NCBI GenBank assembly: GCA_903822005.1
Contig: CAIJNL010000014.1
Location: forward strand, 62,001-126,000
Direction of reading: 5' to 3'
Origin: an uncultured Nitrospiraceae bacterium
Lineage (GTDB): Bacteria; Nitrospirota; Thermodesulfovibrionia; Thermodesulfovibrionales; Dissulfurispiraceae
Length of the DNA: 64,000 bases
Position 1 is the stretch's first letter. Every line of letters starts with the position of its first letter. Under the pieces are notes generated by a model that searched no databases, had not been told where the DNA came from, and worked only from the letters and a program-made list of their open reading frames with translations. Shown piece by piece: positions 1 to 64,000 of this stretch. The translations under genes were made by a program, and so were the position numbers.

Positions 1-1268
1 TCCATGTAAGCCGGCTCGTCTTCAGCTTTCAGCCCGGCATATTTCCCCTTGGTAACATCTTCATAATATGCCTCGGACAGCATAATATGCCCGATATGAA
101 GACTGTTGGGAATACGGATGACCCTCGCCTTTTCCTTGTCCGTATCAGTCAATGTTCGTATGCATGCCTGTATGGCTTCTTTGTCTGTTGCAAGCACAAG
201 AGGAATTATCGCCGACTTTAATACTGTGCTCGTCAGACAGTTCGGATACATTTTCTCGGTATCAATCTTGTCGAATAGCCGCTTTGTAATGGCGCTGGCC
301 AGCCCTGTGCCCAATGCGTTTCCATGAGAAACTTCAGAGATATCCAGCATACACGTTCTCTGAACCTGTACCCCGCCTGTTGCATACTCGGTAGAAAACG
401 TGCCTGTGATATTTGCATCCACGCCGCCGCCGCTGTAGTTCTTGCCTATTTCATCGACAATGAGCACATCTCCCTCACCAACGATTATTTGCGGCATGTT
501 TGCCCAGGAGAGCTTTAACAAATCCGGCTCTCTCGCCATGATGTCATCTTTATGAATCGCCTCTATCTTACAGGTTTCATCATAGGCATTTTCCACGAAG
601 GAAATTGAGAATAAAATCGGGGCCTTTTCAAGGATTACTTTTGCATTGGCAGGCAGGTTACGGGCGATCTTTCCCATACCGTCGCTATGCACACTCTCAG
701 CGCCTTCCTGTTTGCCAAGGCCGACGACCATCATTTTCAAGGGTCCGCTTTCATAATCGCCGCGGAAGGCATTGTGAGGTTTTACACGGCATGATACTAT
801 AATGCCGTCTGATTCATAAGCCGTTTTATCCATATAAACCGGTAGCCCCAGCTCTGAATGGCCCAGCATGACTGTATCCATGCTGGATTTTATCGGGCAG
901 CCCATTGTTTTTTCGGTTATGTTATATCCCTCCAAAACTTCTATCTGTCCTTCTGCAGTTGCACCGCCGTGACTTCCCATGGCCGGAACAATAAAGGGAT
1001 TGGCCTGTCTGGACTTTACAAAATCTACTATTGCCTTAGTAATAATATCAACGTTGGCAATTCCCCTGCTGCCGGCAGTTATTGCGATATTCATGCCTTT
1101 TTTGATTTGACCGGATATCTTTTCCTGTGACAACTCCGCAGATACAACTCCGGGTATTTCCGCCGGTTTGATAATCTGCCGTGAAAATGTCTGTGTGGCA
1201 CGAAACATTTTTGGAATCTGCACATTCTCCAGTAATTTTGATACGACGCCGCCTTTTTTAACGTCCAT
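1..1268 (-). CDS. LarA-like nickel-pincer cofactor-dependent isomerase (lactate racemase family), 3' end off window
   Basis: This reading frame is open from the ATG at 1268 to the window edge, 422 codons without a stop, so it is almost full length for the family. A GGGGG ribosome-binding stretch sits just before the start. The protein shows MGSHGGATAEGQ at about residues 95-106 and VKPHNAF plus ESGPLKMMVVGLGKQ further on. These resemble the His/Lys nickel-pincer pocket of the LarA (DUF2088) family. Known members racemise or epimerise 2-hydroxy acids such as lactate, malate or gluconate. It lies 160 bp downstream of the garD-type dehydratase on the same strand, so the substrate is probably a sugar acid or related hydroxy acid. 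LarB, needed for the cofactor, is encoded at 59920. Family assignment is firm; the substrate is inferred. Confidence 0.8.
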   Translation of the reverse strand, partial: MDVKKGGVVSKLLENVQIPKMFRATQTFSRQIIKPAEIPGVVSAELSQEKISGQIKKGMNIAITAGSRGIANVDIITKAIVDFVKSRQANPFIVPAMGSHGGATAEGQIEVLEGYNITEKTMGCPIKSSMDTVMLGHSELGLPVYMDKTAYESDGIIVSCRVKPHNAFRGDYESGPLKMMVVGLGKQEGAESVHSDGMGKIARNLPANAKVILEKAPILFSISFVENAYDETCKIEAIHKDDIMAREPDLLKLSWANMPQIIVGEGDVLIVDEIGKNYSGGGVDANITGTFSTEYATGGVQVQRTCMLDISEVSHGNALGTGLASAITKRLFDKIDTEKMYPNCLTSTVLKSAIIPLVLATDKEAIQACIRTLTDTDKEKARVIRIPNSLHIGHIMLSEAYYEDVTKGKYAGLKAEDEPAYM

Positions 1269-1428
1269 TATTAATCCCCCTCGATTTATATCCTTGAAAC
1301 ATGTTTATTATATCGTTTCGGACAGTTAAATACATCAAACGCAAGTGCACGATAATCGGCAGTTTATACCATGCGTTTTACTCCACTAACGACAGACATG
1401 GATGACAGCTCTGTATAAGCCGTTATCT

Positions 1429-2964
1429 TTATGTTATCGGCGCAGGATTAAACAGGCACAAGGCATTATTGAGTCCCCAATGGTCAGCCCAGGTCTGCTT
1501 ACGTCCGCTTGCGACATCTATAATTAGGCGGAATATTTCCCATCCAACCTCTTCTATTGTTGTCTCTCCGGTAGCTATACGCCCTGCATTAACATCTATA
1601 AGATCATGCCATTGTTCGGTCAGGGCATTTCGTGTCGAAACCTTTATGACCGGGGTCATAGCCAGTCCATAGGGCGTCCCCCGTCCTGTTGTGAAGACCT
1701 GCACATGCATTCCCGAAGCCAGCTGCAATGTCCCGCAGACAAAATCGCTTGCCGGCGTGGCCGCGTAGATCAATCCTTTCTGACATGCCTTTTCACCGGG
1801 CGATAAAACCGCAACTATCGGACTGGTGCCTGATTTGGCTATTGACCCCAACGCTTTTTCTACCACATTAGCGAGTCCGCCCTTTTTGTTTCCGGGGGTA
1901 GGATTAGCGCTTCTGTCCACGCCACCCATATCCAGATAATTGTCATACCATTTCATTTCATTTATTAAAGCCCGCCCTACTTCTTCATTGACCACCCTGG
2001 GCGTCAGCAAATGGATAGCATCTCTTACCTCGCTGACTTCGGAAAACATGACCGTTGCTCCGGCACGCACCAATAAATCAGCCGCATACCCAACAGCCGG
2101 GTTGGCGGTAACGCCTGAAAAAGCATCGCTTCCGCCGCATTGCAAGCCTACGACCAACCCTGAAACAGGGCAAGAAACCCGCCGTCTCTGATCAAGCTTT
2201 TTTAACTTCTTATCAGCTTTCTCCACAATCGCATCAACCATCTTTATAAATCCGGCATGCTCCTGCAATACAACAATATTGGAAGGGTCCAGATCGGGCA
2301 TTAATCTTTCAGGAAGAAGTTTTTCGCAGCCAAGGCCCACCACCAGTATCTCTCCCCCAAAGTTCGGATGAGTCGCTATATTCCTGACCGTGCGGATAGG
2401 GACCTTTGCCTCAGGCGCATCGATGGCCACACCGCATCCATATGCATGGTTTAATGCGACAACATCATCGACATTGGGGTATTTTGGAAGGACTTCATCT
2501 TTGATGCGTTTGACCGCGTAATCAAGCACGCTTGCAACGCATTGAACACTTGTAGTGATCCCCAGAACATTCTTTGTGGCGACACTGCCGTCCGCATTGC
2601 AGTATCCGTCGAACACATAACCCTCGAGCGGAGGCAACGGGGCAGGAACTTTATTGGCAAGCGGCAATTCATCCAGCTGCGGAGCGGCCGGTAATTGTAC
2701 GAGTGATTCATCTATCCAGCTTCCTTTTTCGATGCGGCGCACGGCATACCCGATAACTTCGCCATAACGAACAAGTGCCGCGTCTTTATCCAGGTCGACT
2801 AATGCGACTTTGTGTCCCTGGGGTACATGTTCCTGCAGCACAAGCCCGCTCTCAAATACCGTCCCTTTGGGCAGCCCTCCTTCGTTAACCACAATCGCGA
2901 CATTATCCTGAGGGTTTACAAGGATATAAAGCGGTTTGTTGTTCTGGTTTTCTGACTTTGACAT
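1429..2964 (-). CDS. garD: Galactarate/altronate dehydratase family (UxaA/GarD)
   Basis: The 511-residue protein matches the full-length UxaA/GarD hydrolyase architecture. An N-terminal SAF-like domain (about 1-95) is followed by the long catalytic part, with NHAYGCG near residue 170 and the ending [19 protein letters not shown], which is characteristic of galactarate dehydratases. The family removes water from sugar acids such as galactarate or altronate in an iron-dependent reaction in the cytoplasm. Length is close to E. coli GarD (523 residues, from memory). A good SD (GGAGG) precedes the ATG. A sigma-54-type promoter lies about 80 bp upstream and the activator gene is divergent. The exact sugar acid cannot be read from sequence. 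The LarA-like isomerase downstream is the likely partner. Confidence 0.85.
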
Positions 2965-3018
2965 TGTAAGTCCTCCTTTACAGGTTTTTTCGACCTTAAA
3001 GTTGTCGACTCAACCCTA

Positions 3019-3035
3019 TGACAATCATATTGTCA
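3019..3035. promoter_or_regulatory. Palindrome at the garD transcription start
   Basis: TGACAAT-CAT-ATTGTCA is a perfect 7-bp inverted repeat that overlaps the predicted +1 of the sigma-54 promoter. It could be a repressor operator or a 5' hairpin of the mRNA. No other evidence separates these options. Confidence 0.45.
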
Positions 3036-3043
3036 GTGATTTC

Positions 3044-3059
3044 AGCAATATGCATGCCA
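3044..3059 (-). promoter_or_regulatory. Sigma-54 promoter of the garD operon
   Basis: On the minus strand the sequence reads TGGCATGCATATTGCT. This fits the -24/-12 consensus TGGCACG-N4-TTGCW, with GG and GC at the required spacing. The predicted start site is near 3033, giving a leader of about 70 nt to the garD ATG at 2964. The divergent gene encodes a sigma-54 activator, which makes the match credible. Confidence 0.8.
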
Positions 3060-3148
3060 CGGCATTCATATAATAAAAAATACAAATAAATTAATATCTT
3101 ACCCTCTTTCACCTTCCTTGAATATCCAGCCTTACGGTATAAAATTAA

Positions 3149-3180
3149 ACACTTGATGCGGCATATGTTGCGTCAAGTGT
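3149..3180. promoter_or_regulatory. Inverted repeat, probable upstream activator site for the PrpR-type regulator
   Basis: ACACTTGATGC and GCGTCAAGTGT form 11-bp arms with one mismatch around a 10-bp spacer. The site lies about 90-135 bp upstream of the garD sigma-54 promoter, where enhancer sites of sigma-54 activators are usual, and about 50 bp before the regulator start, so it could also serve autoregulation. Confidence 0.6.
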
Positions 3181-3227
3181 CGCTTATCGTTTAGAGTAAA
3201 TACACTTTATTATTGGGAGATTGGCGC

Positions 3228-5141
3228 ATGGCACGCATTGCATTTATCGCCCCTGACAAACGACTGCTGAAGCACGGGGAGGAGATCGTCCGCAAACTCG
3301 GGATTTCAGACCGGGTAGATTTCTATCTCGCTGTCCTGCAATCCGCGATTGATCTGGCAAAACGACTGGAGCGGGAAGATGTAGACGTAATTGTGTCGCG
3401 AGGCGGGACTGCGAAGGTCATGATCGAGTCCAGGGTAAATATACCTGTGGTTGAAATCGTGATCGGAGGGCAAGACCTTGCCCAGATGTTTCATAATATA
3501 AAAAAAATAACCGGCCTTGCCAAGCCAAAAGTCGCCATTCTCGCCTTCAGCAATATGGTACACGATATAGACGTCTTGTCGTCCATACTCGAGATAGACC
3601 TTACCATATACCCGCTGGAGCGGATAGAAGATATTCCACAGAAAGTGGATGAGGTGTCCTTAACAGACGCCGACATGGTCGTCGGCGGAATACAAACAAT
3701 CACACTGGCCAAAAAAAAGGGACTGCCCTCCTACCTTATCCACTCAGGGGATTACGCAGTTGAGGCCGCATTTATTGAGGCCCAGAAGGTCGCTCTTGGA
3801 CGAAAAATAGAAAAGGAGCGTGCACAGGAGTTTAAGGCCCTAGTTGACTACTCACTGGATGGAATAATAAGCATAAACAGCGAGAGAACGATAATGGTGT
3901 TCAACCAGACCGCCGAGCGCCTTCTGCAGTGCTCAGCGAGGGACGTGATCGGAAAAGAGATGCCCGATGTTTTTCCTTTTTTCAACGTCGATCCCTGCCT
4001 GGAAGAGGGCCGGGAACTTATCGGGCAAGTATTATCCCTCCCCGATATATCAATAACCGCCAACATCGCTCCGATAATGGTTGGACGGGACACTGTCGGG
4101 GCCATAATCAGTTTTCAGGATATAGGCCGGATACAGGAAGTTGAATCAAAGATAAGAAATGAGGTCCTGGCCCGCAGATTGACCGCAAAATATCAGTTCG
4201 AGGACATTATCGGAATCTCGGCTGAGATATTGGAAACAAAAAGGATAGCCAGACAGATTGCCGGGCTCGATGCCACCATTCTGATATCAGGGGAATCGGG
4301 CACCGGTAAAGAACTGTTTGCCCAGAGCATACATACCGGCAGCCGCAGATACAGCGGTCCCTTCGTTGCCATCAACTGCGCGGCGCTGCCATCGAATCTT
4401 CTCGAAAGCGAGCTGTTCGGTTATGTCGAAGGCGCGTTCACAGGTGCGATGAGAAAGGGCAAGCCGGGCATGTTCGAGCTGGCTCACAGGGGAACGATCT
4501 TTCTGGACGAGATTTCCGAAATGGACCGGCATGGCCAGGCGCGCCTGCTGCGCATTATACAGGAAAAGCAGGTCATGCGGCTCGGCGACGACAAATACAT
4601 TCCTATTGATGTCCGGATCATTTCGGCAACAAATAAAAACCTTGGCGAGCTTGTCCGGCAGGGAGAGTTCCGTCAGGACCTCTACTACCGCCTGAAAGTG
4701 CTTACGATCAACATCCCGCCCTTGCGCAAGAGGACAGGGGACATCGAGCACCTCGCCCGCCTGTTCCTGCGTGACAATTGCGCGCGCCACAGAAAGCAGC
4801 TTGATTTGGCTCCATCTGCCTGTACCTTCTTGTCCGGGTATGCATGGCCAGGCAATGTGAGAGAGCTCATGCATTTTCTTGAAAGGCTTGTGCTTTCATC
4901 AACAGAGCGGAATATAACTATAAACACGCTGAAGAAGCATCTCGAAGACCGCGAATACGATTCGGAGACCGACTACCTGCCGATAGAAACCACAGCGCAT
5001 TCGGAAGAGCGCAGGATAAAGCATGCTCTGGACAAGTCAAATTCCAACATTAAAAAGGCCGCTGAATTGCTCGGGATGAACAGAAGCACTCTTTACCGGA
5101 AGCTGAGCACTTTCAATATAGAAATAAAGAAGAAATACTGA
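3228..5141 (+). CDS. Sigma-54-dependent activator with PrpR N-terminal sensor and PAS domain
   Basis: The 637-residue protein has four parts in order. A PrpR-N sensor domain (about 1-190) is followed by a PAS domain (about 205-305). The AAA+ sigma-54 interaction domain has Walker [11 protein letters not shown] near residue 355 and the sigma-54 loop GAFTGA near 402. A Fis-type HTH ends the protein ([19 protein letters not shown]). I chose the ATG at 3228 because GGGAG lies 8 bp before it; an in-frame TTG at 3213 overlaps that SD. PrpR-N proteins sense small metabolites in the cytoplasm and act on sigma-54 promoters. Divergence from garD, the promoter at 3044-3059 and the inverted repeat at 3149-3180 make the garD/larA-like operon its likely target. 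Confidence 0.9.
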
Positions 5142-5154
5142 CAAACTATAACGT

Positions 5155-5299
5155 ACGGTAAGGACACCCGCCTCTTGTCTCGCTGAATAAGCTCATGTCG
5201 ATTTAACAACCGTAGCAGCAAAAGGGCGCACATTACTTTTGACGGATCAGAATCGCAAGGAAGGTCACACCGAGACATCGAGTCGGCTGCCCTTACCGT
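5155..5299 (+). repeat. Structured intergenic repeat, copy 1 (short form)
   Basis: This 145-bp element sits between two convergent genes and is bounded by perfect 9-bp inverted repeats, ACGGTAAGG and CCTTACCGT. Inside, TGTCTCG and CGAGACA form a second inverted pair. It shares long blocks with 60688-60838 and partly with 58597-58700, for example TCGCTGAATAAGCTC and GGTCACACCGAGACATCGAG. No ORF is shared between copies. It could be a MITE-like element or a structured RNA. It also fills the intergenic space 5142-5341. Confidence 0.75.
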
Positions 5300-5341
5300 C
5301 TTCTTGAACTGGCGATTGACTACATTTAAAGGCCGGCGGGT

Positions 5342-6127
5342 TTATGACGGCAGTTCAGTCTGCACGGCTTGAGGCTGTCCTTCTACAGTCTCTTCCTGCC
5401 GGATGATCCAGATGGTCTCGAACTGCTTGTCCTGATAAACGCGCACCAGGCCAAGCCTCAGGATCTCAAGCAGCGCCAGGAATGTGACAATGATCTGCAC
5501 CCGGCGATTGTCCTCCTCAAACAGCGATTCGAACTTGATAGTCTTTTCCTGCTCCACCTTGTCGATGATCGCAGCAATGCGGTCTTTTACCGTAAGTGTC
5601 TCTTTGGTTATCCTGACCTCATCAAGAGGCGCCTTGCTCAGTATTTTGTTAAGCGCTCCCACCAGGTCAAAGAGATTCACCTCAAAAAAATAGAGTTCCA
5701 GGTCCGGTTCGAACGTTGATTTATCAATTACCATGGGCTCCCGGGCATACGCGCCGGTCCAGATCTCTTCCCTCTGCCGGAGTTCTCCGGACGCCTCCTT
5801 GAATGCCTGGTATTCCAGCAGCCGCTGGACAAGGCCCGCCCTGGGGTCTTCCAGATCATCGGTCTCTATGGTCTCGTCCTTGGGCAGCAGCATGCGTGAC
5901 TTGATATAAATAAGCGTGGCGGCAATAACGAGAAATTCCGACGCTATCTCAAGGTTCAGCTCCTGCATAAGTTCAAGATAATCGAGATAACGCCTGGTAA
6001 TGATCGATATCGGTATATCGTATATATCAAGCTTGTTTTCTTTTATGAGGTGGAGCAGGAGATCGAGTGGGCCCTCGAAAACCGGTATCTTTACGCTGTA
6101 GGGACTGCCTGATTCAGTTGTTTCCAT
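5342..6127 (-). CDS. scpA: Segregation and condensation protein A
   Basis: The 261-residue protein matches ScpA, the kleisin that bridges Smc and ScpB in bacterial condensin. The N-terminal signature is YSVKIPVFEGPLDLLLHLI, followed by a helical N-domain and a C-terminal winged-helix part (VTFLALLEILRLGLVRVYQD). The length is usual for the family. It acts on the chromosome during segregation. scpB is not adjacent in this window. The upstream neighbour reads in the same direction but is 62 bp away, and no clear SD is seen before the ATG. Confidence 0.9.
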   Translation of the reverse strand: METTESGSPYSVKIPVFEGPLDLLLHLIKENKLDIYDIPISIITRRYLDYLELMQELNLEIASEFLVIAATLIYIKSRMLLPKDETIETDDLEDPRAGLVQRLLEYQAFKEASGELRQREEIWTGAYAREPMVIDKSTFEPDLELYFFEVNLFDLVGALNKILSKAPLDEVRITKETLTVKDRIAAIIDKVEQEKTIKFESLFEEDNRRVQIIVTFLALLEILRLGLVRVYQDKQFETIWIIRQEETVEGQPQAVQTELPS

Positions 6128-6189
6128 GGTAGACAGTTTACCGCAGGCATCAAAGAAACTTCAAACTGCCGGAAAAGGCTTTATCGGGA

Positions 6190-6945
6190 TTAAAAAGAGG
6201 CCCGCTTTGCAGCTACCGGTTCAGCCGGTTCAATAAACAGCTCATACTTTGAAAAAGCGAGGTAGGCAGGAAACACCAGCATGGCAACCGGCACCAGCAT
6301 CAAAAGGCCGAGCCATCTGTTTTTACCGACATTATGTGTTATGCACATCCAGAGATATGTAACAAAAGCTGTCATGAAAAGACCAAAGATGAGACCGAGA
6401 ACAGGAATCATCGTTAATACGAACAGCAGGGCTATTACTGCCGCCCACCACCAGGGCTTTCCTGCAGCATTGAGGAACAGAAAGAAGTTCAAAATTGGGA
6501 CCCAGGCGGTCCAGGCATTTGGCAAGGCAAGTTTCCTCGCGATAAAGAAAAGGCACATACAGGCATATAAATAAAAAATTGTCAATCCTGCAAGCGCAAA
6601 AACGGCTATCATTCCGATCATGGAATCCGGGATCTCCGGAATGTTCGCATCCCTCACGGCGGCCGTTATCTTTTTGCGCATGCCTTCCGGAATAATAAGG
6701 ACGGTACTGCTCTCCCGCCTTTGTTCGGCCTGGTCATCGGCTACAACAGTGGACGAATCCAGTTTTTCGTCACGATCCTGAGAGCTGGACGCAAGACCTT
6801 TTTTTTTGGCATACTTCGGATTAGGGTAATCGGTTATCCAGACCTTGCCGTTATCATCCACCCACTTATAATATGTGGCTGATGCCTCGGCAACATACAT
6901 GCATACAACAGACAAGGCTATCAGAAACAGTATCGCTCTTTTCAT
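6190..6945 (-). CDS. Membrane protein with DUF4124 and DUF5684-like domains
   Basis: I start this 251-residue protein at the ATG at 6945, preceded by AAAGGAGCG, because the open frame further upstream has no SD and the signal peptide begins here. Residues 1-20 are a signal sequence ending ASA. A DUF4124-type segment follows (YYKWVDDNGKVWITDYPNP, about 21-39). After a charged linker come four or so hydrophobic helices that include AWVPILNFFLFLNAAGKPWW, typical of DUF5684 membrane domains. The combination suggests an envelope protein with a small periplasmic domain. No enzymatic residues are recognisable and the function is unknown. Confidence 0.75.
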   Translation of the reverse strand: MKRAILFLIALSVVCMYVAEASATYYKWVDDNGKVWITDYPNPKYAKKKGLASSSQDRDEKLDSSTVVADDQAEQRRESSTVLIIPEGMRKKITAAVRDANIPEIPDSMIGMIAVFALAGLTIFYLYACMCLFFIARKLALPNAWTAWVPILNFFLFLNAAGKPWWWAAVIALLFVLTMIPVLGLIFGLFMTAFVTYLWMCITHNVGKNRWLGLLMLVPVAMLVFPAYLAFSKYELFIEPAEPVAAKRASF

Positions 6946-7069
6946 CAGCGCTCCTTTTTCTACCTGGACTATATTATCATAAATTTGATTCTTCTGAAAA
7001 TTGCTGTATAATTTATTGGTATGATAATACAATTTGCCTGAAAGGCAGACCGAAAGGAGCTATAAAGAA

Positions 7070-7759
7070 ATGAGATTATTTTGCATTGCAGCACTGATTA
7101 TTGCCTTTTTCGCTGTTCAAGCTGCGGCGGAGACAGTCAGCCTCAAGAGCGAGAAAGGAAAGCGCAGTTACAGCATCGGAAACAAAATAGGTAACGACTT
7201 CAAGCAGCAGTCCATTGAACTGGACGCGGATTTAATGGCCAGGGGGCTAAAAGATGCCTTGACCGGCAAAAAACCCGCTATGACCGAGGAGGCCATGAAA
7301 GAGGTAATCATGGCACTCCAGAAAGAACTTATGGCCAAAAGAGTCGCGCAGATAAAAGAGATTACTGACAAAAACAAAAGGGACGGGGAAGCCTTCCTTG
7401 CCGAAAACAAAAAGAAACCGGGTGTGATCACCCTTCCCGATGGACTTCAGTACAAGATAATAACAGAAGGCACCGGAAATATCCCGGCGCTGACCGACAA
7501 GGTCAAAGTCAACTACAAAGGCTCCCTGATTAACGGGACCGAATTTGACAGCAGTTATAAACGCGGCGAGCCGTTAGTGTTCGAAATTGCCAAGTTTATC
7601 GCGGGTTGGAAAGAGGCCCTTACACTGATGAAAGAAGGCTCCAAATGGGAGATATACGTTCCTTCGGAACTCGCATATGGAGACCAGGGCAGCGGCCCTG
7701 TCATAGGTCCAAACTCCGTACTGATATTTGAAATGGAGCTTATTTCGATCGTAAAATAG
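7070..7759 (+). CDS. FKBP-type peptidyl-prolyl cis-trans isomerase, exported
   Basis: The 229-residue protein resembles FkpA/Mip-type isomerases that assist folding in the periplasm. A signal peptide (about 1-20, ending AAAE) precedes an N-terminal helical dimerisation segment (about 25-120) and the FKBP domain (about 130-228). The FKBP part has VKVNYKGSLINGTEFDSSY, the GW in FIAGWKEAL and a terminal FEMELISI strand. The ATG at 7070 is preceded by AAAGGAG; the upstream in-frame ATG at 7034 would bury the signal peptide. A 12-bp hairpin follows the stop codon. Confidence 0.9.
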   Translation: MRLFCIAALIIAFFAVQAAAETVSLKSEKGKRSYSIGNKIGNDFKQQSIELDADLMARGLKDALTGKKPAMTEEAMKEVIMALQKELMAKRVAQIKEITDKNKRDGEAFLAENKKKPGVITLPDGLQYKIITEGTGNIPALTDKVKVNYKGSLINGTEFDSSYKRGEPLVFEIAKFIAGWKEALTLMKEGSKWEIYVPSELAYGDQGSGPVIGPNSVLIFEMELISIVK

Positions 7760-7763
7760 GTTG

Positions 7764-7792
7764 TTGGCGCCGGCAGCACATGCCGGCGCCAA
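7764..7792 (+). terminator. Perfect 12-bp hairpin after the FKBP gene
   Basis: TTGGCGCCGGCA and its exact complement surround a 5-nt loop, 5 bp after the stop codon. There is no T-run behind it, so it may end transcription weakly or protect the mRNA 3' end. Confidence 0.5.
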
Positions 7793-7970
7793 TCCTGCCG
7801 GTCGTCCTTAATTGCTTTCATTTACCAGCGTTTGTACATTTGCCTGTCTGTCAAATATTGCTTTTAGCCGCGGTTGTCATATAAATTCAAGTAATTATAT
7901 TTGTTGCCATACCGGATTATGCTTAGCATGTTACTACTGGGACATATTTATTGATAAAAGGAGAATCAAG

Positions 7971-8405
7971 ATGAAACTGCCCGAATACATCACCATCGAA
8001 GAGGTCAAAAGGGTCTGCAGGGAGCTTAAACTTAGAGATTGGACCGAGTTAAGGGACCCGGTTGTCCCCGAGGCGGAGGCCATGATACTTCTGCCCCTTG
8101 TCAACACCGGCAAACTGGATATTGAGATCGAAGAGTTCCGCAAGGGTCTTGAGGTGGAGCTTGAGCATGGCACCGCCTTCCCGGACTTTAATGTCACGAA
8201 TAATCATCCTGTCCTTACCGCCAAGGTGGTAATGGCCCACTTTATGGAAACACTTGACTATTACAGACTGCTCGACGTTGCAGAGATGGAAGGCGATCTT
8301 CTTAAGGCCCTTGCAGCAGGCAACATTGAAAAGGCAAAAGCGAAGCACAAGAAACTCTCGCTTGCAAAGGTAGAGCTCGGAAAATCAGAGGCCGGAAGAT
8401 TGTAA
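7971..8405 (+). CDS. Small DUF5661-like protein
   Basis: The 144-residue protein begins at the ATG at 7971, preceded by AAAGGAG; the longer open frame upstream has no SD and is Cys-rich noise. The sequence includes GLEVELEHG, VTNNHPVLTAKVVMAHFMET and LDYYRLLDVAEMEGD, which I associate with the DUF5661 family from memory. It is predicted to be a soluble, largely helical protein with no signal peptide. Function is unknown. It is convergent with the next gene, 10 bp away. Confidence 0.65.
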   Translation: MKLPEYITIEEVKRVCRELKLRDWTELRDPVVPEAEAMILLPLVNTGKLDIEIEEFRKGLEVELEHGTAFPDFNVTNNHPVLTAKVVMAHFMETLDYYRLLDVAEMEGDLLKALAAGNIEKAKAKHKKLSLAKVELGKSEAGRL

Positions 8406-8415
8406 GGTTCCGGCC

Positions 8416-10449
8416 TTATTTCAGTATCTGAATAAGGTTGCTGTAGTCGTCAGTCCATAAGCGCAGGCCCTGCTTTGATTCGAGCTCTTCAGCGGCCTTC
8501 TTTATCTCGCGCACCTTCAGGAGATCACGCGTGGATGTCATAAGCACCCAGTCAGAGGAATAAATTTCCGCATCTTCATTGCCATCGCCTCTTATCAATA
8601 CCGCCCGCTTGTCCAATTCGGAACGGGCCAGTTCAAGAACTGGCGCAAGGTTAAGGTGGCGATTGGAGATATGAATCGCAAGAATGCCATTTGGCTTTAG
8701 ATTCCTGAAATAGAGTTCCATTGCTTCGACTGTCAGCAGATGAACGGGAATAGAGTCGCTCGAAAAAGCGTCTACTACCAGCAGATCGTACTGCTGATCT
8801 TTTTCCCGTTCCAGCGTAAGCCTGCCGTCGCCGATCAGCACTTCGACCTTACCAGGACAATCAGATAGATAAGAGAATTCCTCAAAGGCGACCTTTTTTA
8901 CCAGTGGATCTATTTCATAAAAACGGAAGGTATCACCTTTTCTGGCATAAGAAGAAAGTGTGCCTACACCCAGGCCAATTATGCCAACACGTCTTGGTCC
9001 GGGCTGAAGGGAATTTATGGCCATGCCAACGCCGGACGAATCAGAATAATAAGAGAAACGTCCGTGACGCCGGGCCTCATCAGAAAACTGTATGCCGTGC
9101 GTGATAGTCCCATGGACCAGACTGCGGAACTCGTCATCCGTGCCTTTATTGATAATATCGACCTTAAGACCACCGTAGAAATCCCTTACGAGCAGGTGTG
9201 CTCTCTCTGTAAAAGAGTAGATGTAATAACTTGTAGATCCGAGAACGCCGAGGACCAAAAGTGCACAGACCGCATCAGTAAACCACCTTTTTCTGAAATT
9301 CACTGCAAACAGCAGGAAAGCACAGGCGTTCAGCGCTATTGCAAGCTCAAATGGACCCGAAAGAACTTTAGGCACGACTATACTGACAAGTACGCCGCCG
9401 GCGGCACCGCCGATCGAAATCATCATATAAAAAGTCGTCAGGTATTTTGGCGCCGGCTTTCTGAGCGCCAGCTCTCCGTGACAGAACATGCAGCAAAGGA
9501 AAAGACCTGAGCAGAACAACGGGATTGTGACCAATATTTCATAGTTATGGCCCCACTGGGTAATGACAAAGGCCATCGATCCAATGGCCGCGGTAATTAT
9601 CCAGGCGTACCAGTTCCTGCGGTACCACCCGCTGCGATCAAAGCAGAGAGTGAAACTGAACAGATAGAGACTGAGAGGCAAAATCCAGAGGAATGGAATG
9701 GAAGCAACATTCTGCGTCAGATAATTAGTTGTTGAAAGCAGAAGAATGGAGGCGCAGGTGGCAAGCAGAAACCAGACTGTCTTTTCTCTTACAGTCGGGG
9801 GGACCGTCTCCACTTCCTGCAAATCAATGGCACTTGAGTCTTCCAACGGCAGTGCCTTCCTGAACCTGAACGCATGCAAAGCGGTAATAATGCAGGCGCC
9901 GGCAAATAATGCATATGCAACCGACCAGCCATTGGATTGTCCAGACAGGGTAAAATGCGGCTCAATTAAAAAGGGATACGCCAGCAGGCCCAGAAGAGAA
10001 GACAGATTAGAGAGGGCGAACAGGCGATATGGAATGGCCTTTTGATAAATCCTTGCATACCAGCTTTGCAATAAAGGGCTTGTAGTCGAGAGCAGAAAAT
10101 AAGGAAGCCCTACTGAAGTCAAAAGAAGTATAAGCAAATGCAGGATGGGGTCAACACCGCTCATGATACGCAGATTATAATCCGGCACCACGGGAAGCAG
10201 CAGCAGGCTAAGCCCGATCAGCAGAATATGCGTGAATATCTGGCCCTTCGGGCTCAGGTAGTTAATCAGCCAATGCGCGTAAATATAACCGCCGAGGAGG
10301 ACCAGCTGAAAGAAGAGCATGCATGTTATCCAGACCGATGCGGCCCCGCCAAACCACGGCAGTATCATCTTTGCTATCATGGGCTGGACCTGAAACAAAA
10401 GAAAGGCGCTGATAAAGATTGTTGCGCCATACAGTAATTTATTTAACAT
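8416..10449 (-). CDS. Membrane protein fused to a spermidine-synthase-like domain
   Basis: The 677-residue protein has an N-terminal multi-helix membrane region (about residues 1-430) and a C-terminal Rossmann methyltransferase-like domain of the spermidine synthase family. The latter has IIGLGVGTLSSYARKGD (SAM/dcSAM loop), FRFYEIDPLV and YDLLVVDAFSSDSIPVHLLT. Such fusions are widespread and usually called spermidine synthase, but substrate and reaction are not established. The ATG at 10449 has GGAGAGG upstream; a longer in-frame start at 10518 lacks one. It is a single gene, and the terminator of the upstream gene lies at 10544-10574. Confidence 0.8.
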   Translation of the reverse strand: MLNKLLYGATIFISAFLLFQVQPMIAKMILPWFGGAASVWITCMLFFQLVLLGGYIYAHWLINYLSPKGQIFTHILLIGLSLLLLPVVPDYNLRIMSGVDPILHLLILLLTSVGLPYFLLSTTSPLLQSWYARIYQKAIPYRLFALSNLSSLLGLLAYPFLIEPHFTLSGQSNGWSVAYALFAGACIITALHAFRFRKALPLEDSSAIDLQEVETVPPTVREKTVWFLLATCASILLLSTTNYLTQNVASIPFLWILPLSLYLFSFTLCFDRSGWYRRNWYAWIITAAIGSMAFVITQWGHNYEILVTIPLFCSGLFLCCMFCHGELALRKPAPKYLTTFYMMISIGGAAGGVLVSIVVPKVLSGPFELAIALNACAFLLFAVNFRKRWFTDAVCALLVLGVLGSTSYYIYSFTERAHLLVRDFYGGLKVDIINKGTDDEFRSLVHGTITHGIQFSDEARRHGRFSYYSDSSGVGMAINSLQPGPRRVGIIGLGVGTLSSYARKGDTFRFYEIDPLVKKVAFEEFSYLSDCPGKVEVLIGDGRLTLEREKDQQYDLLVVDAFSSDSIPVHLLTVEAMELYFRNLKPNGILAIHISNRHLNLAPVLELARSELDKRAVLIRGDGNEDAEIYSSDWVLMTSTRDLLKVREIKKAAEELESKQGLRLWTDDYSNLIQILK

Positions 10450-10543
10450 GCACACCTCTCCCTGCTTGAATATATAAGTCCGTAATTTTCGGCCAAAGCA
10501 GAACGTATTGTCAAGCACAACAGTGCCCCGAAAGGAATAAAAA

Positions 10544-10574
10544 AAAAGGAGCAGTCATCATGACCGCTCCTTTT
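10544..10574 (-). terminator. Intrinsic terminator of the small basic-protein gene
   Basis: AAAAGGAGC and GCTCCTTTT form the stem base, extended inward by ATGAC/GTCAT pairing. On the minus strand it is followed by a run of eight or more T. It lies 19 bp past the stop at 10593. Confidence 0.85.
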
Positions 10575-10592
10575 CGTTCGTGAAACCCTTTG

Positions 10593-10775
10593 CTATTTTT
10601 TGTGAGTAGCGCAGAATTTAGATTTTCCGACTGCCATCTTCTTGCACTTGGTGCCTGCTGTCGTCTTTGCGCCGCAAGCAACTTTCTTAACGGGCGCAGC
10701 CTTCTTCACTGCTGCTTTTTTCTTCGGAGCCGCTTTCTTCTTTGCCGGTGCAGCTTTCTTTTTTGCTGTTGCCAT
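10593..10775 (-). CDS. Tiny histone-H1-like protein with Cys/His knuckle
   Basis: The 60-residue protein starts with a Lys/Ala/Pro-rich tail (about 1-31) like bacterial H1-type nucleoid proteins. It ends with a compact module CGAKTTAGTKCKK...FCATH (C34, C44, C55, H58) that resembles the DUF5763-type Cys3His motif. A GGAGG site precedes the ATG, a TATAAT box lies at 10809-10814 and a strong terminator follows, so it is a real, independently transcribed gene. DNA or RNA binding is inferred from composition; zinc binding is inferred from the Cys/His spacing. Confidence 0.75.
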   Translation of the reverse strand: MATAKKKAAPAKKKAAPKKKAAVKKAAPVKKVACGAKTTAGTKCKKMAVGKSKFCATHKK

Positions 10776-10808
10776 AAAAACACCTCCAGTGGTTTATGTG
10801 TTATATAA

Positions 10809-10836
10809 ATTATACCATGAAACAGTCTGAGTTGAA
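10809..10836 (-). promoter_or_regulatory. Sigma-70-type promoter of the small basic-protein gene
   Basis: On the minus strand a perfect TATAAT (10809-10814) is preceded, 16 bp upstream, by TTCAAC (10831-10836). The -35 match is weak, but position and downstream gene structure agree. Confidence 0.55.
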
Positions 10837-10926
10837 CCATTTTAAAAATCTGATTTATTTTTTTTGATTATGAGAGGCATGAATATTTCTGATCAAAATA
10901 TTTTTCAGTGCTTGATAATATCCTGA

Positions 10927-10956
10927 TGACAATTACGTGCGCGGGAGGATTATAAT
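10927..10956 (+). promoter_or_regulatory. Promoter of the racemase-aspartase unit
   Basis: TGACAA (10927-10932) and TATAAT (10951-10956) are separated by 18 bp, giving a start near 10963 and a leader of about 80 nt before the racemase ATG. The region 10837-10926 is AT-rich and holds nothing else I recognise. Confidence 0.55.
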
Positions 10957-11041
10957 AGATACAGGAAAGAAGGCGCGAAAGTTTTTATGTATTGCGTGGA
11001 AAATAGTTTTATAATATCGCGAATCAATGGAGGAGCATGAT

Positions 11042-11773
11042 ATGAAACGCAGAGAGAAAGTAGTAGGTGTTCTTGGCGGCATGGGGCCGGAAGCGACATC
11101 TGATTTTTTTCTCAAGGTCATAAGGGCGACACCCGCAACAACAGATCAGGAGCATCTCCAGATTCTTATCAATAACAACCCGAAAATATTTGACCGCACT
11201 GCTGCGGTCTTCGGCCGTGGACCCAGTCCGCTTCAGATGCTGATAGAAAGCGCCAGGTTACTCGAGGCGGCCGGTGCTGACTTTATCGCCATTCCGTGCG
11301 TTACCGCCCACTATTTTCACGGCCCCCTCCAGAAAGAGATTAAAATTCCTGTCCTGCATATCGCGGAGGAGACTATTAATTATCTGGCAAGGAAATATCC
11401 TGAGGTCAAAACTGTGGGGGTCCTGGCCACTACCGGAACATTAAAAGCCAACATTTTTGAAATCTTCTGCGCAAAATTCAAAATTGCGGTCATTAAACCG
11501 ACGGAAGAGATCCAGACATCAAAAGTTGGTGAAGCTATATTCGGATGCGAAGGCATCAAGACCAAAGGCCCCTGTGACGCTTCCAGAAAACTTATGCGCG
11601 AAGCGGCTCAAACCCTTATCGATCGCGGCGCTCAGGCGATCATCGCAGGCTGTACTGAAGTGCCTCTTGTACTAAAGGATGGGGACCTTTCTGTTCCTGT
11701 ACTCGATACTCTCAGCATCCTTGCCGAAAGCACAGTGGCATTTGCGATGTCAGAAATCGGGGGCGCTAAATAA
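11042..11773 (+). CDS. Aspartate/glutamate racemase family protein
   Basis: The 243-residue protein carries the family start VLGGMGPEAT and two candidate catalytic cysteines, C86 in IPCVTAH and C204 in AGCTEVPL. These enzymes interconvert D- and L-Asp or Glu without cofactor, by two-base chemistry. The usual CNT around the first cysteine is CVT here, which may affect specificity. I start at 11042 because GGAGGAG is 8 bp upstream; the ATG at 11027 contains that SD. Aspartase follows 81 bp downstream on the same strand and an amino-acid symporter after that, so aspartate is the most likely substrate. Confidence 0.82.
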   Translation: MKRREKVVGVLGGMGPEATSDFFLKVIRATPATTDQEHLQILINNNPKIFDRTAAVFGRGPSPLQMLIESARLLEAAGADFIAIPCVTAHYFHGPLQKEIKIPVLHIAEETINYLARKYPEVKTVGVLATTGTLKANIFEIFCAKFKIAVIKPTEEIQTSKVGEAIFGCEGIKTKGPCDASRKLMREAAQTLIDRGAQAIIAGCTEVPLVLKDGDLSVPVLDTLSILAESTVAFAMSEIGGAK

Positions 11774-11854
11774 AAAAAGGAATAAGGGATGCACAGCGCC
11801 GCACGGTTTATGTTTGAATGCAGGATTTCATAAGCCTGAAGAGGAGGTCCACCA

Positions 11855-13342
11855 ATGGCTAAGGTTAAAAAGGACAATGCAGGAGTAAGCGGCCGGCCGG
11901 ATGACAAATCCCCTGCCCAAGAAACCAGGAAGGCCACAAAAGACATGCGGCATGAGCATGATCTGCTGGGCGACATGCTTATCCCTGCCAATTGTTACTA
12001 CGGGATCCAGACCAGACGGGCCAAAGACAATTTCAAGATCACAGGCGTTCCGATTTCACACATACCCGAAATGATACGCGCCCTCGCATGCGTCAAGAAG
12101 GCCGCTGCCCTTGCCAATCTCGACCTTGGGCTTTTGCAGGCAAACATCGCAAAGGCCATAGCAAGTGCCTGTGACGAAATCATGGAGGGCAGACTGCACA
12201 AGGAGTTTGTTGTTGATGTCATCCAGGGAGGCGCCGGCACCTCGACCAACATGAATGCCAATGAAGTCATTGCGAACAGGGCGCTGGAGATACTCGGTCA
12301 TGAAAAGGGCAGATACGATATAATCCATCCGAACAACCATGTCAACTGTTCACAGTCTACCAATGACGTATACCCCACGGCGTTCAGGCTGGCCCTTTAT
12401 GTGAAATTGGGCAGACTCATGGAAGAGATGCGGGTGCTTGAGAACTCTTTTATGGCAAAGGGGGTCGAATTTTCAGACGTCATCAAAATGGGCCGCACGC
12501 AGCTGCAGGATGCGGTCCCGATGACCCTCGGCCAGCAGTTCTCAGCATACGCCACAACGGTCGGTGAAGATATATCCCGCGTACAGGAATCCCAGCAGCT
12601 CATAAAGGAAATCAACCTCGGAGCAACAGCCATAGGGACCGGCATTTGCGCGCCCCAGGGCTATACCCGGATCGTGACTGAAAAACTGAGAAGCATTACC
12701 GGGATACCGGTTGTAACCTCTGCGAATCTGATCGAGGCAACCTGGGACACGGGGGCCTATGTAACGATTTCAGGCGTGCTCAAGCGGATCGCGCTGAAAC
12801 TCTCAAAAATATGCAGCGATCTCAGGTTGCTTTCGTCTGGGCCGAGATGCGGGTTTAACGAAATTAAACTGCCTCCCATGCAGCCAGGATCCTCTATTAT
12901 GCCCGGGAAGGTAAATCCGGTAATTCCGGAGGTCGTCAACCAGATAGCCTTCCAGGTTGTTGGGGCTGACGTCACCGTCAGCTTTGCGGCGGAAGCCGGC
13001 CAGCTTGAGCTTAATGTAATGGAACCGGTCATCGCGTACAATATATTTCAGTCGATCGACATGCTCAAGAGAGGCTGCCGCATACTGGCCGAAAAATGCG
13101 TTGACGGAATAACGGCCAACAAGGAACGCTGTCGTGAACTGGTCGTAAACAGCATAGGGATAGTTACGGCCCTGAACCCTTATATTGGTTATGAGAATTC
13201 AACGGCCATTGCCAAAGAGGCCCTCGAAAAGAACCGTTCTGTTTATGACCTTGTGCTCGAAAGAGGGCTGTTGACAAGGGAGAAGCTGGACGAAATACTA
13301 TCTCCTGAAAACATGGTCTGTCAGGGTAATATAAGGCCTTAG
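11855..13342 (+). CDS. aspA: Aspartate ammonia-lyase (aspartase)
   Basis: The 495-residue protein belongs to the fumarase/aspartase superfamily, which deaminates L-aspartate to fumarate and ammonia. It shows the signature GSSIMPGKVNPV at about 345-356, the GGAGTSTNMNANEV block and the VNCSQSTNDVYPTAFR block. Relative to E. coli aspartase (478 residues, from memory) it has an extra charged N-terminal extension of about 30 residues before HEHDLLGDM. AGGAGG lies before the ATG. Placement after an Asp/Glu racemase and before a dicarboxylate symporter suggests fermentative or respiratory use of aspartate as a fumarate source. Confidence 0.9.
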   Translation: MAKVKKDNAGVSGRPDDKSPAQETRKATKDMRHEHDLLGDMLIPANCYYGIQTRRAKDNFKITGVPISHIPEMIRALACVKKAAALANLDLGLLQANIAKAIASACDEIMEGRLHKEFVVDVIQGGAGTSTNMNANEVIANRALEILGHEKGRYDIIHPNNHVNCSQSTNDVYPTAFRLALYVKLGRLMEEMRVLENSFMAKGVEFSDVIKMGRTQLQDAVPMTLGQQFSAYATTVGEDISRVQESQQLIKEINLGATAIGTGICAPQGYTRIVTEKLRSITGIPVVTSANLIEATWDTGAYVTISGVLKRIALKLSKICSDLRLLSSGPRCGFNEIKLPPMQPGSSIMPGKVNPVIPEVVNQIAFQVVGADVTVSFAAEAGQLELNVMEPVIAYNIFQSIDMLKRGCRILAEKCVDGITANKERCRELVVNSIGIVTALNPYIGYENSTAIAKEALEKNRSVYDLVLERGLLTREKLDEILSPENMVCQGNIRP

Positions 13343-13367
13343 CGGACGGTCAGGTCCAACTTTTGCG

Positions 13368-13389
13368 TGAAACCGGAGGTGCGGTTTCA
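13368..13389 (+). terminator. Hairpin downstream of aspA
   Basis: TGAAACCG and CGGTTTCA form a perfect 8-bp stem with loop GAGGTG, 26 bp after the aspA stop. There is no clear T-run, so termination would be partial. A new promoter follows at 13437. Confidence 0.45.
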
Positions 13390-13436
13390 GTTAATATGAC
13401 TTGCGGGAAGGTCTATTATAACGCGGGCTTGCATAT

Positions 13437-13465
13437 CTGCAAAATGCAATAGAAAATGCTATACT
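13437..13465 (+). promoter_or_regulatory. Promoter of the dicarboxylate/amino-acid symporter
   Basis: CTGCAA (13437-13442) and TATACT (13460-13465) have 17-bp spacing. The leader contains a 7-bp hairpin, AGACCGG/CCGGTCT, at 13492-13510, 34 bp before the gene start. Confidence 0.5.
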
Positions 13466-13544
13466 TTAATCAAAAAAGTATCCGGTTGCAGAGACCGGCT
13501 TGACCGGTCTGTCAACAAAATAATTCATAGGCAGGGAGGGGTTC

Positions 13545-14780
13545 ATGGACGTTGGCACAACTAGTCCGAAAAAGAGCAAGTTTCCTTTATGGCTGCAAAT
13601 TCTTGTGGGTCTGATCGTAGGTATAATTGTAGGATTTATCTGGCCGGAGGTAGGCAAACCGCTTCAGCCGGTAGGCACGGCCTTCATCAAAGCAATCAAG
13701 ATGATAGTCATGCCTCTCGTATTCAGCGCAGTTGTTCTCGGCATTTATAAAATGGGGTCTAACCTTAAGCAACTGGGCAGACTCGGACTTCTTGCTTTTT
13801 TCTGGTTTTATCTTGCCACGGGGTTCTCTGTAGCGCTCGGAATCAGTCTGAATGCAATTTTCCATCCGGCAGCTGGCGTGTCCCTTGCCGCGACAGGCGC
13901 GCTACCGCAGAACCTGGCTACATCCATTGACTGGGTCAAATTCTTCCTCGACATCATCCCGCAGAATATAGTTGATACAGTCGCAAAGCAGCAGATAATC
14001 CCGACGCTGTTCTTCGCTATCTGTTTCGGTCTCAGTCTCGCGGCAATCAAAGAGGCTGGGGAACCGGTAGTAGCAGTGCTGGAAGGAATAATGAAAGCCA
14101 TGTTCGTGCTTACGCAGGGCGTGGTAGCAACGGCCCCGTTTGCAGTTGCTGCTATCATGGCATGGGTCATCGCCACGCAGGGCGCAACTCTGCTGCTCGC
14201 CATGGCCAAGCTTATCGGCGTACTGTATATAGGTCTATTCGTTGTCATGCTTCTCTTCTGGTTAATCCTCTGGATGCTCAAGGAAAATCCTTTCACTACA
14301 ACCAGAAAAGTTATGGAACCGTTGCTGCTGGCGTTCACCACTGCTTCTTCTGAGGTAACGCTGCCGGTACATATGCAGATACTCGAAAAGGCCGGCATTC
14401 CGAACAAAGTAGTTTCGTTCGTCCTGCCTCTGGGATACAGCTTCAACCTGGATGGCGCGGCGCTTTATCAGTCACTGGTCGTATGCTTCCTTGCAGAAGC
14501 CTATGGCCTGCACCTCGATATGGCTTCGATAATTACGATCCTGATCACAACTCTTATTGCCAACAAGGGAACGGCCAACGTCCCTGCTGCATCGCTGGTT
14601 GTTCTGGCGGTCATCCTTACTTCCATCGGCCTGCCTGTAGAGGCGATAGCGATTGTCGCCGGCGTCGACAGGTTTATGGACATGGGCCGCACCACAGTCA
14701 ATGTGTTCGGCAACACGATTGCTGCCATTCTTCTCTACAAGTTTGGCGGAAAGCATCTGGCTGACGAAACATTGGCCTAA
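13545..14780 (+). CDS. Dicarboxylate/amino acid:cation symporter (DAACS/SDF family)
   Basis: The 411-residue membrane protein matches the GltP/DctA/GltPh family, which imports glutamate, aspartate or C4-dicarboxylates with Na+ or H+. Hallmarks are the hairpin motif TASSEVTLPV near residue 265, the substrate/Na+ region FNLDGAALYQ near 300 and NKGTANVPAASLV, followed by GVDRFMDMGRTTVNVFGN. It has its own promoter-like sequence and a strong terminator after it. The neighbours racemase and aspartase suggest D/L-aspartate uptake, but the sequence alone does not separate amino-acid from dicarboxylate carriers. Confidence 0.88.
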   Translation: MDVGTTSPKKSKFPLWLQILVGLIVGIIVGFIWPEVGKPLQPVGTAFIKAIKMIVMPLVFSAVVLGIYKMGSNLKQLGRLGLLAFFWFYLATGFSVALGISLNAIFHPAAGVSLAATGALPQNLATSIDWVKFFLDIIPQNIVDTVAKQQIIPTLFFAICFGLSLAAIKEAGEPVVAVLEGIMKAMFVLTQGVVATAPFAVAAIMAWVIATQGATLLLAMAKLIGVLYIGLFVVMLLFWLILWMLKENPFTTTRKVMEPLLLAFTTASSEVTLPVHMQILEKAGIPNKVVSFVLPLGYSFNLDGAALYQSLVVCFLAEAYGLHLDMASIITILITTLIANKGTANVPAASLVVLAVILTSIGLPVEAIAIVAGVDRFMDMGRTTVNVFGNTIAAILLYKFGGKHLADETLA

Positions 14781-14796
14781 AGGCAATCTATTTTCC

Positions 14797-14829
14797 GGGG
14801 GGATGCGCCATGCAAAGGCACATCCCCCC
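14797..14829 (+). terminator. Intrinsic terminator after the symporter
   Basis: GGGGGGATG and CATCCCCCC form a 9-bp GC-rich stem followed by ATTTTG. It lies 17 bp past the stop codon, between two convergent genes. Confidence 0.75.
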
Positions 14830-14884
14830 ATTTTGTTTCCATCCCGGACATAAGCCTGAGCACCTCACGGAAGTCCGGCTTTCT

Positions 14885-15883
14885 CTAATCCCTGAAGGTG
14901 TCCAGATAAGCAAAGAGGGCCTGTGAGCCGCCCGTATGTATAAAGAGCACCTTCTCTCCCTTTTTGAAATAGCCCTTCCTGACAAGATCTATCAGCCCTG
15001 CCATGGCCTTGCCGGTATAAACGGGATCGAGAAGTATACCCTCTGTCCTGGCTAACAGTTTGACAGCCTCAATCATACCTGGGGTCGGAAGCGAATATCC
15101 CGGCCCGACATAATCCGCAAAACAGGTTACCGCGCTTCGCGGTATCTCGCTTTTGACTCCGGCAAGGGCCGCTGTCTTTTGCACCATGCCATATACCAGC
15201 TCTTCCTGCGCCTCTTTTGGACGGCTTACATTGATGCCTGTCACAGGAATGTTGCTGTTGTTTCCGTAAAGTCCGACAACCAGCCCGGTGTGTGTACCTG
15301 AACTGCCGCTGGCAGCAACAACGTGATCAAATGATGTCTGCATTTCGAATGACTGGGACAGCAATTCCTCGGCACAGGCCACATAACCAAGGGCGCCGAG
15401 AGGATTGGATGCGCCTACAGGTATGACATACCCCTTGCGTCCAATAGCAGCGAGCTCATCCGCCTCTTTCTGCATCTCTTCCAGCATGTTGGTCCCGCCC
15501 TTTACGACCCTTGTCTTTTCTACTCCGAGCAGGCCGAAGAGGAAGTTGTTGCCGCTAGCTTCCGGTTTATAGCTGCCGGGGACCCGCTCTTCAAGAATGA
15601 GTCTGCATTGCAGGCCCTCTTTTTTTGCGGCTGCCAGGGTGAGACGGCAGTGGTTGGACTGGACAGCACCGCCCGTGACGAGCGTATCAGCCCCCTGTGC
15701 GAGAGCGTCAGCAACCACAAACTCGAGTTTGCGGAGTTTGTTGCCGCCCCCCGCGAAGCCGAGTATGTCATCCCTCTTGATATATATGGTTGCCCCCCCG
15801 AGTGCGGCGGTAAAACGGGGCATCAGCTCGATAGCTGATCTGCCCTGCAGATAATTTCTTCTGGGAAATCGCGCGAGATTCAT
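14885..15883 (-). CDS. dcyD: D-cysteine desulfhydrase / ACC-deaminase family PLP enzyme
   Basis: The 332-residue protein is a fold-type II PLP enzyme. PLP lysine K49 lies in GGGNKLRKLE, substrate-pocket QSNH follows at about 75-78, and the phosphate loop is ASGSSGTHTG. Family members remove H2S and ammonia from D-cysteine, or deaminate 1-aminocyclopropane-1-carboxylate; some act on 3-chloro-D-alanine or L-cysteate. It is the last gene of a four-gene leftward run (OCD, DSD1, ThrC-like, this gene), each about 35-65 bp apart. That context hints at a D-amino-acid or 3-substituted-aspartate substrate rather than simple cysteine detoxification. The gene symbol names the family only. Confidence 0.75.
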   Translation of the reverse strand: MNLARFPRRNYLQGRSAIELMPRFTAALGGATIYIKRDDILGFAGGGNKLRKLEFVVADALAQGADTLVTGGAVQSNHCRLTLAAAKKEGLQCRLILEERVPGSYKPEASGNNFLFGLLGVEKTRVVKGGTNMLEEMQKEADELAAIGRKGYVIPVGASNPLGALGYVACAEELLSQSFEMQTSFDHVVAASGSSGTHTGLVVGLYGNNSNIPVTGINVSRPKEAQEELVYGMVQKTAALAGVKSEIPRSAVTCFADYVGPGYSLPTPGMIEAVKLLARTEGILLDPVYTGKAMAGLIDLVRKGYFKKGEKVLFIHTGGSQALFAYLDTFRD

Positions 15884-15945
15884 TTATACGTCCTCCTTTA
15901 AATTGGAATGCAGCTTAATTAATACCGGGATTAAAACAGTCGAGG

Positions 15946-17067
15946 CTAACCCTGCAGCATGCCCAGGGCCGCTCCTATCTTGTCTGTTGCCTTCAGCCCA
16001 TGTCCGCTGACAAGGACGACTGTCGTCTCATTTTCCTTAAGATGGCCCTGCCCTGCCAGGCGGCTTATGCCCGCAAAAGTCATCGCTGATGTCGGCTCCA
16101 TATAGTAACCCAGCCGCGCAAGGCGTTTGAGGGCAGGCATTATTTCTTCCTCAGGTACAGCCACTGACGAACCTTCAGAATCGCGCAGGGCGGCGACTAT
16201 CTGCTGCAGCTTCACCGGGTTGGTTAGGGCAACTCCTTCTGCTATCGTTCCCGACCAGACACCAGGTGCCAGTCCCTGCAGAGCGCAATGTATCGGGCTG
16301 CAGTTGGCGGCCTGCACCGCGTAGATGCGTGGAATTGATTCTATCTCGCCCGCCTCAACGAGTTCCGAGAATCCTTTGTATACGCCAAGCACCGAACTTC
16401 CTCCGCCCGCAGGCAGGACAACATTATCCGGTGCCTTCCAGCCAAGCTGCTCCCATATCTCAAAGGCAAGGGTTTTGACGCCCTCGACAAAGAGCGGATG
16501 CCAGTTATGGCTGGCATAAAAGGATTTCCTGCCTGCCTCAATGGCGGCGACAGTGACGTCATCACGCGTGCCGGTAATCTTATTGATCTTCGCCCCATGA
16601 GCCGCGATCTGCACCTGCTTTCCGACTGCGGCATGTGCGGGCACAAAGATATTGCAGCGGATGCCTGCAGCGGCGCAGTAAGTTGCAGCTGCCGCTGCCG
16701 CGTTGCCGGAAGAGTCATCTACTATCTCGGGGACGCCGAGTTTGGCCAGGAAATTAATGAGGATGGAAGCGCCGCGGTCCTTGAATGAACCGCTAGGCAT
16801 AATCGAATCGAGCTTAATATGAATGGTCCTGTTATCCATTTTGACCGGCACGAGAGGGGTGAAGCCTTCTCCGAATCTCGTGGCAGTCTCATCCAGTTTT
16901 ATCGGCAGCGCCTTTTGATAACGCCATAAAGACCGGTCATCCTGCATGACATCCCTGCGCTTCAAAAGTTCCGTGCCTTCGATGCTCAGCACTCCCCCGC
17001 AGTCGCATTGCCAGACCAGATCGGACATCCCGTATTTTTTCTTACAGGCCGTGCAATAGTAATTCAC
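15946..17067 (-). CDS. thrC: Threonine synthase-like PLP enzyme
   Basis: The 373-residue protein has the threonine-synthase layout. A short N-terminal Cys ribbon (C5, C8, C21, C23) leads to the PLP lysine K96 in SGSFKDRGA, a DDSSGNAAAAAATYCAAAG cofactor segment and a C-terminal VVLVSGHGLK. True threonine synthase converts O-phosphohomoserine to threonine. No hom or thrB gene is present here, and the gene sits among enzymes for D- and 3-hydroxy-amino acids. A catabolic beta- or gamma-elimination/replacement role is therefore possible. The family call is firm; the biosynthetic function is uncertain. Confidence 0.75.
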   Translation of the reverse strand: MNYYCTACKKKYGMSDLVWQCDCGGVLSIEGTELLKRRDVMQDDRSLWRYQKALPIKLDETATRFGEGFTPLVPVKMDNRTIHIKLDSIMPSGSFKDRGASILINFLAKLGVPEIVDDSSGNAAAAAATYCAAAGIRCNIFVPAHAAVGKQVQIAAHGAKINKITGTRDDVTVAAIEAGRKSFYASHNWHPLFVEGVKTLAFEIWEQLGWKAPDNVVLPAGGGSSVLGVYKGFSELVEAGEIESIPRIYAVQAANCSPIHCALQGLAPGVWSGTIAEGVALTNPVKLQQIVAALRDSEGSSVAVPEEEIMPALKRLARLGYYMEPTSAMTFAGISRLAGQGHLKENETTVVLVSGHGLKATDKIGAALGMLQG

Positions 17068-17123
17068 AAATATTCCCCCTCTGTTGCTTCAGTAAATATT
17101 ATGACGGCATCGGGACGACCGGC

Positions 17124-18257
17124 TCACCAGCCATGCACCCGCTGCCACACATCAATAACATCATCGGTACGATTTACCACATGGTACCTGTCATGCATGG
17201 TCGCTGTGGCACAGGCATGATTTGGCAGTATGCGGAGCAGGCTCCCTATCGGGAATCTGTTAAAATCCATGGCACCGCCGTCACGCCTGACGATTATGCC
17301 ATGTTCCTGGTTTGTCGAGTCCACAATATAATCAGGTATCGGTGTTCCGTCAACGCTGCAGACTATCCCATACCCCTGGTCTGTCGTCTGCCTTGAGGTA
17401 CCCCGGTCGCGGGACATTGCCATCCAGCCCGCATCGGTAATGACCCATCCTTTTTTCTTCTGATATCCGATCACCGAGGTTAAAACCGAAATCGCCATAT
17501 CTTCGATGGCGCAGACCCCAAGCCCGGCCATGACCAGATCAAAAAACATATATACCCCCGCCCGCACCTCGGTAACTCCTGCAAGGTCTTCTGCGTATGT
17601 TGCGGTTGGAGTAGACCCTACGCTGACGACAGGGCATGGCAGACCCGCCGCGCGAAGCAATTGTGCGCATGCAACCGCAACATCGCGTTCCTGGACAGCG
17701 GCCTTTTTTATCTCATCGATTGCTTTCGCGCCGTAAGATCCGCCCGCATGCGTGAGAACACCCTTAAGTTCAACCCCTTTTGTGTCATGCAGAAAGCGGC
17801 CTATTCCGATCAGTTCAGGATCAGCAGGCGTTAATCCGGACCGGTGGCCGTCGCTGTCGAGCTCAATCAGCACAGGGAATGTCTCATCATGTTTTTTCCC
17901 GTATGTTGCCGCCACCTGTGCCTGTTCCATACTGTCGAGGATGATGGTTATCTCTGCTCCCTCTTTCCTGAGTTTCGCTATGTGGTCCAGTTTGACAGGG
18001 GCTATGCCGACTGCATAAAGAAGATCTTTGATTCCATGGCCGAAATAGTATTCAGCCTCTTTTAAGGTCGAAACCGTTATGCCTCCCGGCTGTCCTTCAA
18101 GGGCGAGTCGTATGACATCAATGCATTTCGCCGTTTTCCCGTGCGGTCGCAGGGGAACACCGAGACGCCCCATATGTTCTCTCATGGTCCGCACGTTTTG
18201 CTCGAGTTTTCCCCTTTCAAGGATAAGGCGGGGCGTTTCAAGTTCGGACAGCTTCAT
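17124..18257 (-). CDS. DSD1-family PLP enzyme, D-threo-3-hydroxyaspartate dehydratase-like
   Basis: The 377-residue protein has the alanine-racemase-type PLP barrel with lysine K41 in RPHGKTAK and a C-terminal metal site H347/C349 in PNHACAT. Motifs such as ITVSTLKEAE, CPVVSVGSTPTA, EVRAGVYMFFDL and AGWMAMSRDRGTSRQ closely resemble, as I remember it, the D-threo-3-hydroxyaspartate dehydratase subgroup. That enzyme yields oxaloacetate and ammonia. Relatives include D-serine dehydratase, D-threonine aldolase and the beta-hydroxyaspartate aldolase of the BHA cycle. The gene starts 35 bp after an iminosuccinate-reductase-like gene and is about 4 kb from aspartase, which fits a hydroxyaspartate substrate. 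Fold and metal site are clear; substrate is inferred. Confidence 0.8.
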   Translation of the reverse strand: MKLSELETPRLILERGKLEQNVRTMREHMGRLGVPLRPHGKTAKCIDVIRLALEGQPGGITVSTLKEAEYYFGHGIKDLLYAVGIAPVKLDHIAKLRKEGAEITIILDSMEQAQVAATYGKKHDETFPVLIELDSDGHRSGLTPADPELIGIGRFLHDTKGVELKGVLTHAGGSYGAKAIDEIKKAAVQERDVAVACAQLLRAAGLPCPVVSVGSTPTATYAEDLAGVTEVRAGVYMFFDLVMAGLGVCAIEDMAISVLTSVIGYQKKKGWVITDAGWMAMSRDRGTSRQTTDQGYGIVCSVDGTPIPDYIVDSTNQEHGIIVRRDGGAMDFNRFPIGSLLRILPNHACATATMHDRYHVVNRTDDVIDVWQRVHGW

Positions 18258-18292
18258 TACTCAACCTCCGTTAAGATTTATGCCTGAGCCGT

Positions 18293-19276
18293 CTACAATG
18301 ATATCCGGCAGCCTTTATTTTTCTTCAGTGCCTCTTCGAGGGCATAGCCCGCTGTTGCCAGGTCTTGTATGGCAACGCCCGTTGTATCAAAGACTGTAAT
18401 CTCATGTTCCGACTGGCGGCCCGGTTTTGTCCCGTTAATAATTTCTCCTATCTCTGCATGAATGGATTCAGCGGTTATGAGACCGGCGTCAAAAGCATGC
18501 TGGCACTCGCCAAGATAGAGGCATTGCTTAAGGTTATCGACAACTATCTTTGCCTTTGGGAATATTTGAGGATCGAGTTCTTTTTTGCCCCGGGTGTCCG
18601 TGCCTATTGCGTTGATATGCGTTCCCGCTTTTACCCATTCAGACATAACAATAGCCTCAAAGCTCGAGGCGGCCGTTATAATGACATCCGCCGCAGCGCA
18701 TGCCTTTTCTGCTGTGGCAAATACGCTGACTGTTTGCGGATAGGCAGATATGTCCTTCGCCAGCGCTTCTGCCGACTCCTGGTGCCTGTCATAAAGATTG
18801 ATTCCTTTAATTCCTGGCAGTATCCTCAACGCCGCCTTAAGCTGGTTCCTGCCCTGCTGACCGGCGCCGATAACAGCCACTATTTTGCTGCCGGGCCTGG
18901 CGAGGTATTTGCAGCCGATAGCGCCTATCGCGGCCGTGCGAATTTGGGTTACGAAATTGGCTGCAACAAAAGCACGGGTCTGCCCTGTCGCCGGATCAAA
19001 AAGGACGATTACCGACTGGTGGTTCGCGAGCCCTTTTATTTTATTGTCCGACCAGAAACCGCCTGCCTTGAATCCAAGCACATCATGGGTCTCGAGATAA
19101 CCGGATTTGATACCGAATATGCCCTTATGCTTTTTGATCTCTTCCCTTACAACCGGAAACGCATGACTTTTCCCCCGGTTATAGTCTCCAAAGACCTGCT
19201 CGATCATACGCAGATTGTCATCAAAGGAGATCAGGTCTTCCACGTCACTGTCGTTCAAAACAATAATTTCGGGCAT
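18293..19276 (-). CDS. Ornithine cyclodeaminase/mu-crystallin family, iminosuccinate reductase (BhcD)-like
   Basis: The 327-residue protein starts at the ATG at 19276, with GGAGG before it; the longer frame overlaps the radical SAM gene. It carries the NAD(P) loop VIGAGQQGRNQ near residue 135. It also has FPVVREE, LGFKAGGFW, NHQSVIVLFDP, GTDTRGKKELDP and LGECQHAFDAGLI. I recall these as features of BhcD iminosuccinate reductase, which makes L-aspartate from iminosuccinate in the beta-hydroxyaspartate cycle. The wider OCD family also contains ornithine cyclodeaminase, alanine dehydrogenase and ketimine reductases. It is the first gene of the four-gene leftward run and precedes the hydroxyaspartate-dehydratase-like gene. 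The subgroup call rests on memory of motifs and needs alignment. Confidence 0.75.
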   Translation of the reverse strand: MPEIIVLNDSDVEDLISFDDNLRMIEQVFGDYNRGKSHAFPVVREEIKKHKGIFGIKSGYLETHDVLGFKAGGFWSDNKIKGLANHQSVIVLFDPATGQTRAFVAANFVTQIRTAAIGAIGCKYLARPGSKIVAVIGAGQQGRNQLKAALRILPGIKGINLYDRHQESAEALAKDISAYPQTVSVFATAEKACAAADVIITAASSFEAIVMSEWVKAGTHINAIGTDTRGKKELDPQIFPKAKIVVDNLKQCLYLGECQHAFDAGLITAESIHAEIGEIINGTKPGRQSEHEITVFDTTGVAIQDLATAGYALEEALKKNKGCRISL

Positions 19277-19383
19277 ATTTAATTTCCTCCGGGACGCTGC
19301 GGGGATGTCATTTCTGTTTAAGTCAGCCGGCAGCCCCTGAACTGCCTCTGCTTTCATATTAACATGGTATTCCCTGCTGAAAA

Positions 19384-21012
19384 CTACCCTGCCAGTGCTT
19401 TTGTATATTCGTCCCGCAATTTTTCTTTCGATACTCCCGCGTCGATGAAATCCCATGGCAGCGCTTCATCCAAAGGCCTTGATCTGAAGACATAATAGTC
19501 AAGGTCTATCCCTGCTGCAGCGCAGGCCCTGCGGAAATCGTCCCCTCGCGACATACGGTCTATGACACTGAACACCCTGCGGTCGCCGAGCGAGAACAGC
19601 CCCTGCATATGCGCATGCTTGGGCACATCATGGAAAACCTTTATGCCCTCTTTTTCGAGGGCTTTTTTTATTATCTTCATCCTTCTCTTTGCAATGTCGA
19701 GCGATACCATTGATGCCCATTGAAATGGAGTAAAGGGTTTTGGCACAAAGGTGCTGACACTCAGTACAATTGCCTTTGTTTTGTCTATCAACCTGACCCT
19801 GCGGCACAGCCCCACTATGCCCTCGATATCTTCGTCAGTCTCTGTCGGAAGCCCTATCATGAAATAAAGCCTGAGCGTCTCTATCCCCGAGGCAAAAAGC
19901 AGGGCCGATGTCGATAGGATTTCATCCTCCGTCAGTTCTTTCCTGATCACCTTCCTGAGCCTGTCCGTCCCTGCTTCAGGCGCGATTGAAACACTTTTAT
20001 GTCCGCTGATATGCGCGATCAGCCCAGAACTGCTGCTGCCTGCCCTGAGAGATGTTATCGAAAACCGCACTCCCTCAATACAAAGTATTTCTTCAAGCCC
20101 CGGATAGTCGGAAAGGGAAGGGGCGATTAATCCGATCTTGAGCGCCCTTTTTTTGCCGGCTTCGATCTCATTTTTGACCTGCTCCGGCGGTTTCATCCTG
20201 AGAGGACCAAAATAATTCCCTGCCAGGCAGAAACGGCAGTTCCATTGGCAGCCCCGCATGGTCTCTATAAGATACATTTCGGAAAACTCCGTCTCACGCG
20301 TCAGGACCGCAGTATTAACAGGGGACAGCGAGATATCCCTGATATAACTTTTCGTGATGATGTCCGGTGCGCCATGCAGGGAAGTACGGCCGCATATGGT
20401 GCCTTTGCCGCCATAAGAGATTTCATATTCGGACGGGACATAAATGCCGAAAATCGAAACAGCAAGCCTTAGAAGGTCCCTGCGACCCACGGCCTTCTTG
20501 TATACCTCGATAAATTCAACCAGCGTCTCCTCGGCCTCACCAACAAAGACAACGTCAAAAGCAGGGGCAAGCGGCTCGGGATTGAAAGAAGCGCAGACCC
20601 CGCCTGCCACAAGAAGCGGGTGATAATCATTCCGTGCTGATGCACTGAATGGGATCTTCGACATTCCTAATATTTGACCGATATTGGGATAGTCGTTCTC
20701 GAATGAAATAGAAAAGGCGACTATATCGAAATCCGCAAGCGCCCTCTTTGTTTCGAGCGAAAACGGGGTCGTTCCGGTTCTTACATATTCATCCATGTCC
20801 GCAGCATCCGGGAGAAATGCCCTCTCGCAGACAACATCATCACGCCTGTTTAGAAGCGCGTATATCCCCTGAAACCCGAGATTCGACATCCCGACATGGT
20901 ATGTATTTGGATAGACCAGGCAGACCGAAATCTTCCCGCCCGGGTCCTTGAATATGCATCCGTCCTCTTTCCGCAGGAGCGCATCGGCCTTGTCGATCAG
21001 TTTGCGGTTCAT
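19384..21012 (-). CDS. B12-binding-type radical SAM protein downstream of ftsZ
   Basis: The 542-residue protein has an N-terminal cobalamin-binding-like Rossmann region (about 25-190, with VCLVYPNTYHVGMSNLG). The radical SAM core carries the iron-sulfur motif CQWNCRFC (C255, C259, C262). Further core motifs are SIAPEAGTDRLR and FMIGLPTETDEDIEGI. This YgiQ-like or TIGR03960-like group has no settled function; some relatives modify tRNA or make cofactors. It follows ftsZ by 94 bp on the same strand and is probably co-transcribed with the dcw genes. No strong SD is seen at the ATG. Confidence 0.8.
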   Translation of the reverse strand: MNRKLIDKADALLRKEDGCIFKDPGGKISVCLVYPNTYHVGMSNLGFQGIYALLNRRDDVVCERAFLPDAADMDEYVRTGTTPFSLETKRALADFDIVAFSISFENDYPNIGQILGMSKIPFSASARNDYHPLLVAGGVCASFNPEPLAPAFDVVFVGEAEETLVEFIEVYKKAVGRRDLLRLAVSIFGIYVPSEYEISYGGKGTICGRTSLHGAPDIITKSYIRDISLSPVNTAVLTRETEFSEMYLIETMRGCQWNCRFCLAGNYFGPLRMKPPEQVKNEIEAGKKRALKIGLIAPSLSDYPGLEEILCIEGVRFSITSLRAGSSSSGLIAHISGHKSVSIAPEAGTDRLRKVIRKELTEDEILSTSALLFASGIETLRLYFMIGLPTETDEDIEGIVGLCRRVRLIDKTKAIVLSVSTFVPKPFTPFQWASMVSLDIAKRRMKIIKKALEKEGIKVFHDVPKHAHMQGLFSLGDRRVFSVIDRMSRGDDFRRACAAAGIDLDYYVFRSRPLDEALPWDFIDAGVSKEKLRDEYTKALAG

Positions 21013-21106
21013 GGGCGCGCCGCGGAAATATAACGATAGTTCAATACATCGAGGTAACCCGGATGGTAAGCTTTAAGCCGCGTTTCCAAGGCCTTCACCG
21101 GTCAGC

Positions 21107-22522
21107 TTATTTAACCGGCCGCTCATCTACAGTTGCCTTAAGATTGTAACTTTTTCTCATGAAGGACGGGGTATCATACTTGTCCTCCGGAGGTATGGTA
21201 GAAACACTCATGTCCATTTCAAACTCGGCAAATACGGGCTGGACGGCCTTTTCAGATACCTCGGACTCTTCAGGAACAACTGGCTCTTCAGGAACGACCG
21301 GTCCCACGGTAACGGCTTCCTGGACTGCAGGTGGTTCCTCAGAAATTACCGGCTCTTCTTTTTTATCAACAACCTTGGCAGGCGCGATATAATCCTTGAA
21401 AACAGGCGCTTTTTGCACTGGGGCTTCTTCGGCGCCATGCGTTATCCTCTCGGAAACAACATTTACGTCTTTGGAAAGAATAGATGCCTGTACTTTCAAA
21501 GGAGTGATATCGCTCTTCGGTTTCCAGACCGTAGTCTCGGGCAGGTCCAGTCCCTCCCCCTCGCCCTTCTCGTCAATACCGGTTGCTATAACAGTGACCC
21601 TTATATCGTCCTTCATATTCGGGTCGATTACGGCGCCGAGTATGATATTCGCATCCTCATGCGCATTGTCGTGAATGAGTGAAGCGGCCTCCTGTATTTC
21701 ATCAAGAGATATGTTCAGTCCACCCGTTATGTTTATGAGTATGCCCCGGGCCCCCTCGACAGAAGATTTTTCGAGAAGCGGATTCAGAATTGCTTTTCTG
21801 GCAGCCTCGAAAGCCCCGCCATCGCCGCTGCCCATTCCCATTCCTATCACGGCCCTTCCGGCCCTTTGCATTACGGACCTTATGTCGGCAAAATCAAGAT
21901 TTATAAGACCGGGCACCAGCACGAGGTCTGATATCCCCTGCACTGCCTGCCTGAGCACATCATTCACGGTAGAAAAAGACTGAAGCAGGGAAGTCCCCCT
22001 GTTGACGACCAGGCTGATCCTGTCATTGGGGATTACGATCAGGGTATTCGCATACTGCTTAAGTTCATGCACGCCTTCCTCAGCGTTCGCGGAACGCTTC
22101 CTGCCCTCGAAAAAGAATGGCTTAGTCACAATGGCCACGGTGAGTATGCCGAGTTCTTTTGCGATTGCCGCTACTACCGGCGCCGCGCCCGTGCCCGTGC
22201 CCCCGCCCATTCCGGCAGTCAGGAAGACCATATCGGCCCCGTTTATATATCCTGCCAGGACATCGCGGCTTTCAAGGGCGGCCTCTCTGCCAATCGCGGG
22301 GTTAGAGCCGGCGCCCAGACCGCGCGTCAGGTCCTCTCCTATTTGTATCCGCGTAGGCGCGAGAGATGCTTCAAGGTGCTGTATGTCGGTATTGACGGCG
22401 ATGAACTCAACGCCATAAATATTGGCGGCCACCATGCTGTTGACCGCATTTCCTCCTCCGCCTCCTATGCCGATCACCCTGATCTTTGCAACGGGCCGTC
22501 CGACATCCTCTATCTCAAACAT
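21107..22522 (-). CDS. ftsZ: Cell division protein FtsZ
   Basis: The 471-residue tubulin-like GTPase forms the Z-ring. Visible are the N-terminal VIGIGGGGGNAVNSM loop, the tubulin signature GGGTGTGAAP, and NDRISLVVNRG. The globular domain ends near residue 325. It is followed by a long variable linker rich in Pro, Val and Glu (about 330-445), and a C-terminal segment DTPSFMRKSYN that matches the conserved FtsA/ZipA-binding tail, though about 10 extra residues follow. The ATG has AGGAGG upstream and lies 8 bp after ftsA. It is the last classic dcw gene here. Confidence 0.97.
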   Translation of the reverse strand: MFEIEDVGRPVAKIRVIGIGGGGGNAVNSMVAANIYGVEFIAVNTDIQHLEASLAPTRIQIGEDLTRGLGAGSNPAIGREAALESRDVLAGYINGADMVFLTAGMGGGTGTGAAPVVAAIAKELGILTVAIVTKPFFFEGRKRSANAEEGVHELKQYANTLIVIPNDRISLVVNRGTSLLQSFSTVNDVLRQAVQGISDLVLVPGLINLDFADIRSVMQRAGRAVIGMGMGSGDGGAFEAARKAILNPLLEKSSVEGARGILINITGGLNISLDEIQEAASLIHDNAHEDANIILGAVIDPNMKDDIRVTVIATGIDEKGEGEGLDLPETTVWKPKSDITPLKVQASILSKDVNVVSERITHGAEEAPVQKAPVFKDYIAPAKVVDKKEEPVISEEPPAVQEAVTVGPVVPEEPVVPEESEVSEKAVQPVFAEFEMDMSVSTIPPEDKYDTPSFMRKSYNLKATVDERPVK

Positions 22523-22530
22523 GAAACCTC

Positions 22531-23814
22531 CTATCGCTTCTTTCCCATGAAGTTCGACAAAAATCCTGTCATCCTGTTAAACAGCCCTTCGCTGCCGGGG
22601 CCGCCAGTCTCGGCCATACTCCCCGCACCATAAAGTATGAGCCCGATTACAGCCGCATATTCGGGACCGTTAAATTCCTCTTTTATCCCTGTCGCAAATG
22701 GCAGTGCAGGAGCTGACTGATATATATGCTTTGGCAGAAGATCCGGCCTGCCGATCCGTACCGGCATTGCAAGCATAGTCTCGGCGAGACGTTCGAAAGA
22801 AGGCATCAGCACGCAGCCTCCGGTAAATACAACGCCTGTTATGGAGTCGCGCCCTTCAAACCGGGCTATCTCACCTTTAATCAGTTCCAACAGTTCTTCT
22901 CCGCGCAGCCTGAGTATCTCGCAGGCCTGCCTGCCGGATATCTTCTTCACTCCGCCATAGAGATTGACCACATCTATCTGGTCGTCACCGGCCTCTGCCG
23001 GCCCAAACGCCCCGGACAGCGTGCCATACTGTTTCTTGATACGTTCCGCCTCCTGAAATGGAACACCAAGCCCGACACAGAGATCATTACTGAAATGATT
23101 TCCGCCGATGGCCAGGACAGCCGATCTGAGCAGCCAGCCCTCCCTGAAAAGGGCGATGTCCGTTGTGCCGGCCCCTATGTCTACAAGTGCGGTGCCCATC
23201 TCGCGCTCTTCAGCAGTAAGCGTCGACTCCGCGGAAGCTATGGACTGAACCGCAAAATCGGCTGCCTGAAGTCCAGACTTTTCGCAGCTGATGACAAGCC
23301 GGCGCAAAGGCTCGGACCCTGCCGTAATAATATTTACCTTCGCCTCAAGCCTGGACGCATGCATGCCAAGGGGATCCTTGATGCCCATCCCGCCATCAAC
23401 GATAAAATCCACCGGCAGCACATGTATGATCTCCCGCCCCGACGGGACAGGCATGCTTCCGGCAGCATCAATAACATTGTCCAGGTCCTCCTGCGAAATA
23501 GTCCTGCCTTTCACTGCAACAGATGCCGATTCCGTCTTCGTCTCGATATGAGAGCCCGACAGACTGAGTATTGCCTCTCTCACTGCCACGCCTGACTCTT
23601 CACGGGCGGCTGACAGGGCTTCGCGTATGGCCACCGAGGCCTCCTCCATGTTCACTACAACACCTTTCCTCATGCCGGCCGAAGGTGTAGATGTTATTGA
23701 TAGCACGTCAATGCCGTCGTCGGTCATCTCAGCCACCACAACGCATATCCTTGAGGTGCCGATATCAACACCAGTAATAAAGGTTCCGCCTTTTTTCTTT
23801 TTCCTAGCCGACAT
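22531..23814 (-). CDS. ftsA: Cell division protein FtsA
   Basis: The 427-residue actin-like protein anchors FtsZ to the membrane. The N-terminal FITGVDIGTSRICVVVAE phosphate loop, ALVDIGAGTTDIALF and VFTGGCVLMPSFERLAE are the actin-fold motifs. The C-terminal GLFNRMTGFLSNFMG is the amphipathic membrane-targeting helix. I place the start at 23814, where the ATG overlaps the ftsQ end by 11 bp; the open frame further upstream is the Lys/Pro-rich tail of ftsQ read in another frame. Confidence 0.96.
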   Translation of the reverse strand: MSARKKKKGGTFITGVDIGTSRICVVVAEMTDDGIDVLSITSTPSAGMRKGVVVNMEEASVAIREALSAAREESGVAVREAILSLSGSHIETKTESASVAVKGRTISQEDLDNVIDAAGSMPVPSGREIIHVLPVDFIVDGGMGIKDPLGMHASRLEAKVNIITAGSEPLRRLVISCEKSGLQAADFAVQSIASAESTLTAEEREMGTALVDIGAGTTDIALFREGWLLRSAVLAIGGNHFSNDLCVGLGVPFQEAERIKKQYGTLSGAFGPAEAGDDQIDVVNLYGGVKKISGRQACEILRLRGEELLELIKGEIARFEGRDSITGVVFTGGCVLMPSFERLAETMLAMPVRIGRPDLLPKHIYQSAPALPFATGIKEEFNGPEYAAVIGLILYGAGSMAETGGPGSEGLFNRMTGFLSNFMGKKR

Positions 23815-24643
23815 TCTTCTTTGCCTTGCCTCCGGTGCCCTTATTGGGCGTCTTCTTCGGTGGGGCCTTCTTCTGTTTCGCGGCAGGCGCGTCACCGGCA
23901 TCAGCCCCCTGCCCTGAATGCTTGTAGGGCTTAACAACTATTTTATCAGCAAACCTGAGATCCACATATTCGACCTGCATATTACGGCGGGCAATCTCCT
24001 CTTTCACAAAGGTCAGCTTTTCGAGCTTCTTCATGAAATCTCCGGCCCCAACCTTGATGAGCAGACCGTCGGCCTTCATGGCAATATCTTCAGGTCTCGT
24101 GCCTGTGATCTCAATATTGCCGGACAGTGTCGTCACTTTTTTATCATAAAGCATTTCAGCAAGACCTACTGCCTCCAGATAAGCCTCCCTGCTGACGTCC
24201 GGATCTGTCTTGAGCACCGGCAGAAAATATGCCGGTTCTTTCCTTATCGCCTCCAGCTTCACACCTTCCCTGTCGATAAGCCATACATTGTCCTCAATCG
24301 ATAACACGCCCACTGCCGTAGACTCGGTAAGATGCACATCCATCCTGCCGGTAAGGTCCTTCCTGACTACCGCCTCTTTTATCCATGGTGATTTTTTCAA
24401 TCTCCTGTAGATCTCTCCGGCAGATACAGAAAAGAGTTTGCTCTGGGTGGAACATCCAGTGAGTGCCTTCAGGTCATCAGCCGAGAGATGACGGTTGCCG
24501 TAAAAGTTTATCTCGCGAATAAACAGATATTCATATGCCAGCGCTCCAATGCCGGTTATGACAAGCGTGATCACAGTCAGAGCAATGACATTGAGCCATC
24601 GCTTCCAGCTGCCCTGCTTTTTTGTCTTTCTTATATCCATCAT
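23804..24643 (-). CDS. ftsQ: Cell division protein FtsQ/DivIB
   Basis: The 279-residue protein has a short basic cytoplasmic N-terminus, one transmembrane helix (about 17-38), a POTRA domain beginning FYGNRHLSADDLKALTGC and the FtsQ beta domain (SPWIKEAVVRKDLTGRMDVH, then LIDREGV). It scaffolds the FtsQ-FtsL-FtsB divisome subcomplex. The C-terminus is unusual: after VVKPYKHSG comes a Lys/Pro/Ala-rich tail of about 35 residues. It lies between ddl and ftsA in normal dcw order. Confidence 0.92.
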   Translation of the reverse strand: MMDIRKTKKQGSWKRWLNVIALTVITLVITGIGALAYEYLFIREINFYGNRHLSADDLKALTGCSTQSKLFSVSAGEIYRRLKKSPWIKEAVVRKDLTGRMDVHLTESTAVGVLSIEDNVWLIDREGVKLEAIRKEPAYFLPVLKTDPDVSREAYLEAVGLAEMLYDKKVTTLSGNIEITGTRPEDIAMKADGLLIKVGAGDFMKKLEKLTFVKEEIARRNMQVEYVDLRFADKIVVKPYKHSGQGADAGDAPAAKQKKAPPKKTPNKGTGGKAKKNVG

Positions 24644-24669
24644 TCAGCAGTCACCGGCAAAGATTTCAG

Positions 24670-25617
24670 TTACCCTTCGATCGCTGTCTTGATTATCTCT
24701 TCGACGAGATCAGCAAATAACAGCCCTTCAAGGTTAGCTATTTTGGGCAACAGGCTGGTCTCGGTCATGCCGGGTATCGTATTTACCTCAAGAATATAGG
24801 CATGGCCTTCTGTGTCGAGAATCAGATCAACCCGCGTGGCCCCTGCACATCCAAGCGCCATGTGCGCCAGGAGAGCGGCGTTCTTGAGACTTTCATACTC
24901 CGCGTCACTGACCTCTGGAGGAAGAATATACTCTGTAAGCCCGGCTGTATACTTCGCCTCGTAATTATAAAATTCGAGCGAAGGCCTGACCTCTACTCCT
25001 CCCAGCGCCCTGTTGCAGAGGATACCTATCTGGATCTCCTTGCCCTTTATAAATTTTTCGAGGACGATCTTGTTTCCATACCTGAGCGCATCTGTTATGG
25101 CCCCGGCAAGTTGATCGCTGTGCCTGACAATATGGACGCCGATGCTGGACCCCTCGGCCACGGGTTTGATGACCCAGGGCATTGCGAAGTCGATGGCAGA
25201 GCCGCCCATGACATACCCCGGAGCAATACTGCCCAGGTCGCCGGGCAGTTCATCCCTGTGCGCAAGACGGAAAGGCGGCACAGCTATGCCATGATAAAGA
25301 AAAATCTTCTTCGATGCCTCTTTGTCCATTGCGAGCGCCGAAGCCAGCACTCCTGATCCGGTATAAGGAATACCCATGACCTCGAGCATGCCCTGCACAG
25401 CGCCGTTTTCACCATGCCCGCCGTGAAGGGCGATGAAGGCAAGATCAACATGCTGCGAAATCAGAGAGCCGTGGAGATCAGACGCAGCGTCAATAAAAAC
25501 AGCATTATACCCCCGCTCCTGAAGGGCCCTGAAAATGGCGCCCCCGCTTTTAAGGGATATCTCTCTTTCAGCAGAAGTGCCTCCTGCCAGCACGCCTATT
25601 TTTTTGTCGGTTATCAT
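24670..25617 (-). CDS. ddl: D-alanine--D-alanine ligase
   Basis: The 315-residue ATP-grasp ligase makes D-Ala-D-Ala for the peptidoglycan pentapeptide. Motifs are [46 protein letters not shown] and the metal site [18 protein letters not shown]. The start overlaps the murC stop by 4 bp (ATGA). Normal dcw clusters often carry murB between murC and ddl; here the two genes overlap, so murB is absent from this position. Confidence 0.95.
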
Positions 25618-26981
25618 AGGCCTTTGAGTATCTCCTCACCCAGTTTATAGACATCGCCGGCGCCAAGCGTCATGACCACATCTCCGGGACTGAGCTCATC
25701 AAGCACCTTCTTCACCAGCTCTTTTCTGTCGGATATATGAACCGCATTCGCAAAGCCCACATCCTTCATCTTTCCAATTAATGCCGCAGAGCTGATTCCC
25801 GCGATCGGGGCTTCGCTTGCCGCATATATGTCCGTCACATAAAGCCTGTCGGCAGCCCCGAAGCTCAGGGCAAAATCTCCCATCAGGTCCCGTGTCCTCG
25901 TATACCGGTGCGGCTGAAATATTACTATGAGACGCCTGTCCGAGAAACATTCGCTTGCTGCCTTCAGGACCGCGCGTATCTCAACAGGATGGTGCCCGTA
26001 ATCGTCAAAGACCCTGACCCCTTTTGCCTCGCCCCTGAATTCAAACCTGCGCTGTATGCCGCTGAATCCGGCCAGCGCGTTTTTTATACCGTCAAGGGGC
26101 ATCTGCAGCTCCATAGCAGTGAGTATGGCCGCCAGGCTGTTGAGTACGTTGTGCACACCCGGTACTGGAAGAGTAAACATGCCGAGCGATTCTCCTTTAA
26201 GTATGGCCTCGAAGTGTGTCCTGGCCCCGTCATGACTTATATGGCGTGCATACATGTCAGAATCATGAGACAATCCGTAAGTCAGCACCCTTCGCCTTAT
26301 CTGAGGTATTATCTCGCGAGTGTGTTCGTTTTCTTTGCAGACAATGGCCACACCATAAAACGGAATTTTGTTTATGAACTCGAGGAAGGCCCCCTTTATA
26401 TTTTCGATGTTCCCGAAATAGTCCATATGCTCACGGTCTATATTGGTAATTACCGCAATCGTGGGGCTCAGCTTCAGAAAAGACCCGTCGCTCTCGTCCG
26501 CCTCGGCCACCAGGAATTCTCCCTGGCCCAGCCTTGCATTGCTGCCCATCGCCTTCAGCTTGCCCCCGATCACAACAGTCGGATCCAGCCCCCCTTCGCC
26601 AAGCAGTGTTGCTATGAGAGAGGTAGTCGTGGTCTTGCCATGCGCGCCGGCAACGAGTACTCCATATTTGAGCCTGCCCAGCTCCGCGAGCATCTCGGCC
26701 CTTGGAATTACCGGCACGCCCCTGTCCTTTGCCGCAACCACCTCGGGGTTGGTAATCGAAACCGCAGATGAGGTGACCACAACATGCGCGTCATTTATAT
26801 TATTTTCATCATGCCCAATAAATATTTTTATACCGAGTTCCCGCAGTCTTGCCGTAATTTCTGATTCCCGGATGTCTGACCCTGTCACTTCGTATCCGAG
26901 GTTATGCAGAACCTCCGCAATCCCGCTCATTCCGATACCGCCTATTCCGGTAAAATGAATTATCCTGTACTGATTGAACAT
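25614..26981 (-). CDS. murC: UDP-N-acetylmuramate--L-alanine ligase
   Basis: The 455-residue Mur ligase adds L-Ala to UDP-MurNAc. It shows the N-terminal [21 protein letters not shown] Rossmann start (first 20 residues of that stretch typical), the ATP loop [21 protein letters not shown] and [11 protein letters not shown] in the C-terminal part. The length is normal. It starts 15 bp after murG and overlaps ddl by 4 bp at its end. Confidence 0.96.
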
Positions 26982-26996
26982 TATGGTTTCTTTCCC

Positions 26997-28097
26997 CTAT
27001 CTCTTATTCCTGGAGAGGCTGATCGCCAGGTCCACGATCCTTTCGGCAGCATCCGTCCTGCCGATCACTTTTGAGGCCTTCTGGATCTGGGCCCGCCTGT
27101 CGCCATTTTCGTAAAGTTCACGGATCGCCTTTGCCAGATTCTCTCCAGTCAGCTGCCTTTCAAGTATAACTATTGCCGCGCCCATGTCCTCGAGTTTCCG
27201 CGCATTAAACTCCTGATGGTTGGAAGCCGCAAACGGATACGGAATCAGAACAGCAGCCTTCCCTGTGGCAGTGACCTCCGCCAGGGTCGTTGCGCCTGCC
27301 CTGCAGATGACCATATCAGCAGCCTCATACGCGTCGGACATGCGGTAAATAAATGGCTCAACCGTACCCTTGAAGCCGAGTCTCCTGTATGCATCGGCAG
27401 CGGCCTTGAGTTCACATTCGCCTGTCTGGTGTATAAACTGAATATTCTGCCTTAAATCGAGAAGGTAATTCAATGCCTCTGTGATGGCCCTGTTTATAGC
27501 GCGCGCGCCCTGGCTCCCGCCAAAGACGAGTACGTTAAACCTGTCATTTCCTGTAGTGTACGCCCGGCCTCCTGCCGGAGAATCCTTCGAAAGGATACTC
27601 TTCCTCACGGGATTGCCGGTAAGAAAAGTCCGGTCCCGGTCGAAATAAGAAAAGCTCTCCTGGTAAGTCACCGCTATTGCGCCGGCAAAGCGCCCCAGAA
27701 AGCGGTTCGCAAAACCGGGTACTGAGTTCTGCTCCATAACAACAGTAGTTACCCTCCTGATACGTGCGGCCAGCACCATGCCTGCGGACGCATAGCCGCC
27801 GACGCCTATTACGATATCGGGCCGCTCGGTCGTGATTATCCTAATGGCCTGGAACAGCGAGAAAATAAAAAGAAACCCTGCCTTTATCTGTCTAAAAAAA
27901 GACCTTCCGACCATACCTTCTGCCTTTAAAAACCTTATCTTATAACCTTCTCTAGGTATGACCCTTGCCTCTATGCCATGCCTGGTGCCTGCAAATAAAA
28001 TGCTGTTTGCCGGATCTCTTTTCAGAAACTCCTCGGCAACTGCAATACCGGGGAAGAGATGGCCTCCGGTGCCGCCCCCCGCAATGATAATCTTCAT
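26997..28097 (-). CDS. murG: UDP-GlcNAc:lipid I N-acetylglucosaminyltransferase MurG
   Basis: The 366-residue GT-B enzyme converts lipid I to lipid II at the inner membrane face. It has the glycine-rich IIAGGGTGGHLFPGIAVAEE start, VGVGGYASAGMVLAARI, VFGGSQGARAINRA and the UDP-GlcNAc site ICRAGATTLAEVTATGKAAV. The start overlaps the ftsW end by 4 bp. The normal family length and all G-loops are present. Confidence 0.96.
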   Translation of the reverse strand: MKIIIAGGGTGGHLFPGIAVAEEFLKRDPANSILFAGTRHGIEARVIPREGYKIRFLKAEGMVGRSFFRQIKAGFLFIFSLFQAIRIITTERPDIVIGVGGYASAGMVLAARIRRVTTVVMEQNSVPGFANRFLGRFAGAIAVTYQESFSYFDRDRTFLTGNPVRKSILSKDSPAGGRAYTTGNDRFNVLVFGGSQGARAINRAITEALNYLLDLRQNIQFIHQTGECELKAAADAYRRLGFKGTVEPFIYRMSDAYEAADMVICRAGATTLAEVTATGKAAVLIPYPFAASNHQEFNARKLEDMGAAIVILERQLTGENLAKAIRELYENGDRRAQIQKASKVIGRTDAAERIVDLAISLSRNKR

Positions 28098-29356
28098 TGT
28101 TTTCTTCCGCTCCTTCTCAAAGAGGCCGCCCTGTTCCGGTACTGTCCGTATCCCCTGCCGAGCGCATACTGGCTAGTTTTGGATGCCAGTGACGGTTCAG
28201 CACCCCTGTCTTCAGCAGTGCCTCCGATATGCATCAGCCCGCGCGTGGGCTTGGCAGTCCTGTATCTAGAGACATTCAGGAGCAGCCCGACAGCAATGAG
28301 GCTTACCACAAGCGAAGAACCGCCATAGCTGATAAACGGCAGGGGCAGGCCTTTGGTCGGAGCAAGTCCGGTCACCACTGCAAAATTTACTATGGCCTGT
28401 ATGGCTATCATCAATGATATCCCGGTGGCAAGATAATATGCGAATGGGTCCTCGGTCTTTCTTGCTATCATGAAGCCCCTGAAAAAAAGCATCAGAAAAA
28501 GAGTGACAACAACAGCCGCTCCTATAAACCCGAGTTCCTCTCCGATAAGAGAAAAAATAAAGTCGGTATGCACTTCGGGCAGGAATGCGAGTTTCTGTTT
28601 GCTCTCACCGAGCCCCACGCCCTGCAGGCCTCCGCTGCCAAATGCAATGAATGATTGAGTCAGCTGAAATCCTGCCCCCTGGGGATCTTTCCATGGGTCC
28701 AGAAAAGTGACTATTCTCTTCAGCCGGTACGGTTCCATAAGCAAATACACCAAAACCGGCAGGGCGCCAAGTGCTATATAGAAAAGATATCTGATCCTCG
28801 CACCGGCGAGAAAGAGCAGTGTTAATGTCAGTATCGCAAGGCTCATGGCAGCGCCGAAATCGGGCTGCAGCATGAAAATCAGCTGGAATACGGCCATCAC
28901 CGCGATGGGTATTAAAAAAAGAAAAAACTTCTCTCTGTTAAAAAAGGCCGTACTCGCAAACCAGGCCAGAAAAAGCACCATCGAAAGCTTTACGAGTTCG
29001 GAAGGCTGGAAGCTGGATGGCCAGAGTCTGAGCCATCGCCTGGCACCGCCCGCGGTAATACCCATAGGCGTGAAAACAAGCAGCAGCCCAATAAGCGATA
29101 TAAGCAGGAGCGGTATTGCCAGCTTCCTGAGAAACTTCAGGGGGATTTTATAGGCCACAAACAACGCTAAAATGCCGAGCAGCATGGTGAATCCCTGTTT
29201 CTTAAGGTAGACAAACTGGCTCATCGGGTCCAGAGCCGCATCGCCCTTCTGCAATCCGGGAGGTACAACGGCAGTAGAGCTGTATACCGCGGTGAGGCCT
29301 ATCAGTACAAGCAGGATGACAAGTATGACAATTGACTTGTCGGCGCCCTGCGTCAT
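28094..29356 (-). CDS. ftsW: Peptidoglycan glycosyltransferase FtsW
   Basis: The 420-residue SEDS-family membrane protein polymerises lipid II at the septum together with FtsI. About ten hydrophobic helices are visible, with QPDFGAAMSLAIL, GVGLGESKQKLAFLPEVHTDFIF and PLPFISYGGSSLV as SEDS hallmarks. After the last helix there is a long basic cytoplasmic tail (about 365-420). The start overlaps the murD stop by 4 bp. Confidence 0.95.
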   Translation of the reverse strand: MTQGADKSIVILVILLVLIGLTAVYSSTAVVPPGLQKGDAALDPMSQFVYLKKQGFTMLLGILALFVAYKIPLKFLRKLAIPLLLISLIGLLLVFTPMGITAGGARRWLRLWPSSFQPSELVKLSMVLFLAWFASTAFFNREKFFLFLIPIAVMAVFQLIFMLQPDFGAAMSLAILTLTLLFLAGARIRYLFYIALGALPVLVYLLMEPYRLKRIVTFLDPWKDPQGAGFQLTQSFIAFGSGGLQGVGLGESKQKLAFLPEVHTDFIFSLIGEELGFIGAAVVVTLFLMLFFRGFMIARKTEDPFAYYLATGISLMIAIQAIVNFAVVTGLAPTKGLPLPFISYGGSSLVVSLIAVGLLLNVSRYRTAKPTRGLMHIGGTAEDRGAEPSLASKTSQYALGRGYGQYRNRAASLRRSGRKQ

Positions 29357-30807
29357 AACTCCAGCACCATCCGCTTGAACTCTCTTCCCCTGTCCTCAAA
29401 ATCTGTGAACATGTCAAAACTTGCGCATGCGGGAGAGAGCAGCACGACATCGCCAGGCGAAGCTGTTGCCCTTGCCCTGGCTATGGCGAGGCCGAAATCA
29501 TATCCGGCCATTTCGCAGTCTACCACATCAGAGATCGCCTTCCCGATTTTTTCGGCAGCAGCGCCTACGAGGATGACCTTCCTGGCCTTTTCCTTCAGAA
29601 GCGGCCTGAGAAGGGTGAAATCGCTGTCTTTGTCTTTGCCTCCGGCTATCAGTATTACCCTCTCCTTGAATCCCTCAAGAGACTTCAGCACAGCGCCCAC
29701 ATTGGTGCCTTTGGAGTCGTTGATGTAAGTAACTCCGTCAAGTTCCCTTACAAATTCGAGCCTGTGTTCAAGTCCGGGAAAGGAGGACAGCGCTTTTTTT
29801 ATCCCGTCTGTTCCGCAACCCGAAAGATATGCCATAAGGGCCGCTGCCATGGCATTCTCGACGTTGTGCACTCCTCGGATGATAAAAGTTTCCGGATCGA
29901 GCAGAGCGCCGTTGACAGAGGCATTCATTCTCTTTTGCATACGGCTGAGGCTTGCGGGGGAAAGATTAAGGCGCAGCAGTCCGTTATCAAGATATATGCC
30001 TTCGACTTTCTGCAGCCTGCTGAAGTAGAAAACCGACGGAACGTTCTCCGGAGTCCTGCCCGCATTAATTATCTTCACTACCCCGGGCGTAATCGGATCA
30101 TCGGCATTCAACACAATAAAATCAGCCGGACGCTGGTTCATTGATATCCTGCATTTGGACTCGACATAGGCGTCCATTTGGTGGTACCGATCAAGATGGT
30201 CAGGTGTGACATTAAGGATAGTCGCCCCTTCGGGCCTGAAGGTATCTATCGTATCGAGCTGGAAACTCGAAAGTTCCAGGACTATATATTGCAGCCCGTG
30301 CGCTGAAGCCGGGTTCTGAAGAAGGCCCAATATCTCGGCAGCTATCGAATTCCCTATATTGCCGCCCATCAGCGTGCGTATATTGCCGCACCTGAGCATT
30401 TCATTGAGGAGGGCCGTGGTTGTGGATTTACCGTTTGTGCCTGTTACGGCCAGCACCCCTGGACAGTCTCCCTGAAAGGCTGAATGAAGAACTTCATATG
30501 CAAGCTCCAGTTCCCCGATGATCCTTATACCCAGTTCGCGGGCGGTACGCAGGGGAGCAATGTCCGAGGGCACACCGGGACTCACGACAATCAGGTCTGA
30601 TGATTCGAAGAGTTTTGGGGGATGAACCCCGAGTACGACAGATACTTCAGGATTAAGTGCATTAATGAATTCATCAATCTGTTGCTGGTTCTTCATGTCG
30701 GTTACCGTAACCTTTGCTCCCAGAAAAGCAAGCAGGTTTGCGGCCCCGACGCCGCTCCTTGCAAGACCGACTACGGTGATCTTTTTTTCATCAAAAGAGA
30801 TCCTCAT
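29353..30807 (-). CDS. murD: UDP-N-acetylmuramoylalanine--D-glutamate ligase
   Basis: The 484-residue ligase adds D-Glu to UDP-MurNAc-L-Ala. It carries VVGLARSGVGAANLLAFLGA, the ATP loop AVTGTNGKSTTTAL, NVTPDHLDRYHQMD and INDSKGTNVGAVLKSLE, with LLSPACASFDMFTDFEDRG near the end. The gene lies 39 bp after the D,D-carboxypeptidase gene, an unusual upstream neighbour in a dcw cluster. Confidence 0.96.
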   Translation of the reverse strand: MRISFDEKKITVVGLARSGVGAANLLAFLGAKVTVTDMKNQQQIDEFINALNPEVSVVLGVHPPKLFESSDLIVVSPGVPSDIAPLRTARELGIRIIGELELAYEVLHSAFQGDCPGVLAVTGTNGKSTTTALLNEMLRCGNIRTLMGGNIGNSIAAEILGLLQNPASAHGLQYIVLELSSFQLDTIDTFRPEGATILNVTPDHLDRYHQMDAYVESKCRISMNQRPADFIVLNADDPITPGVVKIINAGRTPENVPSVFYFSRLQKVEGIYLDNGLLRLNLSPASLSRMQKRMNASVNGALLDPETFIIRGVHNVENAMAAALMAYLSGCGTDGIKKALSSFPGLEHRLEFVRELDGVTYINDSKGTNVGAVLKSLEGFKERVILIAGGKDKDSDFTLLRPLLKEKARKVILVGAAAEKIGKAISDVVDCEMAGYDFGLAIARARATASPGDVVLLSPACASFDMFTDFEDRGREFKRMVLEL

Positions 30808-30846
30808 TATTTGCTGAAATAGCTGTCTCCTTCTGCCTGATTATGC

Positions 30847-31923
30847 TTACGAATTGCTGCCGGTCGGCCTTTTTATACGGTTTCCGGCTACGGTCTCTTT
30901 CTGTTTGCTGCGCGACTTCTTTTTGACCTGTTTTTTGACCGGCGTTTCGCCCCTGTTTTTGTCCCTGTAGGTCTTGTTGCTGACCAGCTGTTTCGCAGCA
31001 GGTTTTTTTACGGTACGCCTTTTAATTTTTTTCCGCGGAAGCACGTTCAGCGGGTCGTCCGCATCAGCAGTATAATATATCTCGGGATTGCGCCTCCCGG
31101 CCTGCACCTCGCCGGCTATCCCGAGCAGGGATGTCGAATCATTCCAGATATTGCCCCGCGCGGTCTCGCCTAACAGGGAGGCAACCATGACTCCCTCCCC
31201 CTTCTGCACTGCAAAAGCAAGGCAGTGTCCGGCTGACCTGGTATACCCTGTCTTGCCGCCTACCACATCTTCTTCATTCCAGAGAAGGTGGTTGGTATTC
31301 CTGACGGCAAGCCCCCGGCCCTTCTCCGTATATATCCTGTTTTCACGTGTATTAACTATGTCCCTGATGACCGGATATCTCAAGGCCTCTTTCATTATGA
31401 GAGAGAGATCATAGGCCGTAATGTGCTGCCCCTCACCCGGGAGGCCCGAGGCATTGATGAATGCAGTATTCTCGGCCCCGATGGCCCGCACCTTTGCATT
31501 CATGAGTTCCGCGAACTCCTCCTCACTATCCGATACCGCCTCAGCAAGCGCAACTGCGGCCGAGTTTACTGACCTGATCAGGGCGAGACCCAGGAGGTCA
31601 CGAACAGTAAGCTTATCTCCCACACGCAGTCTGGGCGCCCCTGTCGGTATCCGGGCTGCGCCTTTACTTACAACAACTATGCTGTCCGGATCGAGCCTGT
31701 CGAGGACAACCATGGCAGTCACAAGCTTGGTGGTGCTGGCAGGCTGGAGCCTGGTATTGGGGTTTTTTGCGTACAATATTTTGCCGCTCTGTCCGTCAAG
31801 TACGACGGCCGCCCTGGCGTTGATGGTGTCAGCATAGGCATTTCCGTGGACAAAGCAGACGGACAAAAATAAAAAAACTGCTGTCGCGCAGCAAACGTAT
31901 TTACCTATACCGGTCAATTTCAT
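30847..31923 (-). CDS. dacA: D-alanyl-D-alanine carboxypeptidase (PBP5/DacA family) inserted in the dcw cluster
   Basis: The 358-residue protein starts at 31923 with AAGGAGG; the longer frame upstream overlaps mraY. A signal peptide (1-31) is followed by the S11 peptidase domain with SxxK at S63-K66 (STTK), SxN at S117-N119 and KTG at K223-G225. It trims the terminal D-Ala of peptidoglycan peptides. The usual PBP5 C-terminal domain and amphipathic anchor are missing. In their place is a Lys/Arg-rich tail of about 65 residues. Its position between mraY and murD is not standard. Confidence 0.9.
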   Translation of the reverse strand: MKLTGIGKYVCCATAVFLFLSVCFVHGNAYADTINARAAVVLDGQSGKILYAKNPNTRLQPASTTKLVTAMVVLDRLDPDSIVVVSKGAARIPTGAPRLRVGDKLTVRDLLGLALIRSVNSAAVALAEAVSDSEEEFAELMNAKVRAIGAENTAFINASGLPGEGQHITAYDLSLIMKEALRYPVIRDIVNTRENRIYTEKGRGLAVRNTNHLLWNEEDVVGGKTGYTRSAGHCLAFAVQKGEGVMVASLLGETARGNIWNDSTSLLGIAGEVQAGRRNPEIYYTADADDPLNVLPRKKIKRRTVKKPAAKQLVSNKTYRDKNRGETPVKKQVKKKSRSKQKETVAGNRIKRPTGSNS

Positions 31924-31985
31924 TATTGTGAAGCCTCCTTGAAATGGATCTGCCCGGAATCGGCTGATTCCGCCCCTCAAATCCA

Positions 31986-33065
31986 TTACCTTAATTTTAA
32001 TGTCGCAAGGCTGAAAAATGCAAGAATAATGCCGGCAATCCAGAACCTTACGATGACCTTGGGCTCCGACCAGCCCTTCAGTTCGAAGTGATGGTGTATT
32101 GGCGCCATCTTGAATATCCTCTTGCCGGTCAGCTTGAAAGAGGCGACCTGCAGCACGACCGAGATAGTCTCGATGACAAAGATTCCGCCTACAACCGTAA
32201 GGACCAGCTCCTGCTTTGCGACCACAGCCAGTGTGCCGAGCGCCCCGCCGAGGCCGAGCGAGCCCACATCTCCCATAAAGACCTGCGCCGGGTATGAATT
32301 GAACCATAGAAAACCGAGCGATGCCCCTGCGAGCGCCCCGCAAAAGACCGTGAGCTCTCCGGTGCCTGGGAGATACAATACCTGGAGATAACGGGCGAAT
32401 ACCGCATGGCCTGCCAGATAGACAAGCGCTGCATTGGCGCAGGCCGCGATTGCAACAAGGCCTATGGCAAGCCCGTCTATGCCGTCAGTAAGGTTCACCG
32501 CATTGGAAGATCCGACAATGACCAGGATTGAAAAGGGAATGTAGAAGATGCCCAGATCAAAAAGCCATTTTTTGAAGAATGGCACGCTCAGAATAGAGGT
32601 GTTGGGATCATTCGGATTGTAGTAAAGTGATATGCTTATTACAAAGGCAAGCAGCATCTGCGCCCCGAATTTATAGAGCGCCCTGAGTCCCTTCGGATTC
32701 TTCATTACCGCCTTGAGATAGTCGTCCATGAAACCTATGGCGCCAAAGCCCAGCAGGGACATCATTACCACCCATACATACCCGTTCCTAAGGTTTCCCC
32801 ATAGCAGCATGGCGAACATTACCGCGATTATGATTATTACGCCTCCCATGGTTGGGGTGCCTGCCTTTGAAAAATGCGTCTTTGGACCATCGTCCCTTAT
32901 CTGCTGGGTCATGCTTATCTTCTTTAGCATCTCGATGATGCGGGGAGCAATCACTACTGTCACTGTCAGGGCCGTAAAGGCCGCGAGGGCAGTCCTGAAG
33001 GTTATATACTTAAAGACATTAAGGACCGAAAAATACGGCACCAGATAATTCAGCAATTCATACAC
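31986..33065 (-). CDS. mraY: Phospho-N-acetylmuramoyl-pentapeptide transferase MraY
   Basis: The 359-residue membrane enzyme attaches phospho-MurNAc-pentapeptide to undecaprenyl phosphate to form lipid I. It shows ten hydrophobic helices, the catalytic GFMDDYLK, NAVNLTDGIDGLAIG, FMGDVGSLGLGG and the HHH loop APIHHHFELKGW. Length is typical. It starts 2 bp after murF. Confidence 0.97.
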   Translation of the reverse strand: MYELLNYLVPYFSVLNVFKYITFRTALAAFTALTVTVVIAPRIIEMLKKISMTQQIRDDGPKTHFSKAGTPTMGGVIIIIAVMFAMLLWGNLRNGYVWVVMMSLLGFGAIGFMDDYLKAVMKNPKGLRALYKFGAQMLLAFVISISLYYNPNDPNTSILSVPFFKKWLFDLGIFYIPFSILVIVGSSNAVNLTDGIDGLAIGLVAIAACANAALVYLAGHAVFARYLQVLYLPGTGELTVFCGALAGASLGFLWFNSYPAQVFMGDVGSLGLGGALGTLAVVAKQELVLTVVGGIFVIETISVVLQVASFKLTGKRIFKMAPIHHHFELKGWSEPKVIVRFWIAGIILAFFSLATLKLR

Positions 33066-33067
33066 AG

Positions 33068-34483
33068 CTATTTTCTCCCTTCGGACTGACCATAATCATT
33101 ATTCTCAGGGGCGCTTTTTCCGATGATCTCCATGACCTTCTCCATCTTCATGCCGCGAGATCCTTTTATCAGCACCACATCACCCGGCCGCACCATTTTC
33201 GCCAGATCAGTTCCTGCCTCTTCTGAAGTTTCCCTGGCTGCAGAGTTAATTCCAAAGGCAGATACCGCTTTTTTCATCAAATTACCGACACCGATAAAAT
33301 ACCCTATATTGTGTTCAAGCAACAAGTTTCCGACCTCTTCATGGGCCGGTCCGCTGAAATCACCGAGCTCCAGCATATCTCCCAGCACAGCTATGGACCT
33401 GCCGCCTTTTTGTGACACTCCGGAGCCTGACATGCGGACAAGCTCCATTATCGACGCCCGCATGGAAGAAGGGTTGGCATTATACGCGTCAAAAAGATAT
33501 GTGGCTCCGCCCGATGTCCTGATCTCGAAGCGCATCTTCACGCCGTTGAATGCCTCCAGCCCCTTTTTTATGTCCTTGAGATCGAAACCGAGCATTCGTG
33601 CCACTGAGGCCGCTGCAAGCGAATTAAGGACATTGAACCTGCCGGACAGTTTTGATTCTATGCGAATGGAGTCCCCGTTGGTTTTCAGAAGAAACCCGGC
33701 CCCCTCTTCCTTCAGTTCGATTTCGCTTGCGGTTATCTCGCTCCTGCCATTATCAATGCCGTATGTCGTAACAGGGAAATTATATTTCATCGAGATGCCG
33801 CCAAGCATATAACCGTCATCTCCGTTAAGAGCTGCCCTGCGTAAATATTTAAGAAGCGAAAGCTCCTCGTCCCTTACCCTTTCGAGTGAGCCAAAGCCCT
33901 CAAGATGCTCCATCCCGATATTCGTGATGACCCCGGTGTCGGGTGAAGCTATCCCGCAAAGCATATCAATATCGCCCGGCCTGTTAGTCCCCATTTCGAG
34001 CACCATGACATCGGTGTCGTCAGCGGCCTTTGTCATGCAGAGGGGCATGCCGATATGATTGTTAAGGTTCCCCTCTGTCCTGATCATCTTAAGCCTCAGG
34101 GCAAGTATGGAGCAGATGAGTTCCTTCGTGGTCGTCTTGCCGTTGCTGCCCGCAACTGCCACGACCGGTCCGCTGAACCTCTTTCTGATAAAGCGGGCGA
34201 TGTCCTGGAGGGCCGCAAGGGTATCTTCGACCGCTATAACAGGCTTCGGGCCGAAATCTGAAGGATGCCCTGCAAGCCAATGCCTGCCTGCCAGCACACC
34301 TGATCCGGCATTCATGGCAGCAGCAATAAAATCATGCCCGTCAAACCTTTCTCCAATGATCGGGACAAAGAGTTCGCCATCCTGTATGGTCCTTGAATCA
34401 ATCGACGCAGCGCTGAAGACGCGATCTTCACCTGAAACAAGTCTGCCGCGCGTTGCTTCCAGTATGTCCTTTACACTCAACAC
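33068..34483 (-). CDS. murF: UDP-N-acetylmuramoyl-tripeptide--D-alanyl-D-alanine ligase
   Basis: The 471-residue ligase adds D-Ala-D-Ala to the UDP-MurNAc tripeptide. It has ASIDSRTIQDGELFVPIIGE at the N-domain, the ATP loop VAGSNGKTTTKEL and FDAYNANPSSMRASIMEL. I chose the GTG at 34483, which overlaps the murE stop by 7 bp and makes the N-terminus (VLSVKDIL) match other MurF proteins. An ATG at 34540 would add 19 residues and give a 64-bp overlap with murE. The start is therefore uncertain, the stop is not. Confidence 0.93.
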   Translation of the reverse strand: MLSVKDILEATRGRLVSGEDRVFSAASIDSRTIQDGELFVPIIGERFDGHDFIAAAMNAGSGVLAGRHWLAGHPSDFGPKPVIAVEDTLAALQDIARFIRKRFSGPVVAVAGSNGKTTTKELICSILALRLKMIRTEGNLNNHIGMPLCMTKAADDTDVMVLEMGTNRPGDIDMLCGIASPDTGVITNIGMEHLEGFGSLERVRDEELSLLKYLRRAALNGDDGYMLGGISMKYNFPVTTYGIDNGRSEITASEIELKEEGAGFLLKTNGDSIRIESKLSGRFNVLNSLAAASVARMLGFDLKDIKKGLEAFNGVKMRFEIRTSGGATYLFDAYNANPSSMRASIMELVRMSGSGVSQKGGRSIAVLGDMLELGDFSGPAHEEVGNLLLEHNIGYFIGVGNLMKKAVSAFGINSAARETSEEAGTDLAKMVRPGDVVLIKGSRGMKMEKVMEIIGKSAPENNDYGQSEGRK

Positions 34484-36060
34484 TGGGATGACCTGAACAT
34501 CACTTTTCGTGCCCTCACGCGCTCTGTCACGAGCGAGCATGCAGCTATCGCCTCTTCGAGCATCCTGCTGTCGCTGAAGGGATGTCTCTGCCCCTGGATC
34601 TCCTGGTAATCTTCATGTCCCTTGCCCGCGACAAGCACAATGTCGCCCGGAGATGCAAGAAGTACAGCCATTTTAATTGCTATTTGCCTGTCCTGAATTA
34701 TTATATAATCGTCCTTTTCGATGCCTGCCTCGATGTCCCGTATGATGGAGGTGCTGTCCTCGTTGCGCGGATTGTCGTTTGTTATGATGACAAAATCGCT
34801 CAGTTCAGTGGCTATCCTGCCCATAACCGGCCGCTTGGTCTTGTCCCTGTTCCCGCCGCAGCCGAAGACTGTAATGATTTTCCCGCCCTGCGCTGCTTTT
34901 TTCCCTGAACGTGCAGATGCCTCAAGCAGATGGCGGGCCGTTCCGATAAGACGTTCGAGAGCGTCATGGGTATGCGCGTAATCGACCACCGCAAGAAAGG
35001 GCTGGCCGCAATCGACCCTTTCGAACCTGCCCTTTACCATTTCGACCGCTGCTATGCCATCGGGAATGATGTCTGCCGGCACATCAACTGCCAAGGCTGT
35101 GCATATAGCGGAGAGCACATTATATATGCCGGTCTCGCCCACAAGCGGAGTTGATATCTCCATACCGCGTACATTGCCCTTCATCTTAAGGCTGAAATGC
35201 GTGCCCCTGAAAGTAAGCCGTATATCTTCCGTTGTCACGTGAGCGGCCCGGTCTGAGAGTGAATAGGTTATCTGTCTGACCGAAGGCCTCTGGGCCGCAA
35301 GCATGGCCGAAAGCCTTTTGCCGTAGGAATCGTCAATATTGATAACAGCGGTCCCCGATTCATCAAGCAGTTCTGCAAAGAGCCTGACCTTTGATTCGAA
35401 ATAGCCTTCCATGGTGCCGTGATAATCCAGATGGTCTCCGGTAAGGTTGGTAAAGATGGCGACCCTGAATCGTGTGTGGTCCGTCCTCTTCTGGGCGAGG
35501 GCATGTGAAGAGACTTCAGTGACAACATAGCCGCAGTCCTGCTCGACCATCTGCCCGAGAAGGTCCTGGAAATCGCTCGCCTCAGGCGTGGTATGCGGGG
35601 CATCGAAGCATTCATCCCCGATCATGTATCTTATAGTGCCGATCAGTCCGACGCGCCTGTTCCATTTTTCGAGCACTGACTTTATAAGATAAGAAACCGA
35701 GGTTTTGCCGTTGGTGCCTGTTATGCCTATGATCACTGTCTTTTCCGAAGGCCTGCCGTAAAAAGCGCTCGAAAAAGCGGCCAGCGCGTCCCTGCAGTCT
35801 CTGACCCTTATCCATGAAACCGATGGATATTTATCGACCAGAAGCTGAGACACCGGATGACCTTTCTCGCAGATCACAGCAGCCGCGCCTTTTGTTATTG
35901 CGTTCTCGATAAAACTATGTCCGTCGACCTTTTCACCCTTTACTGCCACAAAGAGAAATCCGTCTTTAACGGCCCTTGAGTCGTAAGTAATGCCGGCAAT
36001 CTCCTTCTGCAGGTCTCCGGCGAGGGCGTTGTAATCTGCGATGATCTTCCCGAGTATCAA
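34477..36060 (-). CDS. murE: UDP-N-acetylmuramoyl-L-alanyl-D-glutamate ligase (third residue)
   Basis: The 527-residue Mur ligase adds the third amino acid. Motifs are ITYDSRAVKDGFLFVAVKGE, the ATP loop GITGTNGKTSVSYL, TNLTGDHLDYHGTMEGYF and VVDYAHTHDALERLI. The substrate motif reads NDNPRNEDSTSI: DNPR is the meso-diaminopimelate-type form, so the wall peptide should be the Gram-negative mDAP kind. It overlaps the PBP gene by 4 bp. Confidence 0.95.
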   Translation of the reverse strand: MILGKIIADYNALAGDLQKEIAGITYDSRAVKDGFLFVAVKGEKVDGHSFIENAITKGAAAVICEKGHPVSQLLVDKYPSVSWIRVRDCRDALAAFSSAFYGRPSEKTVIIGITGTNGKTSVSYLIKSVLEKWNRRVGLIGTIRYMIGDECFDAPHTTPEASDFQDLLGQMVEQDCGYVVTEVSSHALAQKRTDHTRFRVAIFTNLTGDHLDYHGTMEGYFESKVRLFAELLDESGTAVINIDDSYGKRLSAMLAAQRPSVRQITYSLSDRAAHVTTEDIRLTFRGTHFSLKMKGNVRGMEISTPLVGETGIYNVLSAICTALAVDVPADIIPDGIAAVEMVKGRFERVDCGQPFLAVVDYAHTHDALERLIGTARHLLEASARSGKKAAQGGKIITVFGCGGNRDKTKRPVMGRIATELSDFVIITNDNPRNEDSTSIIRDIEAGIEKDDYIIIQDRQIAIKMAVLLASPGDIVLVAGKGHEDYQEIQGQRHPFSDSRMLEEAIAACSLVTERVRARKVMFRSSQC

Positions 36061-37787
36061 TGCTTTTCCTCTTTGTCAGCCAAAACGACCATGCCCTTAT
36101 CGTTCGTTTTGTCCATCGGCACCGTCAGATATGAGAGCGCCTGATTTGCGATGTCCCTGAATAACGGGCCGGCAACCAGGCCGCCATAGATCGAGCCTTT
36201 AGGTTCCTTTATAACGACCACCATCGCCAGTCTCGGATTGTCCGCCGGCACAAACCCGACAAATGAGGCGATATACCTGGTCTTGGAATACCTCTTTGTC
36301 TTTGGATCATATATCTGCGCCGTGCCTGTCTTGCCGGCAACACTATTGCCCTCTACCGCTGCCTTTACTGCTGTGCCGCCTTCTTCCGTGACAGTCTTCA
36401 GGATCTCCCTGAAAGTTGCTACGGTCGCCTCCGATATTATCCTCTCGGCCTTTGTCTCTGCTTTCATTATAAGCGCGCCGTCGGGGTCCCGTATCTCTTT
36501 CACAACATGCGGCGTAACCAGATACCCGCCATTGGCGACCACTGCGTAGGCCCTGACTATCTGGAGCGGCGTGACCCCTATCTCCTGACCTATGGCTATG
36601 GAACCTATGGACATGCCGGACCACTTGTCCGAATGGCGCAGCAGGCCTGATATCTCCCCCTGCAGATCAATGCCTGTCTTGTCTCCAAACCCGAATTTCT
36701 TTATATACTCATAAACCTTGTCCTTGCCGAGCATGAGAGCTGTCTTGATGGTGCCCACATTGGAAGACTTCTGGATTACCTCATGGAAAGAGAGCACCCC
36801 ATGCCTGTGGTCGTCCTTGATCCTCTTGCCGCCGACCTCCACAAACCCTGCGCTGCAATCAATACGAGTCCCGGACTTGACCGTCTTTTCTTCGAGGGCT
36901 GCAATGCCCACTACCACCTTGAAGGTCGACCCCGGTTCGAATACATCGGTAATGGCCCTGTTGCGCACCTCGTTCATATCAACATTAGACAGATCTGTCG
37001 GATTAAAGGTCGGCCTGTTGGCGAGCGCAAGTATCTCTCCGGTATATGGGTCCATCATGATGGCAGTCGCCGCCGAAGCCTTCCACTTGATCATCGCCGC
37101 ATCGAGGTTCTTCTCGAGTATATATTGCAGCCCTTCGTCAATGGTAAGCGTCACATTGTTTCCGCGAATCTCCCTGTTGGTGCCGGTCGATAGATGATTT
37201 CCCTTTGCATCGCGCGTCACAAGCTTGCTCTCTTCCTTTGACGATAGATATCTGTCGTAGCCGCCCTCAACACCCTCCACGCCTTTATTGTCGAGATTTA
37301 CAAACCCGACCACATGGGAGGCAAGCATTCCCTTGGGATATATCCTCTTCATCTCGGGGATCAGCCCGACACCTTTGAGTTTCAGGTCTCGTATCTGTCT
37401 TGCCTGCATGGTATCCATCTTTCGCTCGATCCAGCTGAAGCGCTTGTTTGTGACCAGCCTTGCGTAAATAGTCTTTTCATCTGCCTTTGTGGCAGCGGCA
37501 AGGGCGCGCGCAACATCGCCTGCTGACGAGATATCAGCCGGATTGCAGAAGATGGATTCTGTTTCGAGATTGATTGCGAGTTCCCTGCCCCTGCGGTCAT
37601 AGATAGTACCGCGCTTTACCGGGTTGATCTCTTTCCTGACCTGCTGGCCGCGGGCCTTGTGCAGGTACCAGTCATGATCAATCAGCATTATGTCGGCAAG
37701 ACGATAAAAGACGGCGAGGAAGCCGAAGGTCAGCATGCCCATTACAACGAGCGCCCTTATGCGTTGACTTTTGTTGATTGCTGCCAT
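36057..37787 (-). CDS. ftsI: Septal transpeptidase, class B PBP (FtsI/PBP3)
   Basis: The 576-residue protein has a short cytoplasmic N-terminus, one membrane helix (about 12-33), the class B dimerisation domain beginning RGTIYDRRGRELAIN, and the transpeptidase domain. Catalytic motifs are SxxK in EPGSTFKVV (near 287), SxN in SSNVGT and KTGTAQ (near 487). It crosslinks septal peptidoglycan together with FtsW. There is no C-terminal PASTA domain, so it is FtsI rather than SpoVD-like. Confidence 0.93.
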   Translation of the reverse strand: MAAINKSQRIRALVVMGMLTFGFLAVFYRLADIMLIDHDWYLHKARGQQVRKEINPVKRGTIYDRRGRELAINLETESIFCNPADISSAGDVARALAAATKADEKTIYARLVTNKRFSWIERKMDTMQARQIRDLKLKGVGLIPEMKRIYPKGMLASHVVGFVNLDNKGVEGVEGGYDRYLSSKEESKLVTRDAKGNHLSTGTNREIRGNNVTLTIDEGLQYILEKNLDAAMIKWKASAATAIMMDPYTGEILALANRPTFNPTDLSNVDMNEVRNRAITDVFEPGSTFKVVVGIAALEEKTVKSGTRIDCSAGFVEVGGKRIKDDHRHGVLSFHEVIQKSSNVGTIKTALMLGKDKVYEYIKKFGFGDKTGIDLQGEISGLLRHSDKWSGMSIGSIAIGQEIGVTPLQIVRAYAVVANGGYLVTPHVVKEIRDPDGALIMKAETKAERIISEATVATFREILKTVTEEGGTAVKAAVEGNSVAGKTGTAQIYDPKTKRYSKTRYIASFVGFVPADNPRLAMVVVIKEPKGSIYGGLVAGPLFRDIANQALSYLTVPMDKTNDKGMVVLADKEEKH

Positions 37788-37806
37788 CGGCCCCCTGCTT
37801 TAAGCT

Positions 37807-38133
37807 TTATTGTGCGTTATATGACACCCTCGAAGGGGCCTCATCTCCAGGCCCTTTCACGTAAACAACCTTCTTTCTCTCCGGGAATGAAAAACCGTAG
37901 CCCGCGAGGTCCGACTGCTCGACCCTGGTGAGGGCCATAAGCCCTGCCTTCTGGGCAACAAGCTCCTTCTGTTCCCTGAGCGCCTCGGTTTTTTTCTTTT
38001 CGAGTCCGCTCAGTTTATACTCGATATTTGTAACGCTGGACCTGAGCCATACAACTGAAAAGACGAGTATGACCAGCAGGACCAGAGAGAGAGCCTTCAG
38101 CACAGATACCGTTCTGTTATTTGTTGTCCTCAT
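37807..38133 (-). CDS. ftsL: FtsL-like divisome protein
   Basis: The 108-residue bitopic protein has a basic N-terminus, a membrane helix (about 12-30), then a coiled-coil-like segment (about 32-62). It sits between rsmH and the class B PBP, the standard ftsL position, and overlaps rsmH by 4 bp. FtsL proteins diverge strongly, so position and topology carry the call more than sequence. Confidence 0.85.
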   Translation of the reverse strand: MRTTNNRTVSVLKALSLVLLVILVFSVVWLRSSVTNIEYKLSGLEKKKTEALREQKELVAQKAGLMALTRVEQSDLAGYGFSFPERKKVVYVKGPGDEAPSRVSYNAQ

Positions 38134-39017
38134 AGCTTTTCAGCTCCCCTGAGTTTCGCGCTCCGCGACGCCGGATTTCTCAAGACCTCATCCCTGGCCG
38201 GGGCCAGTGGTTTTTTGGTTAATATTTTTATGCTTCCCTCTTTGCCCATCTCCCGGAATACGTTCTTTACGATCCGGTCTTCAAGCGAGTGATAAGCTAT
38301 GACGCAGTTTCTTCCGCCCGGCTTCAGTACTCCAAAGGCCGCTGACAGGCCCTTTCTGAGTTCATCGAGTTCAGAGTTTACCTCGATCCTTATTGCCTGG
38401 AACGTCCTTGTGGCCGGATGGGTCTTGCCCCTGCCGCCATAGGCCTGCAGTACAATGTCAGCAAGCTCCTTGCAGGTATTGACCGGCGATGCCTGCCTCG
38501 CGCCCACGATCCGTTTCGCTATCTTCCTGAAGTGCGGCTCTTCGCCGTACTCCGTCAATATCCTCTGGAGCTCCTTTTCGGAATAACGGTTGACGACTTC
38601 CCACGCGGACCGCCCATCGGAAGCATCCATCCTCATATCGAGCCTGGCATCCGACATGAAACTGAAGCCGCGTTCATGTTCCCTCAACTGGAGCATTGAG
38701 ACCCCCAAATCGAAAAGCAGTCCGTCAACCGCGTTAATACCGAGACCGGCGATAATCTCCCCGACCTCAGAAAAGCGTCCTTTCACCAGACGCACTCTCT
38801 CGTCCGTTAACCTCTCCGCAGCCCGGGAAAGGGCCGCGTCATCCCTGTCAATGCCTATAAGCTGTCCGTCCGGCCCGAGCTCTTCGAGCATGGTGGCCGA
38901 ATGACCGCCCAGCCCGACCGTCATATCAACATAAATGCCGTCCTGCCTTATGGCGAGCAGCCCGACAACCTCTGACAGCATGACCGGCAGATGGGCCGTC
39001 TGTCCGTTAGATGCCAT
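38130..39017 (-). CDS. rsmH: 16S rRNA (cytosine1402-N4)-methyltransferase RsmH
   Basis: The 295-residue SAM methyltransferase modifies C1402 of 16S rRNA. It shows YVDMTVGLGGHSATMLEEL, LFDLGVSMLQL, RGFSFMSDARLDMRMD and YHSLEDRIVKN, all RsmH signatures. I start at 39017 by family alignment; this ATG overlaps the mraZ end by 11 bp, and CGGAG lies unusually close to it. An in-frame ATG at 39050 would extend the protein by 11 residues. Confidence 0.94.
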   Translation of the reverse strand: MASNGQTAHLPVMLSEVVGLLAIRQDGIYVDMTVGLGGHSATMLEELGPDGQLIGIDRDDAALSRAAERLTDERVRLVKGRFSEVGEIIAGLGINAVDGLLFDLGVSMLQLREHERGFSFMSDARLDMRMDASDGRSAWEVVNRYSEKELQRILTEYGEEPHFRKIAKRIVGARQASPVNTCKELADIVLQAYGGRGKTHPATRTFQAIRIEVNSELDELRKGLSAAFGVLKPGGRNCVIAYHSLEDRIVKNVFREMGKEGSIKILTKKPLAPARDEVLRNPASRSAKLRGAEKL

Positions 39018-39465
39018 ACTCCGAGAGTTTCTGAGAGTAGGCATCCACATCGACCTTGTCAGGATCGGTTATATCGTCCCATCTCTTCTTGTCCCAGATC
39101 TCTATCCGGTCCATAAGGCCGACTATCACGATATCATCTGCTATCCCGGCATTCTGCCTCAGTTCATAAGGCACCATCACCCTGCCGTTCTTGTCCATCT
39201 CACAGCCTGCCGCAGCCGAAAATACGCGCCTCATGTAATACTGAATCGCCTTGTCCGTAGTAGGCTTGCCTTTGACTTTTTCCTCCAGTACGCCCCATTC
39301 GGCGTCCGGATATATATGAAGGCATTTGTCAAAGGCCGCGTTCGTAATATATATTTTGGGTGAGTCGTATTTTGCGGCAATAATCTCGCGTAAAGGAGAA
39401 GGAATTATGATCCTCCCCTTGGGGTCTAATGTGTAATAATATGTTCCTGTAAATGAGGCCATCAT
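39007..39465 (-). CDS. mraZ: Transcriptional regulator MraZ
   Basis: The 152-residue protein has two SpoVT/AbrB-like halves, YTLDPKGRIIIPSPLRE and CEMDKNGRVMVPYELRQNA, as in MraZ. MraZ is a DNA-binding ring protein that controls the dcw operon promoter. Two ATG codons stand in tandem (39465 and 39462). The apparent SD (GGTGG) is itself part of the MraZ box array at 39467-39492, which implies tight autoregulation. Confidence 0.95.
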   Translation of the reverse strand: MMASFTGTYYYTLDPKGRIIIPSPLREIIAAKYDSPKIYITNAAFDKCLHIYPDAEWGVLEEKVKGKPTTDKAIQYYMRRVFSAAAGCEMDKNGRVMVPYELRQNAGIADDIVIVGLMDRIEIWDKKRWDDITDPDKVDVDAYSQKLSEYGI

Positions 39466-39466
39466 T

Positions 39467-39492
39467 TACCACCTTCTACCACTTTATACCAC
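39467..39492 (-). promoter_or_regulatory. Triple MraZ operator
   Basis: On the minus strand GTGGTA occurs three times at exact 10-bp steps (39487-39492, 39477-39482, 39467-39472). GTGG-type repeats with about 10-bp period are the known MraZ target pattern. The boxes run from the predicted transcription start to the ribosome-binding site of mraZ. Confidence 0.9.
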
Positions 39493-39494
39493 TA

Positions 39495-39523
39495 ATGATA
39501 AAGGGTATTTGATGTCTTGTCAA
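39495..39523 (-). promoter_or_regulatory. Sigma-70 promoter of the dcw operon
   Basis: On the minus strand a perfect TTGACA (39518-39523) is followed after exactly 17 bp by TATCAT (39495-39500). The predicted start near 39488 falls inside the first MraZ box. Confidence 0.9.
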
Positions 39524-39808
39524 GAGGTTGACAGGTTATTTCATTATTTCCCATATAATGTGGTCTGAAAGCCACTTGGCATACTATATATTGATGCTTT
39601 GGTTCGGCTACAAATAGCAGCAAATAAAAAGCTGCTTATAAATCAATCGCAGAAGCCTCAGGGTTTAAAGTGGTTGATTATGGGTGAGAACAGGCAGGCG
39701 CCAAATATTGACAGCTTGCCGGCTGCAACATCGCTGCACCATGTGTTGCGAGTTATTACGCGCAATGCGTCAAATTATTCTTATGCGGGGACTGGAGGTT
39801 ACTAAACC
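39524..39808. other. Non-coding stretch left of the YoeB relic
   Basis: No gene with an SD or a recognisable family is seen. A 64-codon open frame exists at 39599-39805 but shows no known motif. The segment may be eroded sequence from the accessory island that begins here. Confidence 0.5.
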
Positions 39809-39949
39809 GTGGCAGGAATAGGCAAACCCGAGCCTTTAAAGTATCTTGCATCAGGAGTCTGGTCCCGGCGATTGACCCAGGAGCACAGGATCGTATATCT
39901 CGCGCAGAACAACAGGGTGGACTTCCTGCAGGCACGATATCATTATTAG
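39809..39949 (+). pseudogene. C-terminal relic of a YoeB/Txe-type toxin gene
   Basis: The frame encodes 46 residues, including [28 protein letters not shown] and the terminal QARYHY. These match the C-terminal half of YoeB-type mRNA interferases, including the usual WSRR, EHR and RYHY catalytic-end motifs. The N-terminal half and the YefM antitoxin are missing and there is no SD, so this is a fragment. Confidence 0.8.
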
Positions 39950-39980
39950 TTGAAGCAATTCAAATAATTCCCAGCTGCTA

Positions 39981-40397
39981 TCATTTCACAAGAGGCACTT
40001 TACATTTGTTTGCGGCAGCTCTTAGTTCTTTATCCTGCGTGGCGAGTGGTAATCCGAGCCTCATCGCAAGATCAAGGTAAGATGCATCATAGTTCGAAGG
40101 GCGATATTCCCGGGCAAGCGACAATATTTCCGTCAGCATCCTTTCGGGGCTTTCCTGCTCGACAATAATAGGAAGATTTTTTATAAATGATAAAATCCTT
40201 ATTACATCCGCCTTGCTGAGACAACCTTTCCTTTCGGTCGCCGCCAAAACATTGCCAACCTCTAAAGGCCAAATGGCTGGAACATATGCCGCAGATATTT
40301 CGAGTTTGCGAAGTACTGCCTCTGTAAGCAAGTTCGTCTGGTCCTGGAAACACCATGCGATAACAATCGAGTTATCAAGGACGAATTCCCTGGCCAT
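39981..40397 (-). CDS. VapC-type PIN-domain toxin
   Basis: The 138-residue protein has the PIN acidic set D8 (VLDNSIV), E46 (PLEVGNVL), D104 (YDASYLDLA) and D122 (TQDKEL). VapC proteins are Mg2+-dependent RNases that cut tRNA or rRNA. The ATG overlaps the last base of the antitoxin gene, as usual for such operons. All acidic residues are present, so it should be active. Confidence 0.9.
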   Translation of the reverse strand: MAREFVLDNSIVIAWCFQDQTNLLTEAVLRKLEISAAYVPAIWPLEVGNVLAATERKGCLSKADVIRILSFIKNLPIIVEQESPERMLTEILSLAREYRPSNYDASYLDLAMRLGLPLATQDKELRAAANKCKVPLVK

Positions 40398-40639
40398 CAG
40401 GCCCTGCCCTCATCAATCATCTCTTTTATCGACAGGCCTTTCAGGTTATGTGTGCGGCGGAATTGCTTTAACTGTTCAATAGTTTCATGCACAGGCTTTC
40501 TTTTAGGTGAGCCTTGAGGCTTCTGCAAAGTCGCCACGGGAACGCCGTGCTTAGTAATCATAATTTCTTCTCCTCTTGCCACACGCTCTAATAATTCGGA
40601 GAGATGTGTCTTGGCCTCATATGCGCCAACAGTTTTCAT
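40397..40639 (-). CDS. Phd/YefM-type antitoxin paired with the PIN toxin
   Basis: The 80-residue protein begins MKTVGAYEAKTHLSELLERV and continues EEIMITKHGVPVATL, the DNA-binding fold of Phd/YefM antitoxins. The C-terminal half (QLKQFRRTHNLKGLSIKEMI) is the expected toxin-neutralising segment. GGAGG precedes the ATG and tandem repeats lie upstream at 40657-40678. Confidence 0.9.
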   Translation of the reverse strand: MKTVGAYEAKTHLSELLERVARGEEIMITKHGVPVATLQKPQGSPKRKPVHETIEQLKQFRRTHNLKGLSIKEMIDEGRA

Positions 40640-40656
40640 TTAGCGCCTCCTTATAA

Positions 40657-40678
40657 ACTAGTCTGATACTAATCTGAT
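40657..40678 (-). promoter_or_regulatory. Tandem repeats upstream of the antitoxin gene, probable operator
   Basis: ACTAGTCTGAT and ACTAATCTGAT are adjacent 11-bp direct repeats with one mismatch (plus-strand reading). They lie 18-39 bp before the antitoxin start, where autorepression by the toxin-antitoxin complex is usual. Confidence 0.55.
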
Positions 40679-40808
40679 TGAATAGAAAAGCAAAAAGCAA
40701 CCACAGGCAAAAACCTTATCTGGGCTCCTTGTTGAATGGCTTTTTTTTGGGCAATTTCGAGGATTAAGTATGGTGTCCTCCAGAATTCTGAAAAGGCAAG
40801 AATCACTT

Positions 40809-41675
40809 TCAGCTTCTTGAGCGGCCTCTCTTTTTTTGCTCCAGTTGTGGCTTGGCAACGCCAGGTGGCAGGAAGTTCTCGCGTGTTACTACCTTTCTCC
40901 CTGTTTTTGCCTCCAGTTCTCGTCGCGCTTTCCTGGCAATACTACCGCCCTTTTTACCGGCGACCGTATTTTCTTCCATCCCGGTAGCGTCTATGCTTTC
41001 GGCTATTTGCCGCGTGGAAAGTTCAGCAAGGGCGGTAAAGATCAATTCCGCTTCGCTCATGTGGTCTCTGAGGTTCTGGGTTTTCAGTCCTTTTAATGTC
41101 TTATGCTTCTTCACTGATACACCGGACCACTCCTGATGAATAAGATTGGTCAATATCGCATATTCCTCTTCTTCTTTTATTTCATGGTCTTGCCAGTAAT
41201 CAGTCAGTTTGTTACGAGTTTCCTGCCCCATCATCCGCTGCTGAATCCACTTTTTGCTTCTTCCGTGCTGCTGCCAGTACTCCCGCGCCCTGTCCAGGGA
41301 CCGCGCCGGGTCTGCCATATCCTGCATCCGCTCATAGCCGACTTTAGCCAGCCAAAGCTTGATCGGTTCAGCCTTGGGACTTGGAACGGATTGTATGAGA
41401 CGAAGAAGAGTTTCGGAGTCCGCTGCATCAGTTAATCGTAATTTTCCATCTCCTGCCACCATTTTCAATTGGTGACAATTTGTCACCGTTTGACTGCCTT
41501 CAGCTTTCATGCGTTCTTTTAGTTTGTTCCAATATTTCCGCGCGGTTTTATGATCGGGATGCTGGACCAACACCTGAATAATATCCACTACCGAAAAATA
41601 CCAAGTTTCAGTCTCCGCGTCGTAATATCGGCGGATTCTGTGGCCTTCAAAAATTGCCAAGCTATTTTCTGTCAT
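40809..41675 (-). CDS. BRO-N protein with DinD-like C-terminal part
   Basis: The 288-residue protein starts with a BRO-N-like domain (about 1-110, IRRYYDAETETWYFSVVDII then WLAKVGYERMQDMADP, as in phage antirepressors). The C-terminal region has NLIHQEW, KTLKGLKTQNLRDHMSEAE and a Lys/Arg-rich end, which resembles the C-terminal part of DNA-damage-inducible protein DinD. It overlaps the truncated dinD frame upstream by 4 bp, with AGAGG as SD. Function is unknown; BRO-N domains bind DNA in known cases. Confidence 0.75.
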   Translation of the reverse strand: MTENSLAIFEGHRIRRYYDAETETWYFSVVDIIQVLVQHPDHKTARKYWNKLKERMKAEGSQTVTNCHQLKMVAGDGKLRLTDAADSETLLRLIQSVPSPKAEPIKLWLAKVGYERMQDMADPARSLDRAREYWQQHGRSKKWIQQRMMGQETRNKLTDYWQDHEIKEEEEYAILTNLIHQEWSGVSVKKHKTLKGLKTQNLRDHMSEAELIFTALAELSTRQIAESIDATGMEENTVAGKKGGSIARKARRELEAKTGRKVVTRENFLPPGVAKPQLEQKKRGRSRS

Positions 41676-41944
41676 AAACTCACCTCTTGCATGTTACCAA
41701 CCGCTCGTTCAGCGCCGAATCCGATATCGATCATTTTCCTGACGTCAGGATAATGATCAGCTGTTGAATGCCCGGATGATTGGCAGGCAATCTTTGCCTT
41801 GTCAATCACATTGGCGAAGTTCTCCCATTTCGTGTAGCCGAGCAGTCCCATCAGGTCGCGGGCAAAGCAGAACTCTTCACCGTCAATCTGGTGGGCATAA
41901 TCTTCAAAGTTCTTGTGCAACTGAGTAATGATTTCATTTTTCAT
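41672..41944 (-). pseudogene. dinD: Truncated dinD-like gene (N-terminal third only)
   Basis: The 90-residue frame matches the start of DinD: FEDYAHQIDGEEFCFARDLM, LGYTKWENFANVIDKAK and HYPDVRKMIDIGFGAER. Full-length DinD is about 270-280 residues (from memory). The frame ends exactly where the BRO-N gene begins (ATGA overlap). Either dinD lost its C-terminal part to a recombination event, or the pair works as a split protein. An SD (GGAGG) is present, so the fragment is probably translated. Confidence 0.7.
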
Positions 41945-42073
41945 GCAAAGCCCTCCTGAAGTCGCTTCCTATCCGCCTACCATCGAAGGAGCAGATTGTC
42001 ACCACTGATTTTCATCTACGACCCTACTTGTTATAATCAGCGAAGAGAATTTCGCATCCGCTGTCTTCTCGCG

Positions 42074-42700
42074 TTAGTTTTTCACATTCTCTTCTGTATA
42101 TGTCGCCAACTGGCTAGAAACTTTATCTAATTCTCTTATCCAGTTAGCGATTTCAGTATATTTTATCTCCGTGTTAAATAGCTCTATTCCATCACTTTTG
42201 ACCAATAAAGCATTGGCCTCTCCGTCGCCATGCTCACCTTTAATAAGCCTTTCGTCAAGATGCTGGATAGCATTTCGCAAACTTGTTACTCGCTTTTTTG
42301 TGTCACTGGACAACACGGAGAGATTTTTTTCAATAGTAGGAATATGTCGATCCCGCTTAATGCACTCTAAAAAGCGAATTGCTCTTTTAAGAGATGAAAT
42401 TATGGTTTCTAAATGTCCGGTTGCGACCAATAACGGGCCAAGAACATTGTTAGGCGTATTAACGAACTTCAATAAAGCAGCTCTGGCATATTTATACTCT
42501 ATTATTAGATGGTCTACTATTCGGATGTAGTTTTTAACTAATGCAGATGATTTTTTTCGTTTTGGGCCTCCGGCACGAAAAAAAACGTTTAGCATGTGTC
42601 CAAGGGTTCTAAACGCACATACATCCTTGATTTCGGGCATATCGCATGACCTTGGCGGCCATGTTTGAATTTTATCGTTCATTATTATATTCCAACTCAT
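42074..42700 (-). CDS. Hypothetical protein with HEPN-like RNAIQH motif
   Basis: The 208-residue protein is mostly helical and matches no family I know. Near residue 142 it contains LRNAIQHLDERLI, an R-x4-H pattern (R142, H147) with polar N143, as in HEPN ribonuclease domains. It lies in an island of toxin modules and decayed defence genes, which fits a HEPN role but does not prove it. The true start may be the second ATG at 42682. It has no signal peptide. Confidence 0.55.
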   Translation of the reverse strand: MSWNIIMNDKIQTWPPRSCDMPEIKDVCAFRTLGHMLNVFFRAGGPKRKKSSALVKNYIRIVDHLIIEYKYARAALLKFVNTPNNVLGPLLVATGHLETIISSLKRAIRFLECIKRDRHIPTIEKNLSVLSSDTKKRVTSLRNAIQHLDERLIKGEHGDGEANALLVKSDGIELFNTEIKYTEIANWIRELDKVSSQLATYTEENVKN

Positions 42701-42736
42701 TAACCAGAAGCCATCACATTATAAACATCGCTTTAA

Positions 42737-42943
42737 TTACCCTTCACCCTCAACAAGCCTTATCTCTTCCGGCGTGAGGTTATATAACTCAAAAACAAGC
42801 TGGTCGATCTGTTTGTCCGTTGCCGCAATCTGGTTGCATGCATAGCGGCGGACCTAGGTTTCGTTGTAATGGCCGGATTTATAGGATTCGCGATGCAGCT
42901 CGAACCGCTCAACAAGATCGTTGATCACTTTTGGCAAGCCCAT
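42737..42943 (-). pseudogene. Internally deleted type II restriction-modification gene relic
   Basis: From the ATG at 42943 the frame reads MGLPKVINDLVERFELHRES, YKSGHYNET, then an in-frame TAG, then VRR. The start resembles the N-terminus of Eco57I-like restriction-methyltransferases, in which NETQVRREF is usual; the TAG replaces the Gln codon. It then jumps in frame to QIAATDKQIDQLVFELYNLT and PEEIRLVEGEG, a typical C-terminus of the same enzyme class. About 68 codons remain of a gene normally close to a thousand. Both ends are kept, so this is an internal deletion plus a nonsense mutation. Confidence 0.75.
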
Positions 42944-42988
42944 CGGTCCTCACAGAGACATTATTTGAAATACCTACGTATTAAACCA

Positions 42989-43414
42989 TTACACTTTGAA
43001 AGTGTCAAGAAACTCCGCCGGGGATATTATCTTTACGTTTTTATATTTGGAAAGAACTAACAGGTCGTCGTCGCCGCTGACGAGCATTACGGCAGATGCA
43101 GAGAGAGCACATGAAAGAAATTTATCGTCATGCGGGTCACGGCATACCCCCTTTACCTGAACAGTAACATCAACTACATCAAAATAGCTTATACACTGTT
43201 CAACAAGAGTTGTGATTTCACCAGAGGTCAGCTCGAACTTCGGGTATGAAAGCACCCTCTGGAACTCATCAAAGGTTTCCTGCGAAAGCACAGGTATTAT
43301 CCGGCCACTCTCCCACAGATTAACTATAACGGCCAGTGGTCCGCTGAAAAGCAGCGCCGATACCAGCACATTAGTATCGAGGACAACTCTCAGGCCTTTC
43401 TTTCTCTCGCCCAT
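42989..43414 (-). CDS. PIN-domain toxin (TIGR00305-like family)
   Basis: The 141-residue protein has VVLDTNVLVSALLFSGP (D13), SQETFDEFQRVL, the RDPHDDKFLSCAL block (D96, D97) and LVSGDDDLL (D115-D117). These are the acidic residues of the PIN family of putative toxins. It overlaps the AbrB-type antitoxin gene by 25 bp. All metal ligands appear present. Confidence 0.88.
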   Translation of the reverse strand: MGERKKGLRVVLDTNVLVSALLFSGPLAVIVNLWESGRIIPVLSQETFDEFQRVLSYPKFELTSGEITTLVEQCISYFDVVDVTVQVKGVCRDPHDDKFLSCALSASAVMLVSGDDDLLVLSKYKNVKIISPAEFLDTFKV

Positions 43415-43629
43415 TTCACCGCATCACTCACATCAGCGCCTGTAATGCCAAGTTTTGCCATCTTTTCACGCACCGCGCTCAGCCCGTCGCCAGCCTGCAC
43501 TATCCTTACCGGTTTCAGAACAATAGTATTTCCCCTTACGGCCACGTCAAAATATTCGGTATCAGGGAATTCTGACACCACATCCTTTGGAAGGGTCAGC
43601 TGGTTTTTCGATGTCTTTTTCGCAAGCAT
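43390..43629 (-). CDS. AbrB/MazE-type antitoxin
   Basis: The 79-residue protein begins with a SpoVT/AbrB swapped-hairpin domain (KNQLTLPKDVVSEFPDTEYF, RGNTIVLKPV). A C-terminal helical tail follows (VREKMAKLGITGADVSDAVK) for toxin binding. An SD (GGAGG) precedes the ATG, and AAGG-TAT-CCTT (43649-43659) just upstream may be its operator. Confidence 0.87.
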   Translation of the reverse strand: MLAKKTSKNQLTLPKDVVSEFPDTEYFDVAVRGNTIVLKPVRIVQAGDGLSAVREKMAKLGITGADVSDAVKWARERKA

Positions 43630-43750
43630 ATCCTTACCTCCTTACTATAAGGATACCTTACAAATACTATTTTTTCAACTGCTGCACTGTAATGATTTAC
43701 ACACTTTCCCTATGGCTAAGCCTTTTAAAAAAGTTATGATATAAGAACTT

Positions 43751-44920
43751 ATGTTCGAACACGATATTGACGATCTCAAAGACAAAGGACTGTTGCGAAG
43801 GATACTTGACCGGCAGGGTTCCGGTGAAGGTGAAGCGTTTCCAAGCGCCACCAGGATAAAGATCGGCGATGTCGAATATATAAACTTTTCCTCTAACGAC
43901 TACCTCGGCCTGGCATCATCTCCTGCCCTGGCAGCAGCCGCAATTGACTCTCTTGAAAAGTTTCCATTCGGTGCAGGGGCATCGCGGCTGCTTTCTGGAG
44001 GCACCGAACTGCACAGGTCACTGGAAGAGAAAATAGCCTCTTTCAAAGGCACACAGAGCGCCCTGCTATTTAATTCGGGCTACCATGCGAACATAGGCTC
44101 TATACCAGCCCTTGCCGGGGAGGGAGATGTTATCTTCAGCGACGAGCTGAACCACGCAAGCATTATAGACGGCTGCAGGCTCAGCAGCGCTCGCAGGATA
44201 ATTTACCGCCACAGGGACATGGAACACCTTGCCTCTTTGCTTGAAAGTGTGGAAGGCGCCAGAAAGCTGGTAATTACAGACACGGTATTCAGCATGGACG
44301 GCGATATCGCACCCGTGGATAAAGTCGTGTCTCTCTGCTCCAAGTCACCTGACACACTGCTCTTCCTTGATGATGCTCATGGCACAGGAGTGCTCGGGAA
44401 TGGCAGGGGCGCGCTCGCACACTTCAACATGAAGCCTGAGTCCTGGATAATCCAGATGGGCACTTTATCAAAAGCGCTTGGATCATTCGGCGCATTTATT
44501 GCCGCAAGCCGCGATATCACTGACTGGCTTACCAATACCTCGCGGGGCCTGATATACTCGACCGCCCTGCCATCCTGCGTAGTTGCCGCATGTAATGCCG
44601 CAATAGACATAGTAGAAAATAACGCGGCCCTGACAGACAAACTTTGGAGAAACCAGAAAAGGGCTGTTGCCGGAATCAAAATGGCCGGATTCGAGATAGT
44701 GAGCGATGAAACGCCCATCATAGCCGTGCTGGTTGGAGATATTAATGCAACGGCAGCCCTTGCGCAGGAATTGAAGCAGCGGGGCATCTACGCCCCGGCA
44801 ATCAGGCCGCCCACCGTCAAAAACGCCCGTATACGAGTGACTGTAAGCGCGGCGCATACTGATGAGGACATTGATGCTCTTGTCAGCGCGTTTAAGGAAT
44901 CAAATACATCGGAAGACTGA
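43751..44920 (+). CDS. bioF: 8-amino-7-oxononanoate synthase
   Basis: The 389-residue PLP enzyme condenses pimeloyl thioester with alanine in biotin synthesis. It has FSSNDYLGLASSPALAAAA, GAGASRLLSGGTELHRSLE, DDAHGTGVLGNGRGA and the PLP lysine in MGTLSKALGSFG (near residue 240). Related alpha-oxoamine synthases include 2-amino-3-ketobutyrate CoA ligase, but the LLSGG-TELH pattern favours BioF. It stands alone; no other bio gene is in the window. No strong SD is visible. Confidence 0.88.
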   Translation: MFEHDIDDLKDKGLLRRILDRQGSGEGEAFPSATRIKIGDVEYINFSSNDYLGLASSPALAAAAIDSLEKFPFGAGASRLLSGGTELHRSLEEKIASFKGTQSALLFNSGYHANIGSIPALAGEGDVIFSDELNHASIIDGCRLSSARRIIYRHRDMEHLASLLESVEGARKLVITDTVFSMDGDIAPVDKVVSLCSKSPDTLLFLDDAHGTGVLGNGRGALAHFNMKPESWIIQMGTLSKALGSFGAFIAASRDITDWLTNTSRGLIYSTALPSCVVAACNAAIDIVENNAALTDKLWRNQKRAVAGIKMAGFEIVSDETPIIAVLVGDINATAALAQELKQRGIYAPAIRPPTVKNARIRVTVSAAHTDEDIDALVSAFKESNTSED

Positions 44921-44948
44921 AGAGCAATAAGTTCACACATGCAAACCG

Positions 44949-45521
44949 TTACTCGGGCAGAAGCCTCTCTTTTACAGGAATATCGCCATCCAGGGTCCTG
45001 CCATAAATATCCACATAAACAACCTTGGGCAATCCCAGGTAGTGCTCTTTTGAGTTTACGTAAATCCTCTCAATAATCATGTCCCTGTTATTTATCGATG
45101 CCACCGCCTTATACTCTTTGCTGATTGTTTCGATCCTGAAGTGAATTTTTTTCAGGGCAGCAATTGAGAAACTTTCTCCACCATCAACCGCTTTACCCTG
45201 GAATACGATCCCGTAGGCAAAGGTCCTGTCAACTAGCCCAAGTTCCTCTTTTTTGCCGTTCTCCAGCACCCAATATGCCAAGGCGGGGTTCGAGGCAGCT
45301 ATATCACCATTATTATTCAGGCATACATCATAGTAAACGACATTCCCGTTTTTATTGCGCTCAATGTGGAACAGGTGGGCGCTTTTTACGCAGGAATAAG
45401 CGACGGCCCGGCAGGCCGTAAATTGAATCGTCAAGGCGCATATAACAAGCAGTGGGATGAGAAGTCTTTTTATCAATAGAATTCTGCTTTCTTGTCGGAT
45501 CATGCGGCGCCAAAACATCAC
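44949..45521 (-). CDS. DUF4833-family exported protein
   Basis: The 190-residue protein has an N-terminal basic region and hydrophobic helix (about 17-37) that looks like a signal anchor, then the DUF4833-type sequence HLFHIERNKNGNVVYYDVCL, AYWVLENGKKEELG and RTFAYGIVF. It is probably periplasmic. No function is known. It is convergent with bioF. Confidence 0.7.
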   Translation of the reverse strand: MMFWRRMIRQESRILLIKRLLIPLLVICALTIQFTACRAVAYSCVKSAHLFHIERNKNGNVVYYDVCLNNNGDIAASNPALAYWVLENGKKEELGLVDRTFAYGIVFQGKAVDGGESFSIAALKKIHFRIETISKEYKAVASINNRDMIIERIYVNSKEHYLGLPKVVYVDIYGRTLDGDIPVKERLLPE

Positions 45522-45636
45522 GCTGCGGTACTCTTATATAGTTATCATTTTCCGGTTTTGATGTCAATGGTCATGCCTCTTTTACCTCTCTTCCATATTC
45601 TCTTTTTGATCTGCCATCATATATACGGGAACAGAG

Positions 45637-45849
45637 ATGAATGAAAAAACCTTCAAATGCGTGCAGTGCGGTGAATGCATCGTCCCTGTCGCATACGTAA
45701 CTCATAAAGACGGCAAAAAGAGCCGGACAGGATGTGTGTTGTTTCATGATCACCGCTATGAAAGGAAAGCGCCACCTGAACTGTCACGCACAGCAAAGTC
45801 CGCTAAACGATGGTTAGGCAGACTGCGGTGCATTTTAGGCAGGTCATAG
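45637..45849 (+). CDS. Small Cys-rich hypothetical protein
   Basis: The 70-residue frame has CVQCGEC near the start and GCVLFHDH in the middle, then an Arg/Lys-rich tail. The CxxC-x2-C pattern suggests a small metal-binding knuckle. GGGAACAGAG lies just before the ATG as a weak SD. No family is recognised, and it may not be a real gene. Confidence 0.4.
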   Translation: MNEKTFKCVQCGECIVPVAYVTHKDGKKSRTGCVLFHDHRYERKAPPELSRTAKSAKRWLGRLRCILGRS

Positions 45850-45856
45850 AAAAAAA

Positions 45857-45893
45857 ATGTGTCCAACAGGCAAACCCACCCTGCTGGACACAT
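45857..45893 (-). terminator. Intrinsic terminator of the TIM-barrel/transketolase operon
   Basis: ATGTGTCCAACAGG and CCTGCTGGACACAT form a 14-bp stem with one mismatch. On the minus strand it is followed by a run of seven or more T, 43 bp past the stop at 45936. Confidence 0.88.
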
Positions 45894-45935
45894 ACAGCTT
45901 CACATCCTATGCTTATTCTATCTTTTAGTTCCGGC

Positions 45936-46847
45936 TTATAATTTTGCCCAGGCCTCGTTCAGCACTCTCTTTGCATTCGCAACAACAATATCCGGGTCCT
46001 CATCGCCCCACGGTTTCACCTCAAAGCTGACAATGGGAGGATTCTTTGTGTTCAGGAACCCGATCTCGAGTAATACCTTTAAATACTCGACCAGTTCATC
46101 AACATCATTTTCCCCATTCGGGAACCCGAATCTCGGGTGCGTATCACCATATGCAGCCATTGAAGGGTCTTTTACTACAGCGTTGCCCATGTGAGCATGT
46201 GCTATGTATTTTTTAATCGGCACAAGTGACTGTTTGGATGACTCATGCAGCAGAGGCAGATGACTCAAATCCACCATCAGTCCGAAATTGTCGAATTCTT
46301 TGCAGACATCTTCGGCATATCTTTTTGCGAGGTCGACAGGGCCGATGATTGATTTTTTGTCTATGTCAAAATCGAACACTTCAAGGCAGACCTTTATGCT
46401 GCCTTTCGATTTGGCATAGGCGCAGAGTTCCCTGGTAGATTTCACAAGCGCCTGATAGGACTGCTCTTTGGTCTCTTCAGTATATTTGCCGCTCAGAAAC
46501 GCGAAGCCCTTGGCGCCGATCTCATAGGCCTCGTCAATTCCCTCTTTCAGGGTCGCTATCGCCTTCTGCCTTTCAGCTTCATCCAGATGGTTAATGTTCA
46601 TCCCGGTTGTGAGTAGCCTCGGCTGACCGCCATAGGCAACAGTCATATGGCTGCAGTCAAGCATCTTTTTGACTTCCTGTCTTATTGCCGGGTCCTTGAT
46701 CCAGGTCAGTTCAATCGCGTTGAAATAGCCATCCACCGCTATTTTTTTTACTGTCTCCAGAATCGGGCCTTCGCCCTTTATGGTAGCCGGATATGCCATG
46801 AAGTGGATCAGTCCAACTTTCATATACTTGTACATTGATTCGTTCAT
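45936..46847 (-). CDS. Sugar phosphate isomerase/epimerase family (xylose-isomerase-like TIM barrel)
   Basis: The 303-residue protein fits the AP-endonuclease-2/sugar isomerase TIM-barrel superfamily. It has FNAIELTWI, AKGFAFLSGKY, VCLEVFDFDID, FGLMVDLSHLPLLHES, YIAHAHMGN and VSFEVKPWGDED, with the Glu, Asp/His, His and Glu metal positions expected at the barrel end. Relatives act on hydroxypyruvate, 2-oxo-tetronates, tagatose or myo-inositol intermediates. It is 51 bp after the transketolase gene and ends at a strong terminator, so the two form one operon. The substrate is not readable. Confidence 0.75.
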   Translation of the reverse strand: MNESMYKYMKVGLIHFMAYPATIKGEGPILETVKKIAVDGYFNAIELTWIKDPAIRQEVKKMLDCSHMTVAYGGQPRLLTTGMNINHLDEAERQKAIATLKEGIDEAYEIGAKGFAFLSGKYTEETKEQSYQALVKSTRELCAYAKSKGSIKVCLEVFDFDIDKKSIIGPVDLAKRYAEDVCKEFDNFGLMVDLSHLPLLHESSKQSLVPIKKYIAHAHMGNAVVKDPSMAAYGDTHPRFGFPNGENDVDELVEYLKVLLEIGFLNTKNPPIVSFEVKPWGDEDPDIVVANAKRVLNEAWAKL

Positions 46848-46898
46848 GTCTGTTCCTCCCTATGAAATTAATTATTTTTTTGTCTCTTTTTGCAAAAC

Positions 46899-49256
46899 CT
46901 ATTTTTTGCCCTGCAGATATTTTGTAATAGCTTCGAGCTGATGACTGCCGTCCAGCTTGGCTTCCTGAAGCACCATATGCGACTGCCCGCTTCCAAGGAA
47001 CGCCCCTTGCTTGAATGGATATATAGTCATCTTGCGGCCCCATTCGGAACAGACCCAGCGGTACATGGTCGGCAGAGTGAACCCGGTTATGCCCATGGCT
47101 TCCTTCGCCGCGCTTGCCGGGAAGATCTTCTCTTTTTCGTCATCAGGCAGAGAGTCAAAGAGTTCAGCGCTCGCAACGTAGTACACATCGAGGTCGATCC
47201 CCTTCTGCTTCAGCAGGGGCAAAGTCTCTTCGACAAACGCGTAAGCAACTTCGCTGCCCTGCAGCACTATGGTGCCGTCTTTCTTCTCTCCGGCCGCTTT
47301 CAGAAGATAGACTCCCTTGGCTGCGTCAGTGGCAGGTGCCAGGCCCAGCGCCTTACGGTCAATAATCTTCTCATTCGGCCTTGTAACAAATGGCGCGAGC
47401 ACGGCAAACCTTTTGTTAAAAGCCGCGGTGATCACCGGCCACATCTCCTGGGGGTCCCACGGAGTCAGTGTAGCCATGGTGCCCTTGGGAAAGTTTTCCT
47501 GATAGAGCTGCAGGGGCTGGGGATCAGCATGGGTGGGTCCGTCCTCGCCTGTCTTTACGCCCGCATGGGCGCATACGAGTATCATCTGGCTATAAGGTCC
47601 TTTGGCAATCGCCTGGCGTGCCTGGTTGCCGATCGCATGCAGACGGGCTGCGATATGACCGAGAGGGACTATGAAGGCCGCATATGACGAACCTACCCCT
47701 ATGTGCCTGCCATACGTGGCCATACCGCCGAGGATGCCTGCCATCGCATCTTCGCAAATACCGCCTATCGAGAGAGTGCGCGACTTGGGATTGGTAGTGC
47801 TGTTATAGAAGCCGTCGGGGAAGTCTTTGGCAATCGTGTTAACGCTTGTGGAGCCGAGCAGATCAGCGGATGCCACAAGAAAGGCGCCGTTGCTGGCCTT
47901 GTTATAATACTGCAGCACACGACCCAGTTCACCCCTGAGCGTAGTCACGGTGCCCGGCGCCATTGTCAGCGCTGCCGGAATCGTGGCGGCATCCTTTTCA
48001 GCAGCAACATAAACCTCCTGCAGCTGCGGTCCGTTCTTCCTGGGCTTGAGTTTCTTTTTGGCCAGGCGCTCCCGCGACTGAACAATGCGCCCAGCCAGCA
48101 TCTTTACCAGCTTGGGATTTTCCTCAAGTGCTCCGCGCACTATCATCATGGCGTCCCAGAAACATGATTCAATGACAGAGCCGTCTTTACCACCCTTGCA
48201 AATCTGCTCTGAAGAACACTTTGGCATCCTGGCCTTGCGCTTCTGCATGAAAGGCATCAAAGCCTTGTAAAAACCTTCACTGCAGAGAGGATGTCCTGCC
48301 CCATGGGAACCTCGGCCTTCAATGCCGTACTGCCATCCCTTGACCGTGCGATAGACTATCGCGGTCGGCTGGCTATTCTTGATCTGTGCAAGCTTGCGCT
48401 GGGCCGCGAAGATCTGCTGGAAGTCGGAGCCCTTCGGCACGTAGATCACATTCCAGTCATGCATATACGCAAGCTCCATAGGGGTCCATTGCACATAATC
48501 GCCGGGGCCCTTGCTGTCGCGGCAGACATGGTTACTGTCAATAGATGCCTGGTTCCAGTCAATATGCAATACCGCATTTTTGAGAGAGGCGGTGCCGGCG
48601 GCTGCAAGGGCTTCACTTACGCGACCCGGTGTCAGGCCGCCCTCGCCTTCAACAAGATGCATGTAAGGAGCCTTTTCGCCATAGTAATCGAGCGCGCCAT
48701 AGGCCAGGCCCAGAGAGCTGGCCACGCCCACTCCCGAAGCACCCGTCGAAAGGCGGATGAAAGGTGTGGCCGGGGTCGGATGTCCGTCGAGTGCCTTGGC
48801 ATTATATTTCAGGAAAAGAGGGGTCTTGGTTTCCGGATTGCGCCTGAACCCGAGAAGGTCTTCCAGCCGGAGCTGTTGCTTTTCATCAGAAGGAAGAAGA
48901 TGGGGCGCTCCAATCCGGATGATCTCATTGCGCAGCGCCCACAGAGTGTAAATACCGAGCGCTTTGTGCCCTGCGCCATAGGAGATGATGTCGGCATCCT
49001 GACGGTCGGGATCACTGATGTCATAATCCATTGCATCGAAAAGTATTGCCTGGACAAAGCGGCCGGATGATATTGAACCGCCCGGGTGGCCGGATAGAGG
49101 GACATAGTTAAAGAGCAGAGTGCATAGCGATCTGTAGATCAGGTCGAACGCCTCAAACTGGCGTAAATCCTCGGTAGAAAGCGGTTTGGACTTGCTTTTC
49201 GGCTCTTTGCTGATGTCAATGTACTTTCCTCTTCTCGATCCAAATTCCATTGTCAT
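46899..49256 (-). CDS. Transketolase-family enzyme (single-chain, long form)
   Basis: The 785-residue protein holds both transketolase halves in one chain. The N-terminal TPP part has LSGHPGGSISSG, YGAGHKALGIYTLWALRNE and HLVEGEGGLTPGRVSEALAA. The pyrimidine and C-terminal domains show ICEDAMAGILGGMATYGRHI, THADPQPLQLYQENFPKGTM and ALLCLWGS-like VLQGSEVAYAF. It is longer than ordinary transketolase (about 660, from memory), and the usual GDG of the TPP motif is replaced by EGEGG. It forms an operon with a TIM-barrel isomerase, not with pentose-phosphate genes, so a specialised ketol transfer is likely. The leader at 49338-49506 precedes it. Confidence 0.82.
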   Translation of the reverse strand: MTMEFGSRRGKYIDISKEPKSKSKPLSTEDLRQFEAFDLIYRSLCTLLFNYVPLSGHPGGSISSGRFVQAILFDAMDYDISDPDRQDADIISYGAGHKALGIYTLWALRNEIIRIGAPHLLPSDEKQQLRLEDLLGFRRNPETKTPLFLKYNAKALDGHPTPATPFIRLSTGASGVGVASSLGLAYGALDYYGEKAPYMHLVEGEGGLTPGRVSEALAAAGTASLKNAVLHIDWNQASIDSNHVCRDSKGPGDYVQWTPMELAYMHDWNVIYVPKGSDFQQIFAAQRKLAQIKNSQPTAIVYRTVKGWQYGIEGRGSHGAGHPLCSEGFYKALMPFMQKRKARMPKCSSEQICKGGKDGSVIESCFWDAMMIVRGALEENPKLVKMLAGRIVQSRERLAKKKLKPRKNGPQLQEVYVAAEKDAATIPAALTMAPGTVTTLRGELGRVLQYYNKASNGAFLVASADLLGSTSVNTIAKDFPDGFYNSTTNPKSRTLSIGGICEDAMAGILGGMATYGRHIGVGSSYAAFIVPLGHIAARLHAIGNQARQAIAKGPYSQMILVCAHAGVKTGEDGPTHADPQPLQLYQENFPKGTMATLTPWDPQEMWPVITAAFNKRFAVLAPFVTRPNEKIIDRKALGLAPATDAAKGVYLLKAAGEKKDGTIVLQGSEVAYAFVEETLPLLKQKGIDLDVYYVASAELFDSLPDDEKEKIFPASAAKEAMGITGFTLPTMYRWVCSEWGRKMTIYPFKQGAFLGSGQSHMVLQEAKLDGSHQLEAITKYLQGKK

Positions 49257-49337
49257 AGAGACCTCCTAATGTCTTGCCGGACTGTTCATTCCGGGTACTC
49301 CTTTACTGCCCTTTATCACCCGGGCTTCGGGTACACA

Positions 49338-49506
49338 TAAAAGCCGGACCCTCAAAGGCTTTCCTTCGCCGGCCCGGCTCTCTTATTCAAAAAGTCTCGT
49401 TAACTATCTGCCCCCTCCCAGAAGCCTTCAAGTCAGATCGCATATCATCAGAATAACTCCCTGAAACAGTGCCATTACATTATCATTATATGTTTTTTGC
49501 TGTCAA
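49338..49506 (-). promoter_or_regulatory. Promoter-leader-terminator element B (transketolase operon)
   Basis: On the minus strand TTGACA (49501-49506) and GATAAT (49479-49484) are 16 bp apart. A leader of about 95 nt contains GGCTTCTGGGAGGGGGC. It ends in a long hairpin at 49342-49379 (AGCCGG/CCGGCT outer stem, GAAGG/CCTTT inner stem) with a TTTTAT tail. The transketolase ATG is 85 bp further on. The whole region aligns with 53829-54003. The rest of the gap (49507-49652) shows only a weak hairpin. Confidence 0.75.
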
Positions 49507-49652
49507 TTTGCTTCTGCCTCACATGAATACCGCAAACCACAAAGACAGCGGCTAACGCATCGTTTTTTCTCAACGCATACCCTTAAGTATGGCCCTTTTC
49601 CGCACGACTAATAAAGCCCGGAACCTTAAGTGCTGATAAAAAAATATCTGTC

Positions 49653-50945
49653 CTATTTCCCGCTTAGAGCCATCTGAAGCAGCTGGACCGGATGCATCAC
49701 CCTCATATTCAGGGACGGGTCCAGATGGTTTGAAATGGTCAGTGTGCAGCCAGGACAGCAGGTGGCCAGTATCTGGGCTTTAGTGCTGTGGATATTGTCC
49801 ACCTTGCGCTTCGTAATCTTGCGCGAGGTCTCGGCATGTTCCACCTGGAAAGACCCGCCGCCGCCGCAACAGTCGCCGGCGCCCGGCATCTCCACATATT
49901 CAACGCCCGGGATGGCCTTCAGTATGTTCCTCGGCTGGGCAGTGATCTTCTGCCCCTGAACAAGATGGCAGGGATCATGATAGGTGACCCTGACCTTCTT
50001 TCCATTTTCTTTCATCGCAGGCAGCCAGTCCTTGTGCTCGTCTATAAAGACGGTAACGTCCTTGACCTTTTTGGCCAGTAATTCCGCGGCCTTCAGCTCT
50101 TCGTCCGTAACATCTTCGCCCAGCTGGCGCAGATCGAGCAGCAGATGGGGATACTCTTTTTTGAGCCCGTCACTGCAGGTCGCGCAGTCGCAGACAACTG
50201 CATCTATGTCCTCTCGGGCAAAGAGCCTGAGATTCTCGCGGATATTCTGAATGGACGCTTCACGGTCTCCGGACATGAATATGGGCATGCCGCAACAGGT
50301 CTGTTCCCTGGGAGTGATCACCTCAACTCCCATCTTCTTGAGTACGTCCACGACAGCCGTGCCTATGCCTGCATAGAGGTAATTGGTCGCACAGCCGTGG
50401 AAATAGAGTACCTTTGCCCTGGCCTTTCCCTCTGGCTTCGTCACCTCGGGGACCATATCGGAAAACTCTTTTTCATTTACCTTGGGGATTCGCGCCACAT
50501 TGAGGGCCCCGGCATTCATCCTGGACTCGATCCATTTCCCTCCAAACATCTTCCGCGCCCATTTGCCGAGCGATGCAGATTTTGACATCCTCCATTTTTT
50601 GGCCAAAAGCTGGAACATGACCTTCTTTTTCCAGTCCATACCATATTTCTGCACGGCCCGCCAGCGGACCCCTGAGTAGAGATTGCTTCCATGGACCCCG
50701 CTGGGGCAGTTTGAGACACAGGCGCCGCAGAGCAGGCAGGTGGAGAAAAAGGCGTTCTTGACCTCTTTGGACATCTTGAGATTGCCTTCTGAGAGCTGTC
50801 GGGAAAGCTGGACCTTGCCTCTCGGCGTCGCCTCTTCCGACAGGACTTCCTTGTAAACAGGGCAATGAGCCATGCACAGACCGCACTTGATGCAGTGATA
50901 AATATTCTCTTTCGTATTTTCACTGAATACCGCTTTTTCTTTCAT
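49653..50945 (-). CDS. glcF: Glycolate oxidase-type iron-sulfur subunit (GlcF-like)
   Basis: The 430-residue protein has two [4Fe-4S] ferredoxin motifs, CIKCGLCMAHCP (C18, C21, C24, C28) and CLLCGACVSNCP (C70, C73, C76, C80). Two CCG domains follow (HGCATNYLYAGIG...TCCGMP and DPCHLVQGQ...GDCCGGGGSF). This is the electron-transfer subunit of glycolate/D-lactate-type dehydrogenases and relates to heterodisulfide-reductase-like modules. It is the last of three genes after GlcD and the GlcE-like subunit. Electrons probably go to quinone or another membrane acceptor. Confidence 0.88.
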   Translation of the reverse strand: MKEKAVFSENTKENIYHCIKCGLCMAHCPVYKEVLSEEATPRGKVQLSRQLSEGNLKMSKEVKNAFFSTCLLCGACVSNCPSGVHGSNLYSGVRWRAVQKYGMDWKKKVMFQLLAKKWRMSKSASLGKWARKMFGGKWIESRMNAGALNVARIPKVNEKEFSDMVPEVTKPEGKARAKVLYFHGCATNYLYAGIGTAVVDVLKKMGVEVITPREQTCCGMPIFMSGDREASIQNIRENLRLFAREDIDAVVCDCATCSDGLKKEYPHLLLDLRQLGEDVTDEELKAAELLAKKVKDVTVFIDEHKDWLPAMKENGKKVRVTYHDPCHLVQGQKITAQPRNILKAIPGVEYVEMPGAGDCCGGGGSFQVEHAETSRKITKRKVDNIHSTKAQILATCCPGCTLTISNHLDPSLNMRVMHPVQLLQMALSGK

Positions 50946-51000
50946 AATCTACCCCTTTATAGACTGCTGCTCGGCCGGCAGGCCTCCCCGCAGCTTATTC

Positions 51001-52353
51001 TTAAATGCCTCCCACAAACCGGCCGGGATTAAGAATACCCGCCGGGTCCATTTTTTCCTTAAGGCGGCGCATCAGGATCTGATCATGTCTCGGCTGTCCC
51101 CAGACGCTGATCTTTTCCTTCATCTCAGGCGGACATGACTCCACAACAAGATTCCCCTCATCTTTCACTGCTTCCAGGGTGAGTTTGCCGATGAGCTCAA
51201 TGAGCCCTTTCAGCTTTGCGCCTGCGCCGGGCTTATCAAGGATATAGGTATGGAGTATGCCGTTGCCGGCGTGGCAAATGAAGGCAGCGCGAACCCCGGC
51301 AGCTTCCGTTATTTTTTCGCACCTTGCCATAAGTTCAACATGCTTTGATATGACAAAATTAGATTTCAGGATGACCGGAGAGCCGTATTTCTTTGCCAAA
51401 TCGCTTCCCAGGTCGCGAACACGGACCCAGAAGGCCTTCTCTTTTGTACCCTTAAGGACTTTAACTCCTTTGGCCCCTTCTTTTTTTGAAGACTCGCTGA
51501 TTTCGGTAATCTGCCGGGCCACCGCCTCAACCACTCCCTCGAGACTTAACGCCAGAAGGTATTTGGACTTTTCGCCCAGACGGTCTGCGGCCGCGCCGTT
51601 GATCAACTCGACAGCAGAGGGCAGAAGGCTTGAATGTATAATCTTGCGGATATACTTTCCGGCAGCTTCCAGGTCACCAAAAGAGAGCAGCAGAGTGGCC
51701 GAAGCCTCAGGAAGAGGCAGGAGTTTCGTAGTAATCTCGGTGATAATACCCAGTCCGCCCCAGGTACCTATCATCAGTTTCGTCATATCGTATCCGGAGA
51801 CGTTTTTCATCGTCTTGCCGCCGAAAGAGACTATGTCTCCGTCGGGTGAAACAGCCTTGATACCGAGGAGCATGTCCCGGGCGGTTCCGTAAATGTAGCG
51901 CTTCGGCCCACTCGAATTAGTTGCGACAATGCCGCCGATAGTCGCTTTCTCGGTAAAAGGCGGGTCAAGCGGCAAAAAGTTTCCTTTACGGCCTGCGCCC
52001 AGTTTCTTTTGCAAAGCGGCCAGGGTGATGCCTGCCTGCACAGACAGGCTTAGATTGGCCTTGTCGTAATCAACAACCCGGTTTAGCTTCGACAGGGAAA
52101 GCACCAGGTCCACTTTACGGGGAATACCGCCAGCGGCCATCTTGGTGCCGCTGCCGCGTGGTACAACCGTCATTTTGTTTGCATTTGCGATTGCCATGAC
52201 CTTTGAAATCTCTTTTTCATTCTTTGGACAGACTATAGCCTTCGGCACCAGGCCGTCCACGGCGCAGTCCTTGAGTTTTTTCGGCCCCTGAATCACATTG
52301 GCTTTTCCGACTATCTTCTGCAGGGCGGAAACTAACTGATCTTTTTGGGGCAT
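51001..52353 (-). CDS. FAD-linked oxidase subunit (GlcE/GlcD-like)
   Basis: The 450-residue protein starts at 52353 (GGGAG upstream), leaving 22 bp after GlcD. It belongs to the PCMH-type FAD enzymes: VVPRGSGTKMAAGG, DKANLSVQAGITLAALQKKL, GGIVATNSSGPKRYIYGTAR and the C-terminal HAGNGILHTYI with ILNPGRFVG. It is longer than classic GlcE (about 350) and keeps the full C-terminal cap, so it may be a second catalytic subunit rather than a bare GlcE. It forms a unit with GlcD and GlcF that oxidises a 2-hydroxy acid. Confidence 0.82.
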   Translation of the reverse strand: MPQKDQLVSALQKIVGKANVIQGPKKLKDCAVDGLVPKAIVCPKNEKEISKVMAIANANKMTVVPRGSGTKMAAGGIPRKVDLVLSLSKLNRVVDYDKANLSLSVQAGITLAALQKKLGAGRKGNFLPLDPPFTEKATIGGIVATNSSGPKRYIYGTARDMLLGIKAVSPDGDIVSFGGKTMKNVSGYDMTKLMIGTWGGLGIITEITTKLLPLPEASATLLLSFGDLEAAGKYIRKIIHSSLLPSAVELINGAAADRLGEKSKYLLALSLEGVVEAVARQITEISESSKKEGAKGVKVLKGTKEKAFWVRVRDLGSDLAKKYGSPVILKSNFVISKHVELMARCEKITEAAGVRAAFICHAGNGILHTYILDKPGAGAKLKGLIELIGKLTLEAVKDEGNLVVESCPPEMKEKISVWGQPRHDQILMRRLKEKMDPAGILNPGRFVGGI

Positions 52354-52375
52354 ATCCAGTCTCCCTTTAGCAATA

Positions 52376-53770
52376 TTATGCAGTCTTCTGAAGTTCAGGC
52401 AGCACTTTGCCGGGATTGTAGGTTCCGTCCGGATCAAAGGCCACTTTAACATTTCTCATGGAAGCTAGATCCTGGCTGCTGCAGATGAGCTGCATGCCGT
52501 GGATTTTTTCGACACCGATTCCATGCTCTCCGCTGATAGTCCCTCCCATGTCAGCGCAGACTTTCAGGATCTCGTTAGCTGCTGCATGGACCCGTTTCAG
52601 TTCATCCGCGTCCCTCTCATCAAACAGTATCAACGGATGAAGGTTGCCGTCTCCGGCATGGAACACATTGGCGATAGGAAGGTTATATTTCTTTCCGATG
52701 GCGATAACTTTTGCGAGCGTTTCAGGCAGTTTGGTCCTGGGCACTGTTCCGTCATTTACCATATAATTGGGACGCAGCCTGCCAACGGCCCCGAAAGCGC
52801 CCTTGCGCCCGGCCCATATCTTGTCACGTTCCGCCTGGTCCTTGGCAACCCGGATCTCACGCACATGGTGCTTCTTGCAGATATCGAGGATGCGATTGGT
52901 CAGCCGTTCCATGCCGTCACTCAGTCCATCAAGTTCAATGATCAGGATTGCGGCCGCGTCTTTGGGCAGGCCCATATTATATGCCTCTTCAACCGCCTTG
53001 ATCGTAAGATTGTCCATCATTTCGAGCGTAGCCGGAATAATACCGTCGGCAATAATTGCTGATACCGTATCGCCGCCCTCTTCGATCGAATTGAAAATGC
53101 ACATCATGGTTTTTACAGCCTCTGCCTTCGGCATAATCCGGAGGATCGCTTTCGTCATGATGCCAAGGGTCCCCTCAGAGCCCACAAAAACACCGGACAG
53201 GTCATACCCGGGGTTGTCCAGCGCCTTGCCCCCGATCTGGACCACTTCACCATTGTAAAGGACCAGCTCACCACCCAGGACATGATTGCTCGTGACCCCA
53301 TATTTCAGGCAGTGGGGACCTCCTGAGTTCTCGCCGATATTCCCTCCAAGTGTCGAGGCCTTTTCGCTTGCAGGATCGGGTTGATAGAGGTAGCCATGTT
53401 TTGCAAGAAAATTTTTCAGGTTCAGCGTTATCACCCCGGGCTGCACCACAACACGCTGATTTTCGATGTCCAGCTCCAGGATATTGTTCATCCTGGTCAG
53501 CACTATTGCAATGCCGCCCTGAAGGCTGATGCTGCCGCCGCTCAGATTTGTTCCTGCACCGCGCGCGATTACGCGAATACCGTTGTCATGCGCAAACTTC
53601 ACTACTTTTGAGACCTGTTCGGTGGAGGTGGGAAGTACGATGCAGTCCGGTTTTGAACGGATCAGGGAAGCGTCGTACTCGTACAGCTGGATTTGCATGT
53701 CCGTACCGAGCACACTCTCTTTGCCGATCAGCCGGTTCAGCTCTTTGACCATCTTCTCTTTTTCCATCAT
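52376..53770 (-). CDS. glcD: Glycolate/D-lactate dehydrogenase catalytic FAD subunit (GlcD-like)
   Basis: The 464-residue protein has the VAO/PCMH FAD signature VIARGAGTNLSGGS and NQRVVVQPGVITLNLKNFL. The cap domain has the substrate region NVFHAGDGNLHPLILFDERD and EHGIGVEKI near the end, ending AFDPDGTYNPGKVLP. Family members oxidise glycolate, D-lactate or D-2-hydroxyglutarate. GGAG lies 3 or 6 bp before two tandem ATG codons (53770, 53767), the second being better spaced. It is the first gene of the glc unit and is preceded by leader element A. Confidence 0.88.
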   Translation of the reverse strand: MMEKEKMVKELNRLIGKESVLGTDMQIQLYEYDASLIRSKPDCIVLPTSTEQVSKVVKFAHDNGIRVIARGAGTNLSGGSISLQGGIAIVLTRMNNILELDIENQRVVVQPGVITLNLKNFLAKHGYLYQPDPASEKASTLGGNIGENSGGPHCLKYGVTSNHVLGGELVLYNGEVVQIGGKALDNPGYDLSGVFVGSEGTLGIMTKAILRIMPKAEAVKTMMCIFNSIEEGGDTVSAIIADGIIPATLEMMDNLTIKAVEEAYNMGLPKDAAAILIIELDGLSDGMERLTNRILDICKKHHVREIRVAKDQAERDKIWAGRKGAFGAVGRLRPNYMVNDGTVPRTKLPETLAKVIAIGKKYNLPIANVFHAGDGNLHPLILFDERDADELKRVHAAANEILKVCADMGGTISGEHGIGVEKIHGMQLICSSQDLASMRNVKVAFDPDGTYNPGKVLPELQKTA

Positions 53771-53828
53771 GGGCTCCTTATTGATGCCGTCTTTTTTTTG
53801 ATTCTCAGCTGATAATGACCTTACCTTC

Positions 53829-54003
53829 CAAAAAAAACAAAGGCCGGACCTTCAAAGGTTTCCCTTATCCGGCCCGGCCTCTTCATTCAAAAAGGTTCGT
53901 AATAATCCGTCCCCCTCCAGAAGCATCAAGTCGCAGCGAAATCATCAATCACTCTATGTCTTACGGTAGCACTAAATTAGCATTATCCCTTTTTCGCTGT
54001 CAA
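53829..54003 (-). promoter_or_regulatory. Promoter-leader-terminator element A (glc operon)
   Basis: On the minus strand TTGACA (53998-54003) and GCTAAT (53976-53981) are 16 bp apart. The leader contains TGCTTCTGGAGGGGGAC. It ends in a terminator at 53841-53880: outer stem AGGCCGG/CCGGCCT, inner AAGG-GAAA-CCTT with a GNRA loop, then a TTTGTTTTTTTT tail. The glcD start is only 60 bp beyond, so read-through must be regulated. It aligns over about 165 bp with element B at 49338-49506. Confidence 0.8.
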
Positions 54004-54038
54004 TGGGTGATATTGCAATTAATCAGGAATAAATAAGA

Positions 54039-55061
54039 TTACTTGCCCTTATCCGGCCCGGCATCGGCCATTGTAGCTGCAAGACGAATGGCCTCGCTCA
54101 TGCTGCGACTGTCAGCAATACCTTTGCCGGCAATATCAAAAGCGGTGCCGTGGTCAACAGATGTTCTTATAAAAGGCAGCCCCACAGTCACATTAACTCC
54201 TGTTTCAAAGCCGAGCAACTTGATCGGGATATGCCCCTGATCGTGATACATGACGACCACGATATCAAATTCCTTTTTGATTACAGCGCGGTAAAATACT
54301 GTGTCCGGGGGAACAGGTCCGGTTACCGCGAGGCCGAGCTTGAGTGACTCCTCTATGGCCGGAATAATTTCATTGATTTCTTCAGTGCCGAACAGCCCGC
54401 CCTCTCCTGAATGAGCATTGAACCCGGCCACCGCGATCCGGGGTGAAGTAATCCCCATTTTACGCAGCGTCTCGCCTGCCAGTTTTATTATTCTCAGCAC
54501 CCTCTCTTTTGTTATGAGATCGCAAGCCTTACGCATGGAGACATGTGTACAGACATGAATGACCTTCAGTGGACCCGATACCAGCATCATCGCATAATCC
54601 TTCGTTCCGGAAAGGGCCGCAAGTATCTCGGTATGGCCGGGATACTTGCAGCCTCCCTGGCTCAAGGCCTCTTTGTTAAGAGGGGCCGTAGCAATGGCGT
54701 CTATCTCCCCGTCAAGCGCCATCTTGACCGCTCTTTCTATAAATTCATACGCGGCCTTGCCCGCACGCCCGTCAACCCTCGAAAATGGCAGATCAGCCGG
54801 CAAATTAGCAAGATCGAGAACATCCAGAGTCCCGAAGATAAAACGGGCCTCGCTTATATCACTTATGCCGCTGACCGTCACAGGGGCTTTAACTACAGAG
54901 ACCGCTCTTTCCATGATGCCCTTGTCACCGATGATAAGCGGCCTGCAATAGTCATACGTCTCTTTGTCCGTCAGGGCCTTTACGATAATTTCGGGCCCGA
55001 CACCGGCCCCGTCTCCCATGGTAATGCCGATCAGCGGTCTGCGCCCGGAATTATTCTTCAT
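54039..55061 (-). CDS. pdxA2: PdxA-family 4-phosphohydroxy-acid dehydrogenase (PdxA2 type)
   Basis: The 340-residue protein begins GITMGDGAGVGPEIIVKAL and carries the metal/substrate residues in GHTEILA, THVSMRKACDLI, YHDQGHIPIKLLGF and DHGTAFDIAGKG. Classic PdxA oxidises 4-phosphohydroxy-L-threonine for vitamin B6. The PdxA2 branch oxidises 4-phospho-D-threonate or -erythronate to dihydroxyacetone phosphate plus CO2. The start at 55061 overlaps the stop of a four-carbon acid sugar kinase (ATGA), and that coupling points to PdxA2. Confidence 0.85.
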   Translation of the reverse strand: MKNNSGRRPLIGITMGDGAGVGPEIIVKALTDKETYDYCRPLIIGDKGIMERAVSVVKAPVTVSGISDISEARFIFGTLDVLDLANLPADLPFSRVDGRAGKAAYEFIERAVKMALDGEIDAIATAPLNKEALSQGGCKYPGHTEILAALSGTKDYAMMLVSGPLKVIHVCTHVSMRKACDLITKERVLRIIKLAGETLRKMGITSPRIAVAGFNAHSGEGGLFGTEEINEIIPAIEESLKLGLAVTGPVPPDTVFYRAVIKKEFDIVVVMYHDQGHIPIKLLGFETGVNVTVGLPFIRTSVDHGTAFDIAGKGIADSRSMSEAIRLAATMADAGPDKGK

Positions 55062-56353
55062 TTCGCGGCTCCACTGGTTTCGTGCCTGAGACATTCTACG
55101 GATTTACATAACGCCTCTTCATCCCCAAAAGCCCCCGCTTTCGTCACAACCATCAAGCCGTCGCAAGTCCCGCCAGTGAGCAATCCCACGGGTATTCCAG
55201 GAGCAACCTCCCGGACAACCTTAAAACCAGTGGCCGAAAGGGCTTTGCAGCAGCTGAGGGCAATGTCTCCTCCGGTCAGGACAAGTCCGCCCAACTTCAT
55301 GCTTGTGGCTATCTGCCTGCAAAGCTCGCCCACAGAGGCGGCTACTGATTCAGCTGTCTCCTGGCTCGAGAGGCCGACTGAAGAGCCGGTATCTTTAGTT
55401 TTCGAGACTGTTTCTTCGCTGTAGCCCGATGTAATTACAACGGTCCTGCCAGAACCTGCCATTGACAAGGTCATTTTGACGCAGCGTTGAATTTCAGCAG
55501 GTGCTGTTTCCGGACGCAATAGAGCAGAAGGATTAATCTCGATATGAACAACATCAGGCAGCTTGATCAGCTTTGATACCTGCCCGCGGGTTATATTGCT
55601 TACGCTGCCTGCTATCACTACCACCGGGTCTGACGAGGTCGTTTTATCTTCCGCTTCCGGCACAGGAATATGTGCAGCGAGTCCGGCAGATCCGACCCAT
55701 AGCACCGGCTTGTCAAACAATACGGCAGCCTCGACGATATCTTTGAAATGTCCTTCATTCCATACATCGCAGACTATTACCTGTCGGCCTTCTGCCATCA
55801 GTTCTTTCAGTCTGTTCATTATGCCTTCCGGCCCTGCCAGAATTGATTTGATGCCGACATGTCCGACCTTTCTTTTCGTCTGGCCGGCCAACAGTGTCGG
55901 CAGGTGAGACTCTTTTACAGGACACTTAAGGTCTCTCGAAATTTCCGTGGCCTCCAGGGGAACACCCTGCAGCATCAGATAACCGCCGACTGTCACCCGT
56001 CCGGTTTTTGGAAAGGCCGGGGCGACAATCGCAAACTCCTGGGCGCAGGTATCCATGATGCCGTCAATCTCTGACCCCAGGTTGCCGCGCAGCGTAGAGT
56101 CGACCTTTTTGTAAATGGTTTTGAACGGTCCCTCACAAAACAGGGCAGCGGCCTTTGCGGCCTGCTGATAGGCCTGTTCAGGTGAGATCGCCCTGCTGTT
56201 TGTATCAACAACAACCACGTCCGCATCAATGGCGCCGACAGAATTGTCTGTGCTCATCAAAACGACTGTACTTAATCCCTGTTTGGCGAACTGGACGCCG
56301 GTGTCATTGGCCCCTGTCAGATCATCTGCGATTACAGCAATTTTATTACGCAT
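55058..56353 (-). CDS. Four-carbon acid sugar kinase (DUF1537/OtnK-DtnK family)
   Basis: The 431-residue protein starts at 56353, where GGAG lies 9 bp upstream; an earlier in-frame ATG has none. It has VIADDLTGANDTGVQFAKQG, STLRGNLGSEID and PAFPKTGRVTVGGYL in the N-domain. The C-domain has VLTGGDIALS and VGLLTGGTCDGLMVVTKAG. These kinases phosphorylate D-threonate, D-erythronate or related acids at C4. Together with the overlapping PdxA2 gene it completes a two-step path from a C4 sugar acid to dihydroxyacetone phosphate. The exact acid is unknown. Confidence 0.87.
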   Translation of the reverse strand: MRNKIAVIADDLTGANDTGVQFAKQGLSTVVLMSTDNSVGAIDADVVVVDTNSRAISPEQAYQQAAKAAALFCEGPFKTIYKKVDSTLRGNLGSEIDGIMDTCAQEFAIVAPAFPKTGRVTVGGYLMLQGVPLEATEISRDLKCPVKESHLPTLLAGQTKRKVGHVGIKSILAGPEGIMNRLKELMAEGRQVIVCDVWNEGHFKDIVEAAVLFDKPVLWVGSAGLAAHIPVPEAEDKTTSSDPVVVIAGSVSNITRGQVSKLIKLPDVVHIEINPSALLRPETAPAEIQRCVKMTLSMAGSGRTVVITSGYSEETVSKTKDTGSSVGLSSQETAESVAASVGELCRQIATSMKLGGLVLTGGDIALSCCKALSATGFKVVREVAPGIPVGLLTGGTCDGLMVVTKAGAFGDEEALCKSVECLRHETSGAAK

Positions 56354-56374
56354 ATCAGATTGACTCCATTTCAT

Positions 56375-58483
56375 TTATTTATCGAGGATTTCCCTGACTT
56401 TCCTGAGAAGAGTACCTGGAGAGATCGGTTTGAAGATCAGCTCCGACTCGCCGCGCAGCATCCTGTCCATGTAAAGTTTATCCGCTGTATAACCGCTGAC
56501 AAACAGCGCCCTGATTTCAGGCTTTATAGTTTTGATCGTTTTGTATGCCTCCATGCCGCCCTTCCTGGGCATGATCATGTCTAAAATCAGCATCTGTATT
56601 TCATCTTTATACACAAGAAACTTTTCTATTGCATCCTCTCCGTTCTTTGCCTCAATGACCCTGTAGCCGGCCTCCTGGAGCAGGCCCCGGGAGAGTTTCC
56701 GCAATACCTCATCATCCTCGGCAACGAGAAGCGTTTCTGTCCCGCGGGGAAGCTCTTCATCAGGTGCGGTCCCGTCCGGGCTCTTCTTTTCCGGCTCATC
56801 AGGCAACAGGGGAAGATATATGCTGAAGGTCGTCCCTCTGCCCGGTTGGCTTTCGACATCGATATATCCCTGGTGCTGTTTAATGACGCCATATACCATC
56901 GAAAGACCGAGACCGGTGCCCTTGCCCACTTCCTTGGTGGTAAAAAATGGCTCAAAAATCCTCATCCGCGTTTTTTCATCCATGCCAATACCCGAGTCTG
57001 TTACCGACACAACCGCATACACGCCAGGGTCTCCAAAGCCATGAATCCGTTTAAAAGTTGCATCCAGTGCTATGGTGTCGGTCTCTATGGTCAGGATGCC
57101 GCCATGAGGCATGGCATCCCTTGCATTATTGGCCAGGTTTATCAATACCAGCTCAATCTGCCCGCGGTCGGCATAAACTATCGTGTCCTCCTTTAATACT
57201 GTCTTGAGTTCGATGTTCTCTCCTATGCCCCTGCGGAGCAGCGTATTCAACCGCCCGATGATTTCGTTAAGATCCACAGGCTGGGGATTCAATACCTGCC
57301 TCCTGCTGAATGCCAGCAGATCGTGGGTAAGATGGGCCGCGCGGTCTGAAGCATCAAGTATGTGTTGAACGTATCCTTTCAGGGGCGAATCGTCCCCCAT
57401 TTTCATCCGTAAAAGATCGGCGTACCCGATTATTGCCATAAGGATATTGTTGAAGTCATGGGCAATCCCGCCGGCAAGCTGACCGACCGCCTCCATCTTC
57501 TGGGACTGGCGGAGCTGTTCATTAACGACCGAGAGTTCGTCATTGCTTTTTTGTATCCTGCGCCGCAATGACCGGTTCCAGAAAAGGATCATAATCGTAA
57601 ACACAATCAGGCCTGAACCCATTACCGCCAGCCAGAAGGTGCCGGTCTTCAGGATAGGCGGAGATTCCGGATAAATCCATTTGCGAAAAATTTCCTGCCG
57701 TTCTTCCTGCGAGATGGAGGCGAGCGCTTTTGAAAGGATACTGTTGAGTATGGGCCAGTCTTTGCGGGAGCCGAAGCAGAACTTATAGCTGAAATCAACG
57801 TTGCCTATTACTGTCAGGTTGTTGATTTTCCCTTCCTGAATGTAATAGGAGGCACGCGCCATGTCGATAATTGCGGCGTCAACCGATCCGAAAGAGGCTT
57901 CCTGCAGGATAGTCTGCTCATCCCGCATGGGCACTATTGTCACTGAATTCCGATATTTTTCGAGGTATTTTTCGACAGCAGTGCCCTTAACTACTGCTAT
58001 TCTTGTCCCGCCCAGTTTCTCAAGAGTCGTTGGACCCGCAAGAACTCCGTTCCTGGCCACAATCTTGTTTTCCAAAACAATATAGGGCGGGGTGAAATTA
58101 AAGTCTTCTGCCCTTTCCGGCGACCAGACAAAGGCAGCTACGGTATCCACATCTTTTTTTCTTGCTCCCTCGAGCTGGTCTTTCTGAGTGTCATAATATA
58201 CCACCCTGAAGCTGATCCCCAGGCGGCGCTCAATGAGATTCATATAGTCGATGGTGAGACCGTGGAAGCTGGTTATGCTTTCAGCCCTTATCATAAGGGG
58301 CGGGTTGTCGCGGACAGCTATCCTTATTACGGGATGTTCGGTCAGCCACTGTTTTTCTTCAGGCGAGAGCAGTACCTGCTCGGAAGGCGCGGCATCCCCT
58401 CCCGCAGTTTCATGAATAGAAAAACAGAAATGGAAAACACCGACTATCAGAATACAGACGATTATTACTGTTAAGCGTCTCAT
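56375..58483 (-). CDS. Hybrid sensor histidine kinase with periplasmic solute-binding domain
   Basis: The 702-residue protein has a signal/anchor helix (1-25) and a type 3 periplasmic solute-binding domain (about 45-265, beginning LTEHPVIRIAVRDNPPLMI). A membrane helix (about 278-300) leads to a coiled coil, a HisKA domain with GGIAHDFNNIL (His near 342), a HATPase domain (GTGLGLSMVYGVI) and a C-terminal receiver with LILDMIMP (Asp near 635). It should sense an external amino acid or organic acid. It ends 21 bp before the kinase gene start, so it may control or be co-transcribed with the C4-acid genes. No partner response regulator with an output domain is adjacent. Confidence 0.9.
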   Translation of the reverse strand: MRRLTVIIVCILIVGVFHFCFSIHETAGGDAAPSEQVLLSPEEKQWLTEHPVIRIAVRDNPPLMIRAESITSFHGLTIDYMNLIERRLGISFRVVYYDTQKDQLEGARKKDVDTVAAFVWSPERAEDFNFTPPYIVLENKIVARNGVLAGPTTLEKLGGTRIAVVKGTAVEKYLEKYRNSVTIVPMRDEQTILQEASFGSVDAAIIDMARASYYIQEGKINNLTVIGNVDFSYKFCFGSRKDWPILNSILSKALASISQEERQEIFRKWIYPESPPILKTGTFWLAVMGSGLIVFTIMILFWNRSLRRRIQKSNDELSVVNEQLRQSQKMEAVGQLAGGIAHDFNNILMAIIGYADLLRMKMGDDSPLKGYVQHILDASDRAAHLTHDLLAFSRRQVLNPQPVDLNEIIGRLNTLLRRGIGENIELKTVLKEDTIVYADRGQIELVLINLANNARDAMPHGGILTIETDTIALDATFKRIHGFGDPGVYAVVSVTDSGIGMDEKTRMRIFEPFFTTKEVGKGTGLGLSMVYGVIKQHQGYIDVESQPGRGTTFSIYLPLLPDEPEKKSPDGTAPDEELPRGTETLLVAEDDEVLRKLSRGLLQEAGYRVIEAKNGEDAIEKFLVYKDEIQMLILDMIMPRKGGMEAYKTIKTIKPEIRALFVSGYTADKLYMDRMLRGESELIFKPISPGTLLRKVREILDK

Positions 58484-58596
58484 AAACCACCTTCCCGGCC
58501 TACAGGTGTGTTCATCGATTACCTTGTTCCTAATAAAAACTTTATTTAATACTTTATCATATTTGCTTCGTATTTAATAAGTTAGCACGTTGTAAA

Positions 58597-58844
58597 GCGG
58601 ATAAGGAGCCCGCATCGGAAGAAAGGTCACACCGAGACATCGAGTCAGCCACCCCTGCCGTTTTCAGTTTGTGCCAAGTATTCTATTTGGGAGCTGGCGG
58701 CGGCAACCGGATCGACAGCGCAGCGTCGCCGTTGTATATGCCAAATAGAGACAATTATTAGCGTTTTGCCCGGTCCGGCGTTTATCGGGGATACCCACGA
58801 TGATTCAGCAAGCCGAGATACGATTGCCGATGACAGCATTAAGG
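58597..58844 (+). repeat. Structured intergenic repeat, copy 2 (internally shortened left part)
   Basis: Shares GGTCACACCGAGACATCGAG, GGATCGACAGCGCAGCGTCG and GATTCAGCAAGCCGAGATAC with copy 3 over about 230 bp. The left end (GCGGATAAGGAGCCCG) resembles copy 1, but about 75 bp that follow there are missing. It occupies the divergent gap between the sensor kinase and gpsA; the rest of 58484-58921 holds only AT-rich promoter-like sequence. Confidence 0.75.
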
Positions 58845-58921
58845 ATTGCTCTGCTATTTATTGGTCGGAATGCTGTTAGGATTTGCCAAATAGCTTTGCT
58901 TTTGTATATATTGATAATCTT

Positions 58922-59917
58922 ATGGCATATATTGCGGTAATAGGTGCGGGCAGCTGGGGGACCACCCTGGCGTCCCTTTTGACAGAAAAAGGGTACGACG
59001 TTGCGCTCTGGACCCACGAGCAGGAACTGGCTGTTGAGATCAACAGGGAAAAGACCAACCGTTCATACCTGCCGGGGATCAAATTGCCTGAAACACTTAG
59101 GGCCACCCTCAACTGCGAAGAACTTGCAAAAGCGCGTTACATAGTAAATTCCGTGCCAACACAGTTCATCAGGGACATATTCACCCGGCTTAAGCCCTGT
59201 ATTGACGAACAGGCCGTGATAGTAAGCGCTTCAAAGGGCATTGAGGTAAAAACTCTCCTGACCCCTTCGATGATACTGCAGGAGATCACCGGTCAGCCGG
59301 TCTGCGTCCTTTCCGGGCCCAGCTTTGCAAGAGAAGTGGCTGAAAAAAAACCGACTGCAGTTACGCTGGCATCCGCTGATAAAAAGACAGGCCTGCTGAT
59401 GCAGGAGATTCTTAATACCGATTACTTCAGGGTCTATACTCATGACGATATTATCGGGGTCGAGATAGGCGGCGCAATGAAGAACGTTATAGCCATTGCC
59501 GCGGGCATATGCGAGGGCATGGGTCTCGGTCATGATTCACGTGCTGCCCTCATTACACGGGGACTTTCCGAAATAGCGAGGCTCGGCATGAAGATGAATG
59601 CCAAAGATATAACCTTTACGGGGCTAAGCGGGCTCGGAGACCTTGTGCTTACCTGTACTGATGAACAGTCGAGAAATTTCACGGTGGGGAGCAAACTCGG
59701 CAAGGGGATGAGACTTGCCGACATCATCAGCCAGACCAGATCTGTTGCTGAAGGGATCGCGACCTCGCTTTCAGCCCATGAACTATCTCTCAAGCACAAT
59801 ATAGATATGCCTATCGCTGAACAGGTATATCAGACGCTCCACAAGGACAAGTCACCCATTGAGGCCCTCAGGGACCTGATGAACCGTTCGCTCAAATCTG
59901 AATTTTACGGGTACTGA
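58922..59917 (+). CDS. gpsA: Glycerol-3-phosphate dehydrogenase [NAD(P)+]
   Basis: The 331-residue enzyme reduces DHAP to sn-glycerol-3-phosphate for phospholipids. Motifs are IAVIGAGSWGTTLASLL, VSASKGIE, VLSGPSFAREVA, the catalytic-lysine region GGAMKNVIAIAAGI and GLSGLGDLVLTC. The ATG at 58922 begins the NAD-binding fold. No SD is visible; TATATT/GATAAT-like boxes lie within 20 bp of it, so the transcript leader may be very short. larB follows after 2 bp. Confidence 0.93.
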   Translation: MAYIAVIGAGSWGTTLASLLTEKGYDVALWTHEQELAVEINREKTNRSYLPGIKLPETLRATLNCEELAKARYIVNSVPTQFIRDIFTRLKPCIDEQAVIVSASKGIEVKTLLTPSMILQEITGQPVCVLSGPSFAREVAEKKPTAVTLASADKKTGLLMQEILNTDYFRVYTHDDIIGVEIGGAMKNVIAIAAGICEGMGLGHDSRAALITRGLSEIARLGMKMNAKDITFTGLSGLGDLVLTCTDEQSRNFTVGSKLGKGMRLADIISQTRSVAEGIATSLSAHELSLKHNIDMPIAEQVYQTLHKDKSPIEALRDLMNRSLKSEFYGY

Positions 59918-59919
59918 TT

Positions 59920-60666
59920 ATGGACACTAAAAAAATAAAAAAACTCCTTGAACAGGTCGAAAAAGGCAGTCTTTCAGCCAACGAGGCCATGAACAGCCTC
60001 AAGCACCTTCCGTATGAAGCAATATCCCGCGCCAAGATAGACCATCACCGCGCCATGAGGACGGACATCCCTGAAGTCATCTTCACAGGAAAAAAGAAAA
60101 CTTCGGATATCGTGAATATCGCCCACTCGATGATGGAGAGGAGCGGCAAGTTCCTTATCACCAGGGCTTCGGAAGAGATTTATAAAGCACTTGGCATCAG
60201 GAAGGCCGTTTTCCATCCTGATTCGGGAATCATCAGTTATGGTGAGCCTAAGAAGAAACATGGACATGTGCTTATACTCGCTGCCGGCACTTCTGACATA
60301 CCGGTCGCTGAAGAGGCAGACCTGACAGCGGCCTTCCTGGGAAGCAAAACGCAGCGCGTTTACGATGTCGGCGTGGCGGGTCTGCACAGGTTGCTCGCCC
60401 ACACTGATGCGTTGAAGACGACGCGCGTGGTAATAGTTGTCGCCGGTATGGAGGGCGCCTTGCCGTCGCTTGTAGGCGGGCTTATAAACAAACCGCTAAT
60501 CGCCGTCCCCACGTCAGTCGGTTACGGCTCGAGTTTCGGGGGTCTGACCGCGCTCTTTGCCATGCTTAACTCATGCGTACCGGGCATTGCGGTGGTCAAT
60601 ATCGATAACGGCTTCGGCGCCGGCTGTCTCGCCCATCGGATCAACATGATGGGCAAAGCCAAATAG
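59920..60666 (+). CDS. larB: Nickel pincer cofactor biosynthesis protein LarB
   Basis: The 248-residue protein has the LarB N-domain (VEKGSLSANEAMNSLKHLPY) and the PurE-like core LILAAGTSDIPVAEEA, VYDVGVAGLHRLL, VVAGMEGALPSLVGGL and PTSVGYGSSFGGLTALFAML. LarB carboxylates and hydrolyses nicotinic acid adenine dinucleotide in the first step to the nickel-pincer nucleotide of LarA-type enzymes. larC and larE are not in the window. It is coupled to gpsA (2-bp gap), not to the LarA-like gene at 1-1268, but it should serve that enzyme. Confidence 0.92.
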   Translation: MDTKKIKKLLEQVEKGSLSANEAMNSLKHLPYEAISRAKIDHHRAMRTDIPEVIFTGKKKTSDIVNIAHSMMERSGKFLITRASEEIYKALGIRKAVFHPDSGIISYGEPKKKHGHVLILAAGTSDIPVAEEADLTAAFLGSKTQRVYDVGVAGLHRLLAHTDALKTTRVVIVVAGMEGALPSLVGGLINKPLIAVPTSVGYGSSFGGLTALFAMLNSCVPGIAVVNIDNGFGAGCLAHRINMMGKAK

Positions 60667-60687
60667 AAACACTACATTACGTCCTTC

Positions 60688-61018
60688 AAAACGGCAAGGG
60701 TAACTGCCTCTTGTCTCGCTGAATAAGCTCACCTTGATGCAACGACCGCATTATCTAAAAGACGCACATTGCTTTTGATTGATCAGAATCGCAAGGAAGG
60801 TCACACCGAGACATCGAGTCAGCCACCCCTGCCATTTTCAGACTTTATCGAGGATTCTGTTTGGAAGCTGTCAGCGGTGACCGGATCGACAGCGCAGCGT
60901 CGCCGTTATATATGACACATGGAGACAGATTTGAGCGTTTTGATAGAACCGGCGTCGACTATGGTTGCCCACAGTGATTCAGCAAGCCGAGATACGGTTA
61001 CCGTTGGCAGCTTCAAGG
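60688..61018 (+). repeat. Structured intergenic repeat, copy 3 (longest form)
   Basis: The first half (60688-60838) is bounded by imperfect inverted arms (AAAACGGCAAGGG with CCCCTGCCATTTT) and aligns with copy 1. The second half (to 61018) aligns with copy 2. One arm position is T-A in copy 1 and C-G here, so pairing is kept. It lies between convergent larB and rimI and fills nearly the whole 400-bp gap. Confidence 0.75.
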
Positions 61019-61067
61019 CACCGAAGTATAATTTGCGGATTATAATGCTGCTGTCATATAAACTTCT

Positions 61068-61514
61068 TTACTTCAATTCCACCATCATTATATACGCATC
61101 TTCAATGGGGTTTTTATAATAATTCTTCCTTGTGCTGATAGTGTTGAAACCGAATTTCTCGTATAACCTTATGGCAGCTACATTGTTCGCCCTAACTTCA
61201 AGAAAGAGCTTTACCACCAGTTTCATCCTGAGTCCTGAAATCAGGTCCTGCATAAGCAGCTCCGCAATGCCCTGCTGCCTGTACTCCGGCTTCACCGCAA
61301 TATCGAGCAGCTGACCCTCATCAATGACCTGCCTCGCGATGAAATACCCGGCAATGCTTTCGTTGATCAGGGCCACACGGGTCATCGACTGCCCGGAATA
61401 AAGATCCGAAAGGACCGAGTCCTCGGACCAGGGAGAGGTAAATGAGGACCTCTCAATGACCATTACAGACGGGAGATCCGATACCTGCATGTCGCGGACA
61501 GAGGTTCCCTGCAT
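61068..61514 (-). CDS. rimI: Ribosomal protein alanine N-acetyltransferase RimI
   Basis: The 148-residue GNAT protein has VIERSSFTSPWSEDS, the acetyl-CoA loop PEYRQQGIAELLMQDL, LEVRANNVAAIRLYEKFGF and NYYKNPIEDAYIMMVEL, all RimI hallmarks. RimI acetylates the N-terminal alanine of ribosomal protein S18. It lies 6 bp after tsaB, a common gene pair. Confidence 0.9.
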   Translation of the reverse strand: MQGTSVRDMQVSDLPSVMVIERSSFTSPWSEDSVLSDLYSGQSMTRVALINESIAGYFIARQVIDEGQLLDIAVKPEYRQQGIAELLMQDLISGLRMKLVVKLFLEVRANNVAAIRLYEKFGFNTISTRKNYYKNPIEDAYIMMVELK

Positions 61515-61520
61515 CCCTGC

Positions 61521-62201
61521 CTACCCGAACTTTATCTCGGCTTCCGACCTTCTGTGATAAGCCGGCACTGCCTTCAGCGCGTCAGTGTATTCTTCCCTTA
61601 GGGCCTTCTTCATGCATAGCAGCGCCGCGTTTGCAGGGGAAGGGACCATATGCTGCGGGGCCCCGAAGAGCGCCTTGTCTTTGAGCGTATTCACAATGGC
61701 CTCTTTATATATAAGAGCGCCCTCGCCGATAAATATTGTCTTCGTGTCAATCATTGCAAGCAGCGCATCTATAGACAATGTGCGTTCCTCAACTACCCTT
61801 TCGAATCCTGCATCCGTCCATCTGAAGACAGCGGCATAAATCTCTTTCCTGCGGGCATCAAGCATAGTGCAGACCGGGTATGCGCTGAACGGAATGTTCC
61901 AGGCCATACCCTCTAGAGTAGACACTGTTATCAACTTCTTTCCCGTTGCATAAACAAGCCCTTTAACTGTGCTCAGGCCGACCCTGAGACCGGTAAAAGA
62001 ACCGGGGCCTATCGAGATGCCAAACACATCAATCCCTGAAATGTCAAGGCCTGCTCCCTGGAGTACTCGGTCAATCTCTTTCATTATGCGTTCCGAATGG
62101 GTGACGCGAACATTCAACCGCGACTCGGCAACGAGCTTATCATCATCCATAACAGCGATCCCGCCCATCATTGTAGATGTCTCAACAGCAAGAAGTTTCA
62201 T
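61521..62201 (-). CDS. tsaB: tRNA N6-threonylcarbamoyladenosine complex protein TsaB
   Basis: The 226-residue ASKHA protein begins LLAVETSTMMGGIAVMDDD and has GISIGPGSFTGLRVGLSTVKGL, the TsaB signature. TsaB partners TsaD and TsaE to place t6A on ANN-decoding tRNAs. It overlaps the MFS gene by 4 bp and precedes rimI. Confidence 0.92.
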   Translation of the reverse strand: MKLLAVETSTMMGGIAVMDDDKLVAESRLNVRVTHSERIMKEIDRVLQGAGLDISGIDVFGISIGPGSFTGLRVGLSTVKGLVYATGKKLITVSTLEGMAWNIPFSAYPVCTMLDARRKEIYAAVFRWTDAGFERVVEERTLSIDALLAMIDTKTIFIGEGALIYKEAIVNTLKDKALFGAPQHMVPSPANAALLCMKKALREEYTDALKAVPAYHRRSEAEIKFG

Positions 62202-63424
62202 ACCCCGGCCTCCTCATGATGCCTCGCAAATAACAGAGCAAACAACATGCTGCTTATAATGCATACTGCCGCAAACAGATGCAGTGATTCTAGCGTACCG
62301 AACGCATGCGCCGCAAATCCGATCGCAGAGTTGCCGAGCGGCGCGAAACCCAGAAATACCAGGGTATAAAGACTCATCACCCTGCCCCTTAACGCGTCAG
62401 ACACCGTATGCTGGATAAAACTGTTGCATACAGCAAGAAAGCTGACTATGCCCAAACCAGCAAAGAAGATAAAGAAAAGCGAGAGATAATAGTTGTGCGA
62501 AAAAGAGAGTGCCATTACCGCCATCGCAAAAACATTGGCAGCAGCCGGGATAAACAGGCCCTTTAGCCCGATATCTCCCCTGAAAGCTATAAAAATAGCG
62601 CCGATAAAGGAGCCCGTGCCGGCGGTCGAGACTAGCATGCTCAGCCCGGTAACGCCGGAATTCAGCACCTCCTCTGCAATGACCGGCAGCATGGTTACGT
62701 AAGGGATGCCGAAGAGGCTGAAGATGGTTATCAGCGACATGATATAGAGCACCCTCTTTTCTCTTAGAACAAACCGCCATCCGTCGCCGATGCCCTCCAG
62801 GAAGCCTTTTTCGTTGACTATCGTCTTTTCAACGGCCTTTATCCTGGAAAGCGCAATGACAACAGGCACAAAACTGAGCGCGTTCAGGAAAAAGCAGGCC
62901 GGCATGCTCACACCCGCTATAAGAATACCTGCCATGAGAGGCCCAAGAACACGCGCACCGTTGAAGGCGGCCGAATTCAGGGCTATGGCACTGGTGATGT
63001 TCTTTCTGCCGACCAGGTCCGAAAGCAGCGCCTGCCTGGCAGGCACATCAAAAGCATTCAGCATGCCGAATAAAAAAGCGAGCACCGCGACATGCCATAC
63101 TTCGACAATGTCCAGATAAGTAAGAATGCCGAGCGTAAGCGCGGGGACTATCGAAAGAGCCTGGGTTACAAGGACAATGTTGCGCCGTGGATACCTGTCG
63201 GCGAGCGAGCCGCCTAAAAGCGTAAACAGCAGTATAGGCAAAGAGGCGCAGGATGCAACAAGGCCGAGGTAGAGCGGTGACTTGGTCAGCGAATAAACCA
63301 GCCATCCCTGCGCCACGGAATGCATCCATGTGCCAGAAAGCGAGATGACCTGCCCCAGCCAGAAGAGCCGGAAATCCCGGTTATAAAGCGCCGAAAATCT
63401 TTTTAAGTCGTTGTCAGGCATCAA
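62198..63424 (-). CDS. MFS transporter (MFS_3/EntS-like)
   Basis: The 408-residue protein has about 12 hydrophobic helices and the opening FSALYNRDFRLFWLGQVISL, followed by the GGSLADRYPRRNIVLVTQ loop of the major facilitator A motif. This branch includes EntS-like and putative drug exporters. The substrate is unknown. It is the first gene of the MFS-tsaB-rimI leftward unit. Confidence 0.85.
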   Translation of the reverse strand: MMPDNDLKRFSALYNRDFRLFWLGQVISLSGTWMHSVAQGWLVYSLTKSPLYLGLVASCASLPILLFTLLGGSLADRYPRRNIVLVTQALSIVPALTLGILTYLDIVEVWHVAVLAFLFGMLNAFDVPARQALLSDLVGRKNITSAIALNSAAFNGARVLGPLMAGILIAGVSMPACFFLNALSFVPVVIALSRIKAVEKTIVNEKGFLEGIGDGWRFVLREKRVLYIMSLITIFSLFGIPYVTMLPVIAEEVLNSGVTGLSMLVSTAGTGSFIGAIFIAFRGDIGLKGLFIPAAANVFAMAVMALSFSHNYYLSLFFIFFAGLGIVSFLAVCNSFIQHTVSDALRGRVMSLYTLVFLGFAPLGNSAIGFAAHAFGTLESLHLFAAVCIISSMLFALLFARHHEEAGV

Positions 63425-63557
63425 TTATGAGTATAACGCATGGTCACGGGAAAAGAGTACGCTGTGATAAGACATATACTGACAGCTCATTTTGGTAAAA
63501 AAAGCCCCCGGAATTGACAAAACCCTGCGAGGTATAGTTTAATAAATGCTCGTTTTC

Positions 63558-63633
63558 GGGCGGTTAGCTCAGCTGGGAGAGCGCAGCCCTTACAAGGCTG
63601 ATGTCACAGGTTCGATCCCTGTACCGCCTACCA
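63558..63633 (+). tRNA. tRNA-Val (anticodon TAC)
   Basis: A 76-nt cloverleaf with acceptor GGGCGGT/ACCGCCT (first pair G-U), D-arm GCTCAGCTGGGAGAGC, anticodon loop CTTACAA (TAC), T-arm with GGTTCGATCC, and encoded CCA. Confidence 0.95.
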
Positions 63634-63666
63634 TTTATTTTAGTTTATGAAGTGCAATACCGCTTT

Positions 63667-63743
63667 GGGGCGGTAGTTCAGCTGGTTAGAACGCATGCCT
63701 GTCACGCATGAGGTCGCGGGTTCGAGTCCCGTCCGCCCCGCCA
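63667..63743 (+). tRNA. tRNA-Asp (anticodon GTC)
   Basis: A 77-nt cloverleaf with acceptor GGGGCGG/CCGCCCC, D-arm GTTCAGCTGGTTAGAAC, anticodon loop CTGTCAC (GTC), T-arm GGGTTCGAGTCCC, discriminator G and encoded CCA. It lies 33 bp after tRNA-Val and is probably co-transcribed. Confidence 0.95.
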
Positions 63744-63913
63744 TTTCTCACATCCCCCTTTATTATCCCATTGTGAATCTGAGTGTGGTAGAATGTCTTG
63801 GGCAGTTTTCTATCCTCATCAATGCCCGACATTCGATCCACAATAGATAACTTGACATTGGTTATAGCACTTGATCAATCATATATAATATATAAGATAA
63901 GGAGATCAGAATA

Positions 63914-64000
63914 ATGACGAGTCATGCAGCCGAATTGGAGCAGTTGTTATCGCAGGCAATTGAGTTTCACGTTCACACAGGTCCCGACGGCAAAACGCCC
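63914..64000 (+). CDS. Start of an amidohydrolase-like protein, 3' end off window
   Basis: An ATG with AAGGAG 10 bp upstream opens 29 codons to the window edge. The visible end FHVHTGPDGKTP has the HxH metal motif with TGPD, as in amidohydrolase-type and DUF6282-like proteins. Too little is present for a firm call. The upstream spacer 63744-63913 contains TTGACA and TATAAT-like words at non-ideal spacing. Confidence 0.55.
   Translation, partial: MTSHAAELEQLLSQAIEFHVHTGPDGKTP

Follow-up and report, generated by a model that had tools for sequence, protein, structure and literature searches.

A gene island with predicted roles in cysteate and 3-hydroxyaspartate catabolism in a genome encoding a Dsr sulfite reductase

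In the 64-kb stretch of DNA analysed here (the window), four genes on the minus strand span exactly positions 14885-19276 and face a plus-strand set at 11027-14780 (Table 1). Read along the minus strand, the order is an OCD-family gene, a DSD1-family gene, a threonine-synthase-like gene (ThrSL) and a CuyA-like gene. A preliminary description of this DNA had reported the run and the racemase, aspartase and DAACS carrier facing it; every gene is present, the coordinates are exact, and the families it named (OCD, DSD1, two fold type II PLP enzymes, Asp/Glu racemase, aspartase and DAACS) are correct at the superfamily level. Since the intergenic gaps are only 35, 56 and 62 bp, the four genes likely form an operon, and a ribosome-binding site precedes each start. 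The OCD gene starts behind a clear Shine-Dalgarno sequence (GGAGGAAATTAAATATG); a longer open reading frame reaching 19456 would overlap the upstream gene. Where the DAACS and CuyA genes converge, the sequence between them is rich in G+C and, read by eye, resembles a hairpin.

Table 1. Genes of the island, their predicted products and the matches behind each assignment.
Product	Position	Strand	Evidence
CuyB-like cysteate racemase, Asp/Glu racemase family	11027..11773	+	NF052483 232 bits, cut-off 190
AspA aspartate ammonia-lyase	11855..13342	+	TIGR00839 731 bits, cut-off 681
DAACS-family acidic amino acid/dicarboxylate carrier, probable importer	13545..14780	+	PF00375 385 bits
CuyA-like D-cysteate sulfo-lyase, PLP fold type II	14885..15883	-	NF052482 517 bits, cut-off 450
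ThrSL, PLP fold type II, predicted beta-eliminating lyase/dehydratase	15946..17067	-	under threonine synthase cut-offs
DSD1-family metal/PLP dehydratase, D-threo-3-hydroxyaspartate dehydratase clade	17124..18257	-	PDB 3wqc 1e-120; tree 100/98; NHACAT
OCD-family imine reductase, BhcD-like, predicted iminosuccinate reductase	18293..19276	-	NF045643 317 bits, cut-off 500; clade and motifs

Both the CuyA-like protein and the racemase exceeded the cut-offs of the CuyA and CuyB equivalog models, and the CuyA-like protein fell under those of the D-cysteine desulfhydrase equivalog models. CuyB is the racemase that gives CuyA its D-cysteate, which CuyA converts to pyruvate, ammonia and sulfite (PMC11382572). 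The window CuyA is 48% identical to that of Ruegeria pomeroyi, the same cut-off is passed, and a CuyB and a carrier lie alongside. However, the window carrier is of the DAACS family, whereas R. pomeroyi has TRAP genes nearby, and the window CuyA shares an operon with DSD1, OCD and ThrSL in a genome that bears Dsr. Closer relatives (62-67% identity) occur in the genomes labelled G401, G402 and G508 and in Deinococcus deserti (67%), and CuyB relatives directly adjoin CuyA in D. deserti and G508. In G508, CuyA, CuyB, a DAACS carrier and ThrSL form one run behind a YheO-type regulator. In G402, the neighbour of CuyA is a DSD1 gene belonging to the clade otherwise paired with OCD; the OCD gene lies elsewhere and CuyB is absent from that locus. 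Four of the six genomes with the window's OCD clade (its own, G401, G402 and G508) carry a CuyA over the cut-off, compared with one single further CuyA relative, 34% identical, in 396 genomes of the window's own phylum.

On another contig of the same genome, DsrA (545 bits; cut-off 393) and DsrB (463 bits; cut-off 342) were identified, and DsrC, DsrK, DsrM, DsrO and DsrP also exceeded their cut-offs. Given DsrABC and DsrMKOP, cysteate could feed sulfite respiration, and is thus a possible source of respiratory sulfite here. The combination of a sulfonate lyase and Dsr within one genome resembles organosulfonate respiration in Bilophila and Taurinivorans, which use taurine/isethionate in contrast to the cysteate predicted here. 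Gene content alone is no proof, since Taurinivorans muris carries cuyA and dsr, yet failed to grow with cysteate (PMC10507020). Cysteate desulfonation by CuyA and CuyB and the Dsr sulfite reductase had both been overlooked in the preliminary description.

The OCD protein grouped with BhcD with support of 97/100, or 98/99 after two long-branch rows were removed and one added, in a small sample of sequences. Together with four relatives (54-69% identical) it formed one group (100/99), nested in the larger group that contains BhcD. Archaeal alanine dehydrogenase, pyrroline-2-carboxylate reductase, mu-crystallin and EutC fell outside, as did ornithine cyclodeaminases in the first tree, but on very long branches. 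In agreement, the motifs FPVVRE, KAGGFW, NHQS, GTDTRGKKELDP and GECQHA are common to the OCD protein and BhcD-type proteins and absent from the other families compared, and alanine dehydrogenase motifs are missing. The resemblance to BhcD proposed earlier from motifs is therefore borne out by clade and shared residues, and the tree separates the protein from alanine, pyrroline and (with the long-branch reservation) ornithine enzymes. Because its score did not reach the BhcD cut-off (Table 1), we call the protein BhcD-like and do not file it as BhcD. The residues shared with BhcD would suit a carboxylate imine, and we predict an iminosuccinate reductase, with the direction of reaction inferred.

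The DSD1 protein fell in the D-threo-3-hydroxyaspartate dehydratase clade and not in the D-serine branch, and BhcC and the D-threonine aldolases formed a separate clade (100/98, or 100/100 with one further row); this tree also sampled few sequences. Its metal-ligand motif, NHACAT, reads H-x-C as in the dehydratases, whereas aldolases have H-x-D, and the His and Cys variants deposited for the solved dehydratase map to the same two residues. Clade and ligands thus uphold the likeness to D-threo-3-hydroxyaspartate dehydratase that had been suggested. The closest characterised system is the enzyme of Delftia sp. HT23 (PDB 3wqc), which shares the clade and metal ligands; unlike it, the window DSD1 is encoded together with CuyA and an imine reductase in the likely operon. 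The Delftia enzyme acts on D-threo- and L-erythro-hydroxyaspartate, and the D-erythro isomer is removed by serine racemase and a Pseudomonas enzyme (PMC8071972). Substrates are assigned here as predictions.

The arginine in the RxEGQKT motif of threonine synthase helps to bind the phosphate of phosphohomoserine. In ThrSL this motif reads LFVEGVKT, with R replaced by F, and the arginine is also replaced in five relatives. ThrSL scored under every threonine synthase cut-off (266 vs 301; TIGR00260, 146 vs 167), and a separate ThrC over the cut-off is encoded elsewhere in the same genome. Based on these scores, the lost arginine and the separate ThrC, ThrSL is probably not a threonine synthase. 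Cysteate synthase was considered as another identity for ThrSL, but no model for it appeared among the best 25 matches shown. In Rhizobium tropici, ThrSL has as neighbours an asparaginase, an ABC transporter and an OCD gene whose product keeps most of the BhcD-type motifs; relatives in Selenomonas adjoin RidA and a YheO-type regulator. The likeliest role is that of a beta-eliminating lyase, with L-cysteate or L-threo/D-erythro-3-hydroxyaspartate as predicted candidate substrates. Fold type II enzymes named threo-3-hydroxy-L-aspartate ammonia-lyase act, according to the family name, on the L-threo isomer.

A DSD1-family gene directly adjoins an OCD gene of the window's clade in G401, G403, G405 and G508. 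The DSD1 proteins of these pairs share about 30% identity with the window protein and form their own clade, also with H-x-C. On plasmids of Alloyangia and Novosphingobium RL4, a DSD1 gene of the window's own type adjoins a different OCD gene, whose product also belongs to the BhcD group, where it sits at the end of a long branch. The third gene in Novosphingobium RL4 best matched threo-3-hydroxy-L-aspartate ammonia-lyase, below its cut-off. As differing DSD1 and OCD subfamilies are paired in unrelated genomes, a PLP dehydratase and an OCD imine reductase have been joined more than once. BhcB-BhcD and EutB-EutC follow the same pairing logic. The EutB-EutC pair of hydroxyectoine utilisation strips a beta-hydroxyl group and likewise places a PLP dehydratase beside an OCD-family protein; it differs from the window pair in its OCD clade, its fold type II dehydratase and its substrate. 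Together, the OCD protein in the BhcD group, DSD1 in the D-threo-3-hydroxyaspartate dehydratase clade and the recurring pairs make a hydroxyaspartate salvage route plausible, which the preliminary description had raised as an alternative.

The complete seven-gene layout was seen once only, and sub-blocks recur elsewhere. We searched 396 genomes of the window's own phylum with a strict threshold for OCD, which returned no other OCD match, and OCD patterns over 84,980 species, which returned three close relatives; this second search required exact matches and can miss relatives, as it did G405 and G508. Across both searches, conservation of the four-gene order was not found, and only pieces of it recur. 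Full-length CuyA is absent from the 40 nearest relatives and the closest OCD proteins come from Negativicutes and Peptococcaceae MAGs, so horizontal acquisition of the island is likely. Its base composition, however, is unremarkable (50-55% GC vs about 52%).

On balance, we lean towards an island of two catabolic modules for aspartate analogues, one for cysteate and one for 3-hydroxyaspartate. In the first module, L-cysteate would be imported by the DAACS carrier and converted by CuyB to D-cysteate, from which CuyA would release pyruvate, ammonium and sulfite. The sulfite would serve as a respiratory acceptor, reduced by DsrAB with DsrC and DsrMKOP. In the second module, DSD1 would dehydrate D-threo- and L-erythro-3-hydroxyaspartate to iminosuccinate, and ThrSL would perhaps do the same for the L-threo and D-erythro isomers, such that the two enzymes could together handle all four isomers. 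The BhcD-like OCD protein would then reduce iminosuccinate with NAD(P)H to L-aspartate, and AspA would convert this to fumarate and ammonium. The modules would be linked by the chemical likeness of their substrates and probably by one carrier. Weighing against this interpretation, the OCD protein scores below the BhcD cut-off, specificity changes within the families of DSD1 and ThrSL, and the complete layout was seen once. The CuyA count among genomes with the window's OCD clade and the G402 arrangement also suggest that the second module might serve cysteate as well.

A single pathway is an unlikely alternative, although several observations point towards it. All seven genes would then act on cysteate, with the OCD protein as a cysteate dehydrogenase or sulfopyruvate-imine reductase and DSD1 and ThrSL as further cysteate lyases or racemases. 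Cysteate is itself an aspartate analogue, CuyA is concentrated in the genomes with the window's OCD clade relative to the window's phylum, ThrSL lies inside the CuyA run of G508, and DSD1 adjoins CuyA in G402. However, G405 has its DSD1-OCD pair on a 3.8 Mb contig and lacks CuyA, and G403 has CuyA only as a 40% fragment. CuyA is likewise absent, in the stretches read, from the alphaproteobacterial plasmids with DSD1-OCD pairs and from BhcB/BhcC-BhcD clusters, and the residues that the OCD protein shares with BhcD would suit a carboxylate imine.

Generic clearance of D-amino acids is more doubtful again. Here, CuyA would be a D-cysteine desulfhydrase, the racemase would act on aspartate, DSD1 on D-serine, and the OCD protein would reduce a pyruvate imine. 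CuyA can use D-cysteine as a substrate (PMC10507020), its nearest solved relative bears the name D-cysteine desulfhydrase, and D-serine dehydratase belongs to the DSD1 family. Against this, CuyA and CuyB exceed their equivalog cut-offs while the D-cysteine desulfhydrase models do not, DSD1 lies outside the D-serine branch, and the OCD protein is devoid of alanine dehydrogenase motifs.

The beta-hydroxyaspartate cycle requires BhcA, BhcB, the aldolase BhcC and BhcD (PMC11166783), and in true plasmid clusters bhcA-bhcB-bhcC-bhcD lie side by side. The glyoxylate-assimilating variant of this cycle raised in the preliminary description is very improbable: the OCD protein falls with BhcD and is paired with a PLP dehydratase, DSD1 belongs to BhcC's superfamily, and glycolate-oxidase-like genes do lie within the window, but a dehydratase with H-x-C ligands takes the place of the aldolase (133 bits vs a BhcC cut-off of 690), the best BhcB match, ThrSL, scores 50 against a cut-off of 550, and BhcA is absent from the adjacent genes in or near the run. 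With neither BhcB nor an aldolase, the run would form no carbon-carbon bond. The GlcD/E/F set thought to feed glyoxylate proved real as GlcD/GlcF-like genes at 49.6-53.8 kb, but none reaches a GlcD/E/F cut-off, and they lie 30 kb away from the four-gene run, next to a D-threonate-kinase/PdxA2-like pair.

Extending the two-module interpretation, we tentatively propose a recurrent and undescribed salvage module. In it, a BhcD-like imine reductase would act together with a fold type III dehydratase, to which a fold type II enzyme may or may not be added, and 3-hydroxyaspartate stereoisomers, perhaps all four, may be converted to L-aspartate without an aldolase. In this island the carrier and the aspartase would be shared, coupling the module to cysteate respiration. 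If this is true, iminosuccinate reductases would gain a role beyond the beta-hydroxyaspartate cycle, and in anaerobes, and unnamed DSD1-OCD gene pairs would gain a candidate function. Cysteate would then also be likely to supply sulfite to bacteria that carry Dsr, beyond the known gut and marine cases.

In two other genomes, the genes adjoining the DSD1-OCD pair encode LeuC/LeuD-like proteins of the aconitase family, a dehydrogenase-like protein and a TctCBA-type transporter (stretches L083 and L072; see table). We regard this set as a candidate novel dicarboxylate pathway. On another stretch (L036), the start of a short reading frame resembles a late portion of a DSD1 protein, and the remainder reads as an OCD C-terminal portion, a hybrid that we attribute to a deletion or an assembly joint. 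YheO-type PAS_6/HTH_22 regulators adjoin ThrSL or DAACS/RidA-like genes in four genomes (L114, L115, L043 and L035).

Coordinates of the features
Feature	Position	Context
LeuC/LeuD-like (aconitase family), isocitrate/isopropylmalate-dehydrogenase-like gene, TctCBA-type transporter	L083 3319-8225; L072 3-6824	
MmgE/PrpD-family gene, then similar-looking second gene	L081 11252-13955	after DSD1-OCD pair, genome G405
DSD1/OCD hybrid reading frame	L036 825-1208	
411-residue protein	L068 11158-12390	adjoins CuyA and TRAP-type transporter
Transketolase-like, two GlcD-like, GlcF-like, PdxA2-like and D-threonate-kinase-like pair	window 45939-56374	

Searches of Pfam and NCBIfam returned no match for the 411-residue protein beside CuyA. 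In Ruegeria pomeroyi (L085, L094), cuyA lies ∼15 kb from bhcABCD on the same megaplasmid.

Within the window, the locus containing the transketolase-like gene probably serves the catabolism of a four-carbon acid sugar; its two GlcD-like proteins and GlcF-like protein all fell below their respective cut-offs. Elsewhere in the same genome (L111, C30), dsrAB, dsrMK, dsrO, dsrP and dsrC are grouped as one dsr block, with siroheme-synthesis-like genes close by. Given these genes, this bacterium probably reduces sulfite.
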